Positions 1-64,000 of a DNA stretch of 64,000 bases are shown piece by piece. Below the pieces are notes generated by a model that did no database searches, was not told the origin of the DNA, and saw nothing but the letters and a program-made list of their open reading frames with translations. This stretch comes from Polyangium fumosum (GTDB lineage Bacteria > Myxococcota_A > Polyangia > Polyangiales > Polyangiaceae), in assembly GCF_005144585.1 (NCBI RefSeq), contig NZ_SSMQ01000023.1, forward strand, positions 62,001 to 126,000. The letters run 5' to 3'. Within the stretch, counting starts at the first letter, position 1. Each line of letters begins with the position of its first letter. A program made the translations under genes and the position numbers.

Positions 1-1
1 G

Positions 2-1168
2 GGCACGGCCATTCCGCTCGGCACCGACGTCGACGGCGGCGGCGGCGCCATCTACCACGTCGGCGGCAACGTCAGCGTCGTCGATTGCGTTTTTCTGGAC
101 AACGAGGCCGCGCTGGAGGGCCCGGACGTCGCGGGCGGCGCCATTTCCAGCATCGGCCGGGGCACGCTCCGCGTCATGAGCAGCCGCTTCGCGGGCAACC
201 GCGCCTCGAACGGCGGGGCCATCGGCGCGCTCGGCGCAGCGATCCTCATCGCGAACAGCACCCTCGAAGGAAACCGGGCCACGGGCTACGGCGCCAACTC
301 CGTCGAGCCGAATGGCCAGCAGATCGGCCGCGGCGGCAATGGCGGCGCGATCTGCATGGATGGGCAAGGGCGGACGCTCTCGATCTGCGGCACGCTCGTC
401 CAGAACAACCAGGGCCGCGCCTACGGCGGCGCGCTCTTTCGCACCGGCTACGAGACCGAACCCACGATCATCGATCGTTCGACCTTCGACGGGAACTCCA
501 TCGTGGATCAGAACGACGCCCCCGGAATGCCGAGCAGCGCCGGCGGCCTCTACATCCAGGGCACGCACGTCACGATGACCGCGTCGACGGTCTCGAACAA
601 CCAATCCGAGGCCGTCGCGGGCCTCTGGATCCTCGGCCACGGCGCGACGCCCGCCATCGCGGATCTCACGAACGTGACCCTCACGGGCAACACCACCTAT
701 CCCCGCGCCGATTTCACGACCCGTGGCATCGGCGGCGGCCTGTACATCGGCGATAAGACCACCGGCAAGCTCACGAACTGCACGATCGTCGGGAACGCGG
801 CCCAGTTCGCCTCGGGCATCGCCAACGTCTCGAACCTCGAGCTCCACAACACGATCCTCCACAACGACGCCGAGAACCCGTACACCCCCCTCAACTGCAC
901 GGGCAGCGCCTACGCGCAGCCGCCCGGCACCGGGACGAACAACCTTCAATGGCCCATCGGGATCAAAGACGACATGGATTGCACGCCGGGCATCTCCCGC
1001 GTGGATCCGCTCCTCGGCGACCTCGCCGACAACGGCGGCCCCACACGGACGATCGCGCCCCAGGCGGCGAGCCCCGCGATCGGCGCGGGCACCAATTGCC
1101 CGCCCACCGATCAACGGGGCAACCCCCGCAATCCGGCGCAATGCACGCTCGGCGCTTACGAACCCTGA
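2..1168 (+). CDS. Right-handed beta-helix / choice-of-anchor Q protein (5' partial)
   Basis: The reading frame is already open at the left edge, so the N-terminus lies outside the window. The visible ~388 residues are Gly/Asn-rich, with recurring 'GG-hydrophobic-x-N' rungs such as NGGAI, GGALF and GGLYI. This is the pattern of parallel beta-helix (PbH1) proteins with polymorphic outer-membrane-like repeats. The end reads SPAIGAG..C, then D-QRG-x-PR, then C-LGAYEP, which is the signature of the 'choice-of-anchor Q' C-terminal domain found in secreted bacterial beta-helix proteins. It is probably secreted or surface-exposed; no catalytic residues can be assigned. The stop is at 1166-1168. Confidence 0.85.
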   Translation, partial: GTAIPLGTDVDGGGGAIYHVGGNVSVVDCVFLDNEAALEGPDVAGGAISSIGRGTLRVMSSRFAGNRASNGGAIGALGAAILIANSTLEGNRATGYGANSVEPNGQQIGRGGNGGAICMDGQGRTLSICGTLVQNNQGRAYGGALFRTGYETEPTIIDRSTFDGNSIVDQNDAPGMPSSAGGLYIQGTHVTMTASTVSNNQSEAVAGLWILGHGATPAIADLTNVTLTGNTTYPRADFTTRGIGGGLYIGDKTTGKLTNCTIVGNAAQFASGIANVSNLELHNTILHNDAENPYTPLNCTGSAYAQPPGTGTNNLQWPIGIKDDMDCTPGISRVDPLLGDLADNGGPTRTIAPQAASPAIGAGTNCPPTDQRGNPRNPAQCTLGAYEP

Positions 1169-1193
1169 CGCTTTCGACCGCGCGTGCCCCCGG

Positions 1194-2513
1194 TCAACTC
1201 GCGCCGGCGCGAACGACCGGGAGCCGGAAGCAGAACCGGCTCCCCCGCGGCACGTTGTCTTCGATCCAGCTCGTGCCGCCGTGCGCCTCGACGGCCATTT
1301 TGCAAAAGGCGAGTCCGAGCCCCCAACCGGTGCGGCCCTTCTCTTCGACCCGCACGTACCGGTCGAAAATGCACTGACGCATCTCGACCGGGACCCCGGG
1401 GCCCTCGTCGCAGATCGCGACCGTCACCCACGCGGCGTCCGCATGCGCCTCGATGCGCACCGTGCTCTTCGTGGGGCTGTGACGAATCGCGTTGTCGACG
1501 AGGTTCTGCAGCGTGCGTCCGAGGAGCTCTCGATCGGCCCAGAGCGCGCCCTCGGGCACATCACACGACACCTCGATCCCCTGCTCGCGTTTTTCGGCGA
1601 GCGGCAAGAGCTGCTCGCGAATCTCGGCGATGAGCCCGCCGAGATCCACGACAGCGTAACGCGGCACGAGCCTGCCCTCCTCGCTCTGGGCGATATCGAG
1701 CACGCTCGCCGCCGTGCGGACGATGCGCTCCGCCGAGGAAAACACGACGCCCCAGCGGCGCCGCTCCGCGGGCCCGAGGTCGGGGCTCCGGAGCTGCAAA
1801 GAAGCGGCGAGCACGATGGCGGCGGCGGGGCTCTTGAGATCGTGCACGACGAGCGCGCTCAGCGCCTCCTTTTGCCGCTGAAGCTCGAGCAGGGCCGCGT
1901 GCTCCTCGGCGAGCCTTTGGCTCTTCTCCTCGAGCTCGCGCGTCCGGTCCTGCACGCGTTTCTCCAGCTCGGCGTAGACCTCGACATTCTCCATCGCCAC
2001 CGAGGTGCTATTGGCGAGCGCCTGGAGGAGCGCGAGCTCGTACGGCGTCGTCAGGTGCCGCGTCGCCCAGTAATTGCCGATGGCGCCGATGGGCGCCTTC
2101 GTCCGGATGGGCACCATGCACAGGCTCTTCACGAACGTCGGCCGATACGCCTCGAAAGGGATGCGCGGATCCTCGTAGATGTCCTCGATGACGACGGCCT
2201 CGCGGTGGATCATCGACCAGCCGCTGATGCACGCGGTCATCGGGAATCGCCGGCCTTTCCAGAGCGGCTCGATGGCGTTCTCCTCCGCGTAGTAGCAGAG
2301 GTCGCCGTCCCGCAGGACGAACGTCGCGCCGTCGGCGCCGGTCAGCTCCCGGGCCGCCTTCCGCACGACCTCCATGAGGGCCGGCATGTCGCGCACGAGC
2401 GACAGATCCTGGACGACGCCGACGAGCGAGACCGGCGAAGGCTCCCGCCCCTCCGCCCGCGCGCCCTCCCCGAGGCGCGCGGGCTCGATCAGACTGCCAA
2501 CAGCAGCCGTCAT
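1194..2513 (-). CDS. GAF-domain sensor histidine kinase
   Basis: A 439-aa cytoplasmic sensor kinase with no membrane segment. A GAF-type domain spans about residues 28-180. A coiled coil (about 180-220) leads to the HisKA H-box ALVVHDLKSP with the phospho-acceptor at about His224. The N-box NLVDNAIRHS (337-346), G1 DEGPG and G2 GWGLGLA complete the HATPase_c domain. The H-box DLKSP variant is common in myxobacterial kinases. In-frame ATGs lie at 2564, 2519 and 2513. I chose 2513 because a TTGTCA-N17-TATCAA promoter ends six bases before it, predicting a leaderless mRNA. There is no adjacent response regulator, so it is an orphan kinase. The gene starts about 100 bp from the end of the L,D-transpeptidase gene. 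Confidence 0.85.
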   Translation of the reverse strand: MTAAVGSLIEPARLGEGARAEGREPSPVSLVGVVQDLSLVRDMPALMEVVRKAARELTGADGATFVLRDGDLCYYAEENAIEPLWKGRRFPMTACISGWSMIHREAVVIEDIYEDPRIPFEAYRPTFVKSLCMVPIRTKAPIGAIGNYWATRHLTTPYELALLQALANSTSVAMENVEVYAELEKRVQDRTRELEEKSQRLAEEHAALLELQRQKEALSALVVHDLKSPAAAIVLAASLQLRSPDLGPAERRRWGVVFSSAERIVRTAASVLDIAQSEEGRLVPRYAVVDLGGLIAEIREQLLPLAEKREQGIEVSCDVPEGALWADRELLGRTLQNLVDNAIRHSPTKSTVRIEAHADAAWVTVAICDEGPGVPVEMRQCIFDRYVRVEEKGRTGWGLGLAFCKMAVEAHGGTSWIEDNVPRGSRFCFRLPVVRAGAS

Positions 2514-2519
2514 CTTCAT

Positions 2520-2548
2520 TTGATACGGCAGAGCCAAGGCCGTGACAA
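2520..2548 (-). promoter_or_regulatory. Sigma-70-type promoter of the GAF kinase
   Basis: Read on the minus strand: -35 TTGTCA (2548-2543), a 17-base spacer, and -10 TATCAA (2525-2520). The -10 box is followed by six bases and then ATG at 2513. The spacing places transcription initiation at or next to the start codon, so the message is predicted to be leaderless. Confidence 0.5.
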
Positions 2549-2622
2549 GCTCGTGTTCAGGCATGCCGTTCGATGGGGACCCACCTCGATCCACCCGCCA
2601 AAGGACGAGGACCCCTGCTTGC

Positions 2623-4221
2623 TCACCGCCGAAGGACGATCCAGGTCCCCGGCGCGCTCGGGCGCGCGTCCGCGCTCGACCAGCCGTCGGGGACGGGCGG
2701 GTCGGTCCAGGCAAACACGATCGACGCGTCCTCGAGCGAGAGGTTGATGCAGCCGCCGCTCTTCGGGCTGCCGAAATCCTCGTGCCAGTATGCCGCGTGA
2801 ATCGCGAAGGGGTTTCGGAAGTATTGCACCCAGGGCACGTCGGCGATCCAGAACTTCGAGGGATCCGGCGTCGCCTCGTCCGTGAGCTGCGCCGCGCGGT
2901 ATTTCACGGCGATCCGGTAACTCCCGAGCGGCGAGAAGGCCCCGCGGACGAGCTCCTCCGTGGTCGCCTTCGGCGACTCCGTCACGCCGCCCGCGCCCGG
3001 CGACATCAACGTCGAATACACCGCGCGGCGCCCTTCGAAGAGCGTCATCGTCCCGCGCGCGAGCGAGACGTCGATCCATTTCTCGTCGGACCCGACCCTC
3101 CGGGGCCACGCCTCCGGCTCGGCGACCACGGAAATGTCTCGCGCCCGCGCGTACGTCGGCCCCGGCTCGCGTGTCTCCCAGTAAAGATCCCCCTCGTGCG
3201 GGATGGATGTCCCCGACAGCCGCACGAACGTGCGCGGCGCCCAGGTCTCGCTCGTCGCGACGAATGCGCCGCTCTCCTCGCGTTTGTACTTCGTCCGCGC
3301 CGCCTTGCGGAACCAGCCGATCGGTAGTGGATTCGTGGTGCCGATGGCGACCCCGTGGAAGGCGCTCGGGCGGAAGGGACGCATGCGATCGGCGGGGACG
3401 AGGGTCAGATCGGGCGCGAGCAGGAAGGCGCGTCCTTCGACATCGAACGCGTGCGAATACGAGAGCATGGATCCGTGCGGGATCTCCTTGCGCACGAGGC
3501 CGCCGCGCCGGCCCGCGGGCACGGGCGCCTCCTTTCCACCAAGCAAAAACGCCGGAATGGGATCCCGCGGCGGCGTGGGCGCGAGATCGGCGAGATCCTC
3601 GTGCCCGTCCCTCGAGCGGCGGACCCGCGCGAGGTCCGCCACGGGCCGCAGCCGCCGCTCGGTCCGCTCCTGCTCGCTCGACGTCGGGACCCGGCCGTAC
3701 ATCGGTGCCCGCGTGGAAAACGCGTAGTCGTACGGACGCGGGCCCTCCCGCGGGGCGGCGAGCGCGAGGGCGCGGAAGCGGGCATCGTCGAGGTCGCGGG
3801 TGATCGTCTCGTCCTCGCAGATGAACCCGCGGGGCGCGACGGGGTAAAAGCGGCCGCTCTTGCAGCCGCCGAGCTGCGAAGGCGGCACCTCGACGGGCTC
3901 GTCGCTCGTGAGGACGACGGTCGTCCCCGGACGAACCTCGCCGATCCGGCGCTTTCGGGAGCGATCCTCGTAGATGAAGGTGGTGAAGCCGATGGAGCCG
4001 AGGCGCGGCGGCTCGTCGTCCGCCGGCGCTTCCGCCGGCGCGTCCGCCGCCGCATCCGCATCCGCTGCCGCGTCCGCTACCGCATCCGCATCCGCATCCG
4101 CATCCGCTGCCGCATCCGCACCCGCTCCCGCCCCCGCGCCCGCGTCAGGCATGGGCGCGGCCTTGGGGCCGCCGCAGCCGGCCGCGAGCGCGAAGAGGAG
4201 CGTGAGGCGGGCTTGGATCAA
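2623..4221 (-). CDS. L,D-transpeptidase (YkuD) lipoprotein
   Basis: A 532-aa exported lipoprotein: LTLLFALAAGC gives a lipobox with Cys at about residue 18. A low-complexity Ala/Asp tract then acts as a spacer. The C-terminal third is a YkuD L,D-transpeptidase domain. Its catalytic motif reads IH..W at about His475 and S-GGCINL, with nucleophile Cys491. Family members form 3-3 peptidoglycan cross-links or attach proteins to peptidoglycan in the periplasm. The usual SHGC motif is here SGGC. The start is TTG, overlapping the upstream stop as TTGA, which implies translational coupling to the S51-like gene. The length is well above a bare YkuD enzyme because of the ~300-residue N-terminal region, which I do not recognise. 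Confidence 0.85.
   Translation of the reverse strand: MIQARLTLLFALAAGCGGPKAAPMPDAGAGAGAGADAAADADADADAVADAAADADAAADAPAEAPADDEPPRLGSIGFTTFIYEDRSRKRRIGEVRPGTTVVLTSDEPVEVPPSQLGGCKSGRFYPVAPRGFICEDETITRDLDDARFRALALAAPREGPRPYDYAFSTRAPMYGRVPTSSEQERTERRLRPVADLARVRRSRDGHEDLADLAPTPPRDPIPAFLLGGKEAPVPAGRRGGLVRKEIPHGSMLSYSHAFDVEGRAFLLAPDLTLVPADRMRPFRPSAFHGVAIGTTNPLPIGWFRKAARTKYKREESGAFVATSETWAPRTFVRLSGTSIPHEGDLYWETREPGPTYARARDISVVAEPEAWPRRVGSDEKWIDVSLARGTMTLFEGRRAVYSTLMSPGAGGVTESPKATTEELVRGAFSPLGSYRIAVKYRAAQLTDEATPDPSKFWIADVPWVQYFRNPFAIHAAYWHEDFGSPKSGGCINLSLEDASIVFAWTDPPVPDGWSSADARPSAPGTWIVLRR
4030..4150. repeat. GCATCC hexanucleotide-type repeat within the transpeptidase linker
   Basis: Degenerate repeats of GCATCC, GCCGCA and GCGTCC (plus strand) encode alternating Asp-Ala and Gly-Ala after the lipobox of the L,D-transpeptidase. 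The unit is a multiple of three, so copy-number change would alter linker length without shifting frame. Confidence 0.7.
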
Positions 4222-5159
4222 TGCGAGGCGAGGATCTCCGCGATGCTCGCGTACCGGCTCGGCGCGCGCGTGCCGTAGTGCAGGAGCCCGCCGCCGGCCG
4301 TCATCCACGACTCGTCGAAGCGGCCGTCGGGGGACTGGATCCGCACGAGGTGATCCCCGTTGTCGAACGCCCAGTGCCGGCCGTGCGGATCGAAGTGATC
4401 GATGAGCGCGCCCTGGCGCGTGCGGATGTGGAACTGATCCGACGGGATGTCCCACGTCCGGTCCACGACGAACTCGTAGATCTGCCAGATGTTGCCCGAG
4501 GGCAGCACGCCCCAGTCCGTGTTCAGGCCCGCGTCGTTCGGCAGGCCGAAGACCCGGTAGTCCCCGAAGCGCCGCGCCGCGTCCCAGAGATCGCCGTTGC
4601 GGCTCGCGTCGTGGTGCAGCGTGATCATCGACTTGCGCACCAGGCCAAAACCCTTCGTGTCCGTATAGTCGTCGTACGTGCGCCGGAAGATGTGCTCGCA
4701 GAGCTGATCGGCGCCCGCCGAAAAGCCCACCGTGAGCAGGCCACGCGCCTTGCGCTCGTGCAGGATCCGCCCGAACAGCCCGGGCTCGCCGTTGAAGCGC
4801 GCGCCGAGCTCCTTGTAGCGGTGCAGCCCCGTCACGCTGTGACCGCCGCCGAGGATCACGACCTCCGACGACCACAGATAATGCCAGAACGTCTCGACGT
4901 CCTCGCCGCGCAGGCCGCTGTTCCAGTAAAACGGCAGGTACTCGAGGCCAAACCGGTCGTAGAAGCTGAAGAAATACCGGAAGTTGCCCCAGGCGAACTC
5001 CTGGCGTTCGTACTCGCTCCCGTTCTGCGGGGTCTCGGACATCGGAAGGAACAGGATCCGCCTGTTGTCCTCGCCGCGCAGCGCGCGCTGCACGATGAAG
5101 TGATCGTGGATCAGGTCGGAGCGGTCGTGCGAGCTGTAGACGAGCGAGGTGCCTTTCAT
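4218..5159 (-). CDS. Peptidase S51 / class I glutamine-amidotransferase-like protein
   Basis: A 313-aa protein without a signal peptide. VVILGGGHSVTG (about residues 115-126) followed by VGFSAGADQL is the peptidase S51 (cyanophycinase/dipeptidase E) pattern. The Ser of G-x-SAGA is the nucleophile, on an alpha/beta amidotransferase-like fold. S51 enzymes hydrolyse cyanophycin or Asp-containing dipeptides; which substrate applies here cannot be told. I chose the ATG at 5159 because the preceding in-frame residues are not conserved-looking and overlap the next gene. The stop overlaps the TTG start of the L,D-transpeptidase, so the pair is probably co-translated. This suggests, by inference only, a shared link to peptide or cell-wall material. 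Confidence 0.75.
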   Translation of the reverse strand: MKGTSLVYSSHDRSDLIHDHFIVQRALRGEDNRRILFLPMSETPQNGSEYERQEFAWGNFRYFFSFYDRFGLEYLPFYWNSGLRGEDVETFWHYLWSSEVVILGGGHSVTGLHRYKELGARFNGEPGLFGRILHERKARGLLTVGFSAGADQLCEHIFRRTYDDYTDTKGFGLVRKSMITLHHDASRNGDLWDAARRFGDYRVFGLPNDAGLNTDWGVLPSGNIWQIYEFVVDRTWDIPSDQFHIRTRQGALIDHFDPHGRHWAFDNGDHLVRIQSPDGRFDESWMTAGGGLLHYGTRAPSRYASIAEILASH

Positions 5160-5221
5160 GATCGGGGCAGAGTAGAGTCCCGGAAGGCGCCGTTCGTCAA
5201 GGCGATCGTGACGGAACGTGA

Positions 5222-5806
5222 TCAGTCCATGAAGAGCATCAAGGAGAGCGCGGAGAGGCGCTCGGCGTCGCTCCATGTGGACAAGCCGCGGCCGACCTGC
5301 AGCTCCACCTCCTCCGGCTGCCAGCGCCCGTCACAACGCTTGCGCCCCACGTACACCGGTCCGCGGCGCCCGAGGTCGAGCTCACACGGCCCGAGCACCA
5401 CACGCGCGCGCTCGTCGCTCAGCGCGACCTCCACGTTCCTCCCGTAGACGAGCCCGCGCGCCGTCACCACGCGCTCTTCGCGCGCGATGGCGAGCTCGAA
5501 CGGCAGCGACGACGCGAGCCCGCGCACGCGATCGCCCTCGATGCGCATGTCGACGAGCCGACCGTAGACGCGCCCGCGCAGCGCGTGATCGTCGGCGTCG
5601 GTGTAGCGGCCGAGGTTCACGTCGAGCCCGAGCACCCCGCCCGCGTTCACCTGACCGCCGATGACCTCGCGGCCATGGCTGAAGACGGCGAAACGATTGT
5701 AGTCCCGGGGTTCGTCGTAGAGCTCCTCTTGCGAGGGGAAGTTCGACGGAACCGCACACCCCAGGGGAACGACGAGCGCGAAAAGCGACAACATCCACGT
5801 TCGCAC
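5222..5806 (-). CDS. Hypothetical lipoprotein
   Basis: A 194-aa protein. The GTG at 5806 is preceded by GGGAGGT at proper spacing. VRTWMLSLFALVVPLGC is a lipoprotein signal peptide. The mature part is rich in short beta segments (GGQVNAGGV, RGRVYGRLVDMRIEGDRVRG) and may be a small beta-barrel or sandwich. I recognise no family. It lies 62 bp upstream of the S51-like gene on the same strand and may belong to the same transcript. An in-frame ATG at 5794 is an alternative start but has a poorer ribosome-binding site. Confidence 0.7.
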   Translation of the reverse strand: MRTWMLSLFALVVPLGCAVPSNFPSQEELYDEPRDYNRFAVFSHGREVIGGQVNAGGVLGLDVNLGRYTDADDHALRGRVYGRLVDMRIEGDRVRGLASSLPFELAIAREERVVTARGLVYGRNVEVALSDERARVVLGPCELDLGRRGPVYVGRKRCDGRWQPEEVELQVGRGLSTWSDAERLSALSLMLFMD

Positions 5807-5880
5807 GAGCACCTCCCTCGGCCGGTTACGCTCGGGCAAGCCGAGCTACAGCCCGGCGATTCTGCCACGGGATGCAGCCC

Positions 5881-5910
5881 TTGAAAACCCTCGCGACGCG
5901 TGAGCATCAT
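5881..5910 (+). promoter_or_regulatory. Putative leaderless promoter of the prolyl oligopeptidase gene
   Basis: TTGAAA (5881-5886), an 18-base spacer, then CATCAT (5905-5910), followed by eight bases and ATG at 5919. The layout matches the other leaderless candidates in this window; the -10 box itself is weak. Confidence 0.35.
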
Positions 5911-5918
5911 GCGCGCCG

Positions 5919-8123
5919 ATGAAGCACTCGCGCCCCTCCCCTCTCGCCGTTCTGCCCGTGCTCCTCGCCGCCTGCGCCGGCGCGCCGCCGGCCCCGCCCG
6001 AAGGCGGCGAGGGCGCGCCCCCGCCCCCGCCCGCGACGGCGACCGCCGAAGTCAAACCCGACGCGCCCGCGAACAAGGCCGCGTTCCCCTACCCGAAGAC
6101 GCGCAAGGTCGACGCGGCGGACACGTTCTTCGGCGTGAAGGTGGCCGATCCGTACCGGTGGCTCGAAGACGAGCGTTCGCCCGAGGTGCAAGCGTGGGTG
6201 AAGGCCCAGGACGAGCTCGCCCGCGCCGAGCTCGCGAAGCTGCCGAAGCGCGAGGCGCTCGCCGAAAAGCTCCGCGCGCTCTCGTACCTCGAATTCGTGA
6301 GCCCGCCGCTCCGCCGCGGGAAACGTTCGTTCTGGTCGCACCGGCCCGCCGACAAGGAGAAGAGCACGATCTACTGGCGCGAAGGGGAGAAGGGCGAACA
6401 GCGGGTCTTGATCGACGTCGCCTCGCTCAGCGCCGATGGCTCGACGTCGCTCGGCGCGTGGGTGCCCTCGTACGACGGCAAATGGGTCGCGTACATCGCG
6501 CACCCGAACAACGCGGACGCGGGGGAGCTCCGCGTGCGTGAGGTCGCGACGGGCAAGGACAGCACGATCGACACGATCCCGGGCGCCGAATACGCCCACC
6601 CGCTCTGGACGCCGAAGGGCGACGGGTTTTACTACGTCTCGATCCCGGTGGATTCGAAGATCCCGGCCTCCGAGCTGCCGGGGTACTCCGAGGTGCGCTT
6701 CCACAGCCTCGGCAAGAAGGCGGACACGGACACGGTCGTGCTGCCGAAGAACGGCGATCCCGAGACCGAGCTCGAAGCGCGGCTCTCGCGTGACGGCCAT
6801 TTCCTCGTGGTCAACGTCCTGCACGGCGGCAACGTGAGCGGCATCAAGTTCCTCGACCTGCGCAAGAAGGGCGCGGCCTGGGTCGATCTCGTGAAGGGCT
6901 ACGAGGGCTCGATGAACGCCTTCGCCTACAAGAACGTGATTTACCTCCGCACCACGGAGGGCTCGCCGCGTGGCCGCATCTTTGCCATCGATCCGGCCAA
7001 ACCCGCGCGTGATCAGTGGAAGGAGATCGTGCCCGAGTCGAAGGACGCGGTGCTCCAGGAAGCGTCGATCGTCGGCGGCCACCTCGCGCTCGACTACCTA
7101 CGCAAGGCGTCGAGCGAGATCGAGGTCTGGACCACGGCGGGCAAGAAGGTGCACGCGATCAAGTTGCCCGGCATCGGCACGACGAGTGGCCTCCTCGGCG
7201 AGCCGGACGAGGATCGCGCCTACTACGTGTTCACCTCGTTCACCTACCCGACCTCGATCTTCGAGGCGAGCATCAAGACCGGCGAGAGCAAGCTCTGGTA
7301 CGCGCTCAAAGCGCCCGTCGATCCGGCGCCGTACGTGGTCGAGCAGGTCTTCTACCCGTCGAAGGACGGCACGCAGGTCTCGATGTTCGTCGTCCGCAAG
7401 AAGGACGCCCCGAAAAACGGCACGACGCCCTTCCTCCTCACGGGCTACGGCGGCTTCAACATCAGCAAGACGCCGGCCTTCTCGCCGATGCTCTACACGT
7501 GGCTGGAGAACGGCGGCGGCCTCGCCCTGCCGAACCTGCGCGGCGGCGCGGAATACGGCGAGGAATGGCACCGCGGCGGGATGCTGACGAAAAAGCAAAA
7601 CGTATTCGACGATTTCATCGCCGCGGCCGAGTGGCTGGTCAAGGAAAAGCTCACCGCGACGGACCGGCTCGTCGTGTATGGCGGATCGAACGGCGGTCTG
7701 CTCGTCGGCGCCGTGGCGAACCAGCGGCCGGACCTCTTCAGCGCCGTGCTTTGCGCGGTGCCCGTGCTCGACATGATCCGGTATCCGCTCTTCGGCGACG
7801 GGAAGACGTGGGTCTCCGAGTATGGCTCGCCCAAGGAGGAGAGCCTGTTCAAGGCGCTCTTCGCGTATTCGCCGTACCACAACGTCAAGCCCGGGGCGAA
7901 GTACCCGGCGTTCTTGATGTTGTCGGCGGACGCGGATGATCGCGTGCATCCGCTGCACGCATGGAAGACGACGGCGGCGCTGCAGGCGGCGCAGGCGGGG
8001 GATCCGCCGGTCCTGATGCGCGTGGAGAAACATTCGGGGCACGGCGGCGCGGATATGGTGAAGAGCCGCGTGGAGCAGGCCGTCGATATGCTCGCGTTCG
8101 CGTTCGGGCACGTGGCGCACTGA
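5919..8123 (+). CDS. Prolyl oligopeptidase family serine peptidase (S9A), lipoprotein
   Basis: A 734-aa protein. The N-terminus has a lipobox (VLLAAC, Cys at about 19) and a Pro-rich spacer. Next comes the S9A N-terminal segment DPYRWLED, a seven-bladed propeller (about 110-440), and the alpha/beta hydrolase domain. The triad is visible as Ser590 in GGSNGG, Asp673 in DDRVHPLH and His708 in HSGHGG. LTGYGGFNIS and LRGGAEYGEEWH are family hallmarks. Prolyl oligopeptidases cleave short Pro-containing peptides after Pro. The lipobox suggests an envelope-anchored form, probably for peptide scavenging. It is monocistronic and convergent with the next gene. Confidence 0.95.
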   Translation: MKHSRPSPLAVLPVLLAACAGAPPAPPEGGEGAPPPPPATATAEVKPDAPANKAAFPYPKTRKVDAADTFFGVKVADPYRWLEDERSPEVQAWVKAQDELARAELAKLPKREALAEKLRALSYLEFVSPPLRRGKRSFWSHRPADKEKSTIYWREGEKGEQRVLIDVASLSADGSTSLGAWVPSYDGKWVAYIAHPNNADAGELRVREVATGKDSTIDTIPGAEYAHPLWTPKGDGFYYVSIPVDSKIPASELPGYSEVRFHSLGKKADTDTVVLPKNGDPETELEARLSRDGHFLVVNVLHGGNVSGIKFLDLRKKGAAWVDLVKGYEGSMNAFAYKNVIYLRTTEGSPRGRIFAIDPAKPARDQWKEIVPESKDAVLQEASIVGGHLALDYLRKASSEIEVWTTAGKKVHAIKLPGIGTTSGLLGEPDEDRAYYVFTSFTYPTSIFEASIKTGESKLWYALKAPVDPAPYVVEQVFYPSKDGTQVSMFVVRKKDAPKNGTTPFLLTGYGGFNISKTPAFSPMLYTWLENGGGLALPNLRGGAEYGEEWHRGGMLTKKQNVFDDFIAAAEWLVKEKLTATDRLVVYGGSNGGLLVGAVANQRPDLFSAVLCAVPVLDMIRYPLFGDGKTWVSEYGSPKEESLFKALFAYSPYHNVKPGAKYPAFLMLSADADDRVHPLHAWKTTAALQAAQAGDPPVLMRVEKHSGHGGADMVKSRVEQAVDMLAFAFGHVAH

Positions 8124-8133
8124 GAGAGAGGCG

Positions 8134-8156
8134 GCAGCGGCGACGGTTGCCGCTGC
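8134..8156. terminator. Hairpin between convergent genes
   Basis: GCAGCGGC and GCCGCTGC form a perfect 8-bp stem around a 7-base loop in the 37-bp gap between two converging genes. It could terminate both; no T-run follows. Confidence 0.5.
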
Positions 8157-8160
8157 TGCG

Positions 8161-9066
8161 TCATCCCTTCAGCAAATTCTCGGTCGCGCCGAGGAGCTCG
8201 ACGTCCGTCGGGACCGGCTCGGCGCCAGTCGTGCCGTACCGCTGCGCGAGGACGCGAGCCTGCGCGTCTTCGCGTTCCGCGACTTCGACAATCACGGCAT
8301 CGTACGAAAGACCGTAGTTGCGCCGAAGCTCGGCATTGTAGGCGAGAGCGTATCGCGCCGCGTCGAGGGTGCGGACGAACGCGCGCGCATGGTCCACGAG
8401 GCGCTCGTCCTCGCCTTCGACTTCGAGGAACCGAACGAGCTTCGTATCGAGCGCACCGGGGGCCTCCATCATGACGAACGGATACGTCTGCGCCGACGGA
8501 TCGGAGGTCGCCCTCGCGTGGTCGAACGCGCGAGCCGCCAGAAGCTCCAATGGATGGTTTCTTTCGAGGGGAACGGGCGCTGCGAACTCTTCACGCAACG
8601 CGCCCTTGAGCACGATGCTCGGCTTGAACGAGAGGCGTCGCTTTCCCCCCTTCTTCTCGATGCGAAGTTCTCCGAGCCCGGACACCTTGACGACATTCTT
8701 GCTCGAAAGTGCGGCGACGAGATGCGCGTGAAGGTTGGGACAGGAAACGGTCGGGCCTCCCCCTGTCGCCTCTCCCTGCTCGGCCGAGCGGGGCGCCGAT
8801 GCATCGTCGACAGCGTCGAGCGTGACCGCCTCCAGGAGTGCCTTCGAGGGAACGAAGCGCGGATCGAGCCGCCGCGGTACGAAAAGGGGCCGGCCGCTGC
8901 TCGGCACCACGGAGATGTGGGGGGGAGCCTCGACGCACGCGAAGGAGCCGAAGCTCGTTTCCACCCTGCCCGACGGCCGCCGGAGCGACGCCGCGAGCAT
9001 TCCGCATAACTCGTTCAGCTCCTGGGCGATGTCGGGTTTCACGAGGGCCTCCCGGTCGGGTCCCAA
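8161..9066 (-). CDS. Protein with two HU/IHF-like domains and an uncharacterised C-terminal domain
   Basis: A 301-aa cytoplasmic protein. Residues ~10-83 resemble an HU/IHF fold: a helical start (IAQELNELCGMLAASLRR), then VETSFGSF in place of the HU 'V-x-GFGTF' strand, and VPRRLDPRFVPSKALLEAV in place of 'F-P-S-x-L'. A second, shorter match follows at ~115-160: LVAALSSKNVVKVSGLGEL, then RRLSFKPSIVLKGAL. The C-terminal ~130 residues (ALAYNAELRRNYGLSYDAVIVEV, VLAQRYG) are not recognised. A DNA-binding or nucleoid role is inferred from the HU-like pattern only; the arms are not the usual length. Confidence 0.6.
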   Translation of the reverse strand: MGPDREALVKPDIAQELNELCGMLAASLRRPSGRVETSFGSFACVEAPPHISVVPSSGRPLFVPRRLDPRFVPSKALLEAVTLDAVDDASAPRSAEQGEATGGGPTVSCPNLHAHLVAALSSKNVVKVSGLGELRIEKKGGKRRLSFKPSIVLKGALREEFAAPVPLERNHPLELLAARAFDHARATSDPSAQTYPFVMMEAPGALDTKLVRFLEVEGEDERLVDHARAFVRTLDAARYALAYNAELRRNYGLSYDAVIVEVAEREDAQARVLAQRYGTTGAEPVPTDVELLGATENLLKG

Positions 9067-9101
9067 CGTAGCTCATCGTAGCCCGCCTGCGGGCAACGGA
9101 G

Positions 9102-9260
9102 GGTTCGCGTCCACGCGAACGACGAGGGCGACGACGCGAGCGGGGGTTCGTGTTCACGCGAACGACGAGGGCGAAGGCGCGAGTGGGGGTTCGTGTTCAC
9201 GCGAACGACGAGGGCGAAGGCGCGAGGGAAGGCTCGTGTCCACGCGAGCGACGACGCGCC
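9102..9260. repeat. 43-bp tandem repeat with a palindromic core (about 3.7 copies)
   Basis: Units start at 9102, 9145 and 9188, each 43 bp, with a decayed partial unit from 9231. Each unit has a GTTCG(C/T)G ... CGCGAAC inverted repeat; in the first unit it is perfect, with a 4-base loop (GTTCGCG-tcca-CGCGAAC). The remainder of the unit reads GACGAGGGCGAAGGCGCGAG with few changes. It lies directly upstream of the HU-like gene's start on the minus strand. Confidence 0.85.
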
Positions 9261-9462
9261 CGTGCACGTCGACACGCTGGTGGGGATCGGGCTCTTCTTG
9301 TCGAGCACACGGTGAACCTCGATAACTTCGCGACCGCCGAGGGGCGCTTCGTCGCGGCGATTTGACCAAACCGTGGCCTCCAGCGGAGCATAACGATCGA
9401 AGTCGGACACGGGTTTGGCCATGCAATACCCATGACGGCCACGCGCGTGCCCTTTTTGCCCG
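9261..9462. other. Intergenic stretch without a convincing gene
   Basis: Between the 43-bp repeats and the promoter of the next gene I see no convincing coding region. Short open frames exist on both strands but read through the repeats and match nothing I know. Confidence 0.5.
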
Positions 9463-9491
9463 TTGCTCCCGGCCGCCCGCTGGGGCATAGG
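9463..9491 (+). promoter_or_regulatory. Putative leaderless promoter
   Basis: TTGCTC (9463-9468), a 17-base spacer and CATAGG (9486-9491), then eight bases to ATG at 9500. Confidence 0.4.
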
Positions 9492-9499
9492 CCGCGCCC

Positions 9500-11497
9500 A
9501 TGGGCTCCTTCTTCACCAACGTGCATGTCCGCCTCCCCCAGGGGACCTCGCTCGAGCCGCTCCGCGCCGCGCTGATCGCCGCCGCCGAGGAAGAGGGCGC
9601 GGAGCTCTGCGCCGAGGGCGCGGAGCCGGACCGGACCGTGCTGATCCTCGGGCCGAACGAACATGGCTGGGTGTCCCTTTACGACGAGCGTACCGAGGGC
9701 CAGGACCAGGCGCGGCTCGACGAGCTCGCCGCGCTCACCTCGCGCGCGCTGGGCGCGCCCGCCCTCACCGTGCTCGTGCACGACAGCGACGTGCTTTGTA
9801 TGGACCTCTTCGACAAGGGCGCCTGCGTCGACCGATACAATAGCCATCCGAGTTATTTCGGCGAGGAGGTCGACGCGGGGGACGCCGAGGATCTTTCGGG
9901 ACACCCGGAGCGGTGGGTGAAGGGCTTCGCGCTGGCCCTCTCGGCCGCGGATCTCCGCGCCATCTGGAGCGGCAACGCGCTCTTCGCGGAGGCCACGCTG
10001 GCCGAGACGGCGCGCGCCCTGGGTGCACCACCGGAGCAAATGGGCGTGGGGTACCGGTATCTGGACGAGCAGACCCGGGCGAAGGCGACGGCGCTTCGCT
10101 TCCGGCTGCGCGAGCGGCCGGGGTACGAGGCCGCCGCCGCGGGGCCGACGGTGCTCGTGGCGCAGACGGTCGGGGAGAACGTGCCGGCGAGATTCGCGGT
10201 GGGCGACGAAGTGCGCGTATCGTTGACCACGCACAACCAGGGCGGGCCGTCACAGGGATTGCTGGTGGCGGCCTGGGGCGAGGCGATCACGCAGGGTCTC
10301 GTGAAGGTGGAGCACTTCGAGGTGCTCGTTGGTGATGTGCGCGCGGGCGCGCAGCACGAGATGGTGACGCCCTCGGCGCGCGAGCACCAGGGCAGCACGA
10401 TGGCAGTGGCCGAGCTGAAGGAGGCCGTCTTGCCTGCGGGCGTGCCCGGGGGCTTTCATGCAATGGCGCCCGGCGGGGACTGGCAGCGCGCCTTCGCGGC
10501 CATGCAACGGGCGCAGGTGCACGTGAACGTGGTGGGCCGGGTGGTCTCCGCGGGCGCGGCGGCGCTCCACGTGGGATTGGTGCCGCTCGCGCATCGCGAG
10601 GGGCAGACGTCGATCACCTACGAGCTGACCCTGGACGCGCCTCTCTGGCGTCCGCTGCGCGCGGCGCCGGAAACACCCTCGCAAGTGCTCCTGCCGCTCT
10701 CGATGGGGCAGCTCTTGGTGGCATTCGTGGTCTTCCCCGACCGCAGCGAGGCCGTCGCCCAGCACGCGGCGCAGGCGTTCGAGAAGCTCGCGACGCTGGC
10801 GGCGAAAGCGTCGGCCTTCGATACCACCATGTTCCTCGCCGAGGCGGGCCGCCGTCCCGACACGAAATCGGCGCCGGGCAATGATTTTTTCGAGGGCGCG
10901 CGCTGGCGGGCGCTCGTCCAGGGAATGCGCGAGGAGCAGGTCGTCACGGTCCAAGCAAAAGAGGACATACACGCGCGCATGGCCCAGGCGGCGGCCACGG
11001 GCTTGATGCCCATGCCAGGGCTCGGGATCTCGTTCGGCGGCTCGATCCTGCCGCAAGAGGAGCCGGAGACCACGGTGCTCAGCTTGTGGGTGAACGTCAC
11101 GGAGCTCGCCGAGGCGCGAGGTTCCGCGGCACGGGCGCACCTCGTCGAGGTGGTGGAGGGCGCCCTGGAGCGGCTGGGCGCGCTGCAAGGGTTTCTCGCG
11201 CGCTGGGGGACGGCGCCGTCGAACAGCCTGGACACGACGCCGTACGAGGTGGCGTGTGGCATTCACCGGGGCACGCTGCGCCCGAGCTGGGCCTCGCGCT
11301 GGCTGCGCGCGGTGGGGAGCGAGGTGACGTGGATCGGGGCGCCGCTGCTCGCGCATCTGGACGCGGCGTCCCGGGAGAGGCTCGCGCAGGTGGCGGACGT
11401 CCGCGCGGGGACAGAATGGCTGCGCGTGGAGGCGCGGCCGGGGGAATCGCTGACGGAGATCGAGCGGGCGCTCGCGGCGTTGCTCCCGGAGCGTTGA
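9500..11497 (+). CDS. Large hypothetical protein
   Basis: A 665-aa soluble protein with no signal peptide or membrane segment and no known catalytic motif. The N-terminus (MGSFFTNVHVRLPQG) and residues ~60-115 look like a small alpha/beta domain. The middle contains beta-rich segments. The C-terminal ~90 residues (PYEVACGIHRGTLRPSW, WIGAPLLAHL, final helix EIERALAALLP) have a faint resemblance to DUF3396-type (type VI immunity-like) proteins, which I would not rely on. The start is set by ATG at 9500 with a promoter ending eight bases upstream. There are no co-directional neighbours within 150 bp, so it is probably transcribed alone. Confidence 0.75.
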   Translation: MGSFFTNVHVRLPQGTSLEPLRAALIAAAEEEGAELCAEGAEPDRTVLILGPNEHGWVSLYDERTEGQDQARLDELAALTSRALGAPALTVLVHDSDVLCMDLFDKGACVDRYNSHPSYFGEEVDAGDAEDLSGHPERWVKGFALALSAADLRAIWSGNALFAEATLAETARALGAPPEQMGVGYRYLDEQTRAKATALRFRLRERPGYEAAAAGPTVLVAQTVGENVPARFAVGDEVRVSLTTHNQGGPSQGLLVAAWGEAITQGLVKVEHFEVLVGDVRAGAQHEMVTPSAREHQGSTMAVAELKEAVLPAGVPGGFHAMAPGGDWQRAFAAMQRAQVHVNVVGRVVSAGAAALHVGLVPLAHREGQTSITYELTLDAPLWRPLRAAPETPSQVLLPLSMGQLLVAFVVFPDRSEAVAQHAAQAFEKLATLAAKASAFDTTMFLAEAGRRPDTKSAPGNDFFEGARWRALVQGMREEQVVTVQAKEDIHARMAQAAATGLMPMPGLGISFGGSILPQEEPETTVLSLWVNVTELAEARGSAARAHLVEVVEGALERLGALQGFLARWGTAPSNSLDTTPYEVACGIHRGTLRPSWASRWLRAVGSEVTWIGAPLLAHLDAASRERLAQVADVRAGTEWLRVEARPGESLTEIERALAALLPER

Positions 11498-11651
11498 GGA
11501 AGCCGCGCGGCCGTGGCGTCGGGGGGACGACGCACCGACGGCGCGCGCGGATCAAAAAACGCACGGCTGTGCAAAAAGCGCAACCTTCCGGTCCGACCCC
11601 GGCGATGGCCGTCGCGAGCGCGTGTGCACTTCGGCTAGGATGCGCGCACCA

Positions 11652-14252
11652 ATGACATCCTCCTCTTCCATTTCCATGAATGCAGCCACGTTGAAGGTGG
11701 TCGGGCGGCTCGGCTGCTGGGCCCTCGGCCTCGGGGTGATGCTCGGGTCGACGGGGTGCGAGATCATCGCCCGCATCGATCGCAGCGAGATCGACCAAGG
11801 CACCAGCGGCACGAGCGCGGTCTGCGGCGACGGCGCCCTCGCCGCGCCGGAGACCTGCGACGACGGCAACAAGACGAGCGGCGATGGCTGCTCCAGCGAC
11901 TGCAAGGTCGAGAGCGGCTGGACCTGCACCGAGCAGCCGAGCACGTGCACGAACGTCGACGACTGCACCCCGAACCCCTGCCAGAACGGCGGCACCTGCA
12001 CCGACGGCGTCGACAGCTACACGTGCGAGTGCGCACCCGGCTTCACCGGGACGAACTGCGAGACGAACGTCGACGGCTGCACCCCGAACCCCTGCCAGAA
12101 CGGCGGCACCTGCACCGACAGCGTCGACGGCTACACGTGCGCGTGCGCGCCCGGCTTCACCGGGGCGAACTGCGAGACGAACGTCGACGACTGCACGCCC
12201 AACCCGTGCGAGAACGGCGGCACCTGCACCGACGGCGTCGACGGCTACACGTGCCAGTGCCCGACCGGCTTCACCGGGCCGAACTGCGAGACGAACGTCG
12301 ACGACTGCACCCCGAACCCCTGCCTGAACGGCGGGACGTGCACCGACAGCGTCGACGGCTACACGTGCCAGTGCCCGACCGGCTTCACCGGGCCGAACTG
12401 CGAGACGAACGTCGACGACTGCACCCCGAACCCCTGCCAGAACGGCGGCACCTGCACCGACGGCGTCGACAGCTACACGTGCCAGTGCGCGACCGGCTTC
12501 ACCGGGCCGAACTGCGAGACGAACGTCGACGACTGCACCCCGAACCCCTGCCAGAACGGCGGCACCTGCACCGACAGCGTCGGCGGGTACACGTGCCAGT
12601 GCCCGACCGGCTTCACGGGGGCGAGCTGCGAGACGAACATCGACGACTGCGCGCCCAACCCCTGCCAGAACGGCGGCACCTGCACCGACGGCATCAACAG
12701 CTACACGTGCCAGTGCGCGGCGGGCTTCACGGGGACGCTCTGCGAGACGAACATCGACGACTGCACCCCGAACCCCTGCCAGAACGGCGGCACCTGCACC
12801 GACGGCATCAACAGCTACACGTGCCAGTGCGCGGCGGGCTTCTCCGGGGCGAGCTGCGAGACGAACATCGACGACTGCGCGCCGAACCCCTGCCAGAACG
12901 GCGGCACCTGCACCGACGGCATCAACGGCTACACGTGCCAATGCGCGCCCACGTACGCGGGGACCAACTGCGAGGCGTGCGCCGGCACCCTCGCGGACTG
13001 CAATGGGCTCGCGGCCGACGGCTGCGAGGCGAACCTCCAGAGCAGCGTCGACCACTGCAACGCGTGCAACCTCGCGTGCTCGATGGGCGACATCTGCTCG
13101 AATGGCGCGTGCCAGACGCCGCCCACCGGCCAGGTCCCCGGCACGCCGATCGACGTCCCGGCGACGCACACCCCGCTCGCTCCGGCCATCGCCGATGTGA
13201 ACGGCGACGGCAGGCTCGACATCCTCGTGGCCAACGCCGAATCCGGCTCGGCGAGCACCCCCTCCGGCTCGGTCTCCGTTTTCTTCGGCAATGGCGACGC
13301 GACCGTCCAGGCGGAGGTCAATTATGCGGGCGCCCCGCTCTCCAGCAATGCGGTCGTGGCGGTCGACGTGGACGGCGACGGGTGGCTCGACGCCGTCACC
13401 GTCGACGGCCAGACCAACCTGCCCGCCACGAACGGGAACATCAGCGTCTACCGCAACCTCGGCGCGAGCGCGCCCGGGACCTTCGGCACGCTGACGAGCT
13501 TCACCACCGGCGCCCCGGGCTCGGTGCACCTCTGCGCCGGGGACTTCGACGGCAATGGGCAGATCGACATCGCCACCACCAGCGTGGTCTCGAACCAGGT
13601 GAGCGTGATGTTCGGCGACGGCGCGGGCAGCTTCGGCGCGCCCGTGCTCATCTCCATCCCCTCCACCGGCGGCGTCCAGTCGACCATTGCCTGTCGTGAT
13701 CTGAGCGGCGACGGCCACCCCGATATCGTGGTGACGAGCCCGAGCTCCGCGCGCCTCTCGATCCTCATCAACCAGGGCGACGGCTCGTTCGCGGCCCCGG
13801 TCTCCTACACGAACGCGCTCAACGGCCAGACGGCTGGCATTGCCTTCGGCGACGCCGATGGCGACGGCACGCTCGACATCCTCGCGAATGGCGCAGCCGG
13901 CGCGTACCTCTTCTTCTTCAAAGGGAACGGCAACGGCACCGTCGCGAACGGCGTGCAGTCCGCCACGGGGGCCAGCGCAATCGCCAACTCGGCGCTGGGC
14001 GTCGTCGCCAGCGACTTCAACGGCGACGGCAAGCTCGACGCCTACATCCTGGCCACCACATCCGCGGGCGGCGTCCGCCCGATGACCGGCAACGGGAACG
14101 GGACCTTCTCCGCGGGCGCCTTCGTCGCGACCGGCGCGTCGCCCGGCCTCAACGCCATTGCCGTCGCGGATTTGGATGGGGATGGATACGACGATCTCAT
14201 CCTGACGAACAAGGGCTCGGCCACCCTCACCGTGATCCCGAACGGACTCTGA
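11652..14252 (+). CDS. EGF-repeat / FG-GAP repeat surface lipoprotein
   Basis: An 866-aa exported lipoprotein: LGVMLGSTGC is the lipobox. A DUF4215-type Cys-rich repeat (CGDG..., then ETCDDGN, GDGCSSDC) follows. Nine tandem 38-residue EGF-like modules span residues ~101-442, each with six Cys and the consensus D-D-C-x-PNPC-x-NGGTC, C-x-D-x4-Y-x-C, GF-x-G-x-x-CE. A further Cys-rich segment ends near residue 500. At least seven FG-GAP/VCBS motifs of the form D-x-(N/D)GDG-x-x-D (for example DVNGDGRLD, DFNGDGKLD, DLDGDGYDD) then predict a calcium-binding beta-propeller. It is probably an adhesion or surface-interaction protein. A TAGGAT -10-like box lies 10 bases upstream. Confidence 0.9.
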   Translation: MTSSSSISMNAATLKVVGRLGCWALGLGVMLGSTGCEIIARIDRSEIDQGTSGTSAVCGDGALAAPETCDDGNKTSGDGCSSDCKVESGWTCTEQPSTCTNVDDCTPNPCQNGGTCTDGVDSYTCECAPGFTGTNCETNVDGCTPNPCQNGGTCTDSVDGYTCACAPGFTGANCETNVDDCTPNPCENGGTCTDGVDGYTCQCPTGFTGPNCETNVDDCTPNPCLNGGTCTDSVDGYTCQCPTGFTGPNCETNVDDCTPNPCQNGGTCTDGVDSYTCQCATGFTGPNCETNVDDCTPNPCQNGGTCTDSVGGYTCQCPTGFTGASCETNIDDCAPNPCQNGGTCTDGINSYTCQCAAGFTGTLCETNIDDCTPNPCQNGGTCTDGINSYTCQCAAGFSGASCETNIDDCAPNPCQNGGTCTDGINGYTCQCAPTYAGTNCEACAGTLADCNGLAADGCEANLQSSVDHCNACNLACSMGDICSNGACQTPPTGQVPGTPIDVPATHTPLAPAIADVNGDGRLDILVANAESGSASTPSGSVSVFFGNGDATVQAEVNYAGAPLSSNAVVAVDVDGDGWLDAVTVDGQTNLPATNGNISVYRNLGASAPGTFGTLTSFTTGAPGSVHLCAGDFDGNGQIDIATTSVVSNQVSVMFGDGAGSFGAPVLISIPSTGGVQSTIACRDLSGDGHPDIVVTSPSSARLSILINQGDGSFAAPVSYTNALNGQTAGIAFGDADGDGTLDILANGAAGAYLFFFKGNGNGTVANGVQSATGASAIANSALGVVASDFNGDGKLDAYILATTSAGGVRPMTGNGNGTFSAGAFVATGASPGLNAIAVADLDGDGYDDLILTNKGSATLTVIPNGL
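11952..12977 (+). repeat. Nine tandem 114-bp repeats encoding EGF-like modules
   Basis: Nine consecutive 114-bp units with high nucleotide identity each encode one 38-residue EGF-like module. Near-identical third positions suggest recent expansion or homogenisation. Modules 7-9 form a subgroup starting N-I-D-D rather than N-V-D-D. Confidence 0.95.
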
Positions 14253-14267
14253 GAGGGCGTTCCACGG

Positions 14268-14298
14268 GCGGCGCGAGGCATCCCTCGCCTCGCGCCGC
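14268..14298. terminator. Bidirectional terminator-like hairpin
   Basis: GCGGCGCGAGG and CCTCGCGCCGC form a perfect 11-bp stem around a 9-base loop between the convergent EGF and kelch genes. Confidence 0.6.
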
Positions 14299-14323
14299 AG
14301 CCTGGGGAACACCCTCGGAGATG

Positions 14324-15634
14324 TCAGCGGCGACGGCGGCGAAGAAGGAAGCCGAGACCGACGAGCGCGAGCCATCCGGGAGTCCCCGAGGAGCGCGGGG
14401 CGACCGCGCATTGCACGCCCCCGCCACCGGGAGGCGTACCTGCGCCGCTGCTGCTGCTGCCGCCGCTGCTGCTGCCGCTGCTGCTGCTGCTGCCGCCGCT
14501 GCTGCTTCCGCCGCCGCTTCCGCCGCCGCTTCCGCCGCCGCTTCCGCCGCCGCCGCCTGCGCCGCCGGCTCCACCGGCTCCACTCCCACGGCCATCCACG
14601 CACACGCCGTCCGTGCAATCACCACTCGCGCATTCATCGCCGATGACACATGCGGCGCCGAGGGCGGCATTGCCGAGCGGGTAGAGTTCCACGTTCGCCC
14701 AAATGGGTCCGCCGAACGCGTACGACTCTCCGCCGGCCACAACCAAACCGTGCCCCGGCACGAACGTGGCCGTGTGTCGCCAGCGGTTCACGGCCATGGG
14801 CGGGAGCAACGTCCAGGTCCCCGTCGTGGGATCATACACCTCCGCGGACGTGAGCGCCGTGCCGCCACCGAGGCCGCCGGTGACCATCACGCGCCCGCTC
14901 GGGAGCGACGTCATCGTATGCCCCCACCTCGCCTCGTTCATGGGCGCGATCTCGACCCACGTATTCGCGGCCGGATCATAGACCTCTGCCGCCGCCGTGG
15001 GCGGAAAGCCTCCCGCGACGAGCACGTTGCCGGACGGCAAGAGCGCGGCCGCGTGCTGGTAGCGGGCCGTGTGCATAGGCGAAACGAGGGTCCACGTATC
15101 GGTCGTGGGGTCGTACACCTCCGCCTCGGCCCGGGGCCATTGAATCTCGTCGCCCTCTTCCGTCGGGCCCCACGCCCGGCCGCCCGCGACGAGCACGCGC
15201 CCGGAAGGCAACGTCGTCGCCGTATGGCTGGCGCGGCGTTGATGCAGGCTTCGAACGAGGAGCGTTTGGCCCATGCGATCATAACGCCTCGAGGTACCCG
15301 ACGTGTTGAAGTCCATCACTCCGCCCGTGGAGAGCACATCGCCGTCCGGGAGCGCGGTGAGTGTCATATCGTCGTCAAAAGAGGGGAGCTGGGGTTCTTC
15401 GATCCAGGTGTCGCTCACGGGGTCATACGTGTAGGCCTGCTCGATGTCGCAGACGATCCACAGGCCATCTGGGAGCAGAGCCCCTGTCACGAAACGCATG
15501 GAGGGCGCGGGATTTCGCGGCGTCCACGTACCGGTGGCCAGATCGAGCGCCTCGAACGAGGAGGGCCCGCCCACGGCGACCACGCCAATGCCCGGAAAAA
15601 ACTCCGCCGCATGGCCGTGGCGTGCCACGCCCAT
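14324..15634 (-). CDS. Kelch-repeat protein with MYXO-CTERM-like tail (N-terminus uncertain)
   Basis: About 436 aa. Residues 1-330 contain six or more kelch repeats (VLVAGG, AEVYDPTTDTW, M-x-x-AR-x-x-H), predicting a beta-propeller. A Cys-rich patch (GDECASGDCTDGVCVDG) follows, then a long Gly/Ser linker. The tail has a Cys, a hydrophobic segment (GWLALVGLGFLL) and a final run of Arg, resembling MYXO-CTERM sorting signals. The in-frame sequence just upstream of ATG 15634 reads LVSSAALAAPSWQ, which looks like the end of a signal peptide but is cut off by an in-frame TAG. The true N-terminus may therefore lie in another frame, or the gene may be damaged. Confidence 0.8.
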   Translation of the reverse strand: MGVARHGHAAEFFPGIGVVAVGGPSSFEALDLATGTWTPRNPAPSMRFVTGALLPDGLWIVCDIEQAYTYDPVSDTWIEEPQLPSFDDDMTLTALPDGDVLSTGGVMDFNTSGTSRRYDRMGQTLLVRSLHQRRASHTATTLPSGRVLVAGGRAWGPTEEGDEIQWPRAEAEVYDPTTDTWTLVSPMHTARYQHAAALLPSGNVLVAGGFPPTAAAEVYDPAANTWVEIAPMNEARWGHTMTSLPSGRVMVTGGLGGGTALTSAEVYDPTTGTWTLLPPMAVNRWRHTATFVPGHGLVVAGGESYAFGGPIWANVELYPLGNAALGAACVIGDECASGDCTDGVCVDGRGSGAGGAGGAGGGGGSGGGSGGGSGGGSSSGGSSSSSGSSSGGSSSSGAGTPPGGGGVQCAVAPRSSGTPGWLALVGLGFLLRRRRR

Positions 15635-15879
15635 GTCCGGCAGGCCCTGCCAGGACGGAGCCGCGAGCGCAGCGGACGAAACGAGCTAAAGGCAGAGAGG
15701 CGCGATGCAAGCAATGAAGGATTTACGGAGGTGCATGGATCTCCCCATGGGGGTCGAGATACGCCCCCCATTCCTGGTACGACGAGCGGCCACCGTGCAT
15801 GGTCTGCGTGAGGACGTCAACACGAGAGCAAGCAAAAGCCCCTTGCCTTCCCCCCAGATCCCTGCTGCTCTCGCCGCCC
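15635..15879. other. Divergent intergenic region holding the kelch gene's missing N-terminus
   Basis: Contains the signal-peptide remnant of the kelch gene (15635-15690, minus strand). It also holds a weak promoter-like pair for the phosphatase gene: TTGCCT at 15843-15848, a 17-base spacer and TGCTCT at 15866-15871, then eight bases to ATG 15880. Confidence 0.4.
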
Positions 15880-16629
15880 ATGCCCGGCCGCACCTTCGCC
15901 ATTGGCGACATTCACGGCGACCTCGACGCGCTCCTGCGCCTCCTCGGCACCCTGCCTCCGCTCGACGCTGCCGACACCCTCGTCTTCGTCGGCGATTACC
16001 TCGATCGAGGTCCCCGCTCGGCCGACGTCGTCGCGCTCCTCCGCGCCCTGCCCTCGCAGACGCCCGCGAAGGTCGTCCTCCTCCGCGGCAATCACGAAGA
16101 CGGCTGGCTCCGCGTCCTCGAGCGCGGCTGGCCCGAATTCGTCATTCCCCCGCAAAACGGCTGCCTCCCCACCCTCCGCTCCTTCCTCGGCCGACCCCAA
16201 CCGGCCGAAGGCGAAGGCATGGCCGACGACGAGGTCGAGCCCCTCTTGAAAGGCACCTTTTTCCCGGCGGACGTCGTCGAATGGATGCAGGCGCTCCCGT
16301 ACTGGTACGAGGACGAGCACGCGATTTACGTGCACGCGGCCCTGCCGAAGGGCCCGAACGGCTTCGAGCACCCTTCCACCACGCAGAAGCGCCTCGCGAT
16401 GCTCTGGTGCCGCGACGATGAGTTCGTGCGCGACTACCGCGGCAAGCTCGTCCTTTTCGGGCACACGGCCACGAAATACCTCCCGCCCGAGCTCTCGGAG
16501 TATACGCCCGAGGACAAGGAGGACGCGTGGGTCGGCCCGTGCGTGATCGGGATCGACACGCGCTGCGGCAAGGGGGGTTTTCTGACGTGTGTGGAGCTGC
16601 CGTCCGGGCAGGTGTACGAGTCGCGCTGA
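15880..16629 (+). CDS. PPP-family metallophosphoesterase
   Basis: A 249-aa protein with the full PPP metal-binding signature: GDIHGD (residues 7-12), GDYLDRG, RGNHE, a VHAALP His and FGHT. These are the ligands of the dinuclear metal site of PP1/PP2A-like Ser/Thr phosphatases and of symmetrical Ap4A hydrolases. The length and the DRGPRSADVV segment fit bacterial PrpA/ApaH-like enzymes; protein phosphatase versus nucleotide hydrolase cannot be decided from sequence. The start is the ATG immediately before the conserved domain. It ends one base before the convergent carboxylesterase gene. Confidence 0.9.
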   Translation: MPGRTFAIGDIHGDLDALLRLLGTLPPLDAADTLVFVGDYLDRGPRSADVVALLRALPSQTPAKVVLLRGNHEDGWLRVLERGWPEFVIPPQNGCLPTLRSFLGRPQPAEGEGMADDEVEPLLKGTFFPADVVEWMQALPYWYEDEHAIYVHAALPKGPNGFEHPSTTQKRLAMLWCRDDEFVRDYRGKLVLFGHTATKYLPPELSEYTPEDKEDAWVGPCVIGIDTRCGKGGFLTCVELPSGQVYESR

Positions 16630-16630
16630 G

Positions 16631-18328
16631 TCAGGGCGCTCCGGCGATCTGCTCCCAGGCGTCGCATTGCGCCTTGCGCACGCCCTCGCCGCTTGAAATC
16701 GGCGAATCGAGCACGATGTGCGAGTCCTTCTGCACGTCGTATTGCGGCCAGGGCGCGGCGCCGCTGCCGTTCGGATCTCCCTTCGCGGCGAAACGCCCCC
16801 AGTAGCCCATCATTGCGTCCGAGAGCGCGACGTCCTCGGGGGCCGGCGTGAAGAGCGCGATGTCCGTCAGCGTGTGGAAGACGTAAAGCAGCTCGACCGC
16901 GTGGGCCGCCGGGTTCTCGCCTTGCGCCGTCTTCGCCCGCCGCGTGAAGAAGTACCGATAGACGGCCTCGCTCTGGTTCCCCGCGACGGCCTGCGCGATG
17001 CTCCGGTTCGGGCAGTTGAAGCGCAGATCGGAGTAGAGCGCGACGAGCGCGTCCTGGGGTGTCGGGTAATCGCCGACCGGATACGCAGCGAGGACCTGGG
17101 GCGCGAGCGGGCCGAACGATTGCGTGACCACGGTCTCGAATTGCGCGGCCGTGGACACCTCGATCGCCATCCCCTTCGCGAGCTCCTCGCCGTTCGTTCC
17201 AATCACGAGCGGCACGTGGTTGTGCTCGCCCGCGGAGAACGTCGCGAGCGTCGCCTTGGGCAGCACGTGGCCGTCGATGACGGGGCCGTACTTGGCGGCA
17301 TCCATCCCGATCGAGACGTTCCCGATCCCCACGGAGCCCGGCAGCTCCGCGAGCAGTTCCGCCGGCGTCTTGCCCCGCAGGCACACGAGTGTGTCCGCCG
17401 CGCTCCCGCAGGACGATGCAGCGACGCGCTCGCTCATCGCCGCCTCGGCGTCCTGCTTGGGCGTCGAGGTCGTGCCCCCGCTCTCGGCGAGCGCCGCGGC
17501 GAAGAGGCCCTTCGCGAGCGGCGAAGCCATGAGCGTGAGCGTGTTCAGCGCGCCGGCGGATTCGCCGAACAGGAGGACCTGCGCGGGATCCCCGCCGAAC
17601 GCGGCGATGTTCTTCTGCACCCATTGCAGCGCGGCGATCTGATCCTGCAGACCGTAATTGCCGGACGCCGAGACAGGCGACTCCGCGGCGAGCTCGGGCA
17701 AGGCGAGGAAGCCGAGCACGCCGAGGCGATAGTTGATCGTCACGACCACGGCCTTTTGCGACTCGGCGAGGTCTTGACCATTGTAGAGCGGGGCGCCGCC
17801 GGGGAGGCTCTCGCTGCTCGCGCCCTGGATGTTGCCGCCGCCGTGCACGAAGAACAGGACGGGCAGCTTCGCGCTGTCCTCCGTGACGTCGGGGGCCCAT
17901 ACGTTGAGGGAGAGGCAATCCTCCTCGCCGATGGCCGTCTTCGTTTTTTCGTCGAACTGCGGGCATTTCGCGCCGAACGAGCTCGCGTCCCGCACGCCCT
18001 CCCAGCAGGCGGCGAGCTCGGGCGGCTTCCAGCGAAGGTCACCCACGGGCGGCGCCGCATACGGAATGCCGCGGTAGACCCAGCTCGCGCCTTCCATCTT
18101 GCCGCGGACGAGGCCGCTGTCCGTGGCGACGATGCCCGGATCGGAGGGCGTCTCCACCACGCAACGCGCGGAGTCGCCGCCGCTGCCGCCGCTGCCGCCG
18201 CTTCCGCCGCCGCCGCCGCTGCCGCCGCTGCCGCTGCTGCTGCTGCTGCCGCTGCTGCTGCAGGCGAGGAGGGCCGCTGCGAGCGGGACGAGCAGCGTCA
18301 AGGCCGAACGTGGGTGACCGAGGTTCAT
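16631..18328 (-). CDS. Type-B carboxylesterase lipoprotein
   Basis: A 565-aa protein. ATG at 18328 is preceded by AAGGA. The lipobox is AAALLAC (Cys23), followed by a Ser/Gly linker of ~35 residues. The mature enzyme has Type-B esterase hallmarks: YRGIPYAAPPVGDLRW, EDCLSLNVW, the oxyanion loop HGGG and the nucleophile elbow GESAGA (Ser257) after AFGGDP. A late NPAAHAVEL His is consistent with the catalytic His. Enzymes of this fold hydrolyse carboxylic esters (para-nitrobenzyl esterase, lipase or acetylcholinesterase-like); the substrate is unknown. It is envelope-anchored. The gene is followed on the same strand by no neighbour; upstream at 16 bp lies the copper monooxygenase gene, so the two may share a transcript. 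Confidence 0.93.
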   Translation of the reverse strand: MNLGHPRSALTLLVPLAAALLACSSSGSSSSSGSGGSGGGGGSGGSGGSGGDSARCVVETPSDPGIVATDSGLVRGKMEGASWVYRGIPYAAPPVGDLRWKPPELAACWEGVRDASSFGAKCPQFDEKTKTAIGEEDCLSLNVWAPDVTEDSAKLPVLFFVHGGGNIQGASSESLPGGAPLYNGQDLAESQKAVVVTINYRLGVLGFLALPELAAESPVSASGNYGLQDQIAALQWVQKNIAAFGGDPAQVLLFGESAGALNTLTLMASPLAKGLFAAALAESGGTTSTPKQDAEAAMSERVAASSCGSAADTLVCLRGKTPAELLAELPGSVGIGNVSIGMDAAKYGPVIDGHVLPKATLATFSAGEHNHVPLVIGTNGEELAKGMAIEVSTAAQFETVVTQSFGPLAPQVLAAYPVGDYPTPQDALVALYSDLRFNCPNRSIAQAVAGNQSEAVYRYFFTRRAKTAQGENPAAHAVELLYVFHTLTDIALFTPAPEDVALSDAMMGYWGRFAAKGDPNGSGAAPWPQYDVQKDSHIVLDSPISSGEGVRKAQCDAWEQIAGAP

Positions 18329-18344
18329 CGAGGTTCCTTCTTTC

Positions 18345-19667
18345 TCAGGGCGCGGCCTGGCATTCCGAGCTGACCGCCGGCAGCCCCCAGTGCCAGTTCG
18401 GGACCTGGACACGCGGGTAATAGGCGGCGAAGACGAAGCACATCTCGCTCGACGTGTCCTCGCCGAAGGTCACGTTCGAATTGCTCGGGTTTTGCCAGAC
18501 GCAGCGCGTGGTGATGGTGTCGCCGGGGTTGATGGTGGTGCTCGTCATGTCCCAGTATTGATCGTCGAAGCTCCACGGCTCGCGGTGCGTCAGGTCGACG
18601 GCGGCTCCACTTCCCTTCTTGTGCTGGGCCGAGATGACCGTGCCGAGCTTGTGCATGTGCGGGCCGATCGCGAACGTGTTGAGCTTCGGGAAGCCCGCCG
18701 GGACCGTGAGGCTGCAGCTCAGGTCGAGGTCGCTGTGCGGCGGGATGTTGATCTTCGTCGTGCCGAACGCGAGGATGTCCGCGTCGTTCGGGCGCAGGTT
18801 CGTCGTCGTGCACAGGTCGAACCCGCTCAGATCCGTCTGGCCGTCGAGCGCCGTCAGGTTCGAGTAGTGCATTTGAATCATGTAATGGCCCGTGCCCTCG
18901 ATCGGCAGGCCCGCCTCGGGCGGCAAGACGAGCGCCTGCGCGCCCGGCGCCCACACGCTGACGAGGCGCCCGCCCCCCGAATCGCCCGCGCCGCACGGCT
19001 TCGGCGTCGTGCCGTACGCCGACGGCACCTCGTACAAGAGCATGTGATGGACGATGACGTCGTTGTCGACGGCCGGCGCGATCGTCGTGATGTGCCGCTT
19101 CGATGGCACGACGGCGTCGGCGCCGAAACACACGTACGCGTCTTGCGTGAGCTTCGGCATGGTCCACGCGGTCTTCGGCCGGAGCAAGACATCGGGCGTG
19201 CACGAGGGGCCCGATCCGCCGCCGCCCCCTGCGCCGCCCGTGCCCGAGCACGACTCGCCCGAGGCCCCGGGCGCGCCGGCCGCGATCCACGCATCGAGGA
19301 CGCCCTGCGAGGCCGGATCGAGCAAGCCCTTCGGCGGCATGGGCCGGGCCGCGTCGTGGATGCGCGTGCCCACGAGCTCGTGGACCTTTTTTGAAGGATC
19401 ACTCTGCGCGCCGATGTGGAAATCAGCCGCCGTCACGAGGGCCATCGGCGCCCCGTATTTGGGCGGGGACCCGTGGCAGATCTGGCAATTCTCGGCCACG
19501 ATCTCGGCCACGTCGCAAGGCAAGTCCGGGCCGCCGCCCATGCCGCCGTTCCCGCCGCCGCTCCCGCCTGCGCCGCCTTCGCCGCCCGGCGTCGCCGAGC
19601 CGCCGCCGCAGGCCCAAAGCAGGATCGGAATGAGGACCACGCCCGCTCGTAATCGTGTGTTCGTCAT
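18345..19667 (-). CDS. Cytochrome c-like / copper type II monooxygenase lipoprotein fusion
   Basis: A 440-aa lipoprotein: PILLWAC lipobox (Cys20) with a Gly-rich linker. An N-terminal cytochrome c-like region contains CQICH (residues 61-65) and a later M-P-P-K that could supply the axial Met. The C-terminal ~280 residues match the two-domain copper type II ascorbate-dependent monooxygenase fold (PHM/DBH family). They show VHHMLLYE, HYMIQMHYSN (His-x-x family ligands), GPHMHKLG and SSEMCFVFAAYYP, the Met ligand region. Such enzymes hydroxylate C-H bonds using two coppers. A heme domain could feed electrons in place of ascorbate; that is inference. GGAG precedes the start. It is 16 bp upstream of the carboxylesterase. 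Confidence 0.85.
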   Translation of the reverse strand: MTNTRLRAGVVLIPILLWACGGGSATPGGEGGAGGSGGGNGGMGGGPDLPCDVAEIVAENCQICHGSPPKYGAPMALVTAADFHIGAQSDPSKKVHELVGTRIHDAARPMPPKGLLDPASQGVLDAWIAAGAPGASGESCSGTGGAGGGGGSGPSCTPDVLLRPKTAWTMPKLTQDAYVCFGADAVVPSKRHITTIAPAVDNDVIVHHMLLYEVPSAYGTTPKPCGAGDSGGGRLVSVWAPGAQALVLPPEAGLPIEGTGHYMIQMHYSNLTALDGQTDLSGFDLCTTTNLRPNDADILAFGTTKINIPPHSDLDLSCSLTVPAGFPKLNTFAIGPHMHKLGTVISAQHKKGSGAAVDLTHREPWSFDDQYWDMTSTTINPGDTITTRCVWQNPSNSNVTFGEDTSSEMCFVFAAYYPRVQVPNWHWGLPAVSSECQAAP

Positions 19668-19794
19668 GAGGTGCTCCGTTCGCGAGCCCCCATGAGACAC
19701 CGGAGACGGGCCGAACGTAAAGAGCCCACGGTGACCTTCGCCGGTGTATCCTCCGGCCGCCCGGACGAGGCGCCGGGTGAAGGGTGCGAGGACG

Positions 19795-21717
19795 ATGGCG
19801 AACTTCTTCCGAGACAACGAGGACCTCCGCTTCTACGTCGAGCGCTGGATCGACTGGGAGCCCATCGCGCGCGCCACCGAGCACGACTTCCGGAGCGAAG
19901 GTGGGCCGCAGAACCTCGGCGAGGCCCTCGACCTCTACCGCGACATCCTCGACATGATCGGCACCTTCGCCGCCGAGGAGATCGCGCCGCACGCCGCGCA
20001 GATCGACCGGGAGGGCGTGCTCTTCCAGGACGGCGAGGCCTCGTTCCCGCCGCGGCTCGCGTCGATCTTCGAGAAGATCCGCAGCATGGAGCTGCACGGC
20101 CTGTGCCTGCCGCGCGAGCTCGGGGGGACGAACGCGCCGGCGATGCTCTATTTCATCGGCACGGAGCTCTTCGGCCGCGCCGACGTCTCGGTGATGGCGC
20201 ACCACGGCTTCCACGGCGGCATCGCGCTGGCGATGTTGATGTTCTCCATGCGCGAGGGCACGAGCGAGATCGATCCGGAGACGGGCCGGATCCTGAAGAC
20301 GCGCTTCCGCTCGTACATCGACGAGATCGTCCGCGGCGAGGCCTGGGGCTGCATGGATATCACCGAGCCCGACGCCGGCAGCGACATGGCGCGGCTCCGC
20401 ACGCGCGCCGAAGAGGACGCCGAAGGAAACTGGTTCGTCACAGGGCAAAAGATCTTCATCACGTCGGGCCACGGAAAATACCATTTCGTCATTGCGCGGA
20501 CCGAGGAGCCGAAGGACGAAGCCGACCCGTTCGCGGGCCTCGGCGGCCTCTCCATGTTCCTCGTCCCGACGTACGAGGATCTCCCGGACGGCACGCGAAA
20601 GCGGATCGTGACGCTCGATCGCGTCGAGGAGAAGCTCGGCCATCACGCGTCCGTGACCGCGGCGCTCTCGTTCGACCGCGCCCCCGCGCACCTCGTCGGC
20701 AAGCGTGGCGAGGGGTTTCAATACATGCTGACGATGATGAACAACGCCCGCATCGGCGTGGGGTTCGAGACCCTGGGCCTCTGCGAGGCGGCGCTCGCGA
20801 TCGCGCGCGGTTATGCGGCGGAGCGGCGATCCATGGGCAAATCCATCGATCGGCACGAGATGATCGCCGATTACCTCGACGAGATGCGCACGGACATCCA
20901 GGGCATTCGCGCGCTCGCGATGCACGGCGGCGTGCACGAGGAGCTCGCGCAAAAGAAATCGCTGCGCCTCCAGTTCGGCCGGCTCTCGGAGATCGAGCGC
21001 GCCCGGCTGGGACGCGAGATCGCACGGCACAAGCGCGAGGCGCGGCGCGTGACGCCCCTTGTCAAATACCTCGGCGCGGAGAAGTCCGTGGAGATGGCGC
21101 GGCGCGCGGTCCAGATTCACGGCGGCGTGGGGTATACGAAGGAGTATGGCGCGGAGAAGCTCCTGCGGGACGCGACCGTGATGCCCATCTATGAAGGCAC
21201 GAGCCAGATCCAGTCGCTCATGGCCATGAAGGACGCGCTCGCCGGCATCCTGAAGCGCCCGGCCGCCTTCCTGCGCCGGGGCGCCGAGGCGCGCGTGCGC
21301 AGCGTGTCGGCGCGGGATCCGCTGGAGCGCAAGCTCGCGCGCATCCAGGTGCTCTCGCACGCCGCGCAGCAGCACCTCGTCGTGCGGACGGCGGGCGACA
21401 AGCTCGGCGACGCGCTGCGCTCGCCCGTCGGGTCGTGGTCGACGAAGCTCCTCGGGAGCTGGGATCCGAAGCGCGATTTTTCTTATGCGATGCTGCACGC
21501 CGAGCGGCTCACGCGCCTGCTCGCCGACGAGGCCATCGGCGAGCTTCTGTTCAAGCAAGCCCAGAAGCACCCCGATCGGCGGGAGGTCCTCGAGCGGCAC
21601 CTCGAGCGCGCCGAGATCCGCGCGCGGCACCTCGCGGACGCCATCACGACCACCGGCGATCGCCTGCTCGCCTCGCTCTCCGGGACGGACGAGGCGACCC
21701 CCGCGGCCGCGGAATGA
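19795..21717 (+). CDS. Long-form acyl-CoA dehydrogenase
   Basis: A 640-aa flavoenzyme, longer than canonical ~380-residue acyl-CoA dehydrogenases. ACAD N-, middle- and C-domains are visible: MDITEPDAGSD (FAD/substrate loop), W-F-x-TGQKIFITSG, GFQYMLTMMNNARIGV, and QIHGGVGYTKEY. The catalytic-base motif is YEGTSQIQ, with Glu at about 467. The extra ~130 C-terminal residues are helical, as in DmdC/FadE-like long forms. It catalyses alpha,beta-dehydrogenation of acyl-CoA thioesters with electron transfer to ETF. GAGGACG precedes ATG 19795. The stop overlaps the ATG of the next gene (ATGA), so both are translated together. Confidence 0.92.
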   Translation: MANFFRDNEDLRFYVERWIDWEPIARATEHDFRSEGGPQNLGEALDLYRDILDMIGTFAAEEIAPHAAQIDREGVLFQDGEASFPPRLASIFEKIRSMELHGLCLPRELGGTNAPAMLYFIGTELFGRADVSVMAHHGFHGGIALAMLMFSMREGTSEIDPETGRILKTRFRSYIDEIVRGEAWGCMDITEPDAGSDMARLRTRAEEDAEGNWFVTGQKIFITSGHGKYHFVIARTEEPKDEADPFAGLGGLSMFLVPTYEDLPDGTRKRIVTLDRVEEKLGHHASVTAALSFDRAPAHLVGKRGEGFQYMLTMMNNARIGVGFETLGLCEAALAIARGYAAERRSMGKSIDRHEMIADYLDEMRTDIQGIRALAMHGGVHEELAQKKSLRLQFGRLSEIERARLGREIARHKREARRVTPLVKYLGAEKSVEMARRAVQIHGGVGYTKEYGAEKLLRDATVMPIYEGTSQIQSLMAMKDALAGILKRPAAFLRRGAEARVRSVSARDPLERKLARIQVLSHAAQQHLVVRTAGDKLGDALRSPVGSWSTKLLGSWDPKRDFSYAMLHAERLTRLLADEAIGELLFKQAQKHPDRREVLERHLERAEIRARHLADAITTTGDRLLASLSGTDEATPAAAE

Positions 21718-22289
21718 AGAAAAAGGCGCGCATGCTCGCGCTCGCCCTGCTCGTGATCGTCGGGCTCACGCTCTTCGCAATCGCGCTCACCCGGGCGAAC
21801 GTGAAGCTCGAAGGCCCGCACACGACACGCGTGTCGTCGGCGACGCTCGACAAATCGCTCGAAGCCGCGATCGAATTCAAGCTGCGCGAGGCGCGGCTCG
21901 CCACGGTGGAGGACGCGATCGAGCTCTCGCTCCGTTTGACCGGCGCGCGGCTGCATTTCGGGCTCGGGCACCCCACGCGGCTCTCGTTCGGGGCGGAGCC
22001 GCGCGAGGGCAACAGCATCGAGTACGCCCACCTCTTCGCGCGGATCTTCGACATGGCCGCCGCGCGCTCGAAGCTCCCGGCGCGGGCCTACGTGGTGCAC
22101 AGCGACCGCGCCGCGGTGTTCGAGAAGGTCGTGCCGCTGCCGGGGCTGCGGGATCACGACTGGGTCGTGGTCGAGGACGAGACGCCCGGCGCGAGCCGTC
22201 AATGGTTCGTCGACGCCACGTTCGAGGACGCGTGGCTCGGCTGGGACCTCACACACAACGTCAAAGGAAACGTGAAGGGCAGGCGGTAA
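21714..22289 (+). CDS. Membrane-anchored transglutaminase-like protein lacking the catalytic Cys
   Basis: A 191-aa protein. Residues 7-26 form a single N-terminal membrane anchor. The C-terminal half follows the transglutaminase/protease-core layout. NSIEYAHLFARI stands where the family has 'G-x-C-x-x-A-x-L-x-x-x-L'. PARAYVV follows, then DHDWVVVE (His148) and WFVDATF (Asp167). The nucleophile position is Ser101 rather than Cys, so the protein is either inactive or uses an altered nucleophile. It is translationally coupled (ATGA) to the acyl-CoA dehydrogenase. The function is unknown; family assignment is by motif pattern only. Confidence 0.65.
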   Translation: MKKKARMLALALLVIVGLTLFAIALTRANVKLEGPHTTRVSSATLDKSLEAAIEFKLREARLATVEDAIELSLRLTGARLHFGLGHPTRLSFGAEPREGNSIEYAHLFARIFDMAAARSKLPARAYVVHSDRAAVFEKVVPLPGLRDHDWVVVEDETPGASRQWFVDATFEDAWLGWDLTHNVKGNVKGRR

Positions 22290-22325
22290 AGGCCCGGCAG
22301 GGTGGGTCCTCCCGGCGCTCCGGGA

Positions 22326-22355
22326 TTGACGCGAACCTGGACAATCCGGTAGCGT
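22326..22355 (+). promoter_or_regulatory. Leaderless promoter of the LodA-like gene
   Basis: TTGACG (22326-22331), an 18-base spacer and TAGCGT (22350-22355), then seven bases to ATG at 22363. Confidence 0.5.
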
Positions 22356-22362
22356 CCAACGA

Positions 22363-24324
22363 ATGGTCGCCCCAGTCCTCGAATCACCCTCGCTCCTCGA
22401 CCAGCCCCCAAACACTGCGCCAACGGAAGGCGCCCTCGCTCCCCTCGTCCCCCTCGACGAGGCCGCGCTCGCCGCGGGTCCGACGAGCCGCCGCAACTTC
22501 CTCGCCGGCGGCATCGCCGCGGCCGCCACGCTCCTCGGGCGGGACGCCCTCGCCCTCGTCGGCGGCGACGACGTGCCGGTCTTCCGGATTCACCCGGCCA
22601 TCGGGATCGCCCGGGTCGGCAACGCCCCGCCGGACACCTTCTTCATCGGCCCCGAGATCCCGGGCCAGCCGCCGCTCGGCGACGCGCCCGGCACCGCCGT
22701 GCCGAACTACAAAGTCGACGGCAAGATCAAACCCCAAGCCGTTCGGTTCCGCATTTTCGAGTATCGCTGGATCAACGGCACGTTGACGCTGATCCGCGAG
22801 GTCAACCTCAGCACGCCCGGCATCCTCGATATCACCTGGACGGCGCACCTCGCCAACAAGAAGGCGTCGTTCCACAAGTTCTACGGGATGGCCGGCGAGA
22901 AAGGGCCGCCCGGGCCGCTGCGGAATGCCTCGGTCGAGGATCGACGCTCGCTCGAGATCGACTTTGGCCCGCGCTCGATCAACGGCGCCTCCGCGGGCCC
23001 CGTCCGGTTCCGCGCGGGGACGAGCGGCGATCCGAGCCAGGAGTCGTGCCCGCTCGACGTGAACGGCGAGCCCGTCATCAAATACCTCGGCCAGCTCCGC
23101 ACCGACGACGAGGGGCGGCTCATCGTCCTCGGCGGCCGGGGCCGCGCCCGCTACAACACCGCCGAGCAGCCGCCGATGCCCTCGTACGCGAACAACGACG
23201 GCTGGTTCGACGATATCTCCGACGGCCCGGTGACGGCCGTGGTCACGGTCGAGGACAGCAACGGCAGCATCCGGGAGATCCCCGTCGACGCGGGCGGCGG
23301 CGCGTGGGTGCTCGTCGCCCCGCCCGATTTCGCGCCGCACATCACGAGCGCGGTCACGCTCTACGACCTGCTCTACGACATGGCCGTGCGCGAGCTGCCC
23401 ATCCCGCTCGACAATTCGCTCTACGATCCGGGCGGGCCGCTCGCCCGGCTGCGGCAGCTCGCGTCCGATTTCCAGCCCGACGGGCCCGTGGAGTTCCCCA
23501 ACTTCTTGCCCGATTTCACCACCGAGGTCCGTTCGCTGTTCGCGCGCGGCGGCGGTTATCGCTGGGTGATCGAATCGGCGGGCGACACGTCGCACGCGCC
23601 CCTCTTCGGCCCGAACGTGGGGGATCCCGATCCGCAATACGCCGACATGCGAAAAGGCTTCTTCGGGGCCATGCGCGAGCCGAACGGGGCGCCGAACGCC
23701 AAAGGCAAAGGGACGATGCCGCTCTTGCTCGGCGACGACCCCTACAACGGCGACGCGCCCAAGTACGAGAAATGGCTGACGGTCACGCGGACGCAGTTCG
23801 GGCTCCTGCGCAACTGGGCGAACGGGCAATTCGTCCCGGGCCCCGTCGCGGTCGCGCCGGAGGGGATCACGGCGCACGGGCTCGATCGTGCCCAGCTCGA
23901 GTCCGCCTCGGGCGGCGCGTTCTTCCCAGGCATCGAGGTGGGCTGGCAAATCCGCAATGCCTCGCTCTTCATCGAACCCTTCCGGCTCGACCACCAGGCA
24001 ATGAGCGCCTACTGGGGCGAGGAGGCGCCGATCGGCCCGGGGCATTTCTCGCGTCAAATGGCGCTCCCGTGGCACGCCGATTTCACGGACTGCGCCGCCG
24101 AGGGCGCCAAGGGATGGTGGCCGTCCGTGCGGCCGGACCACGTCCTCACGGCGCCCGGATCCACGAAGCGCGAGGACTGGGCCCGGCCCACCAAGAAGTT
24201 CAAGTCCGGCAAGAAGAAGGTCCAGCACGAGGACATGGTCGACAACTGGTTCAAGTTCGGCTTCGTCGTACGGCAGCCGGACAAGACGCAGATCGAGACC
24301 GAGCGCGAACTCGAGATCCCCTGA
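22363..24324 (+). CDS. LodA/GoxA-family cysteine-tryptophylquinone oxidase
   Basis: A 653-aa protein. A twin-arginine-like signal (TSRRNFLAGG, then an Ala-rich h-region at ~42-60) is followed by VFRIHPAIGIARVGN and FFIGPE. These are diagnostic of the LodA family (lysine epsilon-oxidase, glycine oxidase). Near the C-terminus, ALPWHADFTDC (Cys577) and WWPSVRPDHV (Trp585/586) supply the Cys and Trp that are cross-linked into the CTQ cofactor. Family members oxidatively deaminate amino acids, releasing H2O2 and ammonia. The known partner flavoprotein (LodB type) needed for cofactor maturation is not adjacent. The Tat signal suggests export after folding. It is followed by a hairpin-rich repeat element. 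Confidence 0.92.
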   Translation: MVAPVLESPSLLDQPPNTAPTEGALAPLVPLDEAALAAGPTSRRNFLAGGIAAAATLLGRDALALVGGDDVPVFRIHPAIGIARVGNAPPDTFFIGPEIPGQPPLGDAPGTAVPNYKVDGKIKPQAVRFRIFEYRWINGTLTLIREVNLSTPGILDITWTAHLANKKASFHKFYGMAGEKGPPGPLRNASVEDRRSLEIDFGPRSINGASAGPVRFRAGTSGDPSQESCPLDVNGEPVIKYLGQLRTDDEGRLIVLGGRGRARYNTAEQPPMPSYANNDGWFDDISDGPVTAVVTVEDSNGSIREIPVDAGGGAWVLVAPPDFAPHITSAVTLYDLLYDMAVRELPIPLDNSLYDPGGPLARLRQLASDFQPDGPVEFPNFLPDFTTEVRSLFARGGGYRWVIESAGDTSHAPLFGPNVGDPDPQYADMRKGFFGAMREPNGAPNAKGKGTMPLLLGDDPYNGDAPKYEKWLTVTRTQFGLLRNWANGQFVPGPVAVAPEGITAHGLDRAQLESASGGAFFPGIEVGWQIRNASLFIEPFRLDHQAMSAYWGEEAPIGPGHFSRQMALPWHADFTDCAAEGAKGWWPSVRPDHVLTAPGSTKREDWARPTKKFKSGKKKVQHEDMVDNWFKFGFVVRQPDKTQIETERELEIP

Positions 24325-24370
24325 GCGCCCCTGCCCCTGCGCATGGGTCTCCTCGTGAAGCCGCCTCGCT

Positions 24371-24473
24371 GGGGCTTTGCCCCAGGCCCCAGCAGGGGCT
24401 GTCCGCCCCTGCACCCGGACCAGCCAGGGGCTGGACCCAGGCTCGATGAACTGCGCGATGCGCAGTTCATCGA
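24371..24473 (-). repeat. Four-hairpin dispersed repeat, copy A (reverse orientation)
   Basis: Plus-strand order: GGGGC-ttt-GCCCC (24371-24383), GCAGGGGC-tgtcc-GCCCCTGC (24392-24412), CCAGCC-agg-GGCTGG (24420-24434), and a 14-bp palindrome TCGATGAACTGCGC-gat-GCGCAGTTCATCGA (24443-24473). It is the mirror order of copy B. It starts 46 bp after the LodA-like stop. Confidence 0.85.
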
Positions 24474-24563
24474 ACAGGCCCGGTCAAGACCAGCAACGAC
24501 CCTGCCCACCAAGACAGCCGCGCTGCTGGTTCTGCTGGCACCCCGGCTTCTTCGTCGGCCTGT

Positions 24564-24669
24564 TTGAAAAACTGCGCGGAGCGCAGTTTTTCAACCCTGG
24601 GTCCAGCGCCTCGCTGGTCCGGGGTCGAGGGGGCGGACAGCCCCCCGCGGGGTCCGGGGCAGCGCCCCG
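24564..24669 (+). repeat. Four-hairpin dispersed repeat, copy B (forward orientation)
   Basis: Order: TTGAAAAACTGCGC-gga-GCGCAGTTTTTCAA (24564-24594), CCAGCG-cct-CGCTGG (24603-24617), GGGGGC-ggaca-GCCCCC (24629-24645), CGGGGC-agc-GCCCCG (24655-24669). Together with copy A it forms an inverted pair separated by ~90 bp. The spacer contains a weaker CCAGCA/TGCTGG pairing and no gene. Confidence 0.85.
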
Positions 24670-24803
24670 TCCGCGTGTTCGCACGCACGGCGGGGGCCAT
24701 GTGCGTTCGCCAGGGATCGCATTACGTTCGTGACTCGGGCGCTGCGTCCGGAGGAAATGGAACCGAGCGATCGGCAAACTTGGAGACGGGGGAAGGCACG
24801 TCC

Positions 24804-26333
24804 ATGGGGAGGACTTTGTGCCCGCCAGACCGGCGGGTGCGACCGCTGCACCACCTCGCGAGGGGCCTCGCTGGGGTGGTCCTGGACGCCTACTTTTCCG
24901 ATAGCAGGAAGCGGAGCGCCGAGCGGAGCCTGCGCGAAGAGATCCGGATCAATGAGACGCTCCAGCGCATCGGCGCCGCGCTCGCGGCCGAGCTCGACCT
25001 CGACAAGCTCGTGGAGAAGCTGACGGACGAGGCGACCGTGCTGACGGACGCGCAGTTCGGCGCCTTCTTTTACGCCGGGCAGGCCGGAGAGCCCCTGACG
25101 CTCTATTCGCTCGCCGGCATCCCGCGTGAACGATTCGAGCGCCTCCCGCTCCCTCGTTTCCCCGTGCTGTCCACGCCCACGAGCGAGCGCGTGGTGCGCG
25201 TCGACGATCTTCACGTGGATGCCCGTTATGGGAACCCCCCGCTGCATCACGGGGCGCCGCGGGCACCACTGCCGGTCCGCAGTTGCCTCGTGGTCCCGGT
25301 CGTGTCGCGCTGCGGGAAGGTGCTCGGCGCGCTCTTCTTCGGGCACGCCGAGCCGCGCGTGTTCACGGAGCGGGACGAGCGGGTCGTCGTTGGCATCGCC
25401 GGGCAGGCTGCGGTCGCGATCGACAACGCGCGGCTTTACAAGGCCTCCGAGGGCGCGCGGCGGCAAGCCGAAGAGGCGCACAGGCAGGCCGAGGAGGCGC
25501 GCGCGCAGGCTGAAGCGGCGCGCAGGCAAGCCGAGGAGGCGAGCCGGCTGCGGGACGAGTTCTTGAGCCTGGTCTCGCACGAGCTGCGCACGCCGATCAC
25601 CGCGATCATGGGCTGGACGCAGGTCCTCGCGACGCGCGAGTGCGACGCGGAGACACGAAAGCGCGCGCTCGGCGCCCTCGACAGGAACGTCCGGACGCAG
25701 ATGCGGATCATCGACGATCTGCTCGACGTCTCGCGCATCATCACGGGCAAGCTCGGGCTCGCGCAGCGGCGCATGGATCTCGGGGACGTCGTGCAGGCGG
25801 TGCTCGACGTGGTTCGCCCCGCCGCGCTGGCGAAGGGCATCGAGCTCCATGTCACGCCCGAGCGCTCGTCCATTCCGGTCTTCGGGGATCCCGATCGGCT
25901 GCGGCAGATCCTCTGGAACCTGCTCGCGAACGCGATCAAGTTCACGCCGCGCGGCGGGCGCGTCGAGGTGGAGATCACGCGGGACGAGGGCTTCGTCCAC
26001 CTGATCGTGCGGGACACCGGAAAGGGCATCAGCGCCGGGTTTCTCCCGTACGTGTTCGATCGCTTCCGGCAGGCGGACAGCTCGGCGTCGAGGCCGCAGG
26101 GCGGGCTCGGGCTCGGGCTCGCCATCGTGCGCCACCTCGTCGAGATGCACGGGGGCACCGTGAAGGCCGAGAGCGCGGGCAGTGATCACGGGGCGACGTT
26201 CACGGTCACCTTGCCGCTGCCGCAGGAGGCGCGGGATGCCGGCCACGACGGCGAGGCGAAGACAGGCGACTATCGCAGCGAAGGTTCGTCGAGGTATGCT
26301 GCCGCCGTGGAACACGTACCGAGGAGAACTTGA
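24804..26333 (+). CDS. GAF-domain sensor histidine kinase
   Basis: A 509-aa soluble kinase; ATG at 24804 follows GGAAGG. A GAF domain (about residues 45-210; LPVRSCLVVPVVSRCGKVLGAL) is followed by a heptad-like Arg/Gln/Ala/Glu coiled coil (AEEARAQAEAARRQAEEA). The HisKA H-box is LSLVSHELRTPI. HATPase_c shows the N-box LLANAIKFTPRGG, G1 DTGKGI, the F-box FDRFRQAD and G2 GLGLGLAIV. It senses a small ligand or redox signal in the cytoplasm; no response regulator is adjacent. The stop overlaps the next ATG as TGATG, so it is coupled to the pirin gene. Confidence 0.92.
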   Translation: MGRTLCPPDRRVRPLHHLARGLAGVVLDAYFSDSRKRSAERSLREEIRINETLQRIGAALAAELDLDKLVEKLTDEATVLTDAQFGAFFYAGQAGEPLTLYSLAGIPRERFERLPLPRFPVLSTPTSERVVRVDDLHVDARYGNPPLHHGAPRAPLPVRSCLVVPVVSRCGKVLGALFFGHAEPRVFTERDERVVVGIAGQAAVAIDNARLYKASEGARRQAEEAHRQAEEARAQAEAARRQAEEASRLRDEFLSLVSHELRTPITAIMGWTQVLATRECDAETRKRALGALDRNVRTQMRIIDDLLDVSRIITGKLGLAQRRMDLGDVVQAVLDVVRPAALAKGIELHVTPERSSIPVFGDPDRLRQILWNLLANAIKFTPRGGRVEVEITRDEGFVHLIVRDTGKGISAGFLPYVFDRFRQADSSASRPQGGLGLGLAIVRHLVEMHGGTVKAESAGSDHGATFTVTLPLPQEARDAGHDGEAKTGDYRSEGSSRYAAAVEHVPRRT

Positions 26334-27244
26334 TGAGCCGCCATCTCGACGCGGATCCGGAGTGCAAGGGTGGAGACGGCGGGATCGATCTCGTGATCGA
26401 AGGGCGCCCGCGGGACCTCGGGGGCTTCGTCGTGCGGCGGGTGTTGCCGTCGATGATGCGGCGGCTCGTGGGGCCGTTCATCTTCTTCGATCACATCGGC
26501 CCCGTGGCGTTTCCGCCGGGCGAGGGGCTCAACGTGCGGCCTCACCCGCACATCGCGCTGGCGACGATCACGTACCTCTTCGAGGGGGCGTTCGTGCACC
26601 GCGACAGCGTCGGCTCCGAGCAGACGATCCGGCCGGGCGACGTGAACTGGATGGTGGCGGGGCGCGGCGTCGTGCACTCGGAGCGCACATCCCCCGAGGT
26701 GAAGGCGAGCGGCGGGCGGATCCACGCGATCCAGACGTGGGTCGCGCTGCCGCAAAAGGACGAGGAGATCGAGCCGCGCTTCGAGCATCACCCGCGGAGC
26801 ACGATCCCGCTCGTGAACCGCCCCGGCGCAGAGCTGCACATCATCGCGGGGACCGCGTACGGCGCGAAGGCGCCGACGGGCGTCCTCTCGCCGACGCTCT
26901 ACGCCCACGCGCGGCTCGATGCTGGCGCGAGCTTGCCCGTGGATGATGAGCACGAGGAGCGCGCCGTGTACGTGGTCGACGGCAGCGTCGCGTGCAGCGG
27001 CAAGACGTTCACGGAGGGCACGATGTTCGTGCTGCGCCCGGGCGCGTCCGTGAGCCTCCAGGCGCTCGAGGCGTCGAACGTCATGCTCGTCGGCGGCGCG
27101 CGCATCGACGGCGAGCGGCACATCTTCTGGAACTTCGTTTCGAGTTCGAAGGAGCGCCTCGACCGCGCGAAGGCCGACTGGCGCGAGCAACGTTTCCCGA
27201 AGATCCCGGGCGACGACGTCGAGTTCATCCCGCTGCCCGAATGA
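26333..27244 (+). CDS. Pirin-family cupin protein
   Basis: A 303-aa bicupin. The N-terminal cupin carries the pirin signature: FIFFDHIGPVAF, RPHPHIALATITYLFEG and a VNWMVAGRGVVHSER segment with the metal-binding His/Glu set. The C-terminal cupin contains ERAVYVVDGSV. Bacterial pirins are Fe-binding; some act as quercetin dioxygenases, and others modulate central metabolism by protein binding. GAGGAG precedes the ATG. Both ends overlap neighbours (TGATG upstream, ATGA downstream), placing it in the middle of a three-gene operon with a sensor kinase and a membrane protein. Confidence 0.93.
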   Translation: MSRHLDADPECKGGDGGIDLVIEGRPRDLGGFVVRRVLPSMMRRLVGPFIFFDHIGPVAFPPGEGLNVRPHPHIALATITYLFEGAFVHRDSVGSEQTIRPGDVNWMVAGRGVVHSERTSPEVKASGGRIHAIQTWVALPQKDEEIEPRFEHHPRSTIPLVNRPGAELHIIAGTAYGAKAPTGVLSPTLYAHARLDAGASLPVDDEHEERAVYVVDGSVACSGKTFTEGTMFVLRPGASVSLQALEASNVMLVGGARIDGERHIFWNFVSSSKERLDRAKADWREQRFPKIPGDDVEFIPLPE

Positions 27245-28029
27245 CGCTGCGACGCTCCCGCGCGGGCCTCGTGTACGATCTCGGCTGGGCCGGCGCGCGC
27301 TTCGGGGTCGCCTTCTTGCCGGTGATCCTCTTTCCCTCGTGGATCACGTGGATCGTCGCCGTGCTGCTCGCGCTCGGCGTCGTCTTCTTGATCGTCGCCG
27401 CGTTCATGTATTCGTACGCCGCGGCGTGCCCGGCGTGCGGCGGGCTCGTCCTGGGGTTGTCGCAGCGCGATTGCGCGGGGTACCAATGCGGCCACTGCAA
27501 GCGGTTCGTCGAGGTCGAGCGAGGTGACCTCGTGCTCACGCCGCCGGATCGCGTGGACGACACGCCTTCGTTCGGGGTCGTCTTGCGAGGCTCGCCGGGG
27601 GAATTGCCGGCGATCTGCTGCACCTGCGGCGCGCCCGCTGCGCGGACGCGGGCGTACGCGGATGCGAGGGTGGGCGTTTCGCTCGCCATTCCCCATTGCG
27701 AGCGCCACGAGCCTTCGGTGCGGCTGCGGAAGGTGGCGGGGCACGTGCGGCTCGACGTCGCCTCGCTCCGCTTCGCGCGGGCCCTCGGCGAGCGGGACGG
27801 GCTCGAGCTCGTCGGCAGCGGTCCGTACAGCGAGGCGCCGGCCCGTGTCCCCTGGATCTCCGGCCTCGGGGGGCTCGGGTTCCTGGGGCTCGGGTTCTTG
27901 ATCATGCGGCTGGAGCTGTCTTCCAAGGGGCTGCTCGCGGGGGTCGCCGCGGGGGTTGGCGCGTTCGTGCTGATGCATTTCGTCGTGGGCGCCGGGTTTC
28001 TGGTCCGGCGGCGGGTCGTCAGGGAGTGA
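27241..28029 (+). CDS. Zn-ribbon-containing membrane protein of unknown function
   Basis: A 262-aa protein. Two transmembrane segments (about 17-58) are followed by a Cys-rich cytoplasmic part: CPACGGL, then CGHCKRF, and a second cluster CCTCGAP. These are rubredoxin/zinc-ribbon-like CxxC knuckles. Two further hydrophobic stretches (about 205-255) close the protein. Family unknown. Third gene of the kinase-pirin operon, with an ATGA overlap. Confidence 0.7.
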   Translation: MTLRRSRAGLVYDLGWAGARFGVAFLPVILFPSWITWIVAVLLALGVVFLIVAAFMYSYAAACPACGGLVLGLSQRDCAGYQCGHCKRFVEVERGDLVLTPPDRVDDTPSFGVVLRGSPGELPAICCTCGAPAARTRAYADARVGVSLAIPHCERHEPSVRLRKVAGHVRLDVASLRFARALGERDGLELVGSGPYSEAPARVPWISGLGGLGFLGLGFLIMRLELSSKGLLAGVAAGVGAFVLMHFVVGAGFLVRRRVVRE

Positions 28030-28105
28030 GGCCGGCGCTCTGACGCGCCTTTCGCCGACGGAAGCGGCAGCGGCAGCGGCACGAGAGGTCGAAGGCACGC
28101 TCGCC

Positions 28106-28510
28106 GGGCTCGTCGACATGCGCACCGTGGTTGCCGGCAAGGGCTGGGGAGGTTGTCGACATGCTCGCCGGGCTCGTCGGCAACGGTTGGGGAGGTTGTC
28201 GACATGCGCGCCGGGCTTGTCGGCAACGGTTAGGGAGGTTGTCGACATGCTCGCCGGGCTCGTTGGCAACGGGTGGGGAGGTTGTCGACGTGCGCGCCGG
28301 GCTTGTTGGCAACGGGTGGGAGGTTGTCGACATGCGCGCTGGGCTTGTTGGCAACGGTTGGGGAGGTTGTCGACGTGCGCGCCGGGCTCGTCGGCAACGG
28401 CTGGGGAGGTTGTCGACATGCGCGCCGGGCTTGTCGGCAACGGCTGGGGAGGTTGTCGACGTGCGCGCCGGGCTTGTCGGCAACGGCTGGGGAGGTTGTC
28501 GACATGCGCT
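28106..28510. repeat. 43-bp VNTR, nine clear units plus one degenerate
   Basis: GTTGTCGAC recurs at 28152, 28195, 28238, 28281, 28323, 28366, 28409, 28452 and 28495. The period is exactly 43 bp with one 42-bp step; a degenerate unit lies at ~28109. Each unit holds an inverted repeat GTTGTCGACA / TGTCGGCAAC (one mismatch) around a 13-base GC-rich spacer. The array fills most of the 542-bp gap between a plus-strand and a minus-strand gene whose 3' ends converge here. No gene is supported inside it. Confidence 0.9.
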
Positions 28511-28533
28511 GCAGCAGCAGCAGCAGCAGCAGC
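28508..28533. repeat. CAG trinucleotide run
   Basis: About eight CAG triplets directly abut the last unit of the 43-bp array. The run is outside any supported coding region. Confidence 0.85.
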
Positions 28534-28571
28534 GAGGCGGGCATTCCCTACAAAAATTGGCAAAACACGAG

Positions 28572-31283
28572 TCAGAGGCCCAAAAGCTCTTGCAAAAAGA
28601 CGCCCCCCTGCCCTGCACCGGCGTGCGTGAAGAACAGGCGCCCCACATCGAAATCGCCTCCCTCGGCGATCCACTCGGCTGCGTGCGCCGAGAGCCGCGC
28701 GACGGGCTCGCTCGGGAACGCGAACGGCGAGCGCGAGCGATACACGAACGTGGCGTCCCAGGCCGTCGGATAACTGGTCACCGTCAGGTAAAACCAGCCC
28801 TTTCGCTCGAACACGAACGGCGACTCCGTATGACCGCTGTCGTGCCGGATCGTGTCCGGCCCGAGCGTCAAGGCCAAATGCGGCTCGCTCCATGTCGCGA
28901 GATCGAGCGACGTGCGGTACGCGACGCCGCTCAGGCGGCGGTCCTTGGATGCGCAGCGCGTATAATAGGCGACCCAGAGATTCGCGAATCGAACGAGCAT
29001 CGGATCCCGGGCGATGCAGAGGTCCTCGAACAGGGTCCCCCCGGCGCGCGTGAAGCTCGTCCCGTTCGTGGAGCGCGCGATGCGGAAACCGGCGCGATCG
29101 TGGTCGCGCGCGCCCACGTGGTACATCATGACCAGGCTGCCGTCGTGATCCCGGGCGAGGTGGGGGGCCCAGATCCAGGGCTCGTCGTGCTGGGCGCGGA
29201 GCGTGAAGCGCGGAGGGGCGATCGAAAAGCTCGGCGCGGAGGCCTCGTACCAGCGCGCGGGCCCCGGGCCGTCCGCGAGGGTGTGGATGAACGCGCGCTC
29301 GTCGAGGCCCTCGTAAGGCTCCTTGTGGAAGATGCCCGTGAGCAACCATCGCCCATCGGCGAGCTCGATCAACGAGTGATCGTTGACGTAATGGGGCCCC
29401 TCGGGCAGGGACCCGGTATCCAGGATCTTCACGTTTCGCCCCTGCGAAAGCGTGGGCCATCCGGCGCCGGTGAAATATCGCAAAAGGTAGCTGCTCTCGC
29501 TGAAGGGCTCCGGGGACTCCGTCGCGTCGACCTCGACGACGGCCCCCTTGCCGGCCGCGCAGGCCCCGGGAGGAAGCTCGATCCAGAGCGCGTCCTCCGC
29601 GAACGCGCGGGCCTTGTTTTGCTGGGATTCGAAGAAGGTGCCGACGTCCTTTCCGTCGAGCCGCACGCGCGCCTCCTGCGGCCCTCGCGATTGCGCGTAG
29701 GAGCGGACGAGCAAGAGCGCGCGGGCGTCCTCGGAGGGGCAATGCAAAAGGATCCGCGTGACGCCGCGGCGCTCCCGCACCGGGAAGGTTTGGACGGGCG
29801 TGTCCCGCTCGGCGTCGACGGCCGAGGTCCGGAGGCGCGTCGCCCGGATCGACGCCCTTTGCTCCCCGATCGCGCGGATCCCGGAGAACACGTACGCGAG
29901 CCCGAGCGAACGCACGCGCAGCGGCGTGTAGGCGCCCGTGGGACCGACCTCGAAGCCAAAACGCATGCCGGAGCGGCTCACGAGCGGGTCGGGCACGTGC
30001 AGGCGATAGAGGGAATGCTCGAACTTCGCGCGCTTCCATTCGTCCTCGGGATCCGTGACGAGGAAACGGAGCTGGCCGCTCAACGGGTTCGCGTGGGCCC
30101 CGAGGAAGTACCAGCCGCCATTGTAATAATCCTCGGTGCCGGTCCCGTGCTGCACCGGGAAGCGCATGCCGTCGGTCCGGATCATCTCGTCGCCCTCCAG
30201 GTACCGGCGATCGCCGCGCAGGCCTTCGTCGAGGTTCTCCAGCAGCGCCACGAACTGGAGGGGTTCGTCGCTCTCGAACATGGGCAGGGTGGTCTCGCGC
30301 CCGGGCGCCGCCTGATCGCGATATTGCGCGGCGAGCCGTACGCCGGGCCGGGCCTCCGCGAGATCCGCGGCGACCTTGATTTCCTCGATCGGGTCCTCGG
30401 ACGCCGCTTCGAGCGAAAGCGCCTCCCCCGCGGCGAGCGGAATGGGCAGGCGTGTCGCGACCCGCCCCAAAGCGCCCCTCTTCCACGCGGCATGCAGCGC
30501 GCTGCGGAACGTGACCCACCCTTCGTCGACCGCGTCCCGCTTGCTGGCGAGCCCAAAAAAGAAGGACGCGGGCACGGGGGGCTGCTCCCCGATGCGCACC
30601 CGGAGATCCCCGAGGCGCGCGGCCGGCAGCTCGACGAAGAGCCGGGAGACCGTGGTCGGGCCCGTGGCGACAATACGCGTCGTCCCGGGTCCGAGTGTGC
30701 TCCCGGGGCTCCACGCCGGCGGCTCTTCCGTCCAGTCCTCGCGCAGGAACCGGGAGAGCGCCGCGGCGTCCGGGCCTGCCGCGGATCCGGGCCCCTCGCG
30801 GTAGGTGATCTGATGATAAAGAGCGACGCCGCGATACCGCACCTTGGCCTCGCGGGAATACGCGAACGGCACGTAACTCGTGAATGCCCCGGAGCTCGCG
30901 TCGACGCCGAGGACGAGCGGGGATGTCCACGGGCCTCGTCCCTCGAAGAAATCACGCGGGTCTCCGCGGAACGTGGTCTGCCCATCGACCTCGATCCAGA
31001 GCTCCTGGCCTTCTTGTTCGAGCTCCTTCCGCGGCGCCGTGATCCAGATCCGGGTGATCCTCCCCTCCCCGCGCGCATGAAAAAGAACCCGAAAATCTCC
31101 CTCCACGGCGACGCCCGCGCGGAATCCATCGTCGTTTCCCCCCGCGGGATCGTGCGTGGTCACGCTCTGGGTGATCCACCCCGGATGAAAGGTGAGGAGC
31201 TCGGAGAGGACCGGGGAGATGGGCAAAGAACTCCCATGCGGGGCGATTGCGAGCGCTGCGCCGAGGAGGTGCTGGAGGGGCAT
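28572..31283 (-). CDS. GH172 (DUF2961) domain fused to a five-bladed-propeller glycosidase-like domain
   Basis: A 903-aa protein. Residues ~35-410 match the DUF2961/GH172 family: GRITRIWIT, WIEVDGQ..FRGDP, GAFTSYVPFAYS, LYHQITYR, and the hallmark GTGTEDYYNGGWYF. GH172 members act on D-arabinofuranosides or fructofuranosides. From ~628 to the end the pattern is that of GH43/GH117-like propellers: HSLIEL-x-DGRW, WIWAPHLARDHDGSLVMMYH, ARDPMLVRF, HTESPFVF. This includes possible acidic residues in the APHL-x-x-D and ESP motifs. A hydrophobic N-terminus may be a weak signal peptide. It is a probable carbohydrate-active fusion enzyme; the substrate is unproven. The start is 80 bp from a divergent DUF418 gene. 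Confidence 0.85.
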   Translation of the reverse strand: MPLQHLLGAALAIAPHGSSLPISPVLSELLTFHPGWITQSVTTHDPAGGNDDGFRAGVAVEGDFRVLFHARGEGRITRIWITAPRKELEQEGQELWIEVDGQTTFRGDPRDFFEGRGPWTSPLVLGVDASSGAFTSYVPFAYSREAKVRYRGVALYHQITYREGPGSAAGPDAAALSRFLREDWTEEPPAWSPGSTLGPGTTRIVATGPTTVSRLFVELPAARLGDLRVRIGEQPPVPASFFFGLASKRDAVDEGWVTFRSALHAAWKRGALGRVATRLPIPLAAGEALSLEAASEDPIEEIKVAADLAEARPGVRLAAQYRDQAAPGRETTLPMFESDEPLQFVALLENLDEGLRGDRRYLEGDEMIRTDGMRFPVQHGTGTEDYYNGGWYFLGAHANPLSGQLRFLVTDPEDEWKRAKFEHSLYRLHVPDPLVSRSGMRFGFEVGPTGAYTPLRVRSLGLAYVFSGIRAIGEQRASIRATRLRTSAVDAERDTPVQTFPVRERRGVTRILLHCPSEDARALLLVRSYAQSRGPQEARVRLDGKDVGTFFESQQNKARAFAEDALWIELPPGACAAGKGAVVEVDATESPEPFSESSYLLRYFTGAGWPTLSQGRNVKILDTGSLPEGPHYVNDHSLIELADGRWLLTGIFHKEPYEGLDERAFIHTLADGPGPARWYEASAPSFSIAPPRFTLRAQHDEPWIWAPHLARDHDGSLVMMYHVGARDHDRAGFRIARSTNGTSFTRAGGTLFEDLCIARDPMLVRFANLWVAYYTRCASKDRRLSGVAYRTSLDLATWSEPHLALTLGPDTIRHDSGHTESPFVFERKGWFYLTVTSYPTAWDATFVYRSRSPFAFPSEPVARLSAHAAEWIAEGGDFDVGRLFFTHAGAGQGGVFLQELLGL

Positions 31284-31327
31284 GGGGCAAACCTAATGTG
31301 GTCCCCGCAGGAATGGTGCCGGCCGCC

Positions 31328-31357
31328 TTGCTCGTCGCGGACGCGAACGTGTATGCT
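31328..31357 (+). promoter_or_regulatory. Leaderless promoter of the DUF418 gene
   Basis: TTGCTC (31328-31333), an 18-base spacer and TATGCT (31352-31357), then six bases to ATG at 31364. Confidence 0.5.
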
Positions 31358-31363
31358 GCGCCG

Positions 31364-32644
31364 ATGACGGAGACCGGTCAGGGCGATCCCGAACCAGCGA
31401 AACCGAATACCACGGAGCTCGCGCCCATCGCCGCCGTGGAGCGCGTCGTGGTCCTCGACGTGGTACGCGCCTTTGCGCTCTACGGCGTGCTGCTCGCGAA
31501 CACCGTGCCGTGGTTCAGCGCGATCGCGTTCATGCCGCGCGAGGTGGCCCTCGCGCAGACGGACACCGTCGACAAGGTGTTCCTCTTCTTGCTCGGCCTT
31601 TTCGTCGACGGAAAGGCCATGGCGCTCCTGACCATGCTCTTCGGCCTGGGCTTCTCCGTGCAGCTCGAGCGCGCCGAGGCGCGCGGGCACAGCGTGGTGC
31701 CGCTCCACGTCCGCAGGCTCGCGGCGATGGCGCTGATCGGCGTCTCGCACGTGCTCCTGCTCTGGTGGGGTGATGTCCTGTGGGGATACGCGATCGCCGG
31801 CTTCGGCCTCCTCCTTTTCCGCCGCGTGCGCGGCTGGAAGCTGCTCGCGTGGGGCCTCTTTCTCACGGTCGTCCCGGCGTTCGTCTGCTCCATTCCCCCG
31901 ATCTTCAAGGCCCTGCGGGCCTACACGCCCGCGCCGCCCGATTTCATGGCGTTCCGTGCCGACGTGTACGCGGCGATCCTCGGTCACGATCGCCGCCTGC
32001 TCACGGTGCTGCACGTGAAGCAGGCCATCTATCACGTGGGCTTCATCTGGATCTGGTACTTCGTGTGGCTCGTCGGGCGATTTCTCGTGGGCGCCTGGGC
32101 CGGCACGACGAGGATCTTTCAAGAGGCCGAGGCGCGCCTCCCGTTCTTCCGCAAGCTGCTCGGCTGGGGCCTCGGGCTCGGCCTCCTCGGCTCCGCGATC
32201 CATCCCGTGCGCATGCTCCTCCATCGCCGCGGCGTCGTCATTCCGGAGCTCGTCGGGCTCGCGCTCGGCCCTGTCGCGGAGCTCGGGGTCATGCTGCTCG
32301 CGGCCGGATACGCGGCCGCCGTGGTCCTCTTGATGCAGCGGCCCGCGTGGCGCCGCGCCCTCTCGCTCTTCGCGCCCGTCGGCCGGATGCCGCTCTCGAC
32401 CTACCTCGGCCAGAGCCTCCTGAGCACGTTCGTCTTTTATGGCTGGGGGCTCGGGCTCGCGGGCCGTATCCACGTGTGGTGGACGCTCCCGATCACGCTC
32501 GGCATCTTCACGCTGCAGGTGATCTTCGCGCACGCATGGCTCGCGCGTTTCCGCTTCGGGCCGATGGAGTGGGTGTGGCGCACGATGACCTACGGTCGAT
32601 TGCAGCCCAACCGATTACCGGCGCGGCAAGAAGAGCTCGCGTAG
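31364..32644 (+). CDS. DUF418 domain membrane protein
   Basis: A 426-aa polytopic membrane protein with about ten hydrophobic segments. The N-terminus RVVVLDVVRAFALYGVLLANT is the YeiB/DUF418 opening. The C-terminal DUF418 domain shows GRMPLSTYLGQSLLSTFVFY, an acyltransferase-3-like layout, and ends W-x-x-x-FRFGPMEWVWR-x-x-TYG. The function of the family is not established. The 3' end overlaps the convergent DoxX gene by 30 bp. Confidence 0.9.
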   Translation: MTETGQGDPEPAKPNTTELAPIAAVERVVVLDVVRAFALYGVLLANTVPWFSAIAFMPREVALAQTDTVDKVFLFLLGLFVDGKAMALLTMLFGLGFSVQLERAEARGHSVVPLHVRRLAAMALIGVSHVLLLWWGDVLWGYAIAGFGLLLFRRVRGWKLLAWGLFLTVVPAFVCSIPPIFKALRAYTPAPPDFMAFRADVYAAILGHDRRLLTVLHVKQAIYHVGFIWIWYFVWLVGRFLVGAWAGTTRIFQEAEARLPFFRKLLGWGLGLGLLGSAIHPVRMLLHRRGVVIPELVGLALGPVAELGVMLLAAGYAAAVVLLMQRPAWRRALSLFAPVGRMPLSTYLGQSLLSTFVFYGWGLGLAGRIHVWWTLPITLGIFTLQVIFAHAWLARFRFGPMEWVWRTMTYGRLQPNRLPARQEELA

Positions 32645-33037
32645 GCGCGCGTCCCGCAAAAAGAGCCCTCCCCAGAGGAATGCGGCGACATAGACCGGAA
32701 ACAGGACATGGCTGAAGAGCGGATTGCCGACGCGCACGTGCGTCGCGATCGCGCCGCCGAGATACCCCGTCAACAAGATCGCCCCGAGAAACGAGGTCCG
32801 CGGAATCACGTAGGTCACGACGCACGCGAGGAGCAGGCTCCCGAGGCTGCGGGCGAGGCCCGGGGGAAAACCGAGCTGTTCGTGGGCCGTGAGCACCTCC
32901 GGCGGCGCCATCAGCTTGAGGGAAACGTCGAAGAGCAGGAACGCCACCGCGAGGCCGCTGAGGATACGTCCGGTCCAGGCCCTCTTCGTCGACACGGGCT
33001 CCATCGGGCGCTCGGACACAAGAGCAGTCGTCACCAT
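32615..33037 (-). CDS. DoxX-like membrane protein
   Basis: A 140-aa protein with four predicted membrane helices. SGLAVAFLLFDVSLKL, a mid GFP..LARSLGSLLL and GYLGGAIATHVR are typical of DoxX/DoxX-like (DUF4345-type) proteins. GGAGGAG lies seven bases before ATG 33037. Members are linked to quinone or thiosulfate metabolism in a few organisms; no specific role can be inferred here. It overlaps convergently with the DUF418 gene. Confidence 0.88.
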   Translation of the reverse strand: MVTTALVSERPMEPVSTKRAWTGRILSGLAVAFLLFDVSLKLMAPPEVLTAHEQLGFPPGLARSLGSLLLACVVTYVIPRTSFLGAILLTGYLGGAIATHVRVGNPLFSHVLFPVYVAAFLWGGLFLRDARLRELFLPRR

Positions 33038-33273
33038 CTTCGTTCTCCTCCGGCTTCCAGTCCGTTTCGGGTTCGGCGGCCCGGTCCCCCGCGCCGTCGA
33101 CACACCCCATGGACCACCCGCCCCCGAAAAACTCATCGGTCCCCGCGAACGTTTTTTACGCGCGCCGATTCGGCAAACTCCACCGATCGTGAGGAGCGTG
33201 GTTTGGATGTCGTGCAGGCGGGCATCCCCGCTCACCTCGCCACGCGGAGCGTCTGCCGGACCCTCGAGCAAGT

Positions 33274-33302
33274 TTGAGCCGTACGTGGCCGAGGCGTATG
33301 AT
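33274..33302 (+). promoter_or_regulatory. Sigma-70-type promoter of the TPP/KASIII operon
   Basis: TTGAGC (33274-33279), a 17-base spacer and TATGAT (33297-33302), close to consensus. ATG follows at 33323, giving a leader of about 13 bases. Confidence 0.6.
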
Positions 33303-33322
33303 TGCCCGTCCGGGTCTCCCTC

Positions 33323-35044
33323 ATGCACCACGCATCTCCACCGATCCCTCCCTTCGGGCCCGGGGCGCCCCGCGCGTCCGTATCCGAGGTCCTGGCCGCG
33401 TTCCTCGCGAGCCTCGGCGTGGAGGTCGCGTACGGTCTCGGCGGCGGCTCCATCGTCCCGTTCTGCCACGCGCTCGCGCGGAGCCGGGTGCGCGTCCTGC
33501 ACTGCCGCCACGAGTCCGGCGCGGCGTTCGCGGCGCTCGAGGAGAGCCTCGCCAAGGATCAGCCGACCGTGGTCTTCGCGACGGCCGGCCCTGGGATCAC
33601 GAATGCGATCACGGGGCTCGCCGCCGCTCGCATCGAGGGCGCGAAGGTCGTGCTCGTCTCCGGCGGCACCTCGCCCTCGCAGCGCGACCGCGGCGCCGCC
33701 CAGGAGACGACCGCGCGGACGCTCCCCGCGGGCCTGCTCTGCGACGGCCCTCTCTTCCACTACGCGACGACCCTGGAGCATCCCGCCCAGTTGCCGGTCA
33801 TCCTGCGACGATTGGCCGTCGGCGCGCAGGCCGTGGAGGGGTTCGTCGCGCACATCCATTTGCCGCTGAGCATGCAGTCGGCGATGTTCGAGGGCCCGGC
33901 CCTCGCCGAGACGAATGCGCTGCCCGGCCCGGCCCCGTCCGCCGAGGCCCTCGACGCCGTGGCGAAGATCCTCACGGAAGAGCCCTGCGCGTTATGGGTG
34001 GGTTATGGCGCGCGAAAATCCGTTCCGCTCGTCCGCGCCCTCGCCGAGCGGCGCTCGATGCTCGTGATGTGCTCGCCGCGCGCGAAGGGCATTTTCCCCG
34101 AGGATCACCCGCTCTCCATCGGGACCACGGGCGTCGGGAGCCATGCGCGCGTGGCGTCGTGCCTGAAGGCCGCGGGCATCCGCCGCACCCTCGTCCTCGG
34201 CACGCGCCTTTGGGAATGCACGTCGTTCTGGCGGCAGGATCTCGTGCCCCCGCGCGGCTTCCTTCACGTGGACGTCAATCCCGCGGTGTTCGGCGCGGCC
34301 TATCCCTCGGCGGAGACGCTTGGCGTGCAGGCCGAGATCGGCGCCTTTTTATCGGCATTGCTCCCGCGGCTGCCGGCGCGGGAAGGAGCGCCGCCCGCGC
34401 TGCCCCCCATGCCGAGGCCCGCGCCGCTGGATCCGCTCGCGGAAGGGGCGGTCCGGCCGCGATTCCTGTTCGAGGCGGTGCAACGCGTCGTGGTCGAATC
34501 CTCCGACGCGCCCGTGCTCACGGAGGCGGGCAGCGCATTCGTGTGGGGCAACCACGTGCTCCGGTTCCAGGAGCCGGGGCGCTATCGCTCGGGGCTCCAT
34601 TTCGGATCGATGGGCCACGCGACGACGGGCGTGCTCGGGGCCGCGCGCGCGCGGGGCAAGGCGGCGGTCGCGCTCGTGGGCGACGGCTCGATGCTCATGC
34701 TGGAGGAGGTGAGCACGGCCGTGCGGTACGGCATCCCGGCGATATGGGTGGTCTTGAACGATCGCCAATACGGCATCGTCGAGCACGGCATGCGCGCGTC
34801 GGGGTACGATCCGGTGGAGACGACGCTGCCCGATACGGATTTTTCACTGGTAGCAAGGGGGCTCGGGGCGCTCGGGGCGAGGGTCGAGCGGGAGGAGGAG
34901 CTCGAAGCGGCGCTCGGGGCAGCGCTCGCTGCGGGAAAACCCTTCGTGGTGGACGTCCGGGTGGACCCGGAGGAACGACCGCCCATCACGAGCCGTGTCC
35001 GAAGCCTGGAGGCGCAAACCGCCAAGGAGAGCTTTTCCCCATGA
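33323..35044 (+). CDS. Thiamine-pyrophosphate-dependent enzyme (acetolactate synthase-like)
   Basis: A 573-aa cytoplasmic enzyme with the three-domain architecture of the TPP decarboxylase/carboligase family. The N-terminal PYR domain has YGLGGGSIVPF and RHESGAAFAA, with the activating Glu64. A central domain follows, then a C-terminal PP domain with the TPP/Mg motif GDGSMLMLEE starting at residue 453 and the Asn at 479. VFATAGPGITNAITGLAAA is typical of acetolactate synthase and related lyases. The substrate is unknown; no regulatory subunit is nearby. The stop overlaps the ATG of the KASIII-like gene, so the two probably act on the same pathway. ATG 33323 is chosen from promoter spacing. 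Confidence 0.9.
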   Translation: MHHASPPIPPFGPGAPRASVSEVLAAFLASLGVEVAYGLGGGSIVPFCHALARSRVRVLHCRHESGAAFAALEESLAKDQPTVVFATAGPGITNAITGLAAARIEGAKVVLVSGGTSPSQRDRGAAQETTARTLPAGLLCDGPLFHYATTLEHPAQLPVILRRLAVGAQAVEGFVAHIHLPLSMQSAMFEGPALAETNALPGPAPSAEALDAVAKILTEEPCALWVGYGARKSVPLVRALAERRSMLVMCSPRAKGIFPEDHPLSIGTTGVGSHARVASCLKAAGIRRTLVLGTRLWECTSFWRQDLVPPRGFLHVDVNPAVFGAAYPSAETLGVQAEIGAFLSALLPRLPAREGAPPALPPMPRPAPLDPLAEGAVRPRFLFEAVQRVVVESSDAPVLTEAGSAFVWGNHVLRFQEPGRYRSGLHFGSMGHATTGVLGAARARGKAAVALVGDGSMLMLEEVSTAVRYGIPAIWVVLNDRQYGIVEHGMRASGYDPVETTLPDTDFSLVARGLGALGARVEREEELEAALGAALAAGKPFVVDVRVDPEERPPITSRVRSLEAQTAKESFSP

Positions 35045-36144
35045 CTACCTCCGCAGGGATGCGATCGCTCGCCATCACGTTCCCCGGTGGCCTGAAGACG
35101 AACGATTATTGGCGCCGCCATTATCCGCAGATGCTCGGCGCGGCCGTGGAGAAACGGAACGTGTGGGCGGCGCCCGAGGAGCCACGCGAGAATCCGGACG
35201 CGTTCGACGCCGAAATGGCGAAATACCTCGACGACCCGTTCCGCGGCGCCCGGGAGCGGCGCGTGCTCCTGCCGCACGAGAATGCGATGTCGCTCGAGAC
35301 ACGCGCCGCGACGATGGCCCTCGAGGCCGCTGGAATCGAGCGTGCGGAGGTGGATCTCGTGATCGCGTGCTCGCTCTTTCACGACGTGATGGGAATCGGC
35401 CACGCCACGTTCCTCGCCGGCGAGCTCGGCCTCCGCTCGGCTGCGTGGAACCTGGAGACCGCGTGCTCGGGCGCGTTCGCCCTCTTCGAGACCGCGTGCG
35501 CGCTCGTGCGCGCGGGGCAATACCGGAACGTGCTCGGCGTCGTCTCGTGCACGTATTCGCGATCGGTCGAGGAGCACGATACGATGTCGTGGTTCTCGGG
35601 CGACGGCGCCGGGGCGTTCGTGGTCTCGGAGGTGCCTGCGGGCGAAGGGCTCGTCGCCTCGGCGATGCTGCACAGCGCCGAGACGTGCAAGGCCTTCCTG
35701 CTCGACGTCGTCGACGATCCGAAGCGCGGCAAGCAGGTGGTCCGGCTCCGCTCGGATCGGAGCGCGAGCAAGGTCCTGCGCCAGGTCTCCGAGCCGTATC
35801 TCCGGAAGACGGCCGATATGGCCCTCGAAAAGGCGGGGCTCCGGATGTCGGACATCGACTGGCTCGTCGTGAACACCCCGACCGCGTGGTATGCCTCGTT
35901 TTGCGCGCGCGTCCTCGAATTCGATCGGGCGCGCACCATCGACACCTTTCCGCGTTATGCGAACTGCGGCCCTGCGCTGATGCCCGTGAACCTGTATACG
36001 GCCGCGGCCGAGCTGCCGATTCGGCGCGGGGATCTGGTCCTCCTGCACACCGTCGGCAGCGCGTCGAGCTCGGGCTCGGCCATCGTTCGCTGGGGCGATG
36101 TTGCGCTCGGCCCCTCGCCCGGTCTGCCCCTCGAGGTTTTGTAA
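35041..36144 (+). CDS. 3-oxoacyl-ACP synthase III-like protein with atypical triad
   Basis: A 367-aa thiolase-fold protein of the KASIII (FabH) type. The nucleophile region is NLETACSGAFALFETA (Cys142). The glycine-rich GDGAGAFVVSE and SSSGSAIVRWG close the fold. The expected His-containing motif (D-W-x-x-x-HQAN) reads DIDWLVVNTPT, so the His is replaced by Asn278; the downstream Asn (Asn308 in YANCGPALMP) is present. KASIII enzymes condense acyl-CoA with malonyl-ACP; homologues without decarboxylase activity act as acyltransferases. The substituted His makes malonyl decarboxylation doubtful. It is coupled to the TPP enzyme (ATGA). Confidence 0.85.
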   Translation: MTTSAGMRSLAITFPGGLKTNDYWRRHYPQMLGAAVEKRNVWAAPEEPRENPDAFDAEMAKYLDDPFRGARERRVLLPHENAMSLETRAATMALEAAGIERAEVDLVIACSLFHDVMGIGHATFLAGELGLRSAAWNLETACSGAFALFETACALVRAGQYRNVLGVVSCTYSRSVEEHDTMSWFSGDGAGAFVVSEVPAGEGLVASAMLHSAETCKAFLLDVVDDPKRGKQVVRLRSDRSASKVLRQVSEPYLRKTADMALEKAGLRMSDIDWLVVNTPTAWYASFCARVLEFDRARTIDTFPRYANCGPALMPVNLYTAAAELPIRRGDLVLLHTVGSASSSGSAIVRWGDVALGPSPGLPLEVL

Positions 36145-36221
36145 GGACCACCGACGAACCCCGGCGACGCGTCGTACGCGATCCTTTTCCGGGGCCGCGT
36201 CTCCTGCTAGCCTTCCGGGCC

Positions 36222-36695
36222 GTGGAGATCGTCTACGACCAACCTGCCGTCGCCATGGGGTGGCGTCCTCCCGTCCTCGTCGTGTTGTGGAAGCAGGCGC
36301 CGACGTTGCCGGCGGCCGTCCAGGTGAACGAGCGCGGGTCGAAAATCATGCAGGCGCACCCGGGCGGGAGCATCTTCATCGTGGTCACCAGCGCCGATCA
36401 TGGCGCGCCCGAGCGCTCCGCGGCGAACGCGCTCGGCCAGGCGACACGCGCGCTCGAGAAGCACATTTTGGCGCACGCGTTCATCATCGAGGGTCAGGGG
36501 CTCAAGGCGGGCGCGATCCGCGCGACCGTGAAGACGCTGCAGTCGCTCACGCGCGTGATTTTCCCGTGGACCATCGCGTCGACCACGGAAGAGGGCATCC
36601 TGTGGGTGGCCCGCAAGGCGAAGTTCCTCAGCGAGGAGGAAGCGCAGGTCATCCTCGCGGACGTCCAGGCCATGAAAGCGGCGGCGAAGGGCTGA
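36222..36695 (+). CDS. Small hypothetical (STAS/SpoIIAA-like?) protein
   Basis: A 157-aa soluble protein. The GTG at 36222 follows a TAGCCT box by eight bases; an internal ATG is a later alternative. Alternating strands and helices (VLVVLWKQ, GSIFIVVTSAD, HAFIIEGQGLKAGAIRATVKTL) resemble the STAS/SpoIIAA-like layout common in myxobacterial orphan proteins, but I cannot confirm it. It lies 77 bp behind the KASIII-like gene. Confidence 0.6.
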   Translation: MEIVYDQPAVAMGWRPPVLVVLWKQAPTLPAAVQVNERGSKIMQAHPGGSIFIVVTSADHGAPERSAANALGQATRALEKHILAHAFIIEGQGLKAGAIRATVKTLQSLTRVIFPWTIASTTEEGILWVARKAKFLSEEEAQVILADVQAMKAAAKG

Positions 36696-36704
36696 ACGAG
36701 GCGG

Positions 36705-36722
36705 GCGTCGAAACGTCGACGC
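36705..36722. terminator. Hairpin between convergent genes
   Basis: GCGTCGA-aacg-TCGACGC forms a 7-bp stem in the 36-bp gap between the STAS-like gene and the duplicated oxidase-like gene. Confidence 0.4.
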
Positions 36723-36731
36723 TTTGCAGCC

Positions 36732-38276
36732 TCAGGCCGCGCCGCGCTCGCTCGGAATGCCGAGCTTGTTCGAGCGCGCGGCGTCGAGCGAAATCGTGAG
36801 ATGCTCCTCCAGCGCGTCGAAGATGGTATCGACCATGCCAATGGCCACGTCGCGCTCGGCCGTCGTGATGCGCTCGCTCGTGATGAACGCGCTTCGCGGC
36901 AGGCGCTCGCCGCGCGCGCCATGCGCCACGTCGTGCCGATCGCAGAGGTAATCGAGCCGGATTCCGTGCTCTTTCTCCACGACCTCCGCGAGCCGCTTCA
37001 CGTTCTCGAAGAACGCGTGCCCGCTCGCCTCCAGGGCCGCGACGAACCAGAACAGCATCGCCGGATCCCGGTGGCCCATGGCGAGCTTCGCGAACGTCGC
37101 GAGGTTTTTCCGGTGCGTCTCGACCTGCGGATCGAGGAACAGGAACTTCAACGTGTCCTTCGCCTTCCACCCGAGGACCTCGTCCATTCCGAGGGCCTGC
37201 CAGTCGTTCAGGAAGAGCGCGCTGTGCGTCTCCAGGTCGTCACACCATTCATTGATGCGCCGCTCCTTCGGCGTCCGGGGCTCGGGATAACGGACCGCGT
37301 ATCGGTTGAGATCGCGGTAGCCCATGATGTCGGGCACCCATAGCGGGAGCAGCCGCATGAGCTTTTCCCGCGGGGAGACGCTCGTCTCCTCACGCAGCCA
37401 CGCATAAAAAGGATGCCGCGCCGCCTGCGCCTTTCGCTCCTCGATGACGCGAAGGACATCTTCGTGATAAAGCGCCATGGGCTGCTCGAGCTCGACCTCG
37501 TACGAAGGCCGCTCCCTCGGCACGGACGCCGCGCGGGGCGTGATCTCCTCGGCGCGGGGTCGTTTCGGGAGCACGCCCGGCTCCATGAAGGTGCGCCCGT
37601 AGTCCAGGAAGCAATCGTGGACCTGCTCGAAGAGGTCGAACATGCGGTTCGACAGGCGCATCGCCAGCGGCCGTTGCTGCTCGTCGAGGACCTCGTCGTC
37701 GAAGACGCCTTTGGATCCCCAGACGAACCCCGGCTCCCGGTCGAGGTGGTGATTGCCGTAGTAGATGTACCGGAGCCCCGTCTTCGCCTCGATCTCGCTC
37801 GTGACCTTCGCCATGTGATGAAAAAACGCGTTCCCCGCGGCCTCGCCGGCCTCGGAGTGCGTGAAGCGGACGAGCGGATCCCCCGCGTCCTCGACGTCGA
37901 GCCGACCGAACTCCAGCACGAAATACCGGAATCGCTCGTTCTCCTTCGACAGGAAGAGCCACCAGAGCATATCGCTCGCGCGAAAGCCGAGGCGCTCGTC
38001 GAGCTTCATCTTGCTCCAGTCCTCCAGGAAGAGCCGCGAGTGGGTCTCGTCCTCGCGCGTGCCGCCGTTCAGCGCCTCCTCGAAGCGGTTTCGCGGCTTC
38101 GGGAAGCGGATGAAATACCGGCTCGCGTCGCGGAAGTTCATCACGAACACGGTCATGATGGGCGCGATCAGGACCTTGTCCTCGAGCGGCACCGCGTCGG
38201 AATGCAGCCAATCGAAGAACGGGTGCGACAGGATGCGCTCCCACCGCGCCGCCTTGAGCTTCATGAACTCCTTCAT
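36732..38276 (-). CDS. Tandemly duplicated heme-oxygenase-like (iron-containing redox) protein
   Basis: A 514-aa protein made of two homologous halves (about 18-231 and 288-497). Each half opens with HPF-aromatic-x-WL. Each carries E-T-H-S-x-LFL-x-DW (E77/H79; E349/H351), E-A-x-G-x-AFF (E145; E416), a His cluster (GNHHLD at 175-179; DRHDVAH at 447-452) and a last helix with E/H (near 217-220; 490-492). This Glu/His distribution fits the heme-oxygenase-like diiron oxidase superfamily, whose members perform N-oxygenation or C-C cleavage. Both copies retain candidate ligands. GGAGG precedes the ATG. It faces the TPP/KASIII operon and has no closer partner. Confidence 0.7.
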   Translation of the reverse strand: MKEFMKLKAARWERILSHPFFDWLHSDAVPLEDKVLIAPIMTVFVMNFRDASRYFIRFPKPRNRFEEALNGGTREDETHSRLFLEDWSKMKLDERLGFRASDMLWWLFLSKENERFRYFVLEFGRLDVEDAGDPLVRFTHSEAGEAAGNAFFHHMAKVTSEIEAKTGLRYIYYGNHHLDREPGFVWGSKGVFDDEVLDEQQRPLAMRLSNRMFDLFEQVHDCFLDYGRTFMEPGVLPKRPRAEEITPRAASVPRERPSYEVELEQPMALYHEDVLRVIEERKAQAARHPFYAWLREETSVSPREKLMRLLPLWVPDIMGYRDLNRYAVRYPEPRTPKERRINEWCDDLETHSALFLNDWQALGMDEVLGWKAKDTLKFLFLDPQVETHRKNLATFAKLAMGHRDPAMLFWFVAALEASGHAFFENVKRLAEVVEKEHGIRLDYLCDRHDVAHGARGERLPRSAFITSERITTAERDVAIGMVDTIFDALEEHLTISLDAARSNKLGIPSERGAA

Positions 38277-38427
38277 TGTAGGCCTCCTTTGCCTTTGCCG
38301 TGGCTCCGATCGGGCGAGTCTATCACGAGCAGAAATCGAAGGAGGTCCCTCCCCGCGAAGCCGCCGTCGAAAGAGCCGGTCACAGGACGCATGTGCGCCG
38401 GCCCGCCTCGCGAAGCGTGATCTTCCC

Positions 38428-38457
38428 TTGCCTCGCGCCTCGCCTTCCGCCTATTCT
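38428..38457 (+). promoter_or_regulatory. Promoter of the acyltransferase gene
   Basis: TTGCCT (38428-38433), an 18-base spacer and TATTCT (38452-38457). A ~23-base leader with GGAG leads to GTG 38487. Confidence 0.45.
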
Positions 38458-38486
38458 CCCTCGCCCCCTCCGTCTGGAGAAACCCT

Positions 38487-39365
38487 GTGTCCTTGCTCAT
38501 CGATCCGGAGATCGCCGCCCGCGTCGACCGCCTCGAGCTGCCCTTCAACACCTACGGTGTCGATCCCTACGGCGCCTCGAAGCAGCACCTCGCTCGGCTG
38601 TTCACGGCCTTCCGGTTCTTCTACCGCCATTACTTCACCGTCGGCGTCGAGGGCATCGAGCACGTCCCCGCCCGCGGCCGCGCCATGCTCGTCGGCAACC
38701 ACTCGGGCGGCATCGCGATCGACGGCGCCATGGTGATCACGTCCTGCTTCTTCGAGCTCGAGCCCCCCCGGCTCGCCCAGGGCATGGCCGAGAAGTTCAT
38801 GGCCCAAACGCCGTTCATGGGGCTCCTCGCCACGCGCAGCGGGCAGCTCACCGGGCTCGTGGAGACGGCCGAGCACCTGCTGCACGACGATCGGCTGCTC
38901 ATGATCTTCCCCGAAGGCGCCCGTGGCACCGCCAAGCTTTATCCCGAGCGCAACACGCTCGTCCATTTCGGATCGGGCTTCATGCGCCTCGCCATGAAGA
39001 CGCGCACGCCCATCATTCCGTTCGGGTTCGTCGGCGGCGGCGAGGCCATTCCCACGATCGCGAATTCGTATGCCCTCGGAAAGCTCTTCGGCGCGCCCTA
39101 CGTCCCGATCACGCCCTGGGGCGTCGCGCTCCCGGCGCCCGTGCGGCTCGAGCTCACGTATTCGGCGCCCATGACATTCGAAGGGTCGGGGACCGAGGAG
39201 GACGAGGTCATCGAGGGCTACGTCGAGGAGGTGAAGCAGCGGATCGCCGGCCTCATCGAGGTGGGCCGGGAGAGGCGGCGCAAGGCGCTCGCCTGGTCGC
39301 GCGGGGCAGAGGACGAGGCCCGGATCGAGGGTGAGCCGGGCAGCACGAAAGAGGAGCAGCGATGA
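38487..39365 (+). CDS. 1-acyl-glycerol-3-phosphate acyltransferase (PlsC-like)
   Basis: A 292-aa protein; GTG start with TGGAG eight bases upstream. The PlsC acyltransferase blocks are present: [14 protein letters not shown], corresponding to block I but with a seven-residue His-to-Asp spacing instead of HX4D, and [12 protein letters not shown] (block III). [15 protein letters not shown] follows (block IV). These enzymes transfer acyl chains to lysophosphatidic acid or related lysolipids at the inner membrane. The variant HSGG block is typical of the 'lysophospholipid acyltransferase family' proteins of delta-proteobacteria. The stop overlaps the SDR gene (ATGA). Confidence 0.88.
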
Positions 39366-40288
39366 GGGTTCTCATTCCCGGCATCGGGGGCGTGCTCGGT
39401 CAGCGCGTCGCGCGCCGCCTGCTCGAGCAGGGGCACGAGGTCATCGGGATCGATCGCCGGCCGTGGCACGACGCGCCGCCCGGCATCGAGCTCCACAACG
39501 TGGATATCCGCAAGCGCGCGGCCGAGGACGTCTTCCGCAAGAGGCGGCCCCAGGCGGTCATTCACATGGCCACCGTCACGCACCTCGTGGAGAAGACCGC
39601 GGAGCGCTACAAGATCAACCTCGGCGGCACGCGCGCCGTCTTCGAGCATTGCCGCGATTGGGGTGTCGAGCACGCGATCTTCGTCGGGCGACACACCTAT
39701 TATGGCGCGGCCGCCGATTCGCCGCTGTACCACAAGGAAGAGGACCCGCCGATGGCGGTGACCACCTTCCCGGAGCTGTCGGACCTCGTCGCGGCCGATC
39801 TGTATGCGTGCACGGCGCTCTGGCGGCTGCCCAATCTGTGCACGACGGTCCTGCGCATGGCGTACACGCTCGGGCCCACGGGGCACGGCACGCTCGCCAC
39901 GTTCCTGCGCGGGCGGCACGTGCCCATGGTCCTCGGATTCGATCCGCTCTTTCATTTCATGCACGAGGAGGACGTGACGACGGCGATCTGCCTCGCGCTC
40001 GAAAAGCGGGTGCAGGGCGTCTACAACGTCGCCGGGCCGCAGCCGGTGCCGCTCTCCGTGGTCGTTCGCGGGACGGGGCGATCGCCCATTCCGCTCCCCG
40101 AAATCGCGTTCCGCGCGGCGCTCGGCCGCTTCGGCCTGCCGCGGCTGCCGCCGGGCGCGCTCGCGCACATCAAATACCCGGTCGTGGTCGACAGCGAGGC
40201 ATTTCGCGCGGCCACGGGCTTCGTCCACCAGGTGGACGAGGTCCGGGCGATGCAAGAATTTCGGGACGCGTTCCCCGTGCGGGGATAA
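39362..40288 (+). CDS. NAD-dependent epimerase/dehydratase-like (extended SDR)
   Basis: A 308-aa Rossmann protein: [21 protein letters not shown] contains the GxxGxxG nucleotide-binding loop, IDRRPW carries the Asp for NAD ribose, and VIHMATVTH is the SDR strand-4 motif. The catalytic Tyr-x3-Lys of extended SDRs is not evident where expected; the region reads [25 protein letters not shown] and YNVAGP are otherwise typical. It may bind NAD(P) without classical SDR chemistry. It is translationally coupled to the PlsC-like acyltransferase, pointing to lipid or glycolipid metabolism (inference). Confidence 0.82.
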
Positions 40289-40294
40289 CCGCGA

Positions 40295-40323
40295 GGGCGC
40301 GCCCCTTCCTCGGGAGCGCGCCC
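40295..40323. terminator. Terminator-like hairpin
   Basis: GGGCGCGC and GCGCGCCC pair over a 13-base loop in the 49-bp gap between convergent genes. Confidence 0.5.
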
Positions 40324-40337
40324 TGCCCAAAGACGCT

Positions 40338-41030
40338 CTACTGGCAAGCGCCGCGGAGGCACTTGCCGCTCAGGCATTCGATGCCCTTCGTGCACGTCTG
40401 GCTGGCGACGCTCTTGCACGCGCCCTTGCCGTCGCAGACGGAGGTGCCGCCGCCACACGCCTGGGCCTCGTGGGTCTCGTTCTCCGGGACGTAGGCGCAG
40501 ATGCCCACGGCGCCTTCGAGGTCGCAGCGGACGCACGCGGCGCCACACGCCTCGTTGCAGCACACGCCGCCCGTGCAGTAGCCGGTCGCGCAATCGCCGG
40601 CCGCCCCGCAGGCGAGGCCCTGGGTGCACGGGCCGCAGGAGCCGCCACAATCGACGTCGGTCTCGAGGCCGTTGCGGAGGCCGTCGCTGCAGCTCACGCA
40701 CGCGCCCATGACGCAGGATTGCCCGGCGGCCGCGTCGCATTGCGGGCCGCACGTGCTGCGCGCGCCCGGGAGCGGCTCCTGGCATACCCAGCAGGGCTCG
40801 ACCGCGCACGCCGCGTCGCAGCCGTCGCCCGGCGCGGTGTTGCCGTCGTCGCATGCCTCCTTGTCGTGGCGAACGCCGTCCCCGCAGCGCGACGCGAGCG
40901 CGCTGGCGCCCAGATCGGGCCCGGACGGCACGACATCCTCGAGGTATTCGCCCTCGACCACGCAGCCGTAGCCGATAAGTGCGCAAGCCACGATCCACAA
41001 GCAGTCCCGTCCAACGTGTTTACGCGCCAT
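40338..41030 (-). CDS. DUF4215 Cys-rich lipoprotein
   Basis: A 230-aa secreted protein. LWIVACALIGYGC is the lipoprotein signal. A Myxococcus-type Cys-rich repeat follows (CGDGVRHDKEACDDGNTAPGDGC), then further disulfide-rich segments (CSDGLRNGLETDVDCGGSCGPC, CATGYCTGGVCC, CLSGKCLRGAC). About 36 Cys suggest a heavily disulfide-bonded extracellular module. A TACGAT box four bases before ATG 41030 suggests a leaderless or very short leader. No enzymatic function is visible. Confidence 0.82.
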   Translation of the reverse strand: MARKHVGRDCLWIVACALIGYGCVVEGEYLEDVVPSGPDLGASALASRCGDGVRHDKEACDDGNTAPGDGCDAACAVEPCWVCQEPLPGARSTCGPQCDAAAGQSCVMGACVSCSDGLRNGLETDVDCGGSCGPCTQGLACGAAGDCATGYCTGGVCCNEACGAACVRCDLEGAVGICAYVPENETHEAQACGGGTSVCDGKGACKSVASQTCTKGIECLSGKCLRGACQ

Positions 41031-41074
41031 GACGATCGTACCCCCCAAAAGTCAGAACCGGATGTACGCCTCGG

Positions 41075-41578
41075 TCAGAAGAGGACCTGGACGCCGAGGA
41101 GCCCGCCTTGGAAGCGCACGATCGCCTGCGGGACGATTTCTTTTTTCTTCGCGGTCCTCACGTCGTCCTCGATTTGAATGGCATACAGGGCCGTCCCCAG
41201 GCCGGCGACGCCGGCGCCGACGAACGACAGGATCGAGGCGTTCGCGAGGAACGCCATGTCGCGCTGCATGTCATTGAAACCGCCGGGACAGCTCCGGCAG
41301 GGATCGGCCCGCAGCCGCTCGCTCTCGGCGTCGAGCGTCGCCGCCGCGGCGCCGAGCCCAATGCCGATCGAGGCGAAGAGCACGGTCGCCGCCACGCCGC
41401 CTTCGACCACCTCCTCCGCGCCCCGATCGGGCGTGATGGGCGGCGGGACCGTGACCTCCCAGGGCTCGCGGCAGAGGCCGGTTGCCGATTGGAAGAGCCC
41501 GCCCGAGAGGACCAAGAGCGATAGAATGCCCCGCACGACCACGCGCGAAGAACCCCTCGCGTTCTCACGAGAATGCAT
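41075..41578 (-). CDS. Hypothetical exported membrane protein
   Basis: A 167-aa protein. Residues 15-35 form a signal peptide or anchor, and two further Gly/Ala-rich hydrophobic segments (GGVAATVLFASIGIGLGAAA and SILSFVGAGVAGLGTALYA) flank a short loop with CRSC. The ATG at 41578 is the last start before the hydrophobic N-terminus. Family not recognised. It lies 44 bp upstream of the DUF4215 lipoprotein gene on the same strand. Confidence 0.65.
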   Translation of the reverse strand: MHSRENARGSSRVVVRGILSLLVLSGGLFQSATGLCREPWEVTVPPPITPDRGAEEVVEGGVAATVLFASIGIGLGAAAATLDAESERLRADPCRSCPGGFNDMQRDMAFLANASILSFVGAGVAGLGTALYAIQIEDDVRTAKKKEIVPQAIVRFQGGLLGVQVLF

Positions 41579-41708
41579 CGTTCCCCCCATATCAATGCAA
41601 TCTCTAGCACCCGCGTGGGACTCGTACGAGCAAATGCGTGCGGCGCGGCGCGCTCGCGCGGCCTACGTCCGCGCACCCGCCGATTCCAATGCCGAGAACA
41701 ATGAAAAA

Positions 41709-43316
41709 TCAGCGTTCGTCGGGCTCGAAGAGCGCGCCGGGGTTCATGATGCCGGCAGGATCGACGGCGCGCTTCGCGGCGCGGAGCGCGCGTTCGAATG
41801 GCTCGGGCCGCTCGGCGCGAAAGTAGGGGCGGTGCACACGGCCGACGGCGTGATGGTGCGTGATGGTGCCGCCCGAGGCGAGAATCGCGTGGCTCGCAGC
41901 GTCCTTGATGGCCGCCCACGTCTCCAGCTCGTGGCCTTCCCGCGCGGGGCCGAGGAACGTGTAATACGGCGCGGGGCCGTCCGGATACACGTGGGTGAAA
42001 CGTCGCGCGAGGATGCCGCCGCCCAGAGTACGCTGCAATGCCGGGAGCACGGCCTCGTGCACGGCGACGTCGAGCGCCTCGAACCTGTCCCACGTGCACG
42101 CCGTCTCGAACGTGTCCGCGAGGACGCCGAGGGAGACGAGCGCGCTCTGCAGATACGGCGCGCGGAAAAACGATTGCTTGTACGTCGCCTGCGCCCGCGC
42201 CCCTTCGCCGCGCTCCTCGCGGAACACCGGTCCCTCGGGACACACGCCGCCTGCCTCGGCCGTGATCTCGAGGGCCCGGTTCATCGAGGGCCCGAGCGGG
42301 TGATCCGCCGATTCGAAGGCGAGGAGCAGCACGGCCCCGCCGTCGACGAACACGCCGCCGAGCAGGGCGTCCGTGCGATCGAGCAAGCGACAATTCGAGG
42401 GATACAGGCCCGATTGCGCGAGCAAACGGCACGCGCGGGCGCCGTCCGCGAAGTGCGGGAACGTCACGCTCGCCGAGGCCCGGTACCGGGGCCGCGCCTG
42501 CAGGCGCACCCACGCCTCCGTGATGACGCCGAGGATCCCCTCGGAGCCAAGCGCGAGCCGATCCGGGCTCGGCCCCGCGCCCGAGGCGGGCAGCCTGCGG
42601 CTCGCCCAGGTGCCGGCGGGTGTGATCATCCGGACGGAGGAGACGAGATCGTCGATATGGGTGTACAGCGTCGCGAAATGGCCGCCCGCGCGCGTCGCGA
42701 TCCAGCCGCCGAGGGTCGAGAATTCGAAGCTCTGCGGGAAATGGCGGAGCGTGAGCCCGTGCGGGGCGAGCTGCTCTTCGAGGACGGGGCCCGTCGCGCC
42801 GGCCTGAATGCGCGCCGATCGCGAGACGGGTTCGATGTCGAGCACCCGATCGAGCCGCCGCAGGTCGAGCGAGACCACGCCGCGCGGGCGATCCCCCACG
42901 CTTGCCTCGACGCCCCCGACGACGCTCGTGCCGCCGCCGTACGGGATCACGGCGATGCCCTCGGCCGCGCAATGGGCGAGCAATCGCTCGATGTCCTCCT
43001 CGGACTGGGGAAAGCTCACCCAGTCGGGGGCGACCGAAAAATCACCACGGTAGGCCCGGACGAGGTCACGATACCCCTTGCCGTACGTGTGGTGGATCCG
43101 GTCCTTCGGCGCGGCCGAGGAGATCGGCGCGAGGGACGTCGGCGGCAGGACGCGAGGCTCCGGCAGGCGCGCGGATTCGAGGGTCGGCAAAGGCCGCAGG
43201 GAAAATGCACGGCCGAGGAGGGCGCCGACCTGCGCGGCGAGGGCCTCCCGCCCAGGTTCGTCCGGAAAAGCGTCCGTGTACCCCCACGCCCAATGGCTCC
43301 GCTCACGCTCGCTCAT
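41709..43316 (-). CDS. Alkyldihydroxyacetonephosphate synthase-like FAD oxidase
   Basis: A 535-aa VAO/PCMH-family flavoprotein. The FAD-binding half shows IPYGGGTSVVGGVEA, GGWIATRAGGHFATLYTHIDDLV and LGSEGILGVITEA. The C-terminal half ends with ITHHHAVGRVH (HHH 487-489), the active-site triple-His signature of alkyl-DHAP synthases (AGPS). AGPS exchanges the acyl chain of acyl-DHAP for a fatty alcohol, making ether lipids. Myxobacteria are known to make ether lipids with an AGPS homologue. A D-2-hydroxyacid or glycolate oxidase-like role cannot be excluded, but the HHH motif argues for AGPS. The start overlaps the end of the AI-2E-type permease gene by 14 bp. Confidence 0.85.
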   Translation of the reverse strand: MSERERSHWAWGYTDAFPDEPGREALAAQVGALLGRAFSLRPLPTLESARLPEPRVLPPTSLAPISSAAPKDRIHHTYGKGYRDLVRAYRGDFSVAPDWVSFPQSEEDIERLLAHCAAEGIAVIPYGGGTSVVGGVEASVGDRPRGVVSLDLRRLDRVLDIEPVSRSARIQAGATGPVLEEQLAPHGLTLRHFPQSFEFSTLGGWIATRAGGHFATLYTHIDDLVSSVRMITPAGTWASRRLPASGAGPSPDRLALGSEGILGVITEAWVRLQARPRYRASASVTFPHFADGARACRLLAQSGLYPSNCRLLDRTDALLGGVFVDGGAVLLLAFESADHPLGPSMNRALEITAEAGGVCPEGPVFREERGEGARAQATYKQSFFRAPYLQSALVSLGVLADTFETACTWDRFEALDVAVHEAVLPALQRTLGGGILARRFTHVYPDGPAPYYTFLGPAREGHELETWAAIKDAASHAILASGGTITHHHAVGRVHRPYFRAERPEPFERALRAAKRAVDPAGIMNPGALFEPDER

Positions 43317-44430
43317 CGTCCTTTGGCTCCTCCGCGACGGGCGCGGCCTTGGCGCTCACCGGCGCGCTCGGCGGACCGGCCGGCGGATCGGCGGGCGCGT
43401 TCGAATCGAGTAGCATGGCCATCCAGCGCGTCTTGTCGCTCCCTTCGAGGAGGATCCGCGCCACCATCGTGAGGGGCACCGAGAGGAACATGCCGGCCGG
43501 TCCCCATAACCACCCCCAGAACAGGAGGGAGAGAAAGACCACGGTCGCCGAGAGCCCGAGCCTGCGCCCCATCCACGCAGGTTCGAGGATGTTGCCGAGC
43601 ACCGTGTGCACCACGAGAAACCCGGCCGAGACGGCCAGCGCCCGTCCCGGGCCGTGCGAGAGGAGCGCGAAAAAGACCGGCGGCGCCCCGGCGATGATCG
43701 CGCCCACGTTGGGGATGTAGTTCAAGAGGAACGCGACGAGGCCCCAGAGCAGCGCGAAATCCACGCCGAGGACGTAGACGATGAGGCCCGCGAGGAGGCC
43801 GACCGCGATGCTGACGACGGTCTTGATGAACAGGTAGTTCTGCACGTCGCCCACGATCCCGGGGAAGAGCCCCACGTAGCCGCCGCGCGCGCCCGCGAGG
43901 GCGCGGAGCTTGCGCGAGAACGTGCGCGACTCGAAGAGCATGAAGCCGAGGATCAAGAGGACGATGAAGATGTTCGAGACGAGCCCCGCGAGATCCCGGA
44001 TCATCCCGGCGCCGAACGAGAGCACCGTGCCCGGCGAGAGCATCTGCGTGATGGCGCCCCTCGGGACGTGGACGTTGTGCGCGCGCAGCCAGGTCGTGAG
44101 ATCCACGGCGATGACGTCGAGGCGGGCCTGGTACCGGGGCACGGCCTCGCCGAACTCGGTCGCCGAGCTCGCGACGACGGAGGCGCCGGCGCTGAGGACG
44201 GCGATGTTCGCGAGCAGGACGAGCGTCGCGGCGACGGGCTCGGGGACGCGCCGCCTCTCGAGCCACGTGAGCGGCGGAGCGCTGACGACGGCGAGCAGGA
44301 GCGCCATCATGATCGGCACGAGCACGCTCGCGGCCGCGTGGAGGGCCGCGACGACGACCACGAAGGCGGCGAGCTGCAAGAGGGCGTCGGAGCGGCGAGA
44401 CGGGACGCGGGTGTCCAAGGCGGCGGCCAT
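43303..44430 (-). CDS. AI-2E family transporter
   Basis: A 375-aa integral membrane protein with about seven or eight hydrophobic segments. It has the family pattern: an initial paired helix (AAFVVVVAALHAAASVLVPIMMALLLAVV), P-x-x-x-x-L-x-R-x-x-x-P, VFLSLLFWGWLWGPAGMFLSVPL near the end, and NYIPNVGAIIAGAPP. The family includes TqsA and Na+/H+ exchanging members; the substrate is not predictable. The start is ATG 44430, before the first helix; upstream in-frame sequence is antisense to a Gly-rich linker and not real. Its stop overlaps the AGPS-like start, so they form an operon. Confidence 0.9.
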   Translation of the reverse strand: MAAALDTRVPSRRSDALLQLAAFVVVVAALHAAASVLVPIMMALLLAVVSAPPLTWLERRRVPEPVAATLVLLANIAVLSAGASVVASSATEFGEAVPRYQARLDVIAVDLTTWLRAHNVHVPRGAITQMLSPGTVLSFGAGMIRDLAGLVSNIFIVLLILGFMLFESRTFSRKLRALAGARGGYVGLFPGIVGDVQNYLFIKTVVSIAVGLLAGLIVYVLGVDFALLWGLVAFLLNYIPNVGAIIAGAPPVFFALLSHGPGRALAVSAGFLVVHTVLGNILEPAWMGRRLGLSATVVFLSLLFWGWLWGPAGMFLSVPLTMVARILLEGSDKTRWMAMLLDSNAPADPPAGPPSAPVSAKAAPVAEEPKDDERA

Positions 44431-44551
44431 CCTAGCCGGACGGGACGCATCGCGCACCCCGGATGCTCGCCCCTTCCCCACGGCACGGCCCGTGCGATGG
44501 GCTGCGCCCCGGATGCGGGCCCAAACCCAATTGAAAGGCGGAGGACACACG

Positions 44552-45208
44552 ATGGGACGAACGATGACCCTGGCCATGTTCGTGCTCGCCGCGGTCGTGG
44601 CGAACGCGTGTGACGGGAGCGGTGGCGGCGGAGACGGCGGCGCGGGCGGCAGCGGCGGCGCAGGCGGCATGGGTGGCAGCGGCGGCATGGTTGGCACAGG
44701 CGGCAGCGGTGGCACAGGCGGCGCGGGCGGCAGCGGCGGCAGCGGCGGCGCAGGCGGCAGCGGCGGCGGGAACGTGCTCGGGCCTGGGGAATGCCGCACG
44801 AGCGCCGATTGCAACCAGGGAGGCGAGTTCTGCTTGTCGCCGGGCGAGCAGCTCCCGTGCGGGATCTGTTACGACCCGCCGAACCCCTGCACGACGGACG
44901 CGGCGTGCGCCGCGCAGGATCCCATGACGATCTGCGCGAAGGCGCCGTGTAGCTGCGGTGAACCCGAGTGTTTGCCCGGCTGCACCTCGGACGCGGCGTG
45001 CCTGCCCGCGGAGCACTGCTCGCCGGGGCACCGGTGCGAGCCGGATCCGTGCGCCGTGGACGGCGATTGTCCGGCGAATTTCGCGTGTGCCCCGCAGGTG
45101 CTGACGTGCGCGCGAAAGGCTTGCAGCGCGGACGCGGAGTGCAGCGGCTTTTGCGTCAATGGCCTCTGCCACGCCGAGGCCGGCGCCTGCGCCCTGCCGC
45201 CGCCCTGA
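44552..45208 (+). CDS. Cys-rich lipoprotein with Gly/Ser linker
   Basis: A 218-aa protein; GGAGG precedes ATG 44552. FVLAAVVANAC is the lipobox. A ~55-residue Gly/Ser linker leads to a Cys-rich domain of ~140 residues with about 24 Cys in dickkopf-like patterns (C-x-x-DAAC, C-x-P-x-x-x-C, FCVNGLCH). No catalytic motif is seen. It diverges from the AI-2E permease. Confidence 0.75.
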   Translation: MGRTMTLAMFVLAAVVANACDGSGGGGDGGAGGSGGAGGMGGSGGMVGTGGSGGTGGAGGSGGSGGAGGSGGGNVLGPGECRTSADCNQGGEFCLSPGEQLPCGICYDPPNPCTTDAACAAQDPMTICAKAPCSCGEPECLPGCTSDAACLPAEHCSPGHRCEPDPCAVDGDCPANFACAPQVLTCARKACSADAECSGFCVNGLCHAEAGACALPPP

Positions 45209-45236
45209 CGGCCGACGTCCGCGAATCGAACGCGCC

Positions 45237-46010
45237 TCAGGGGCAATTGCAATGTACCTGGGCCGTGCCCACGCAGAAGACGTCCCACGACAACTTGCAG
45301 CACGTCTTGTCGATCAGGCAAACGGCGTTCACGCAGGGGTCGCAGAGCGGATCGAGCTCGCCGCCGGGCGTACACGGGTCGTGCGCGCAAGCCGGCGGGC
45401 CCACGCTGCACCCCTCGTCCACCACGCCGTCGCAGTTGTCGTCGACGAGGTTGCCGCACATCTCGTCCTGCGGAGAGGCCAGGGGCGCACACGAGAGCGC
45501 GCCCGCGGCGCACGTGCGGATGCCCTCCGCGCACGCGCCGGGTTCGCCCGTATCGCACGTCTCGCCGCCGCCGGGGTTGTCCTCGTCGATCACGCCGTTG
45601 CAGTCGTTGTCGAGGCCGTCGCAGATCTCGACGGAAGGAGAGGCCGTCTGGACACAAACGAGCCCCGTGTTGCCATGGCAAACGAGCGCGCCCGCGCTGC
45701 ACACGCCCGGCGCGCTCGTGTTGCATTCGTCGCCGACGCCCGGGCTCTCCTCGTCGACCACGCCGTCGCAATCGTCGTCGACGCCGTTGCAAATCTCGGG
45801 GATGCACGCGCTGCCGCCGCTGCCGCCTGCGACACCGCTGCCGCCGCTGCCCACGCTCCCGCCTCCGCCACCGCTTCCGCCTCCGCCTCCACTGCCGGTG
45901 ACGTTTTCCTCCACGACGGGACGTGTCGTCCCCCGCGCGCAACCGGCGGCCCCCACGAGGAGCCCCGCCGAAACCATCACCGCCCATCCCACGAGATACC
46001 GCTCGCCCAT
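45237..46010 (-). CDS. MopE-like metal-binding-repeat lipoprotein
   Basis: A 257-aa lipoprotein: SAGLLVGAAGC lipobox and Gly/Ser linker. Three copies of the 'putative metal-binding' MopE motif follow: EICNGVDDDCDGVVDE, EICDGLDNDCNGVIDE and EMCGNLVDDNCDGVVDE. They are separated by CNTSAPGVCSAG-type disulfide segments. The C-terminus is Cys-rich (CDPCVNAVC, KTCCKLSWDVFCVG). The motif is widespread in myxobacterial secreted proteins and contains clustered Asp/Glu suited to Ca2+; in methanotroph MopE the family name refers to copper binding. The role is unknown. Confidence 0.82.
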   Translation of the reverse strand: MGERYLVGWAVMVSAGLLVGAAGCARGTTRPVVEENVTGSGGGGGSGGGGGSVGSGGSGVAGGSGGSACIPEICNGVDDDCDGVVDEESPGVGDECNTSAPGVCSAGALVCHGNTGLVCVQTASPSVEICDGLDNDCNGVIDEDNPGGGETCDTGEPGACAEGIRTCAAGALSCAPLASPQDEMCGNLVDDNCDGVVDEGCSVGPPACAHDPCTPGGELDPLCDPCVNAVCLIDKTCCKLSWDVFCVGTAQVHCNCP

Positions 46011-46241
46011 CACGCACCCTCCCCCACGTCGACGCGGGCGAACCACCTCATCGGCCGCCCGCGCCAAGCCATCCGGCCCCCTACGATGCTCCAAAGCACG
46101 TAGTGGGGGTCACCAAATGGAATGCGTGAAGAAGCGTTCGCGAGACGAGGACGGAATTCGCCCACGGACAGGCGCCTCGAATACGTGCGCCGCGACCCTC
46201 ATGGTTCTTCCCGCGCCTTCGTCCCGCGTGTACAAGGAGAC

Positions 46242-47390
46242 ATGCTTCGAAACGAAATTGGCTCGGTGGGGCGATGGGGGCGTGTCCTGGGCGTGATGGG
46301 CGCCCTTTCTTTGCTTGCGGCTTGCGGGTCGGGCAATGGCACGACCGGGAGCGGCGGCAACGGCGCAGGCGGGAGTGGGGCCGCCGGCGGGAACGGCGGC
46401 AGCGGCGGCAACGGCGGGGGCGGCAACGGCGGCAGTGGCGGCGTCGGCGGGAGCGGCGGCGCGGGCGGGTCGGGCACACCGGCGGGGCTCTTCGAGGCGC
46501 CGAACCCCTGGAACAAGGACGTCTCGGCCTTGCCGAAAAACGCGGAGTCGGACGCGATCACGGGCTGGCTCGAAGACAATGGCGGCTGGGGCGCGGGCTC
46601 GTTCCGGATCGATTTCAGCATCGAGCTGCTCCACGCCGACGCGAACACCGAGATGCGCACGTTCGAGACCACGAACGATTTCTACTCGCCCGATTGCGAG
46701 CACGTCCCCTACCCCGTCCCGGCCGGCGGCGCGCTCGAGGGCGAGCAGGGGTATGCGTGCACGAACGACGGCGATTGCCACCTGCTCGTCGTGCACGAGC
46801 CGACGAAGACGCTCTACGAGATGTGGCGGGCGAACATCTTGGGCAATACGTTCTACGGCGGCTGCGCGGTGACGTGGGATTTGACGAAGTCGTACCCGCC
46901 GAACCTGCGCGGCGAGGGCTGCACCTCCGCGGACGCGGGCGGCTTCCCCATCTCGGCGATGCTCTTCTCGGCCGACGAGGTGGCGGCCGGCTCGATCGAT
47001 CACGCGATCCGGTTCATCCTGCCGAACGCGCGCATTCGCGACAACGTGTACGTGCATCCGGGCACGCACAGCACGGGCCCGACGTCCGGCGGCCCGAACG
47101 CGCCGCCCTACGGCGTGCGCTTCCGCCTGCGCGCAGATTACCCGCTCGAGACGCTGCCGACCGAGGGCGCCCGCGTGGTCGCGCGAGGCCTCCAGAAATA
47201 CGGCATGTTCCTGGCCGACGCGGGCAACATCGCGCTCACGGCGCAGAGCGACAGGTTCACGACGCACAAATGGGACGAGGTCGGCGTGGACTCGTTCTCG
47301 CTCACGGACATCCAGCCCGGAGACTTCGAGGTCGTCGACATGGGCGACCCGATTCAATGGAGCGGGGACTGCGTGCTGAACCCGCCGTGA
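46242..47390 (+). CDS. Secreted lipoprotein of unknown function
   Basis: A 382-aa lipoprotein: VMGALSLLAAC lipobox and a ~50-residue Gly linker. The mature ~290-residue domain begins APNPWNKDVSALPKNAESDAIT and contains several Trp, paired Cys (YACTNDGDC, GGCAVTW, GEGCTSAD) and VYVHPGTHSTGP. The pattern recalls uncharacterised secreted proteins of actinobacteria and myxobacteria that share an N-terminal NPWN motif, but no function is known to me. AAGGAG lies only two bases before ATG 46242, so a later ATG (46296, within the signal peptide) remains possible. Confidence 0.7.
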   Translation: MLRNEIGSVGRWGRVLGVMGALSLLAACGSGNGTTGSGGNGAGGSGAAGGNGGSGGNGGGGNGGSGGVGGSGGAGGSGTPAGLFEAPNPWNKDVSALPKNAESDAITGWLEDNGGWGAGSFRIDFSIELLHADANTEMRTFETTNDFYSPDCEHVPYPVPAGGALEGEQGYACTNDGDCHLLVVHEPTKTLYEMWRANILGNTFYGGCAVTWDLTKSYPPNLRGEGCTSADAGGFPISAMLFSADEVAAGSIDHAIRFILPNARIRDNVYVHPGTHSTGPTSGGPNAPPYGVRFRLRADYPLETLPTEGARVVARGLQKYGMFLADAGNIALTAQSDRFTTHKWDEVGVDSFSLTDIQPGDFEVVDMGDPIQWSGDCVLNPP

Positions 47391-47396
47391 TCGGCG

Positions 47397-48518
47397 TCAA
47401 AGCATCTCGGGGAAGCGGCTCCAGCGCTCCCCGAAATGCAAGACGAACGGGTTCGTCATGAGCTCGTAACGAAAGCCCTGGATGGGCGCGATCGGCACGT
47501 CCATCGGCAGATCCTCCACGCAGCCATACGAAAAGATCCAGGTCTCGATGACCTGCCCCGTCGGGGCATCCCGCCGCGCGACGCGCTCGATCCGCCATCC
47601 GGACCAGGTGACGTCGGTGATGTACTTCTGCGTGCCCTGATCAAAGACGTCCCACGTGCGCCGGACGAGCCGCCCCGCGTCGTACTCGAAATCGATCGAT
47701 TGATCGAGCACGCCGTCCCCCTTCGTATCGTACTCGACGCGCGTGATGCCCCCGCTCTCGTTCCAGAAGAAGCGGTCGACGTAGTCGGGCTGTCCGTCAC
47801 CGTCGGCGTCGAAGTCCCGCCGCGAGAGCCGCCCCGCCGCGAGGTCTTCATACAAAAAATCCTCGGTGACGACCTGCTCGCCGTTCATGTACACATGTTC
47901 GCCCTTCACGACCCACTGCCCCGCCGCATAGAACTGGCGGTAGACGTGCTCCTCCGTGCCGTCGCCGCCGTCGTCCCACCCCGCTTCGAGGACGAACGGC
48001 TCGCCTCCGAGATACCGGTACCGCATCACGCGGGAGAGGACCCCGTCCTCGAAAAACTCGTCCCGCTCGTGGTTGCCCGCGGCGTCGAAGAAGAAGCGCG
48101 ATTCGCTCCGCGCGTCGCCCTCGGGCTTCGAGGACAGGTACGCCGCGCGGACCACGCGATCCTGGTCGTCCCATTCCCAGATCATCTCGCGGTGCGGGGT
48201 GCTGAAACGGACATCCTCGACCGTCTGCGTGGTCCGTCGGCCCTGCGCGTCATAGCCGCGTTTCACCAGAAAGACCCGCTTGCCCTCCGCCGTCCGCTCG
48301 GCGTACTGGAGGACGCGGCCGCCTTCGCCGTAATGGTAAACGGCCGTGAGGCGAAGCGCTTCGTCGAGCTGGTACTCGATCCGGTTCGTGCAGACCGCCC
48401 CGGGGACCACGTCCTCGTCCTCGTCCTCCACAGGCAGGGAATCGGCCGCGGCGGGCCCCCCGCAGCCCAAGGCGCCAAAGGCCAGCGGGAGGAGGACGAG
48501 CCTGCGGAGGCAGCGCAT
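47397..48518 (-). CDS. Hypothetical lipoprotein with RHS/YD-like sequence and a calcium motif
   Basis: A 373-aa lipoprotein: LPLAFGALGC lipobox. The mature part has many short, Tyr/Asp-rich beta hairpins (YDAQGRRT, WDDQDRVVRAAY, FEYDAGRLVRRTW) resembling YD/RHS-type repeats. One EF-hand-like or thrombospondin-3-like stretch (DFDADGDGQPDYVD) and a second (DTKGDGVLDQSID) are present. The TACCCT box six bases before ATG 48518 predicts a leaderless mRNA. It is separated by six bases from the convergent plus-strand gene. Confidence 0.7.
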   Translation of the reverse strand: MRCLRRLVLLPLAFGALGCGGPAAADSLPVEDEDEDVVPGAVCTNRIEYQLDEALRLTAVYHYGEGGRVLQYAERTAEGKRVFLVKRGYDAQGRRTTQTVEDVRFSTPHREMIWEWDDQDRVVRAAYLSSKPEGDARSESRFFFDAAGNHERDEFFEDGVLSRVMRYRYLGGEPFVLEAGWDDGGDGTEEHVYRQFYAAGQWVVKGEHVYMNGEQVVTEDFLYEDLAAGRLSRRDFDADGDGQPDYVDRFFWNESGGITRVEYDTKGDGVLDQSIDFEYDAGRLVRRTWDVFDQGTQKYITDVTWSGWRIERVARRDAPTGQVIETWIFSYGCVEDLPMDVPIAPIQGFRYELMTNPFVLHFGERWSRFPEML

Positions 48519-48552
48519 CCCCCGAGGGTACACGCAAAAAGCGCCGGAGGGT

Positions 48553-49734
<1,182 letters not shown>

Positions 49735-49794
49735 GAGAGGCTCGATACCACGGCGGGCCCTCGGGCAGGAAGGGCCGTGCTACCCTGGCCCGCC

Positions 49795-50553
49795 ATGAGC
49801 ATCGAGCAGGCCGGAAAGCTCATCGCCGAAGCGCAGTCGGCCCTGTTCATCACGGGCGCGGGCATCTCGGCCGCGTCGGGGATCCCGACGTACCGCGGCG
49901 TGGGCGGGCTCTACGGAGATCGGGGGACCGACGAAGGGATGCCCATCGAAAAGGCCCTCTCCGGCCCGATGTTCCGGCGCTCCCCCGAGCTCACGTGGAA
50001 GTACATCCACCAGATCGAGCAAGCCTGCCGCGGCGCCGCGCCGAACGCCGCGCACGTCGCGCTCTCGCGCCTCGAAGCGCGCCTGCCCCGGAGCTGGGTG
50101 CTCACGCAAAACGTCGACGGCTTCCACCGCGCCGCCGGCTCGCGCAACGTGATCGACATCCACGGCGACATCCACCGGCTCCACTGCACCGGCTGCACGT
50201 TCACCGAGGTCGTCCAAGACTACGCCCACCTCGCCCCCTGCCCCCGCTGCACCTCCTGCGAAGAGGTGCTCCGGCCCGACGTCGTGCTCTTCGGCGAGAT
50301 GTTGCCGATGGCCAAGCTCGAAGTGCTGCAACGCGAGCTCGATCGAGGCTTCGATGTCGTCGTCTCGGTCGGCACGTCGAGCCTCTTCCCGTACATCGCC
50401 GAGCCCGTCCTCGACGCTGCGAGGCACGGCACCCCCACGATCGAGGTCAACCCCGAGCCGACGGTCATCTCGCACGCCGTCGCGCTCCGCCTGCCCATGG
50501 GCGCGGTGGAGGCCCTCGAAGGGATCTGGCGGATCGTGGAGCGCAAGCCGTAG
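49795..50553 (+). CDS. NAD-dependent protein deacylase (SIR2 family)
   Basis: A 252-aa sirtuin: GAGISAASGIPTYRG (21-35) binds NAD, TQNVDGFH (105-111) and the catalytic His123 in IHGDIHR follow. A four-Cys zinc site (C131, C134, C149, C152) sits in CTGC...CPRC. FGEMLP and GTSSLFPYIAEPV complete the fold. Sirtuins remove acyl groups from lysine, making nicotinamide and O-acyl-ADP-ribose. There is no long N-terminal extension. TACCCT eight bases upstream of ATG is a possible -10. Directly downstream lies hairpin-repeat copy C. Confidence 0.95.
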   Translation: MSIEQAGKLIAEAQSALFITGAGISAASGIPTYRGVGGLYGDRGTDEGMPIEKALSGPMFRRSPELTWKYIHQIEQACRGAAPNAAHVALSRLEARLPRSWVLTQNVDGFHRAAGSRNVIDIHGDIHRLHCTGCTFTEVVQDYAHLAPCPRCTSCEEVLRPDVVLFGEMLPMAKLEVLQRELDRGFDVVVSVGTSSLFPYIAEPVLDAARHGTPTIEVNPEPTVISHAVALRLPMGAVEALEGIWRIVERKP

Positions 50554-50555
50554 CG

Positions 50556-50657
50556 CCGGGGTTTCACCCCGGACCCGACGAGGGGTTGTCCACCCCTCGA
50601 CCCGGACCAGGGCCAGCCCTGGACCGCTGGTGCATCGACCGCGATGCGGTCGATGCA
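50556..50657 (-). repeat. Four-hairpin dispersed repeat, copy C (reverse orientation)
   Basis: Plus-strand order: CCGGGG-tttca-CCCCGG (50556-50572), GAGGGGT-tgtcc-ACCCCTC (about 50580-50598), CCAGGGC-ca-GCCCTGG (about 50607-50622), TGCATCGACCGC-gat-GCGGTCGATGCA (50631-50657). Same order as copy A but different stem sequences. It begins three bases after the sirtuin stop. Confidence 0.8.
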
Positions 50658-50765
50658 AAGAGCATCGGTTCGCGCATGTCGGTTGCCTGAAGCGCCACGC
50701 TCGCGAAGAATCGCGCGCGTCCTTTGGCACCACATTCCGGTGCAGCGCTTGTTCGAGGAGAAGAC

Positions 50766-51575
50766 ATGAGGAACATGAAACAAATCCTGGTCGCTTTGGG
50801 GCTCGTGGCGTTCTTGGCCGGCTGCAGCGACGGCGGCAACGAGAACACGGGCGGCGCAGGCGGCGACGGCGGCAGCGGCGCCGCAGGTGGCCAAGGCGGC
50901 GCAGGTGGCCAGGGTGGTCAAGGCGGCGCGGGCGGCGCGGGCGGCGACGATCTGCAGGCCCTTTACGAGGCCGCCGTCACCGACGCCTCGACCCCGGAGG
51001 CGGACGAGATCTCCGACAAGCTGACGGAGATCCGCCCGGACAACGCCGAGCTCGTCCTCGACGCGAATGGCCGGGTGAAGATGGTCACCTGGACCTCGTA
51101 CGCGGGCTACGACGCGCTCGTCGGCATGGAGACGACCGTGCCCGTGGAAGTGTGGGTCACGCCGGCGCCGAAGCTCGCGGAGTTCTGCAAGGCGACGGGC
51201 CTCAAGGGCGCCGCGCTCGACCTCCGGCTGGAGCAGCTCCTCGGCCTGCCCCCCGGAAACGGCAAGACCCGCGTCGTCGAGCTCTGGGTCCCGATGAACA
51301 GCATGTTCCGGCCCTCGCCCGACATGGAGATCGACGACAACGTTGCCCAGCTCGACTTCCCCGCCGGCACGCCGCAGACGCACATCGATTGGATCACCAA
51401 CCTGCGCATGACCTCGTACGGGGACCCCGGGTATCCCTGGACCCAGCTCGGCTACACGTACGACTGGCTCCCGGGCGGCGCGTCCGAGGTCGGCCTGAGC
51501 GAGTTCGTCATCAGCAAGGGGACGATGCTCGCCGTGGCGGACGTGAAGAGCCAGGAAGAGTACTGCACGCCGTGA
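50766..51575 (+). CDS. Hypothetical lipoprotein with Gly linker
   Basis: A 269-aa lipoprotein: VALGLVAFLAGC lipobox and ~35-residue Gly/Ala linker. The mature ~200 residues contain no family motif I recognise (VKMVTWTSYAGYD, VEVWVTPAPKLAEFC, LRLEQLLGLPPGNGKTRVVELWV). The last segment suggests a compact globular domain with two Cys. GAGGAG is seven bases before ATG 50766; an ATG at 50775 is an alternative. Confidence 0.72.
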   Translation: MRNMKQILVALGLVAFLAGCSDGGNENTGGAGGDGGSGAAGGQGGAGGQGGQGGAGGAGGDDLQALYEAAVTDASTPEADEISDKLTEIRPDNAELVLDANGRVKMVTWTSYAGYDALVGMETTVPVEVWVTPAPKLAEFCKATGLKGAALDLRLEQLLGLPPGNGKTRVVELWVPMNSMFRPSPDMEIDDNVAQLDFPAGTPQTHIDWITNLRMTSYGDPGYPWTQLGYTYDWLPGGASEVGLSEFVISKGTMLAVADVKSQEEYCTP

Positions 51576-51585
51576 TCCCGCGGCG

Positions 51586-53253
51586 TTAGCCCCACGCCCG
51601 CAAGAAAAACAGCCCCACCACGATCACGACGAGCGCCACGATCCCCCAGACGAGCAGCGCTCGGCCCTCCCCGCGCGGCTTCGCCTTGGGCGACGTTGCC
51701 CGGCCCTCGCGCGGGGCGAGCACCTCGATCTCCCGCCGCCCCGATTTCTCCCCCGCCCCCGGCGGCACGTCCTTTTTCTCCCCGAGCACCCGCAGCCACT
51801 CGGCGAGCGCGCCGATCTCCCGCGTGATCTGCGCGAGCTGCGTCTCCGTGTTGTCCGCGATCGTGCGCAGCACGGCCGGCTCGGCCTCGCCCCGCTGCTC
51901 CTGCGCCTCGCGCAGGATCGCGCCGAGCAGCGAGAGCCGCTCCAGCACCTCGCGCATCGGCGTCATCTTGTCGCGCAAGCTCGTCACCTTGCGGGCGAGG
52001 CCGTCGATCCGGACGAGCGCGTCCTCCAGATCGCGCAGCCGCTCCTGCTGGTAGGACGCGACGAACGCCTCCAGCGCCTTGCGCATGTCGTTCGCCGCGG
52101 AGAACCGCGCCTCGGCCTCGAACGCGAGCGCCTTGACGAGCACGTGGTAGAGCCCCTCCGGCATGAACGCCGGCCGCGCGGGCGGCTCGTACAGCGTCTT
52201 GGCGCGCCGCTCGATGATCTCGTGCACGCGCCCGTCGGTCGTCGCGGGGTACGGCACCGAGCCCGTCGCGAGCTCCCACAAAACCGAGCCAATCGCGTGC
52301 AGATCCGACGCCGCGCCCACCTTCTCGCCCGTCGACTGCTCCGGGCTCATGTACGCGGCCGTGCCCGCCGTGCCGGGCATGCCCACGAGCGAGAGCGAGT
52401 CGCTCTCACCTTGCACCTGATCAAAGGCCCACAGGCCGAGATCGGTGATCTTCACGTCGTAGCCCTCGCGATCGGGCACGTGCCGGACGAAGATGTTCGC
52501 GGGCGTGAGATCGCGGTGGACGATGCGGTGGAAGTGCATCTTCGCCGCGCCGCGCAGGATGGCGATGCCGATGCGGGCCACCTGCGCCGGCGGCAAACGG
52601 CGCTCGATCGCGGGGAGCGAGGCCACGACCTCCGCGAGCGTCTGCCAGGGGACGTGCTCCAGCGCGAGGTAGGCCGGCGCGACGTCGTCGAAGCCGAGGA
52701 CGTCCACGAAAAACTGCTTGTGCTGCGCGAGCATCTGCGCCGCGGCCACCTCGCGGCGGAACATCTCCTTGAGCGACGCCTCGAGCTCCGGCAGGCCCTT
52801 CTGGATGACCTTCACCGCGACCCAGGGCCGATCCTTCGAGGCCTGATCGTAGGCCCGGAAGACCGCGCCCATGCCCCCGCGGCCGAGCAGCTCGACGAAG
52901 AGGAACCGCCCGCGCAGGACGTAGGGCATCGCGGCCCAGCCCTCGACGGGGCGCGGACGCTCGCAGGCGCAGGAGAGCTGCGAGCCGTCGGTGAAGGTCC
53001 GCCAGCACTCGTCGCAGACGAAGAGCAGCGGCGCGGCGGCGGCCGGGGTCGCGGTCACGGAGGGCGGCGGGCCCTCGTAGAGGTGGGCGACGCCGGGGAG
53101 CGCCTCGTTGCGGAAAAAAGGCGACGATGGGGCGCGGGGCGAGAGCGACCGGGCGCGCACCGTGGGCGTGGGCAGGCTCGGCGAAGGGCTCACCACCGCG
53201 CCGCTGTCGCTGTCCGCCGGCTTTCGATCGTCCTCGCCCTTGTCCGTCGTCAC
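51586..53253 (-). CDS. Tail-anchored Ser/Thr protein kinase with N-terminal Cys motif
   Basis: A 555-aa protein; GTG start. Residues 80-97 contain C-x2-C-x11-C-x-C (CDEC...CAC), possibly a small zinc knuckle. The kinase domain (~114-385) has LLGRGGMGAVF, VAVKVI (Lys148), the HRDLTPAN catalytic loop (Asp248) and MSPEQ. The Mg-binding motif reads DLG (271-273) rather than DFG, which is common in bacterial Hanks kinases. A coiled-coil region (~390-480) precedes a Lys/Arg-rich stretch and a C-terminal membrane helix (~532-550), so the kinase faces the cytoplasm. It is probably part of the large myxobacterial eukaryote-like kinase set; target unknown. Confidence 0.92.
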   Translation of the reverse strand: MTTDKGEDDRKPADSDSGAVVSPSPSLPTPTVRARSLSPRAPSSPFFRNEALPGVAHLYEGPPPSVTATPAAAAPLLFVCDECWRTFTDGSQLSCACERPRPVEGWAAMPYVLRGRFLFVELLGRGGMGAVFRAYDQASKDRPWVAVKVIQKGLPELEASLKEMFRREVAAAQMLAQHKQFFVDVLGFDDVAPAYLALEHVPWQTLAEVVASLPAIERRLPPAQVARIGIAILRGAAKMHFHRIVHRDLTPANIFVRHVPDREGYDVKITDLGLWAFDQVQGESDSLSLVGMPGTAGTAAYMSPEQSTGEKVGAASDLHAIGSVLWELATGSVPYPATTDGRVHEIIERRAKTLYEPPARPAFMPEGLYHVLVKALAFEAEARFSAANDMRKALEAFVASYQQERLRDLEDALVRIDGLARKVTSLRDKMTPMREVLERLSLLGAILREAQEQRGEAEPAVLRTIADNTETQLAQITREIGALAEWLRVLGEKKDVPPGAGEKSGRREIEVLAPREGRATSPKAKPRGEGRALLVWGIVALVVIVVGLFFLRAWG

Positions 53254-53337
53254 GCTCGGAGCGCCTCGGAGGCGAGTATCTCTTGCCCTTCGGCAGAAAT
53301 CACGGCCGTTCTTGCGCGGGCGTGACGCGCGGGAAGG

Positions 53338-54042
53338 TCAGGGCCGCGCGAGCCGGAACGAGGGATCGTACGCGGAGAGCGAGGGGTACTCGAGCGGCGC
53401 CGTCGTGTCCCAGGCGAGCAGGCGCTCGCGGTAGGCGGCGAGCATGTGGGCGCGATCGGCCTCCGTGGAGCGCGCGGGCGCCCAGGCGACGAAGGACGGC
53501 AGCACGTCGAAGCCGACGTACCGGAAGACGCCCTGGTTCACGGGCGCGAGCAGCATGTTCATGTCGCCCGCGAGGCCGTTCTCCTCGTACATCGTCGCGG
53601 GCCCGCCCGTGGTGACGGAGGCCATGGCCCGCTTGCCGCGCATCGTGCCGTGGTCGTACCACCGGCCCCCGCCGTAGACGCGCTGGAACGCGAACACCCG
53701 ATCCACCCAGCCCTTCAGGATCGCGGGCATCGAGAACCACCACATCGGGAACTGGAAGATCAAGGCGTCGCAGGCGAAGAGTTTTTCCATTTCGGCCTGG
53801 ACCTCGGGCGCAAAGCCGTTCGTCTCGACCGCGTGGGCCTCCTCGACCTGCTGCTTGTAGACGGCGGGATCCTTGCGGCCCGTGAAGTTGTGCGGCCCCG
53901 AAACAGGATCCCAGCCCATCGTGTAGAGATCCGACACGACGACGTCGTGCCCGCCGCCCTCGAACGTCTCGACGGCGAGGCGCGTCAGGGCGGCGTTGAA
54001 GCTCTTCGGCTCGGGGTGCGCGTGAACGATGAACACCTTCAT
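53338..54042 (-). CDS. NAD(P)H:quinone oxidoreductase-like flavodoxin-fold protein
   Basis: A 234-aa protein: MKVFIVHAHPEPKSFNAAL is the NQO/MdaB opening that binds the FMN/FAD phosphate. FQFPMWWFSMPAILKGWVDRVFAF is the flavin-loop signature, and GKRAMASVTTGGP follows. The family reduces quinones by two electrons. GGAG precedes ATG 54042, which is 58 bp downstream of the ornithine-cyclodeaminase-like gene on the same strand. Confidence 0.93.
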   Translation of the reverse strand: MKVFIVHAHPEPKSFNAALTRLAVETFEGGGHDVVVSDLYTMGWDPVSGPHNFTGRKDPAVYKQQVEEAHAVETNGFAPEVQAEMEKLFACDALIFQFPMWWFSMPAILKGWVDRVFAFQRVYGGGRWYDHGTMRGKRAMASVTTGGPATMYEENGLAGDMNMLLAPVNQGVFRYVGFDVLPSFVAWAPARSTEADRAHMLAAYRERLLAWDTTAPLEYPSLSAYDPSFRLARP

Positions 54043-54100
54043 GGCGTGGCGCTCCTTCAAGAAAGACGGCGACCCCCCCGGGGGCGCCACCCGCATCGTA

Positions 54101-55069
54101 TCAGCGGAAAAAGTCGAAGCTCGTCCCGAGCCCCTGTTCACGCGCGGCCGCATGCACGACCCGCGCGAGCGCGACGTCTTGCACGGCGAGCCCCGTCGAA
54201 TCGAACACCGTGATCCGCGCGCCCTCGCGTCCCGGGCGCTTGCCCGCGAGGACCTCGCCGAGCGTCGCGTGGATCTGCTCGCGGCGAAGCTCGCCCGTTT
54301 CCAGCGGGACGTTCACCTCCCCGCTGTGCGTGGCCTGCTCCCAGTCGTCGATGACGACGCGGCCGTCGACGAGGATCGCGGGATCGAGCTCCTGCTTGCC
54401 GTGGGCATCCGCGCCGATCGCGTTGACGTGGGCGCCGTCCTTCACCCAGGCGCGCTTCACGACGGGCGCGCGCGCCGGCGTCGAGGCGTTCACCACGTCC
54501 GCGCCCGAGGCCTCTTCGAGCGAAACGACACGCCCGCGCGCCTCTTCTGCGAACACGCGCGCGGCGTGCTCCGAAACGTCGGCGCAGAGCACCTCGAACG
54601 TGTCGCCGTAGACCGCGCGATGCGCTTCGAGCAGCGTGCGCGCCTGCACGCCGCACCCGACGAACCCCACGGTCCTCGGCGCGCGCGCGGCAAGGTGCTT
54701 CGAGGCGATCGCGGCGGCGGCCCCGGTGCGCACGGCCGTGAGCAACGTCGCATCCATGACGGCGAGCGGCAGCGCGGTCGCGGGATCGGAGAGGATGTAC
54801 ATGCCCATCACGGAGGGCAGATCGAAGCGCGCGGGGTTCTCCGGGTGGGAGTTCACCCACTTCACGCCCGCGGCGCCGTCCACGTACGCGGGCATGGCGC
54901 GTAGATCGCCGTGGTAGGCGTCGAGCTCCAGGTAGACCTTCGGCGGCATGAGCGCGCGGCCCTCGCCGTGCGCGGCGAAGGCGGCCTCGACGGCGGCGAT
55001 CGCGGCCTCCATCGAGAGGAGCTTTTGGACATCGGAGCGCGAGAGGAGGATGGTTGCGTGCGGAGGCAT
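54101..55069 (-). CDS. Ornithine cyclodeaminase / mu-crystallin family dehydrogenase
   Basis: A 322-aa NAD-binding protein. LLSRSDVQKLLSMEAAIAAVE is typical of the N-terminus. MPAYVDGAAGVKWVNSHPENP contains the conserved substrate-binding Lys. TVGFVGCGVQARTLLEA is the Rossmann loop, with NAIGADAHGKQELD carrying the catalytic Asp. Family members are ornithine cyclodeaminase, alanine dehydrogenase, ketimine reductase and the OCD-like enzymes of siderophore or opine pathways; which one cannot be determined. Likely transcribed with the two flavodoxin-fold reductases. Confidence 0.92.
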   Translation of the reverse strand: MPPHATILLSRSDVQKLLSMEAAIAAVEAAFAAHGEGRALMPPKVYLELDAYHGDLRAMPAYVDGAAGVKWVNSHPENPARFDLPSVMGMYILSDPATALPLAVMDATLLTAVRTGAAAAIASKHLAARAPRTVGFVGCGVQARTLLEAHRAVYGDTFEVLCADVSEHAARVFAEEARGRVVSLEEASGADVVNASTPARAPVVKRAWVKDGAHVNAIGADAHGKQELDPAILVDGRVVIDDWEQATHSGEVNVPLETGELRREQIHATLGEVLAGKRPGREGARITVFDSTGLAVQDVALARVVHAAAREQGLGTSFDFFR

Positions 55070-55121
55070 GGGCAGGCCGGCGATATAGATCAGCGAGCGG
55101 CCTGCTTCCACCCGGCGTGGC

Positions 55122-55703
55122 TCAAGGGGCCGGCTTGGCGGCGCGGGCGGCGCGGAGGTGCGCGAGGGCCCCGCCCCAGGCAACAAGCTGGTCGAGCATG
55201 CCGTGTACGGTCTTCTCGTGGTGGTCCGCCGGCTTGAAAATCGAAAAATTCTCGAAATCGGTGCGAAGCGAGAGCGCGACCTGGTTCCGGACGTGGGCGA
55301 TCTGGAGCTCGGACAGGACGAGGCGGAGCTGCTCGACGGCGCGGGTGCCGCCGGCGCTGCCATACGCGACGAACCCGGCGGCCTTGTCGTTCCATTCACG
55401 ATAAAGGAAATCGAGCGCGTTCTTCAGGGCGCCCGAGGGGCCGTGGTTGTATTCGGGGGTGACGAACACGTACGCGTCGAAGGAGGCGATCGTCGCGCTC
55501 CAGGCCTTCGTGTGGTCCTTCGTGTATTTGCCCGTCGACGGAGGGAAAGGCTCGTCGAGCAGCGGGAGGTTGTAGTCCGCGAGGTCGACGAGCTCGAAGC
55601 TCGCGTCCGTGCGCTTTTGGGCGAGGTCGTGCACCCAGCGGGCGACGGCCTCCGCTTTCCGACCGGGGCGCGTGCTGCCGATGACGATGGCGACTCGAAT
55701 CAT
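55122..55703 (-). CDS. NADPH-dependent FMN reductase
   Basis: A 193-aa flavodoxin-like protein: VAIVIGSTRPGRKAEAVARW binds the FMN phosphate; TPEYNHGPSGALKNALDFL is the signature of the NADPH-dependent FMN reductase (chromate/azoreductase-like) family. First gene of a three-gene minus-strand group with the cyclodeaminase-like and quinone reductase-like genes (52 and 58-bp gaps). AGGAG lies ~12 bases upstream of ATG. Confidence 0.93.
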   Translation of the reverse strand: MIRVAIVIGSTRPGRKAEAVARWVHDLAQKRTDASFELVDLADYNLPLLDEPFPPSTGKYTKDHTKAWSATIASFDAYVFVTPEYNHGPSGALKNALDFLYREWNDKAAGFVAYGSAGGTRAVEQLRLVLSELQIAHVRNQVALSLRTDFENFSIFKPADHHEKTVHGMLDQLVAWGGALAHLRAARAAKPAP

Positions 55704-55891
55704 GCGAGGTCGATCTCCTGGGGGGGGTTGTCTCGCCGCAGCGTGCCACGGATGGGCCGGTTTTGCGGGAGAATCCGCTGCCGTTTGGCTTTCTCGTCGA
55801 AGCCACGAGGCGCACGAGCGCCCGTGGAGGGAGCTTGCCCGCCCCGCCCGGGTGCGGGTACCTTCCCCCCGGACGAGCAGAGGAGCCTCGG

Positions 55892-56539
55892 GTGCCGGAG
55901 GACATCGCCGCGCTTTTACGGAGAGCCCTCGCGGGCGAGCGGGCCGCGGTCCGCGCGTTGATCGATGCGCTCGCGCCCGTCGTGCAGGCCCGCGTCGCCC
56001 GCATGTTGCTCCGGCGCCGCGCGCCCCAGCGTGATATCCGCCAGGAGACGGAGGACCTCGTCCAGGAGGTGTTCGTCGTCCTTTTCGCCGACTCCGCCCG
56101 CGCCTTGCGCCAATGGGATCCCGCGCGCGGAATGAGCCTCCCCAATTTCGTCGGCCTCGTCGCGGAGCGCGAGGTCATCTCCATCCTGCGCAGCAAACGG
56201 CGCAACCCCTGGACCGAAGAGCCGATGCTCGACGAGGAGCTCGACCCGAAACACGGCGAGCAGCCCTCGGCGGAGCGGCTCTTCGAGGACCGGGAGGCCC
56301 TCGCGGCCCTGCTCGCGGCCATCCGCGCGCGGCTCGGCGACCGCGGAATGCTCCTCTTTCAATGGCTCGTCGTCGAAGGCCGGCCCGTCGAGGAGATCTG
56401 CGCCGCGCTGGGCATGACCCCGGACGCCGTGTATGCCTGGAAGAGCCGCCTCGCCAAGCTCGTTCGCGAGGTCGCCGAGGATCTCGCGTCAGACCCGGGC
56501 CTTTCGCCGCGAATCCCCTCGTCCAAGGTCAAGCCATGA
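55892..56539 (+). CDS. RNA polymerase sigma factor, ECF-like
   Basis: A 215-aa sigma-70-family protein. The GTG at 55892 is preceded by AGAGGAG; an upstream ATG (55763) would add 43 low-complexity residues. Region 2 is visible as DLVQEVFVVLFADSARALRQWDP, with FVGLVAEREVISILRSKRRNP as the region-2.4-like helix. Region 4 is GRPVEEICAALGMTPDAVYAWKSRLAKLVREV, a clear helix-turn-helix. The stop overlaps the next ATG (ATGA). Its target promoter is unknown; the partner is the downstream membrane protein. Confidence 0.88.
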   Translation: MPEDIAALLRRALAGERAAVRALIDALAPVVQARVARMLLRRRAPQRDIRQETEDLVQEVFVVLFADSARALRQWDPARGMSLPNFVGLVAEREVISILRSKRRNPWTEEPMLDEELDPKHGEQPSAERLFEDREALAALLAAIRARLGDRGMLLFQWLVVEGRPVEEICAALGMTPDAVYAWKSRLAKLVREVAEDLASDPGLSPRIPSSKVKP

Positions 56540-57315
56540 AGGACGACGACCTCCTCGACGCCCTCGGGCGCGCCGCGCGAAAAGACGATCGCCTCGCCGA
56601 TCCGCGCTGGGATGCGCTCGCCCGCGGCGAGCTGTCCGACGAGGAAATCAAGACGCTCGCCGAAGGCTCGGACGCCGCGCGCGACGCGGTCGAGGCCTTT
56701 CGTCCGCTCGGCGAACCGACGCGCGCGCGCCTCACCGAGCAAGCCCTCGCCGCGCTCGGCGCGCAAAACCCCGGCGCGGCCCCCGCCGAGGTCGTCCGGC
56801 GCAAGCACCCGCGACGCGCGCTCTTCGTTCTGCTCGCCGCTTGCCTGGCCGCCCTCGTCGCGTTCGTGTGGCTCGCACGAAACGACGCAGGGCCCCCGCT
56901 CCCGGCGTATGCCCTCGCCGTCGAAGGCGGGGATCGACCGTTCCGCGCGGATACACCCTCCCCCGACGAACCCCGCCTCGCCCCCGGGTCCCGGCTTTCC
57001 CTCTCGATCCGGCCCGCCGCGGACGTGCTCGGCGCCGTCGAGGCGCGCGCCTATTCGATACGAGACGGCGTCGTCGCTCCTTCTCGCCCGCGCATCGAGA
57101 TCGCCGCGAGCGGCGCGATGCTCGTCACGGGCACGCGTGAGGAGCTCTTCCCCGACGTCGGGCCGGGCCGGCTTCAGATCGTGATCCTCGTGGGCCGGCC
57201 GGGGACGCTGCCCGAACACACGCCCGCCGCTGCCGAGCTCGCCCCCGAGGGCCCTCCGCGGGCCTTTCAGGTCCTGCGCGCCGCCGTTTGGCTCACGGAC
57301 CCGAACGAACGATGA
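56536..57315 (+). CDS. Single-pass membrane protein, probable anti-sigma factor
   Basis: A 259-aa protein. A cytoplasmic N-terminal ~90 residues (helical; WDALARGELSDEEIKTL, typical of short anti-sigma heads) is followed by one membrane helix (95-114). A ~145-residue periplasmic domain (LAPGSRLSLSIRPA, AYSIRDGVV, LVTGTREELFP) then looks beta-rich. The head is not the classical zinc-binding type. The anti-sigma role is inferred from gene order. Overlaps ATGA at both ends. Confidence 0.75.
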   Translation: MKDDDLLDALGRAARKDDRLADPRWDALARGELSDEEIKTLAEGSDAARDAVEAFRPLGEPTRARLTEQALAALGAQNPGAAPAEVVRRKHPRRALFVLLAACLAALVAFVWLARNDAGPPLPAYALAVEGGDRPFRADTPSPDEPRLAPGSRLSLSIRPAADVLGAVEARAYSIRDGVVAPSRPRIEIAASGAMLVTGTREELFPDVGPGRLQIVILVGRPGTLPEHTPAAAELAPEGPPRAFQVLRAAVWLTDPNER

Positions 57316-60053
57316 GCGCGCGCGTTTCCCGTTGGCTCGTGGCCCTTCTGTGCTGCGTTGCCTGCGAGGACGCGCCCGCCCCGCCCGCCCCGCCCCCGCT
57401 TCGTGTCGAGTTCGCCGGCTGCGCGGCCGTGCGCGAAGGCCCGGTCTGCGAGGTCCTCGCCCCGAGCGCGCTGACCTTCTGGGTCGAGACCCCCGAGGAC
57501 GCCCATCTCTCCGCCGAGATCGACGGCGCGACGCAATCCTTCCCCACGGCGAGCGCGCCGGGAGGCCGCCGCGTGACCGTGGACGTGCCCGCGGGCAGCC
57601 GGGAGGTCGCCCTTCGCGCCACGCGCGGCGGCGCGGCTGCGGTCTTTCGGCTTCGCCTCGAACCGCTCGTCACCTCGCCGGCCCTCGACGAGGCCGAGGC
57701 CCTGCGCCGCCGCGGAAAGCTCGACGAGGCCGAGGCGAAGCTCGCCGCGCTGCCATCGGATCCTTCCCGCGTCCTTCGCCTGGGAGCGCTCCGCAAACGC
57801 GCGCGTATCGAGAGCAAGCGCGGGGCCCTGGAGCAAGCCGCCCGCCTGTTCGCCGAAGCGCTCACGGAGGATCGCGCGCTCGGCCGTGTCTCCGACGAGC
57901 TGCACGACCGCTTCGCCCTCTTCCACATGCACCTGTATACGGGCCGCCGCTTCGCCGACGCGCGCGCCGCGCTCTCCGACGTCGAGCGCCTCGCGCGTGA
58001 TTTCCCCGAGGGCCGCGTGATGGCTTCGTATTACGAGGGCCTGCTCGCGCGGGAGACCGGCGACCTGCGCGGCGCGCTCGGCCACCTGCGCGCCTCGCAA
58101 GAGGCCGCGGCCCGGCTCGGCTTCGAGGCCCAGCGCGTCGACGCGCTCGAAGTCGAAGCGAGCGTCCTCTCGCAGCTCGGCCGCCACCACGATGCGCTCG
58201 CCGCCATGGATGCGGCGCGCGGCGCTTTGCCCGCAGACGCGAGCCCGTGCCGGCGCGCCGAATCCGACAACAACCTGGGCTGGGTCGCCCTGCGCGCGGA
58301 CGCGGACGGGCAAGGGCCACGCGCGCCGGAGCCTCCGCTCCGCGCGGCGCTCGAAGGTTTCCGCAAGGAATGCCCGCGACCGGCGGAGGTCGCGAACGTC
58401 CTCCTGAACCTCGGCCTGCACGCGATGCATCGAGACCACCCCGAGCAGGCGCGGGCCCACCTCGAAGAAGCCCGGCGCGCCGCCCCCCGCGTGGATGCGC
58501 GTTTCGAGGCCTGGGCCGCGGTGCTGGACGGCCGCATCGCCCTCGCCAAGCCGGAGACACGCACGGCCCTCGCGCCACACGAGCGAACGCGCGCCATCGG
58601 ACGGGCCGCGCTCCTCTCGGACGTGGAGCTCGAAGGTGCGCTCGGCCGCGCGCGGGCGCTCGAGGCGCTCGGCCGGACGGACGATGCGCAGCGCGCGTAT
58701 GCCGAGGCCGACGTGTTGCTCGACGTCGCGCTCCGGGCCGTCCCGCTCGGCGAAGGCCGCGAGACCTTCCTGCATGGCGCCGAGCAGGTCACGCGCCTGC
58801 GGGTCGAGTTCCTCCTCGGGCGGGCCGAAAAAGCGGATCGCGGCGCGCGCGACGCGTGGCTGCGGGAAGCGGCGCTCGCGGCCAAACACGGCAAATCGAG
58901 GCTCTTGCGGGCGCTCGGATGCGCGGCGCCTGCCTCGCCGACCCGCCGCGAGGCGCTCGATCGCTCTCTCACCCGATACCAACAAGGGCGCGCCGCCCTC
59001 GAAGCGGAGCTCGCCGCATCGTGGCGGCTGCCGGGAAACCGCCTCGACGCGGCGCTCCGCGCGCACGACGCGCGTATCAAGGACCTGCGCGCCGCCCTCG
59101 ACGACGCGCTCGCGCACCTTTGCCCGCACGACCCCGATTCCACGCGAGGACCCTTCGTCCCAGCCCCCTCCGAGGTCACGCTCGTCCACCTGCCCACGCG
59201 CCGCGGGTGGACCGGCTTTGCAATCACATCCGACGCGATCGTCGTTCACGACGCTGTGGGCGCTCGGCCCGACCTTTCGCCGTCCCGCCTCGCCGAGGCG
59301 CTGCTCGAGCCCTTCGCAGGCATCCTTCGCGGCGCGTCGCGGCTGCGGCTGATCACGCATCCGTCGCTGGATCGGCTCGATCTGCACGCGCTGCCCTTCG
59401 AGGGCGCTCCGCTCGGCGCGCGCCTGCCCGTCGTGCACGGCGCGGGATTCGACCGCCCGCCGAGGCCCCCTTCGGAGGGCCCGCGGAAGGCGCTCGTCGT
59501 CGCCGATCCACGCGGCAACCTTCCCGGCGCGCGCGAGGAGGCCCGCGTGGTCGCCGCCGCGCTCCGCGCGCGGGGCGCCTCGGTCCTCTTGCTCGAAGGA
59601 GAGGCCGCCACGCACGCCGCCGTGGTCGCGGCGTTGACGGATCCGGCGACGCACCTGTTTCACTTCGCGGGTCACGGGATCTACGAGGGCCGTGACGGCT
59701 GGGAGAGCGCCTTGCCGCTCGCCACGGGCGCGCTCGCCGTGGCGGACGTCCTCGCGCTCGCGCGGGTGCCGGCCGACGTCGTGCTCTCGGGCTGCGATAC
59801 GGGCCGGGCGGGGACGAGCGCCGCCGCCGAGGGCCTCGGGCTCGGGCAGGCCTTCGTCGTCGCCGGGGCGCGGGCCGTCGTCGCCTCGACGCGCCCCATC
59901 GAGGACAAGAAGACGCTGCCGTTCGTGCGCGCCTTGTACGGCGACAGCGCGGGGCCGCTCGACCTGGTCGCGGCGCTCCACCACGCCCGGCGCGCGGCGC
60001 ACGAGGGGGATGGGCCGAGCGACGTGGCGAGCTTCCGACTCCTCTCGCCTTGA
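57312..60053 (+). CDS. TPR-CHAT caspase-like protease lipoprotein
   Basis: A 913-aa protein. VALLCCVAC is the lipobox-like signal. Residues ~130-560 form TPR-like helical repeats (AEALRRRGKLDEAEAKLAAL and similar). The C-terminal CHAT domain (~690-913) has the catalytic dyad: His788 in FHFAGHG and Cys828 in VLSGCDTG. AFVVAGARAVVASTRPIEDKKT matches the family. CHAT proteases are caspase/separase-related peptidases with Arg or Lys preference in known cases. It is the third gene of an overlapping operon with a sigma factor, a membrane protein and a subtilase. A signal peptide is unusual for a CHAT protease and would place it in the periplasm or outside. Confidence 0.88.
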   Translation: MSARVSRWLVALLCCVACEDAPAPPAPPPLRVEFAGCAAVREGPVCEVLAPSALTFWVETPEDAHLSAEIDGATQSFPTASAPGGRRVTVDVPAGSREVALRATRGGAAAVFRLRLEPLVTSPALDEAEALRRRGKLDEAEAKLAALPSDPSRVLRLGALRKRARIESKRGALEQAARLFAEALTEDRALGRVSDELHDRFALFHMHLYTGRRFADARAALSDVERLARDFPEGRVMASYYEGLLARETGDLRGALGHLRASQEAAARLGFEAQRVDALEVEASVLSQLGRHHDALAAMDAARGALPADASPCRRAESDNNLGWVALRADADGQGPRAPEPPLRAALEGFRKECPRPAEVANVLLNLGLHAMHRDHPEQARAHLEEARRAAPRVDARFEAWAAVLDGRIALAKPETRTALAPHERTRAIGRAALLSDVELEGALGRARALEALGRTDDAQRAYAEADVLLDVALRAVPLGEGRETFLHGAEQVTRLRVEFLLGRAEKADRGARDAWLREAALAAKHGKSRLLRALGCAAPASPTRREALDRSLTRYQQGRAALEAELAASWRLPGNRLDAALRAHDARIKDLRAALDDALAHLCPHDPDSTRGPFVPAPSEVTLVHLPTRRGWTGFAITSDAIVVHDAVGARPDLSPSRLAEALLEPFAGILRGASRLRLITHPSLDRLDLHALPFEGAPLGARLPVVHGAGFDRPPRPPSEGPRKALVVADPRGNLPGAREEARVVAAALRARGASVLLLEGEAATHAAVVAALTDPATHLFHFAGHGIYEGRDGWESALPLATGALAVADVLALARVPADVVLSGCDTGRAGTSAAAEGLGLGQAFVVAGARAVVASTRPIEDKKTLPFVRALYGDSAGPLDLVAALHHARRAAHEGDGPSDVASFRLLSP

Positions 60054-62179
60054 ACGATCTTTTTTCCGAAGCCGCGTCAGATGGCCGCTCCCCGCGGCGA
60101 AGACCCAGGATGCGCCCGAAGCGCATCCCCATGCTTATGGTCTCCCGACGCACGCTTCTCCGCCCGGGCCGAGGGCCCGGCGTCCTCTCGGCCTTCGCGT
60201 CTTTCGCGACCGCTCTCGTTCTTTCGACGAGCTGCTCTCCGGAGCCCCCACCGCTGCACGACGTGTCCCCAGGGCTCTCGCCCATGGCGGGCGGGACGTC
60301 GACGCCCACGGCGGGATGCGCGGGCCTGCGCTGGGTGGGCCTGTCCACGACCGGCGCGTGCCCAATGCCACCCCCGGGCTGGGTCGGCGGGCCGGCCTTT
60401 GGCGTCCCCGCGGGCAGCCCGCCCTTGCCGCCGTACCTCGCGGATTATTGCCTCTATTCATGGACCGCGCCCGGGCTGCCTGCGGCGGCGGACGTGAACA
60501 ACCTCGGCGTCCAGCTCGCGGGCGCGGGTGTCCTCGGCCTGGCGGAGGATTGTGTCGTGGTCGGGCCGCTCGCGGACGGTTTCTCCGACGCGTCACGCGA
60601 ATGGCTGCACGCCGAATACATGTCGCGGATGGGCAGCTTCGGTCCGCTCACGTTCGGGAGCAAGCGGCCGGCCGAAGTGCGCATCGCGCTGGCCGACTCC
60701 TCGCCCGACGACACGGCGGGGACCCTCCCGCTCGGCACGCTCGACCATGGTTATCTGCTCGGCTGGCTCGCGAAAGACCTCGCCTGCCCCGCGGGCGGCC
60801 CTTGCGCGGCGCGCGTCACGACCGAGCTCGCCCTCCCGCGGATCGACGCCGAGAAGGCGGACTTCACGAAGGGGGGCCTGGTCGGCACCCGGCTCGACCT
60901 GGCCCGCGCGATCGTCATGGCCGTCGAGCGGTGGAAAAAAGACCGCGCCGATCACCTCCTCCTCGGCGCCGGCGTCGATCATCCGCGCCTCGTCGTCAAC
61001 CTCAGCGTCGGCTGGGAGCCCGCGCTCGGCTGCGACAGCAATCCCGCGTCGAATGCGGTCTCGGCGTCGGTCTACGATGCCCTGGTCCACGCCCATTGCC
61101 ATGGCGCGGCCGTCATCGCCGCCGCGGGCAACGACAGGGGCGGCCCGAGCCCTCCCCACGGATTGGTCTGTCCAGCCGCCTGGACGGTCGATGCCGGGCC
61201 GACCTCCGGGACCTGCACGTCCCTCGAAGGAACGGGGTACACGAATGCCTTCGCCGGTGGCCTGCCCCTGTTTCCGCCGGGCCGCGAGCCTCCGCTGGTG
61301 CATGCCGTCGGCGGGCTGGAGTATGCGGATCGACCCATTGCACGGACGAGGCCGGAGGGCATGCCGCCCCTCGCCGCGCTCGCGCTCCAGGGCGTCGCCG
61401 CGGGGCCGTCGCGGCCCTTCCCCGCGCCGCGCACGGGCACTTCGCTCGGCGCGGCGGCGGTGTCGGCGATTGCCGCGGCGGCGTGGGCCTACCGGCCGAG
61501 CCTCTCCGCGGGGGAGCTCCTGGAGCTCGTATACGCATCGGGCGAACGAACCAACCTCGTCGCGGACGTGCCCTCGCCGGCGGAGGTGAAACGCCCCTCG
61601 CTCTGCGCCGCGATCGCGGCAGTCTGCTCGCTCGGGAACAACGCCGCGTGTCCGCCCGGCCTCGCCTGCGCGCCCATCCCGCCGCGATTCGACCAGAACC
61701 CGCCTTTGTTCCCGGGTGGGCTCGCGCTCCTCGACGCGGCGTTCGAGGACGCGCCCGCGTTCGTGGCGCCTCCGCCGAGCGACGACCCGGCGCCGAGCGA
61801 GCAGGTTCCGAGCCTCGCCATCCCTCCGTGGGTGCGTCCGCAACCCGACAGCCCGCCTTGCGGCTCGTGTGTGATTCACTTTGGCTCTGTCCACGACCCG
61901 GCCTGGCTCGTGGTGGAGCTTGATTCTCGTTATGGCCGGGAGCTCACGGACATGAGCTTGATCCTCTCCGGCGTGACCCCTGCGGGGACGCTCGCGCGGG
62001 TGACGGTGGGCCCGCTCGGGCCGGCGCAGATGAACGGCCTGACCGGGCCGTTCCGCGTGACGGGGATCCAGCGCTCCTCGCTCGCGCGCGTGAGCTCGGC
62101 GGTGCTCTCGTGGCAGTCCACGGACCCGGTGACGGGCGAGGTGGGCTCCGTGAGCGAGCAGATTTTGATTTCCGATTGA
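60050..62179 (+). CDS. Subtilase (S8) lipoprotein
   Basis: Up to 709 aa. TTG at 60050 overlaps the CHAT stop (TTGA), in line with the operon's other overlaps. ATG at 60110 or 60137 would trim a long basic n-region and is equally plausible. The signal (LSAFASFATALVLSTSC) has a lipobox-like Cys62. The S8 triad is visible in order: Asp216 in RIALADSS, His233 in DHGYLLGWL, the oxyanion Asn361 in AAAGND and Ser465 in TGTSLGAAAVS. The C-terminal ~130 residues form a beta-rich extension. The substrate is unknown; with the CHAT protein it makes a two-protease module. Confidence 0.85.
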   Translation: MNDLFSEAASDGRSPRRRPRMRPKRIPMLMVSRRTLLRPGRGPGVLSAFASFATALVLSTSCSPEPPPLHDVSPGLSPMAGGTSTPTAGCAGLRWVGLSTTGACPMPPPGWVGGPAFGVPAGSPPLPPYLADYCLYSWTAPGLPAAADVNNLGVQLAGAGVLGLAEDCVVVGPLADGFSDASREWLHAEYMSRMGSFGPLTFGSKRPAEVRIALADSSPDDTAGTLPLGTLDHGYLLGWLAKDLACPAGGPCAARVTTELALPRIDAEKADFTKGGLVGTRLDLARAIVMAVERWKKDRADHLLLGAGVDHPRLVVNLSVGWEPALGCDSNPASNAVSASVYDALVHAHCHGAAVIAAAGNDRGGPSPPHGLVCPAAWTVDAGPTSGTCTSLEGTGYTNAFAGGLPLFPPGREPPLVHAVGGLEYADRPIARTRPEGMPPLAALALQGVAAGPSRPFPAPRTGTSLGAAAVSAIAAAAWAYRPSLSAGELLELVYASGERTNLVADVPSPAEVKRPSLCAAIAAVCSLGNNAACPPGLACAPIPPRFDQNPPLFPGGLALLDAAFEDAPAFVAPPPSDDPAPSEQVPSLAIPPWVRPQPDSPPCGSCVIHFGSVHDPAWLVVELDSRYGRELTDMSLILSGVTPAGTLARVTVGPLGPAQMNGLTGPFRVTGIQRSSLARVSSAVLSWQSTDPVTGEVGSVSEQILISD

Positions 62180-62208
62180 ACGACCCCCTGGTCTTGCCAC
62201 CGGCCCGT

Positions 62209-62310
62209 TGGAAGAACTGCGCATCGCGCAGTTCTTCCACCTTCGGTCCAGGCCGCGCCTGGTTCGGGTCGAGGGGCGAACAGCCCCCGCGGGGTCCGGG
62301 GCGGCGCCCC
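62209..62310 (+). repeat. Four-hairpin dispersed repeat, copy D (forward orientation)
   Basis: Order: TGGAAGAACTGCGC-atc-GCGCAGTTCTTCCA (62209-62239), CCAGGC-cgc-GCCTGG (about 62248-62262), GGGGC-gaaca-GCCCC (about 62272-62286), GGGGC-ggc-GCCCC (62298-62310). It fills the gap between the subtilase stop and the convergent cytochrome gene, where it could also act as a terminator. Confidence 0.82.
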
Positions 62311-62333
62311 GGCGCGGCGGCCTGCGCGAAGGC

Positions 62334-63491
62334 TCAGGGACTCCCGCAGACCTCGTTCGAGTCCACGCTGTCCACCCCGCCTGCCTTGCATTGCGCGCGA
62401 TAGCAGTAGACCGTCACCGACGAATAAGCGCCGTCGTCGTGTTGCTCGATCGTGCTGCCTCCGAGCGTGTAAACGAGCGAGAAGGCCCCGCCGTTCTCGT
62501 TGCGGTAAAGGAGGATCTTGTCGCATCCCGCCGCGGTCCACGTGACGTGGAGCGCGTCTCCCATCGGGATGACCTGATCGAGCACGGGAGGCTGCGGCAT
62601 CGGGGGCGCGTCGTACACGCGGGGCCACACCAATCGACCCGGAGCCCCCTCGGTGCCCTGCTCGGTATGGCACTTGTTGCAATCGCCGTCGGTCTGCGGC
62701 CCGGTCATGGAGCGCGTGACTCCATTCGCGACGAGCCGCGCCGAATACGGGACCGGCACGCCTGCCACGACCGCGCTCGACATGAAGTTGCCGGCGGCGT
62801 TCGGCAGGAGCGTCATCGTCACCTTGCCCGTCGTGTCGAGGATCTCCACCTTCGCGCCGGGCGGCGGCGGGCTCAGGCAAAGATCCTTCTCGTGGAACGC
62901 GGGAAAGACCGTGCCCATGAAGAAATAATTGAAATCCGAGGCCTGGGTCTTGTGACATGCGCGGCACGCGAGGCCCGGGTTCATCTGGGCCGTCGACGTT
63001 GCGGCCGGATCCCAGGTCTTGCCGCTCGCGCACGTGGTCTCCGCCGGCTTGTCGGGAATGGCCCCGCACGACCCCGCCGGCATGCCCGCGGCCACCCATT
63101 GCTCGAAGACTTCCACCTGCTTCGTCGACGCGGGGGGTTCCGACAAGGGCGGCATCGGCGCTGCTGGCAAATGCATTCGTTCAAGGCTCCGTTCCCCGAC
63201 GGTCTTGCCAGTGTCGCCCGCGAGCGCGAGGAAATCGTGCCGCGTGACGAGGGGCATGGGCGCCCCGGCCGCGACAGGGGACGCGTGGCAGCTCACGCAG
63301 ATTTCTTCGAGGACCTCACGCACGTCGCAGGGAAGCTCGTTGGGTCCCAGGTCGACGCCGGCGTCCGGCGCTTGCCCCGTCGAGGACGCGCCCTGGGGGT
63401 CCTCACCCGAAGGAGGGCCGCCCGACGAGCAACCGAGGGCGGACACCATGAGGAGAGAAAAAAAGGAGAAAGCCGTTTCTCGGGCGCGCAT
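62334..63491 (-). CDS. Triheme cytochrome c-like lipoprotein
   Basis: A 385-aa lipoprotein: LLMVSALGC lipobox (Cys21). Three CxxCH heme c motifs are present: CVSCH (65-69), CRACH (176-180) and CNKCH (271-275). The first two domains resemble the cytochrome c-type 'PPKLSEPP/MPP' organisation of the copper monooxygenase fusion in this window. The last ~80 residues look like a fibronectin-III-like beta domain (LHVTWTAAGCDKILLYR). It is a probable envelope electron carrier; no oxidase partner is adjacent. Confidence 0.85.
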   Translation of the reverse strand: MRARETAFSFFSLLMVSALGCSSGGPPSGEDPQGASSTGQAPDAGVDLGPNELPCDVREVLEEICVSCHASPVAAGAPMPLVTRHDFLALAGDTGKTVGERSLERMHLPAAPMPPLSEPPASTKQVEVFEQWVAAGMPAGSCGAIPDKPAETTCASGKTWDPAATSTAQMNPGLACRACHKTQASDFNYFFMGTVFPAFHEKDLCLSPPPPGAKVEILDTTGKVTMTLLPNAAGNFMSSAVVAGVPVPYSARLVANGVTRSMTGPQTDGDCNKCHTEQGTEGAPGRLVWPRVYDAPPMPQPPVLDQVIPMGDALHVTWTAAGCDKILLYRNENGGAFSLVYTLGGSTIEQHDDGAYSSVTVYCYRAQCKAGGVDSVDSNEVCGSP

Positions 63492-63563
63492 GCGCGGGAG
63501 TATCACCGACGGCGCGCCGCTCGGCCATGCGGCGGATTGTCGCATGGCGCGCGGCAGACCCTG

Positions 63564-63830
63564 TCATTGAGGAAGCGCGAGACCCGGCGGAATGTACTCG
63601 CAGGGAAGCTTCCCGCTCGGCGGCCTCGGCAATGCATCCACCTCGTCGAGACACGAGACGAGCGCGGTGGGCTCGCCGCCGCCCGCGCCTCCGCTCCCGC
63701 TGGAGGAGCCGGAGGAGGACGAGCTGCCGCCGGTGCCACTCGAAGAGGAGGTGCTCGTATTCTGCGCGGGCTCGTCGGAGCAGCCCCACAGACAGGCCAC
63801 CGCGGTGGCCAGAAAGAGCCAATGTTTCAT
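63564..63830 (-). CDS. Small lipoprotein with Gly/Ser linker
   Basis: An 88-aa protein: FLATAVACLWGC lipobox, then Asn/Thr/Ser and Ser/Gly linker, and a short C-terminal segment (LVSCLDEVDALPRPPSGKLPCEYIP) with two Cys. Function unknown. GGAAGGGGG precedes ATG 63830. Confidence 0.7.
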   Translation of the reverse strand: MKHWLFLATAVACLWGCSDEPAQNTSTSSSSGTGGSSSSSGSSSGSGGAGGGEPTALVSCLDEVDALPRPPSGKLPCEYIPPGLALPQ

Positions 63831-63846
63831 CACGGCCCCCTTCCGG

Positions 63847-64000
63847 CTAGTAACGAACCCAGATTTCGTCATTCGCCTTCACGCCGTCCGCGGACAGCAG
63901 GTTGACGCCTTGCGTGCCCTTGATGAGCTCGACGGTGGCGTCATTGAAGCTGTAGGCATCGGAGCCACGCCAGACGATGAGCGCATCCTTGAAATAGATG
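63847..64000 (-). CDS. C-terminal end of a gene running off the right edge
   Basis: A minus-strand frame is open from the window edge to TAG at 63847-63849 and gives ~50 residues, including FKDALIVWRGSDAYSFND, ATVELIKGTQGVNLLSADG and a final NDEIWVRY. Codon use looks coding-like. It lies 16 bp upstream of the small lipoprotein gene. The family cannot be judged from this piece. Confidence 0.6.
   Translation of the reverse strand, partial: IYFKDALIVWRGSDAYSFNDATVELIKGTQGVNLLSADGVKANDEIWVRY

Follow-up and report, generated by a model that had tools for sequence, protein, structure and literature searches.

Four genes, encoding an ECF-type sigma factor, a membrane-bound probable inhibitor of that sigma factor, a predicted exported CHAT protease, and a predicted exported partner, are kept together in many myxobacteria. 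In the window (the whole 64,000-nucleotide stretch of Polyangium fumosum DNA analysed here) the set consists of four reading frames, all on the forward strand, within 55892-62179 (Table 1), and the preliminary description was right to treat these frames as real genes. Its further claim that all four genes overlap holds for two of the three junctions: the ATGA overlaps at 56536-56539 (sigma/membrane protein) and 57312-57315 (membrane protein/CHAT) each connect plausible starts, but the CHAT/S8 overlap is unproven because the TTGA at 60050-60053, although present in the sequence, requires a TTG start for S8 while ATG alternatives exist at codons 21, 28, and 30 (60110, 60131, and 60137), each of them predicting a more typical signal peptide than the TTG start does. 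In the closest relative (L065) a codon-based gene caller places the S8 start at the position matching codon 28, and in the window only at 60284, downstream of the signal; the sequence upstream of S8 is near-identical in the two and compatible with either start.

Table 1. Features of the four-gene set, in window coordinates.
Feature	Position	Strand	Basis
ECF-type sigma-70 factor, 215 aa, GTG start	55892..56539	+	TIGR02937, Sigma70_r2; relatives near 41/42 CHAT relatives
Single-pass membrane protein, probable anti-sigma factor, 259 aa	56536..57315	+	One membrane helix; AlphaFold model; L213 relative
Membrane helix of probable anti-sigma factor, residues 92-115	56809..56880	+	Helix call and AlphaFold model
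Predicted exported TPR-CHAT caspase-like protease, 913 aa	57312..60053	+	Pfam CHAT; His788/Cys828; lipobox-like Cys
CHAT catalytic domain, residues 659-901	59286..60014	+	Pfam
Predicted exported lipoprotein with S8 domain, 709 aa from TTG	60050..62179	+	Pfam Peptidase_S8, triad, model fold
N-flanking part of S8 protein, residues 52-215	60203..60694	+	Recurs in small genes beside CHAT
C-flanking CxxC part of S8 protein, residues 588-709	61811..62176	+	Recurs in small genes beside CHAT

The set is conserved in the taxonomic order of the window and beyond, and relatives extend past its class. Among the 42 loci that encode a full-length CHAT protein and leave room on both sides, the membrane protein is found nearby in 41 and the sigma factor likewise in 41, so that the set recurs in many myxobacteria and withstands the test that the preliminary description named as able to refute it, a gene order conserved in no relative. 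We considered whether the genes might be chance neighbors without any joint function, as the differences in gene order and strand between lineages could suggest, but rejected this reading as barely credible given such recurrent co-occurrence of both partners in diverged genomes.

The sigma factor exceeds the NCBIfam cut-off for sigma70-ECF (TIGR02937, 48.4 bits; cut-off 42.9), identifying it as an ECF factor, and the Pfam cut-off for Sigma70_r2 (26.8; cut-off 24), while region 4 falls under its own (Sigma70_r4_2, 16.4; cut-off 25.7). A count of 4+3-base dyads in 35 regions upstream of sigma genes revealed no promoter motif above shuffled sequence, the best dyad being counted 14 times compared with maxima of 11-15 in 20 shuffles.

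The membrane protein consists of a helical N-terminal part, a single membrane helix preceded by a run of Arg/Lys, and an ectodomain (residues 121-257) that a fold search with the AlphaFold model (mean pLDDT 84.6) identifies as Ig-like. RseA and RsiW-type anti-sigma factors also have a single-pass topology. The window protein matches no Pfam or NCBIfam family over cut-off, and the fold-search matches listed for the whole model are to the Ig-like ectodomain, with no anti-sigma factor among them; it has neither the zinc ligands nor a zf-HC2 match, the sequence hallmarks of class I (zinc) anti-sigma factors. The HxxxCxxC motif is found in only 4 of 92 relatives, and of the two of these that were scanned, one (L150) is under the Pfam zf-HC2 cut-off and the other, a divergent relative in a locus without CHAT (L213:4208-4966), passes it. 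We conclude that the window protein is probably an anti-sigma factor with its N-terminus inside, and the proposed pairing of sigma factor and membrane anti-sigma factor is supported to that extent, with one relative over the zf-HC2 cut-off.

The CHAT protein scores 98.6 bits against Pfam CHAT (PF12770; cut-off 24), and His788 and Cys828 are invariant in all 42 aligned sequences, as expected of a CHAT protease; C37 and C46 are conserved at 90% or more in the alignment of CHAT relatives. A search of solved-structure sequences with this protein returned TPR proteins and one designed protein. Its N-terminal signal is short, with a lipobox-like Cys, and passes a simple signal rule; the hydrophobic stretch is below the 19-residue threshold of the membrane-helix scan. 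This rule is crude: it also calls a hydrophobic N-terminus for 10 of 52 sigma proteins and for 317 of 788 other genes. The lipobox-like count is the better measure, yet even that is satisfied by 134 of the 788. The S8 translation shows a signal as well (...ALVLSTSC), and its L065 equivalent passes the simple rule. The suggestion that both proteases act outside the cytoplasm is thus supported, as predicted export, by export-type starts under that rule.

A second line of evidence comes from seven loci in which the membrane protein is fused to TPR-CHAT, with TPR-CHAT downstream of the membrane helix. These fusion proteins have Arg/Lys ahead of the helix and their own start without a signal (7/7); in the six whose segments are listed, no second hydrophobic segment precedes CHAT. 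All seven form one branch on the CHAT tree (93/92, not starred). Because the fusion places TPR-CHAT after the anti-sigma membrane helix, the caspase-like domain would lie outside the cytoplasm, and from starts and fusions together we strongly infer that TPR-CHAT is external, either as a lipoprotein or joined to the anti-sigma ectodomain. An alternative is a defence or programmed-death module with CHAT and subtilase as executioners. CHAT and subtilase proteases have been linked to bacterial death systems, and PADLOC BovA profiles match the CHAT region (best 6e-8), but among seven proteins there is no further PADLOC match at E <= 0.01, no CRISPR-like array (repeats of at least 22 bases) is found in 40000-64000 of the window, the Pfam results for the scanned proteins include no gasdermin or nucleotide sensor, and both CHAT and S8 have export-type starts; we regard such a module as improbable.

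The S8 protein is just over the Pfam cut-off (Peptidase_S8, 22.7; cut-off 21.8), and its triad D216/H233/S465 is invariant in 24 of 24 sequences, confirming it as an S8 protein; the catalytic residues named in the preliminary description for both proteases are therefore correct. Its model (mean pLDDT 63.8) has a subtilisin fold and is weak outside the catalytic part, so we claim no fold for the flanking parts; no match was found in a search of solved-structure sequences. Many CHAT loci without a subtilase have small genes carrying the N- or C-flanking domain of S8 and no catalytic domain. As judged by these domains, the recurring element is an exported partner with S8 flanking domains that may lack the catalytic domain, and the subtilase that the preliminary description counted as part of the set is often present but optional.

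Some loci carry only part of the set, and these argue against a module: sigma/membrane-protein pairs occur without CHAT nearby (L216, L218, L230, and L231); in four loci an S8 relative has a kinase-like protein as neighbor and no CHAT, and three of these loci also have a sigma factor (L181, L185, and L208, but not L186); S8 without CHAT is accompanied by sigma and membrane protein in L213; and one solitary CHAT (L078) has neither sigma nor membrane protein in 17.5 kb. Three further observations weigh against it: no common promoter motif emerges, the membrane protein of the window has no zinc ligands and no family match over cut-off, and the single relative over the zf-HC2 cut-off comes from a locus without CHAT.

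With slightly less than even confidence, we suggest that the set is an envelope signaling module in which CHAT, outside, acts toward the anti-sigma factor and/or the CxxC partner. Specifically, i) the TPR region of the CHAT protein would sense an envelope event; ii) CHAT would then cut the CxxC partner, the anti-sigma ectodomain, or both, beginning release of the sigma factor; iii) the freed sigma factor would induce the operon, including the secreted protease; and iv) the secreted protease would work at or beyond the cell surface. More tentative is the fuller reading, in which CHAT would do the work of a site-1-type protease on the outer side of a transmembrane ECF sigma pathway, together with an exported CxxC partner that has gained or lost a subtilase domain more than once. 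In some species one polypeptide would link the anti-sigma domain, across the membrane, to TPR-CHAT, and this extracytoplasmic caspase-like signaling cascade would have spread through the Myxococcota. Alternatively, the sigma/anti-sigma pair might only time the operon, with CHAT processing or activating S8 or a CxxC lipoprotein at the surface and no feedback on the anti-sigma factor. S8 with a sigma factor and a kinase-like protein but no CHAT (L181, L185, and L208) is what would be expected of an output, and 11 of the 42 loci have CHAT on the strand opposite to the membrane protein, but the two share a strand in 23 further loci and the seven direct fusions are hard to explain unless they work together; we consider the alternative rather unlikely.

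The set is most likely the envelope equivalent of ECF sigma systems under protease control, Csx29/Csx30/CASP-sigma among them, where the cytoplasmic TPR-CHAT protein Csx29 is found beside an ECF sigma factor (CASP-sigma) and its inhibitor Csx30, and cleavage of the inhibitor is modeled to free the sigma factor (PMC10028731). This system, Craspase/DiCASP, resembles our set in grouping TPR-CHAT with an ECF sigma and its inhibitor (here probable), but it is RNA-triggered and CRISPR-linked, type III-E being marked by RNA-guided Cas7-11 and a CRISPR array (PMC10028731); here CHAT is predicted to be outside, the probable inhibitor is membrane-bound, and 40000-64000 contains no CRISPR-like array. CalpL/CalpT/CalpS likewise unites protease, anti-sigma factor, and ECF sigma factor, but its protease is Lon-type and activated by cyclic oligoadenylate (PMC11417357). 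Anti-sigma factors are also cut by proteases in RseA/DegS and RsiW (cited in PMC10028731); here the candidate outer protease is instead caspase-like and, in some loci, part of one polypeptide with the membrane protein.

ECF54 sigma factors resemble the window sigma in having CHAT and subtilase in their gene context, but PMC8999054 describes them with a carboxypeptidase and no anti-sigma factor and lists a representative from Geodermatophilus; the window has a membrane anti-sigma candidate, myxobacterial hosts, and no carboxypeptidase among the eight scanned proteins of 53338-63545. Adjacent subtilase and CHAT genes could mean, as proposed for ECF54, that the sigma factor is the direct target of the proteases, but both of these have export-type starts, the fusions place CHAT outside and away from the sigma factor, and a probable anti-sigma factor is present, making this very improbable here. 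The preliminary description knew of no such described system, and no account of the myxobacterial set is among the literature matches listed, where subscription journals are largely outside coverage; both ECF54 (PMC8999054) and Csx29/Csx30/CASP-sigma (PMC10028731) nonetheless precede it in part. Where we found an ECF sigma factor described in print as controlled by TPR-CHAT, the system is CRISPR-linked (PMC10028731). If the envelope reading is true, caspase-like signaling would move into the bacterial envelope, and multicellular, predatory myxobacteria would gain a protease-based sensor, with CxxC lipoproteins, the S8 protein, and the anti-sigma ectodomain as candidate CHAT substrates.

The small partner genes fall into sets tied to each other only through S8: tails of the N-part small proteins match the S8 C-part (hhalign 86.4 over 23 columns), as do the C-part small proteins (95.1), but the two sets do not match each other (0.4 and 2.3). 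Seven CHAT loci, counted apart from the profile-supported small genes, have an adjacent small CxxC gene without profile support; five of these seven genes compare with the S8 C-part at an hhalign probability of 6.3, and a CxxC neighbor is present in 7 of 7 such loci compared with 15 of 252 other small genes.

The module comprises an ECF sigma factor, a single-pass membrane protein, a TPR-CHAT protease, and an S8 (subtilase) protein, and its four genes lie where the preliminary description had placed them, as borne out by reading frames and family profiles. The catalytic residues named there are correct and conserved across aligned relatives (CHAT H788 and C828 in 42 of 42; S8 D216, H233, and S465 in 24 of 24). 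The further claim that all four genes overlap holds for the two ATGA junctions; the TTGA between CHAT and S8 can be read in the DNA, but S8 may begin at another codon. A second, paralogous copy of the module (locus L064) is found in the same 12.98 Mb genome.

Among 183 genomes of the order, at least 43 have CHAT relatives and at least 17 have S8 relatives (E <= 0.001), counts that are lower bounds, few candidates having been scored per genome. Genes were called and profiles built for 60 wide regions around these matches; 54 loci contain a called CHAT relative, and 42 were kept in which CHAT exceeds 800 aa and lies at least 2.5 kb from both stretch ends, the other 12 being set aside on length or end distance. 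The membrane protein is near CHAT in 41 of the 42 (fused to it in 7, encoded on the same strand in 23, and on the opposite one in 11), and a sigma factor was called near CHAT in 37, with four more (L064, L089, L090, L092) recovered by frame search; the exception is L103, whose CHAT covers just positions 2-303 of the 880 in the profile. Two further CHATs were missed by the gene caller: at L085 sigma factor and membrane protein are both present, and at L078 neither occurs within 17.5 kb. S8 matches in the order (E <= 1e-10) are spread over 19 loci, 17 with CHAT in the same locus; the other two, L119 and L120, are at contig ends.

Named CHAT relatives belong to Polyangium, Sorangium, and other myxobacteria, including Sorangium cellulosum So ce26 and So0157-2, Polyangium species, and Pyxidicoccus caerfyrddinensis (L132), where all four genes stand in the same order as in the window. 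In a phylum sample of 377 genomes (three candidates scored per genome for S8, two for CHAT), 39 genomes carry S8 relatives (E <= 1e-10) and 43 carry CHAT relatives (E <= 1e-30), part of them outside the window's class. Forty of 51 S8 regions listed outside the order were fetched; the remaining 11 are one strong match (G436:C462) and ten whose E-values run from 2e-15 to 1e-10. Of the 40, 38 yielded an S8 call, with CHAT no more than four genes away in 30. Of the eight others, L198 has CHAT by the phylum-wide search though the gene caller missed it; L204 and L207 lie where their contigs end; at L213 sigma factor and membrane protein accompany S8, with no CHAT called; and in L181, L185, L186, and L208 a large kinase-like protein adjoins S8 without CHAT. 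Sigma-factor relatives also lie about 2 kb or less from CHAT-domain genes in a Thermodesulfobacteriota MAG, Desulfonema magnum, and a deltaproteobacterial MAG (L157, L158, L165), hinting at a wider ECF-CHAT link.

The S8 catalytic domain is flanked by an N-part (residues 52-215) and a C-part with CxxC (588-709), and profiles of both were run against a local set of 742 predicted proteins. The first round gave six small proteins for the N-part (E <= 1.6e-5) and five for the C-part (E <= 4.5e-4), and two profile rebuilds brought each to nine (N-part E <= 2e-15, the next protein being at 0.2; C-part E <= 8e-15, the next being at 0.028 and likewise a CHAT neighbor); the catalytic-part profile found no other protein among the 742 better than 0.057. 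All 18 small proteins lie within two genes of CHAT, versus 112 of the 584 proteins outside the core families. Profile-profile comparison with the S8 flanks agrees (N-part 95.7, C-part 95.1) and links the S8 C-part to the tails of the N-part proteins (86.4 over 23 columns), but finds no match between these tails and the small proteins of the C-part (0.4, 2.3). So0157-2 and two Polyangium contigs (L125, L126, L127) lack S8 and carry a small gene of the C-part type. At the 42 CHAT loci the partner is S8 in 19, a profile-supported small gene in 14, and only a small CxxC neighbor lacking profile support in 7; none was called in L103 and L086, and L139, the named copy of L086, has an N-part by frame search. 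On the CHAT tree (45 rows) S8 state is clustered, with at least 4 changes (shuffled mean 15), two forced by well-supported branches, and with L084, L088, and L115 scored as lacking S8 but so near stretch ends that the score may be wrong. Together, the partner counts and tree changes indicate that what varies is the subtilase domain and that the CxxC partner is more constant.

The membrane protein has a single membrane helix preceded by Arg/Lys; its AlphaFold model (mean pLDDT 84.6) has a helical N-part, that membrane helix spanning residues 92-115, and an ectodomain built as a beta-sandwich, Ig-like by fold comparison (best Z 9.4, most among the matches listed 7-8), a common arrangement. Zinc ligands are absent from most of 92 relatives, a set in which some loci are represented twice, and HxxxCxxC occurs in four (L150, L193, L213, L214); of the two scanned, L213, whose locus is without CHAT, exceeds the Pfam zf-HC2 cut-off (23.6 versus 22.2) and L150 falls below it (13.6). 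Because of these members and its position beside the sigma factor, the membrane protein is likely an anti-sigma factor. Its relatives were matched in 47 of the 183 genomes, and 20 regions away from CHAT loci were examined: L216, L218, L230, and L231 have sigma factor and membrane protein without CHAT (L231 also an N-part small gene), as does L217 on a 3.9 kb contig; L229 has only the sigma factor; a CHAT match is present at L219, L221, and L233; nothing was found at L220; and in the remaining ten the membrane protein lies among other genes. In L223, L224, L225, and L232 its relatives adjoin two other genes, of about 350-400 and 180-200 aa; CHAT is absent there, and these loci may represent a second sigma system.

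Lipobox-like starts were counted in 21 of 48 separate CHATs, 22 of 32 S8s, 0 of 52 sigma factors, and 134 of 788 other genes, using in-house gene-caller starts of which several, including that of the window's S8, are wrong. Near the N-terminus of CHAT, C37 and C46 show at least 90% conservation, and several cysteines of S8 recur in 21-24 of the 24 aligned, a pattern as in exported proteins. In seven loci (L064, L073, L075, L076, L077, L104, L111), forming one branch of the CHAT tree (support 93/92, not starred), membrane protein and TPR-CHAT are a single protein; none of the seven begins with a signal, and none of the six examined has a second hydrophobic segment ahead of the CHAT domain. We strongly infer that CHAT lies outside the cytoplasm. 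In five of these loci (L064, L073, L075, L076, L077) a 955-993 aa protein, with no Pfam family over cut-off and a signal-like N-terminus in L064, lies between the fused gene and S8; a protein of about 1180 aa is encoded upstream in divergent orientation in L064, L075, L076, and L077.

The sigma/anti-sigma pair might merely time the operon, CHAT and the S8/CxxC protein being output without feedback. The S8/kinase-like loci, three of four with an ECF sigma factor, suggest that a sigma circuit with a different sensor can have S8 as its output (Pfam kinase and WD40 were found in both proteins scanned, L181 and L185; the L186 and L208 calls come from N-terminal sequence). The fusions suggest that CHAT and anti-sigma factor act jointly, which favors signaling over output alone, and the two readings, CHAT in the signal path and S8 as output, can both hold. 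Sequence establishes the anatomy of the module; substrate, trigger, and direction of signaling are supplied by our model, in which CHAT would act within the signal path and the CxxC/S8 protein would be both substrate and output.

Type III CRISPR includes a cascade of SAVED-CHAT and caspase that also involves a sigma factor. Protease-controlled ECF signaling, the kind to which the module would belong, is already known: Csx29/Csx30/CASP-sigma is closest in logic (PMC10028731), ECF54 in gene content (PMC8999054), and CalpL/T/S is a further parallel (PMC11417357). This module apparently places a caspase-like protease in the envelope. At L211 a single open frame oddly joins an exported protease to a cytoplasmic factor, perhaps through loss of a stop.

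Coordinates of the operon and of other features in the window and in relative loci (L, coordinates inside the locus)
Feature	Location	Strand	Remark
Four-gene operon	window 55892-62179	+	
9-base repeats	window 44592-50927		three genes with lipoprotein-like starts and Gly-rich linkers
Lipoprotein-like gene	window 62334-63545	-	cytochrome-type CxxCH matches weak
955-993 aa protein	L064:7080-10061		
S8 relatives	L119:14-3629		tandem pair at contig end
S8 relative beside kinase-like protein	L181:9872-16396		
S8 relative beside kinase-like protein	L185:8434-14711		
S8 relative beside kinase-like protein	L208:3328-9867		
S8 relative beside kinase-like protein	L186:3258-9080		
S8-sigma open frame	L211:7789-11826		S8 domain, residues 280-800; sigma factor, 1152-1338
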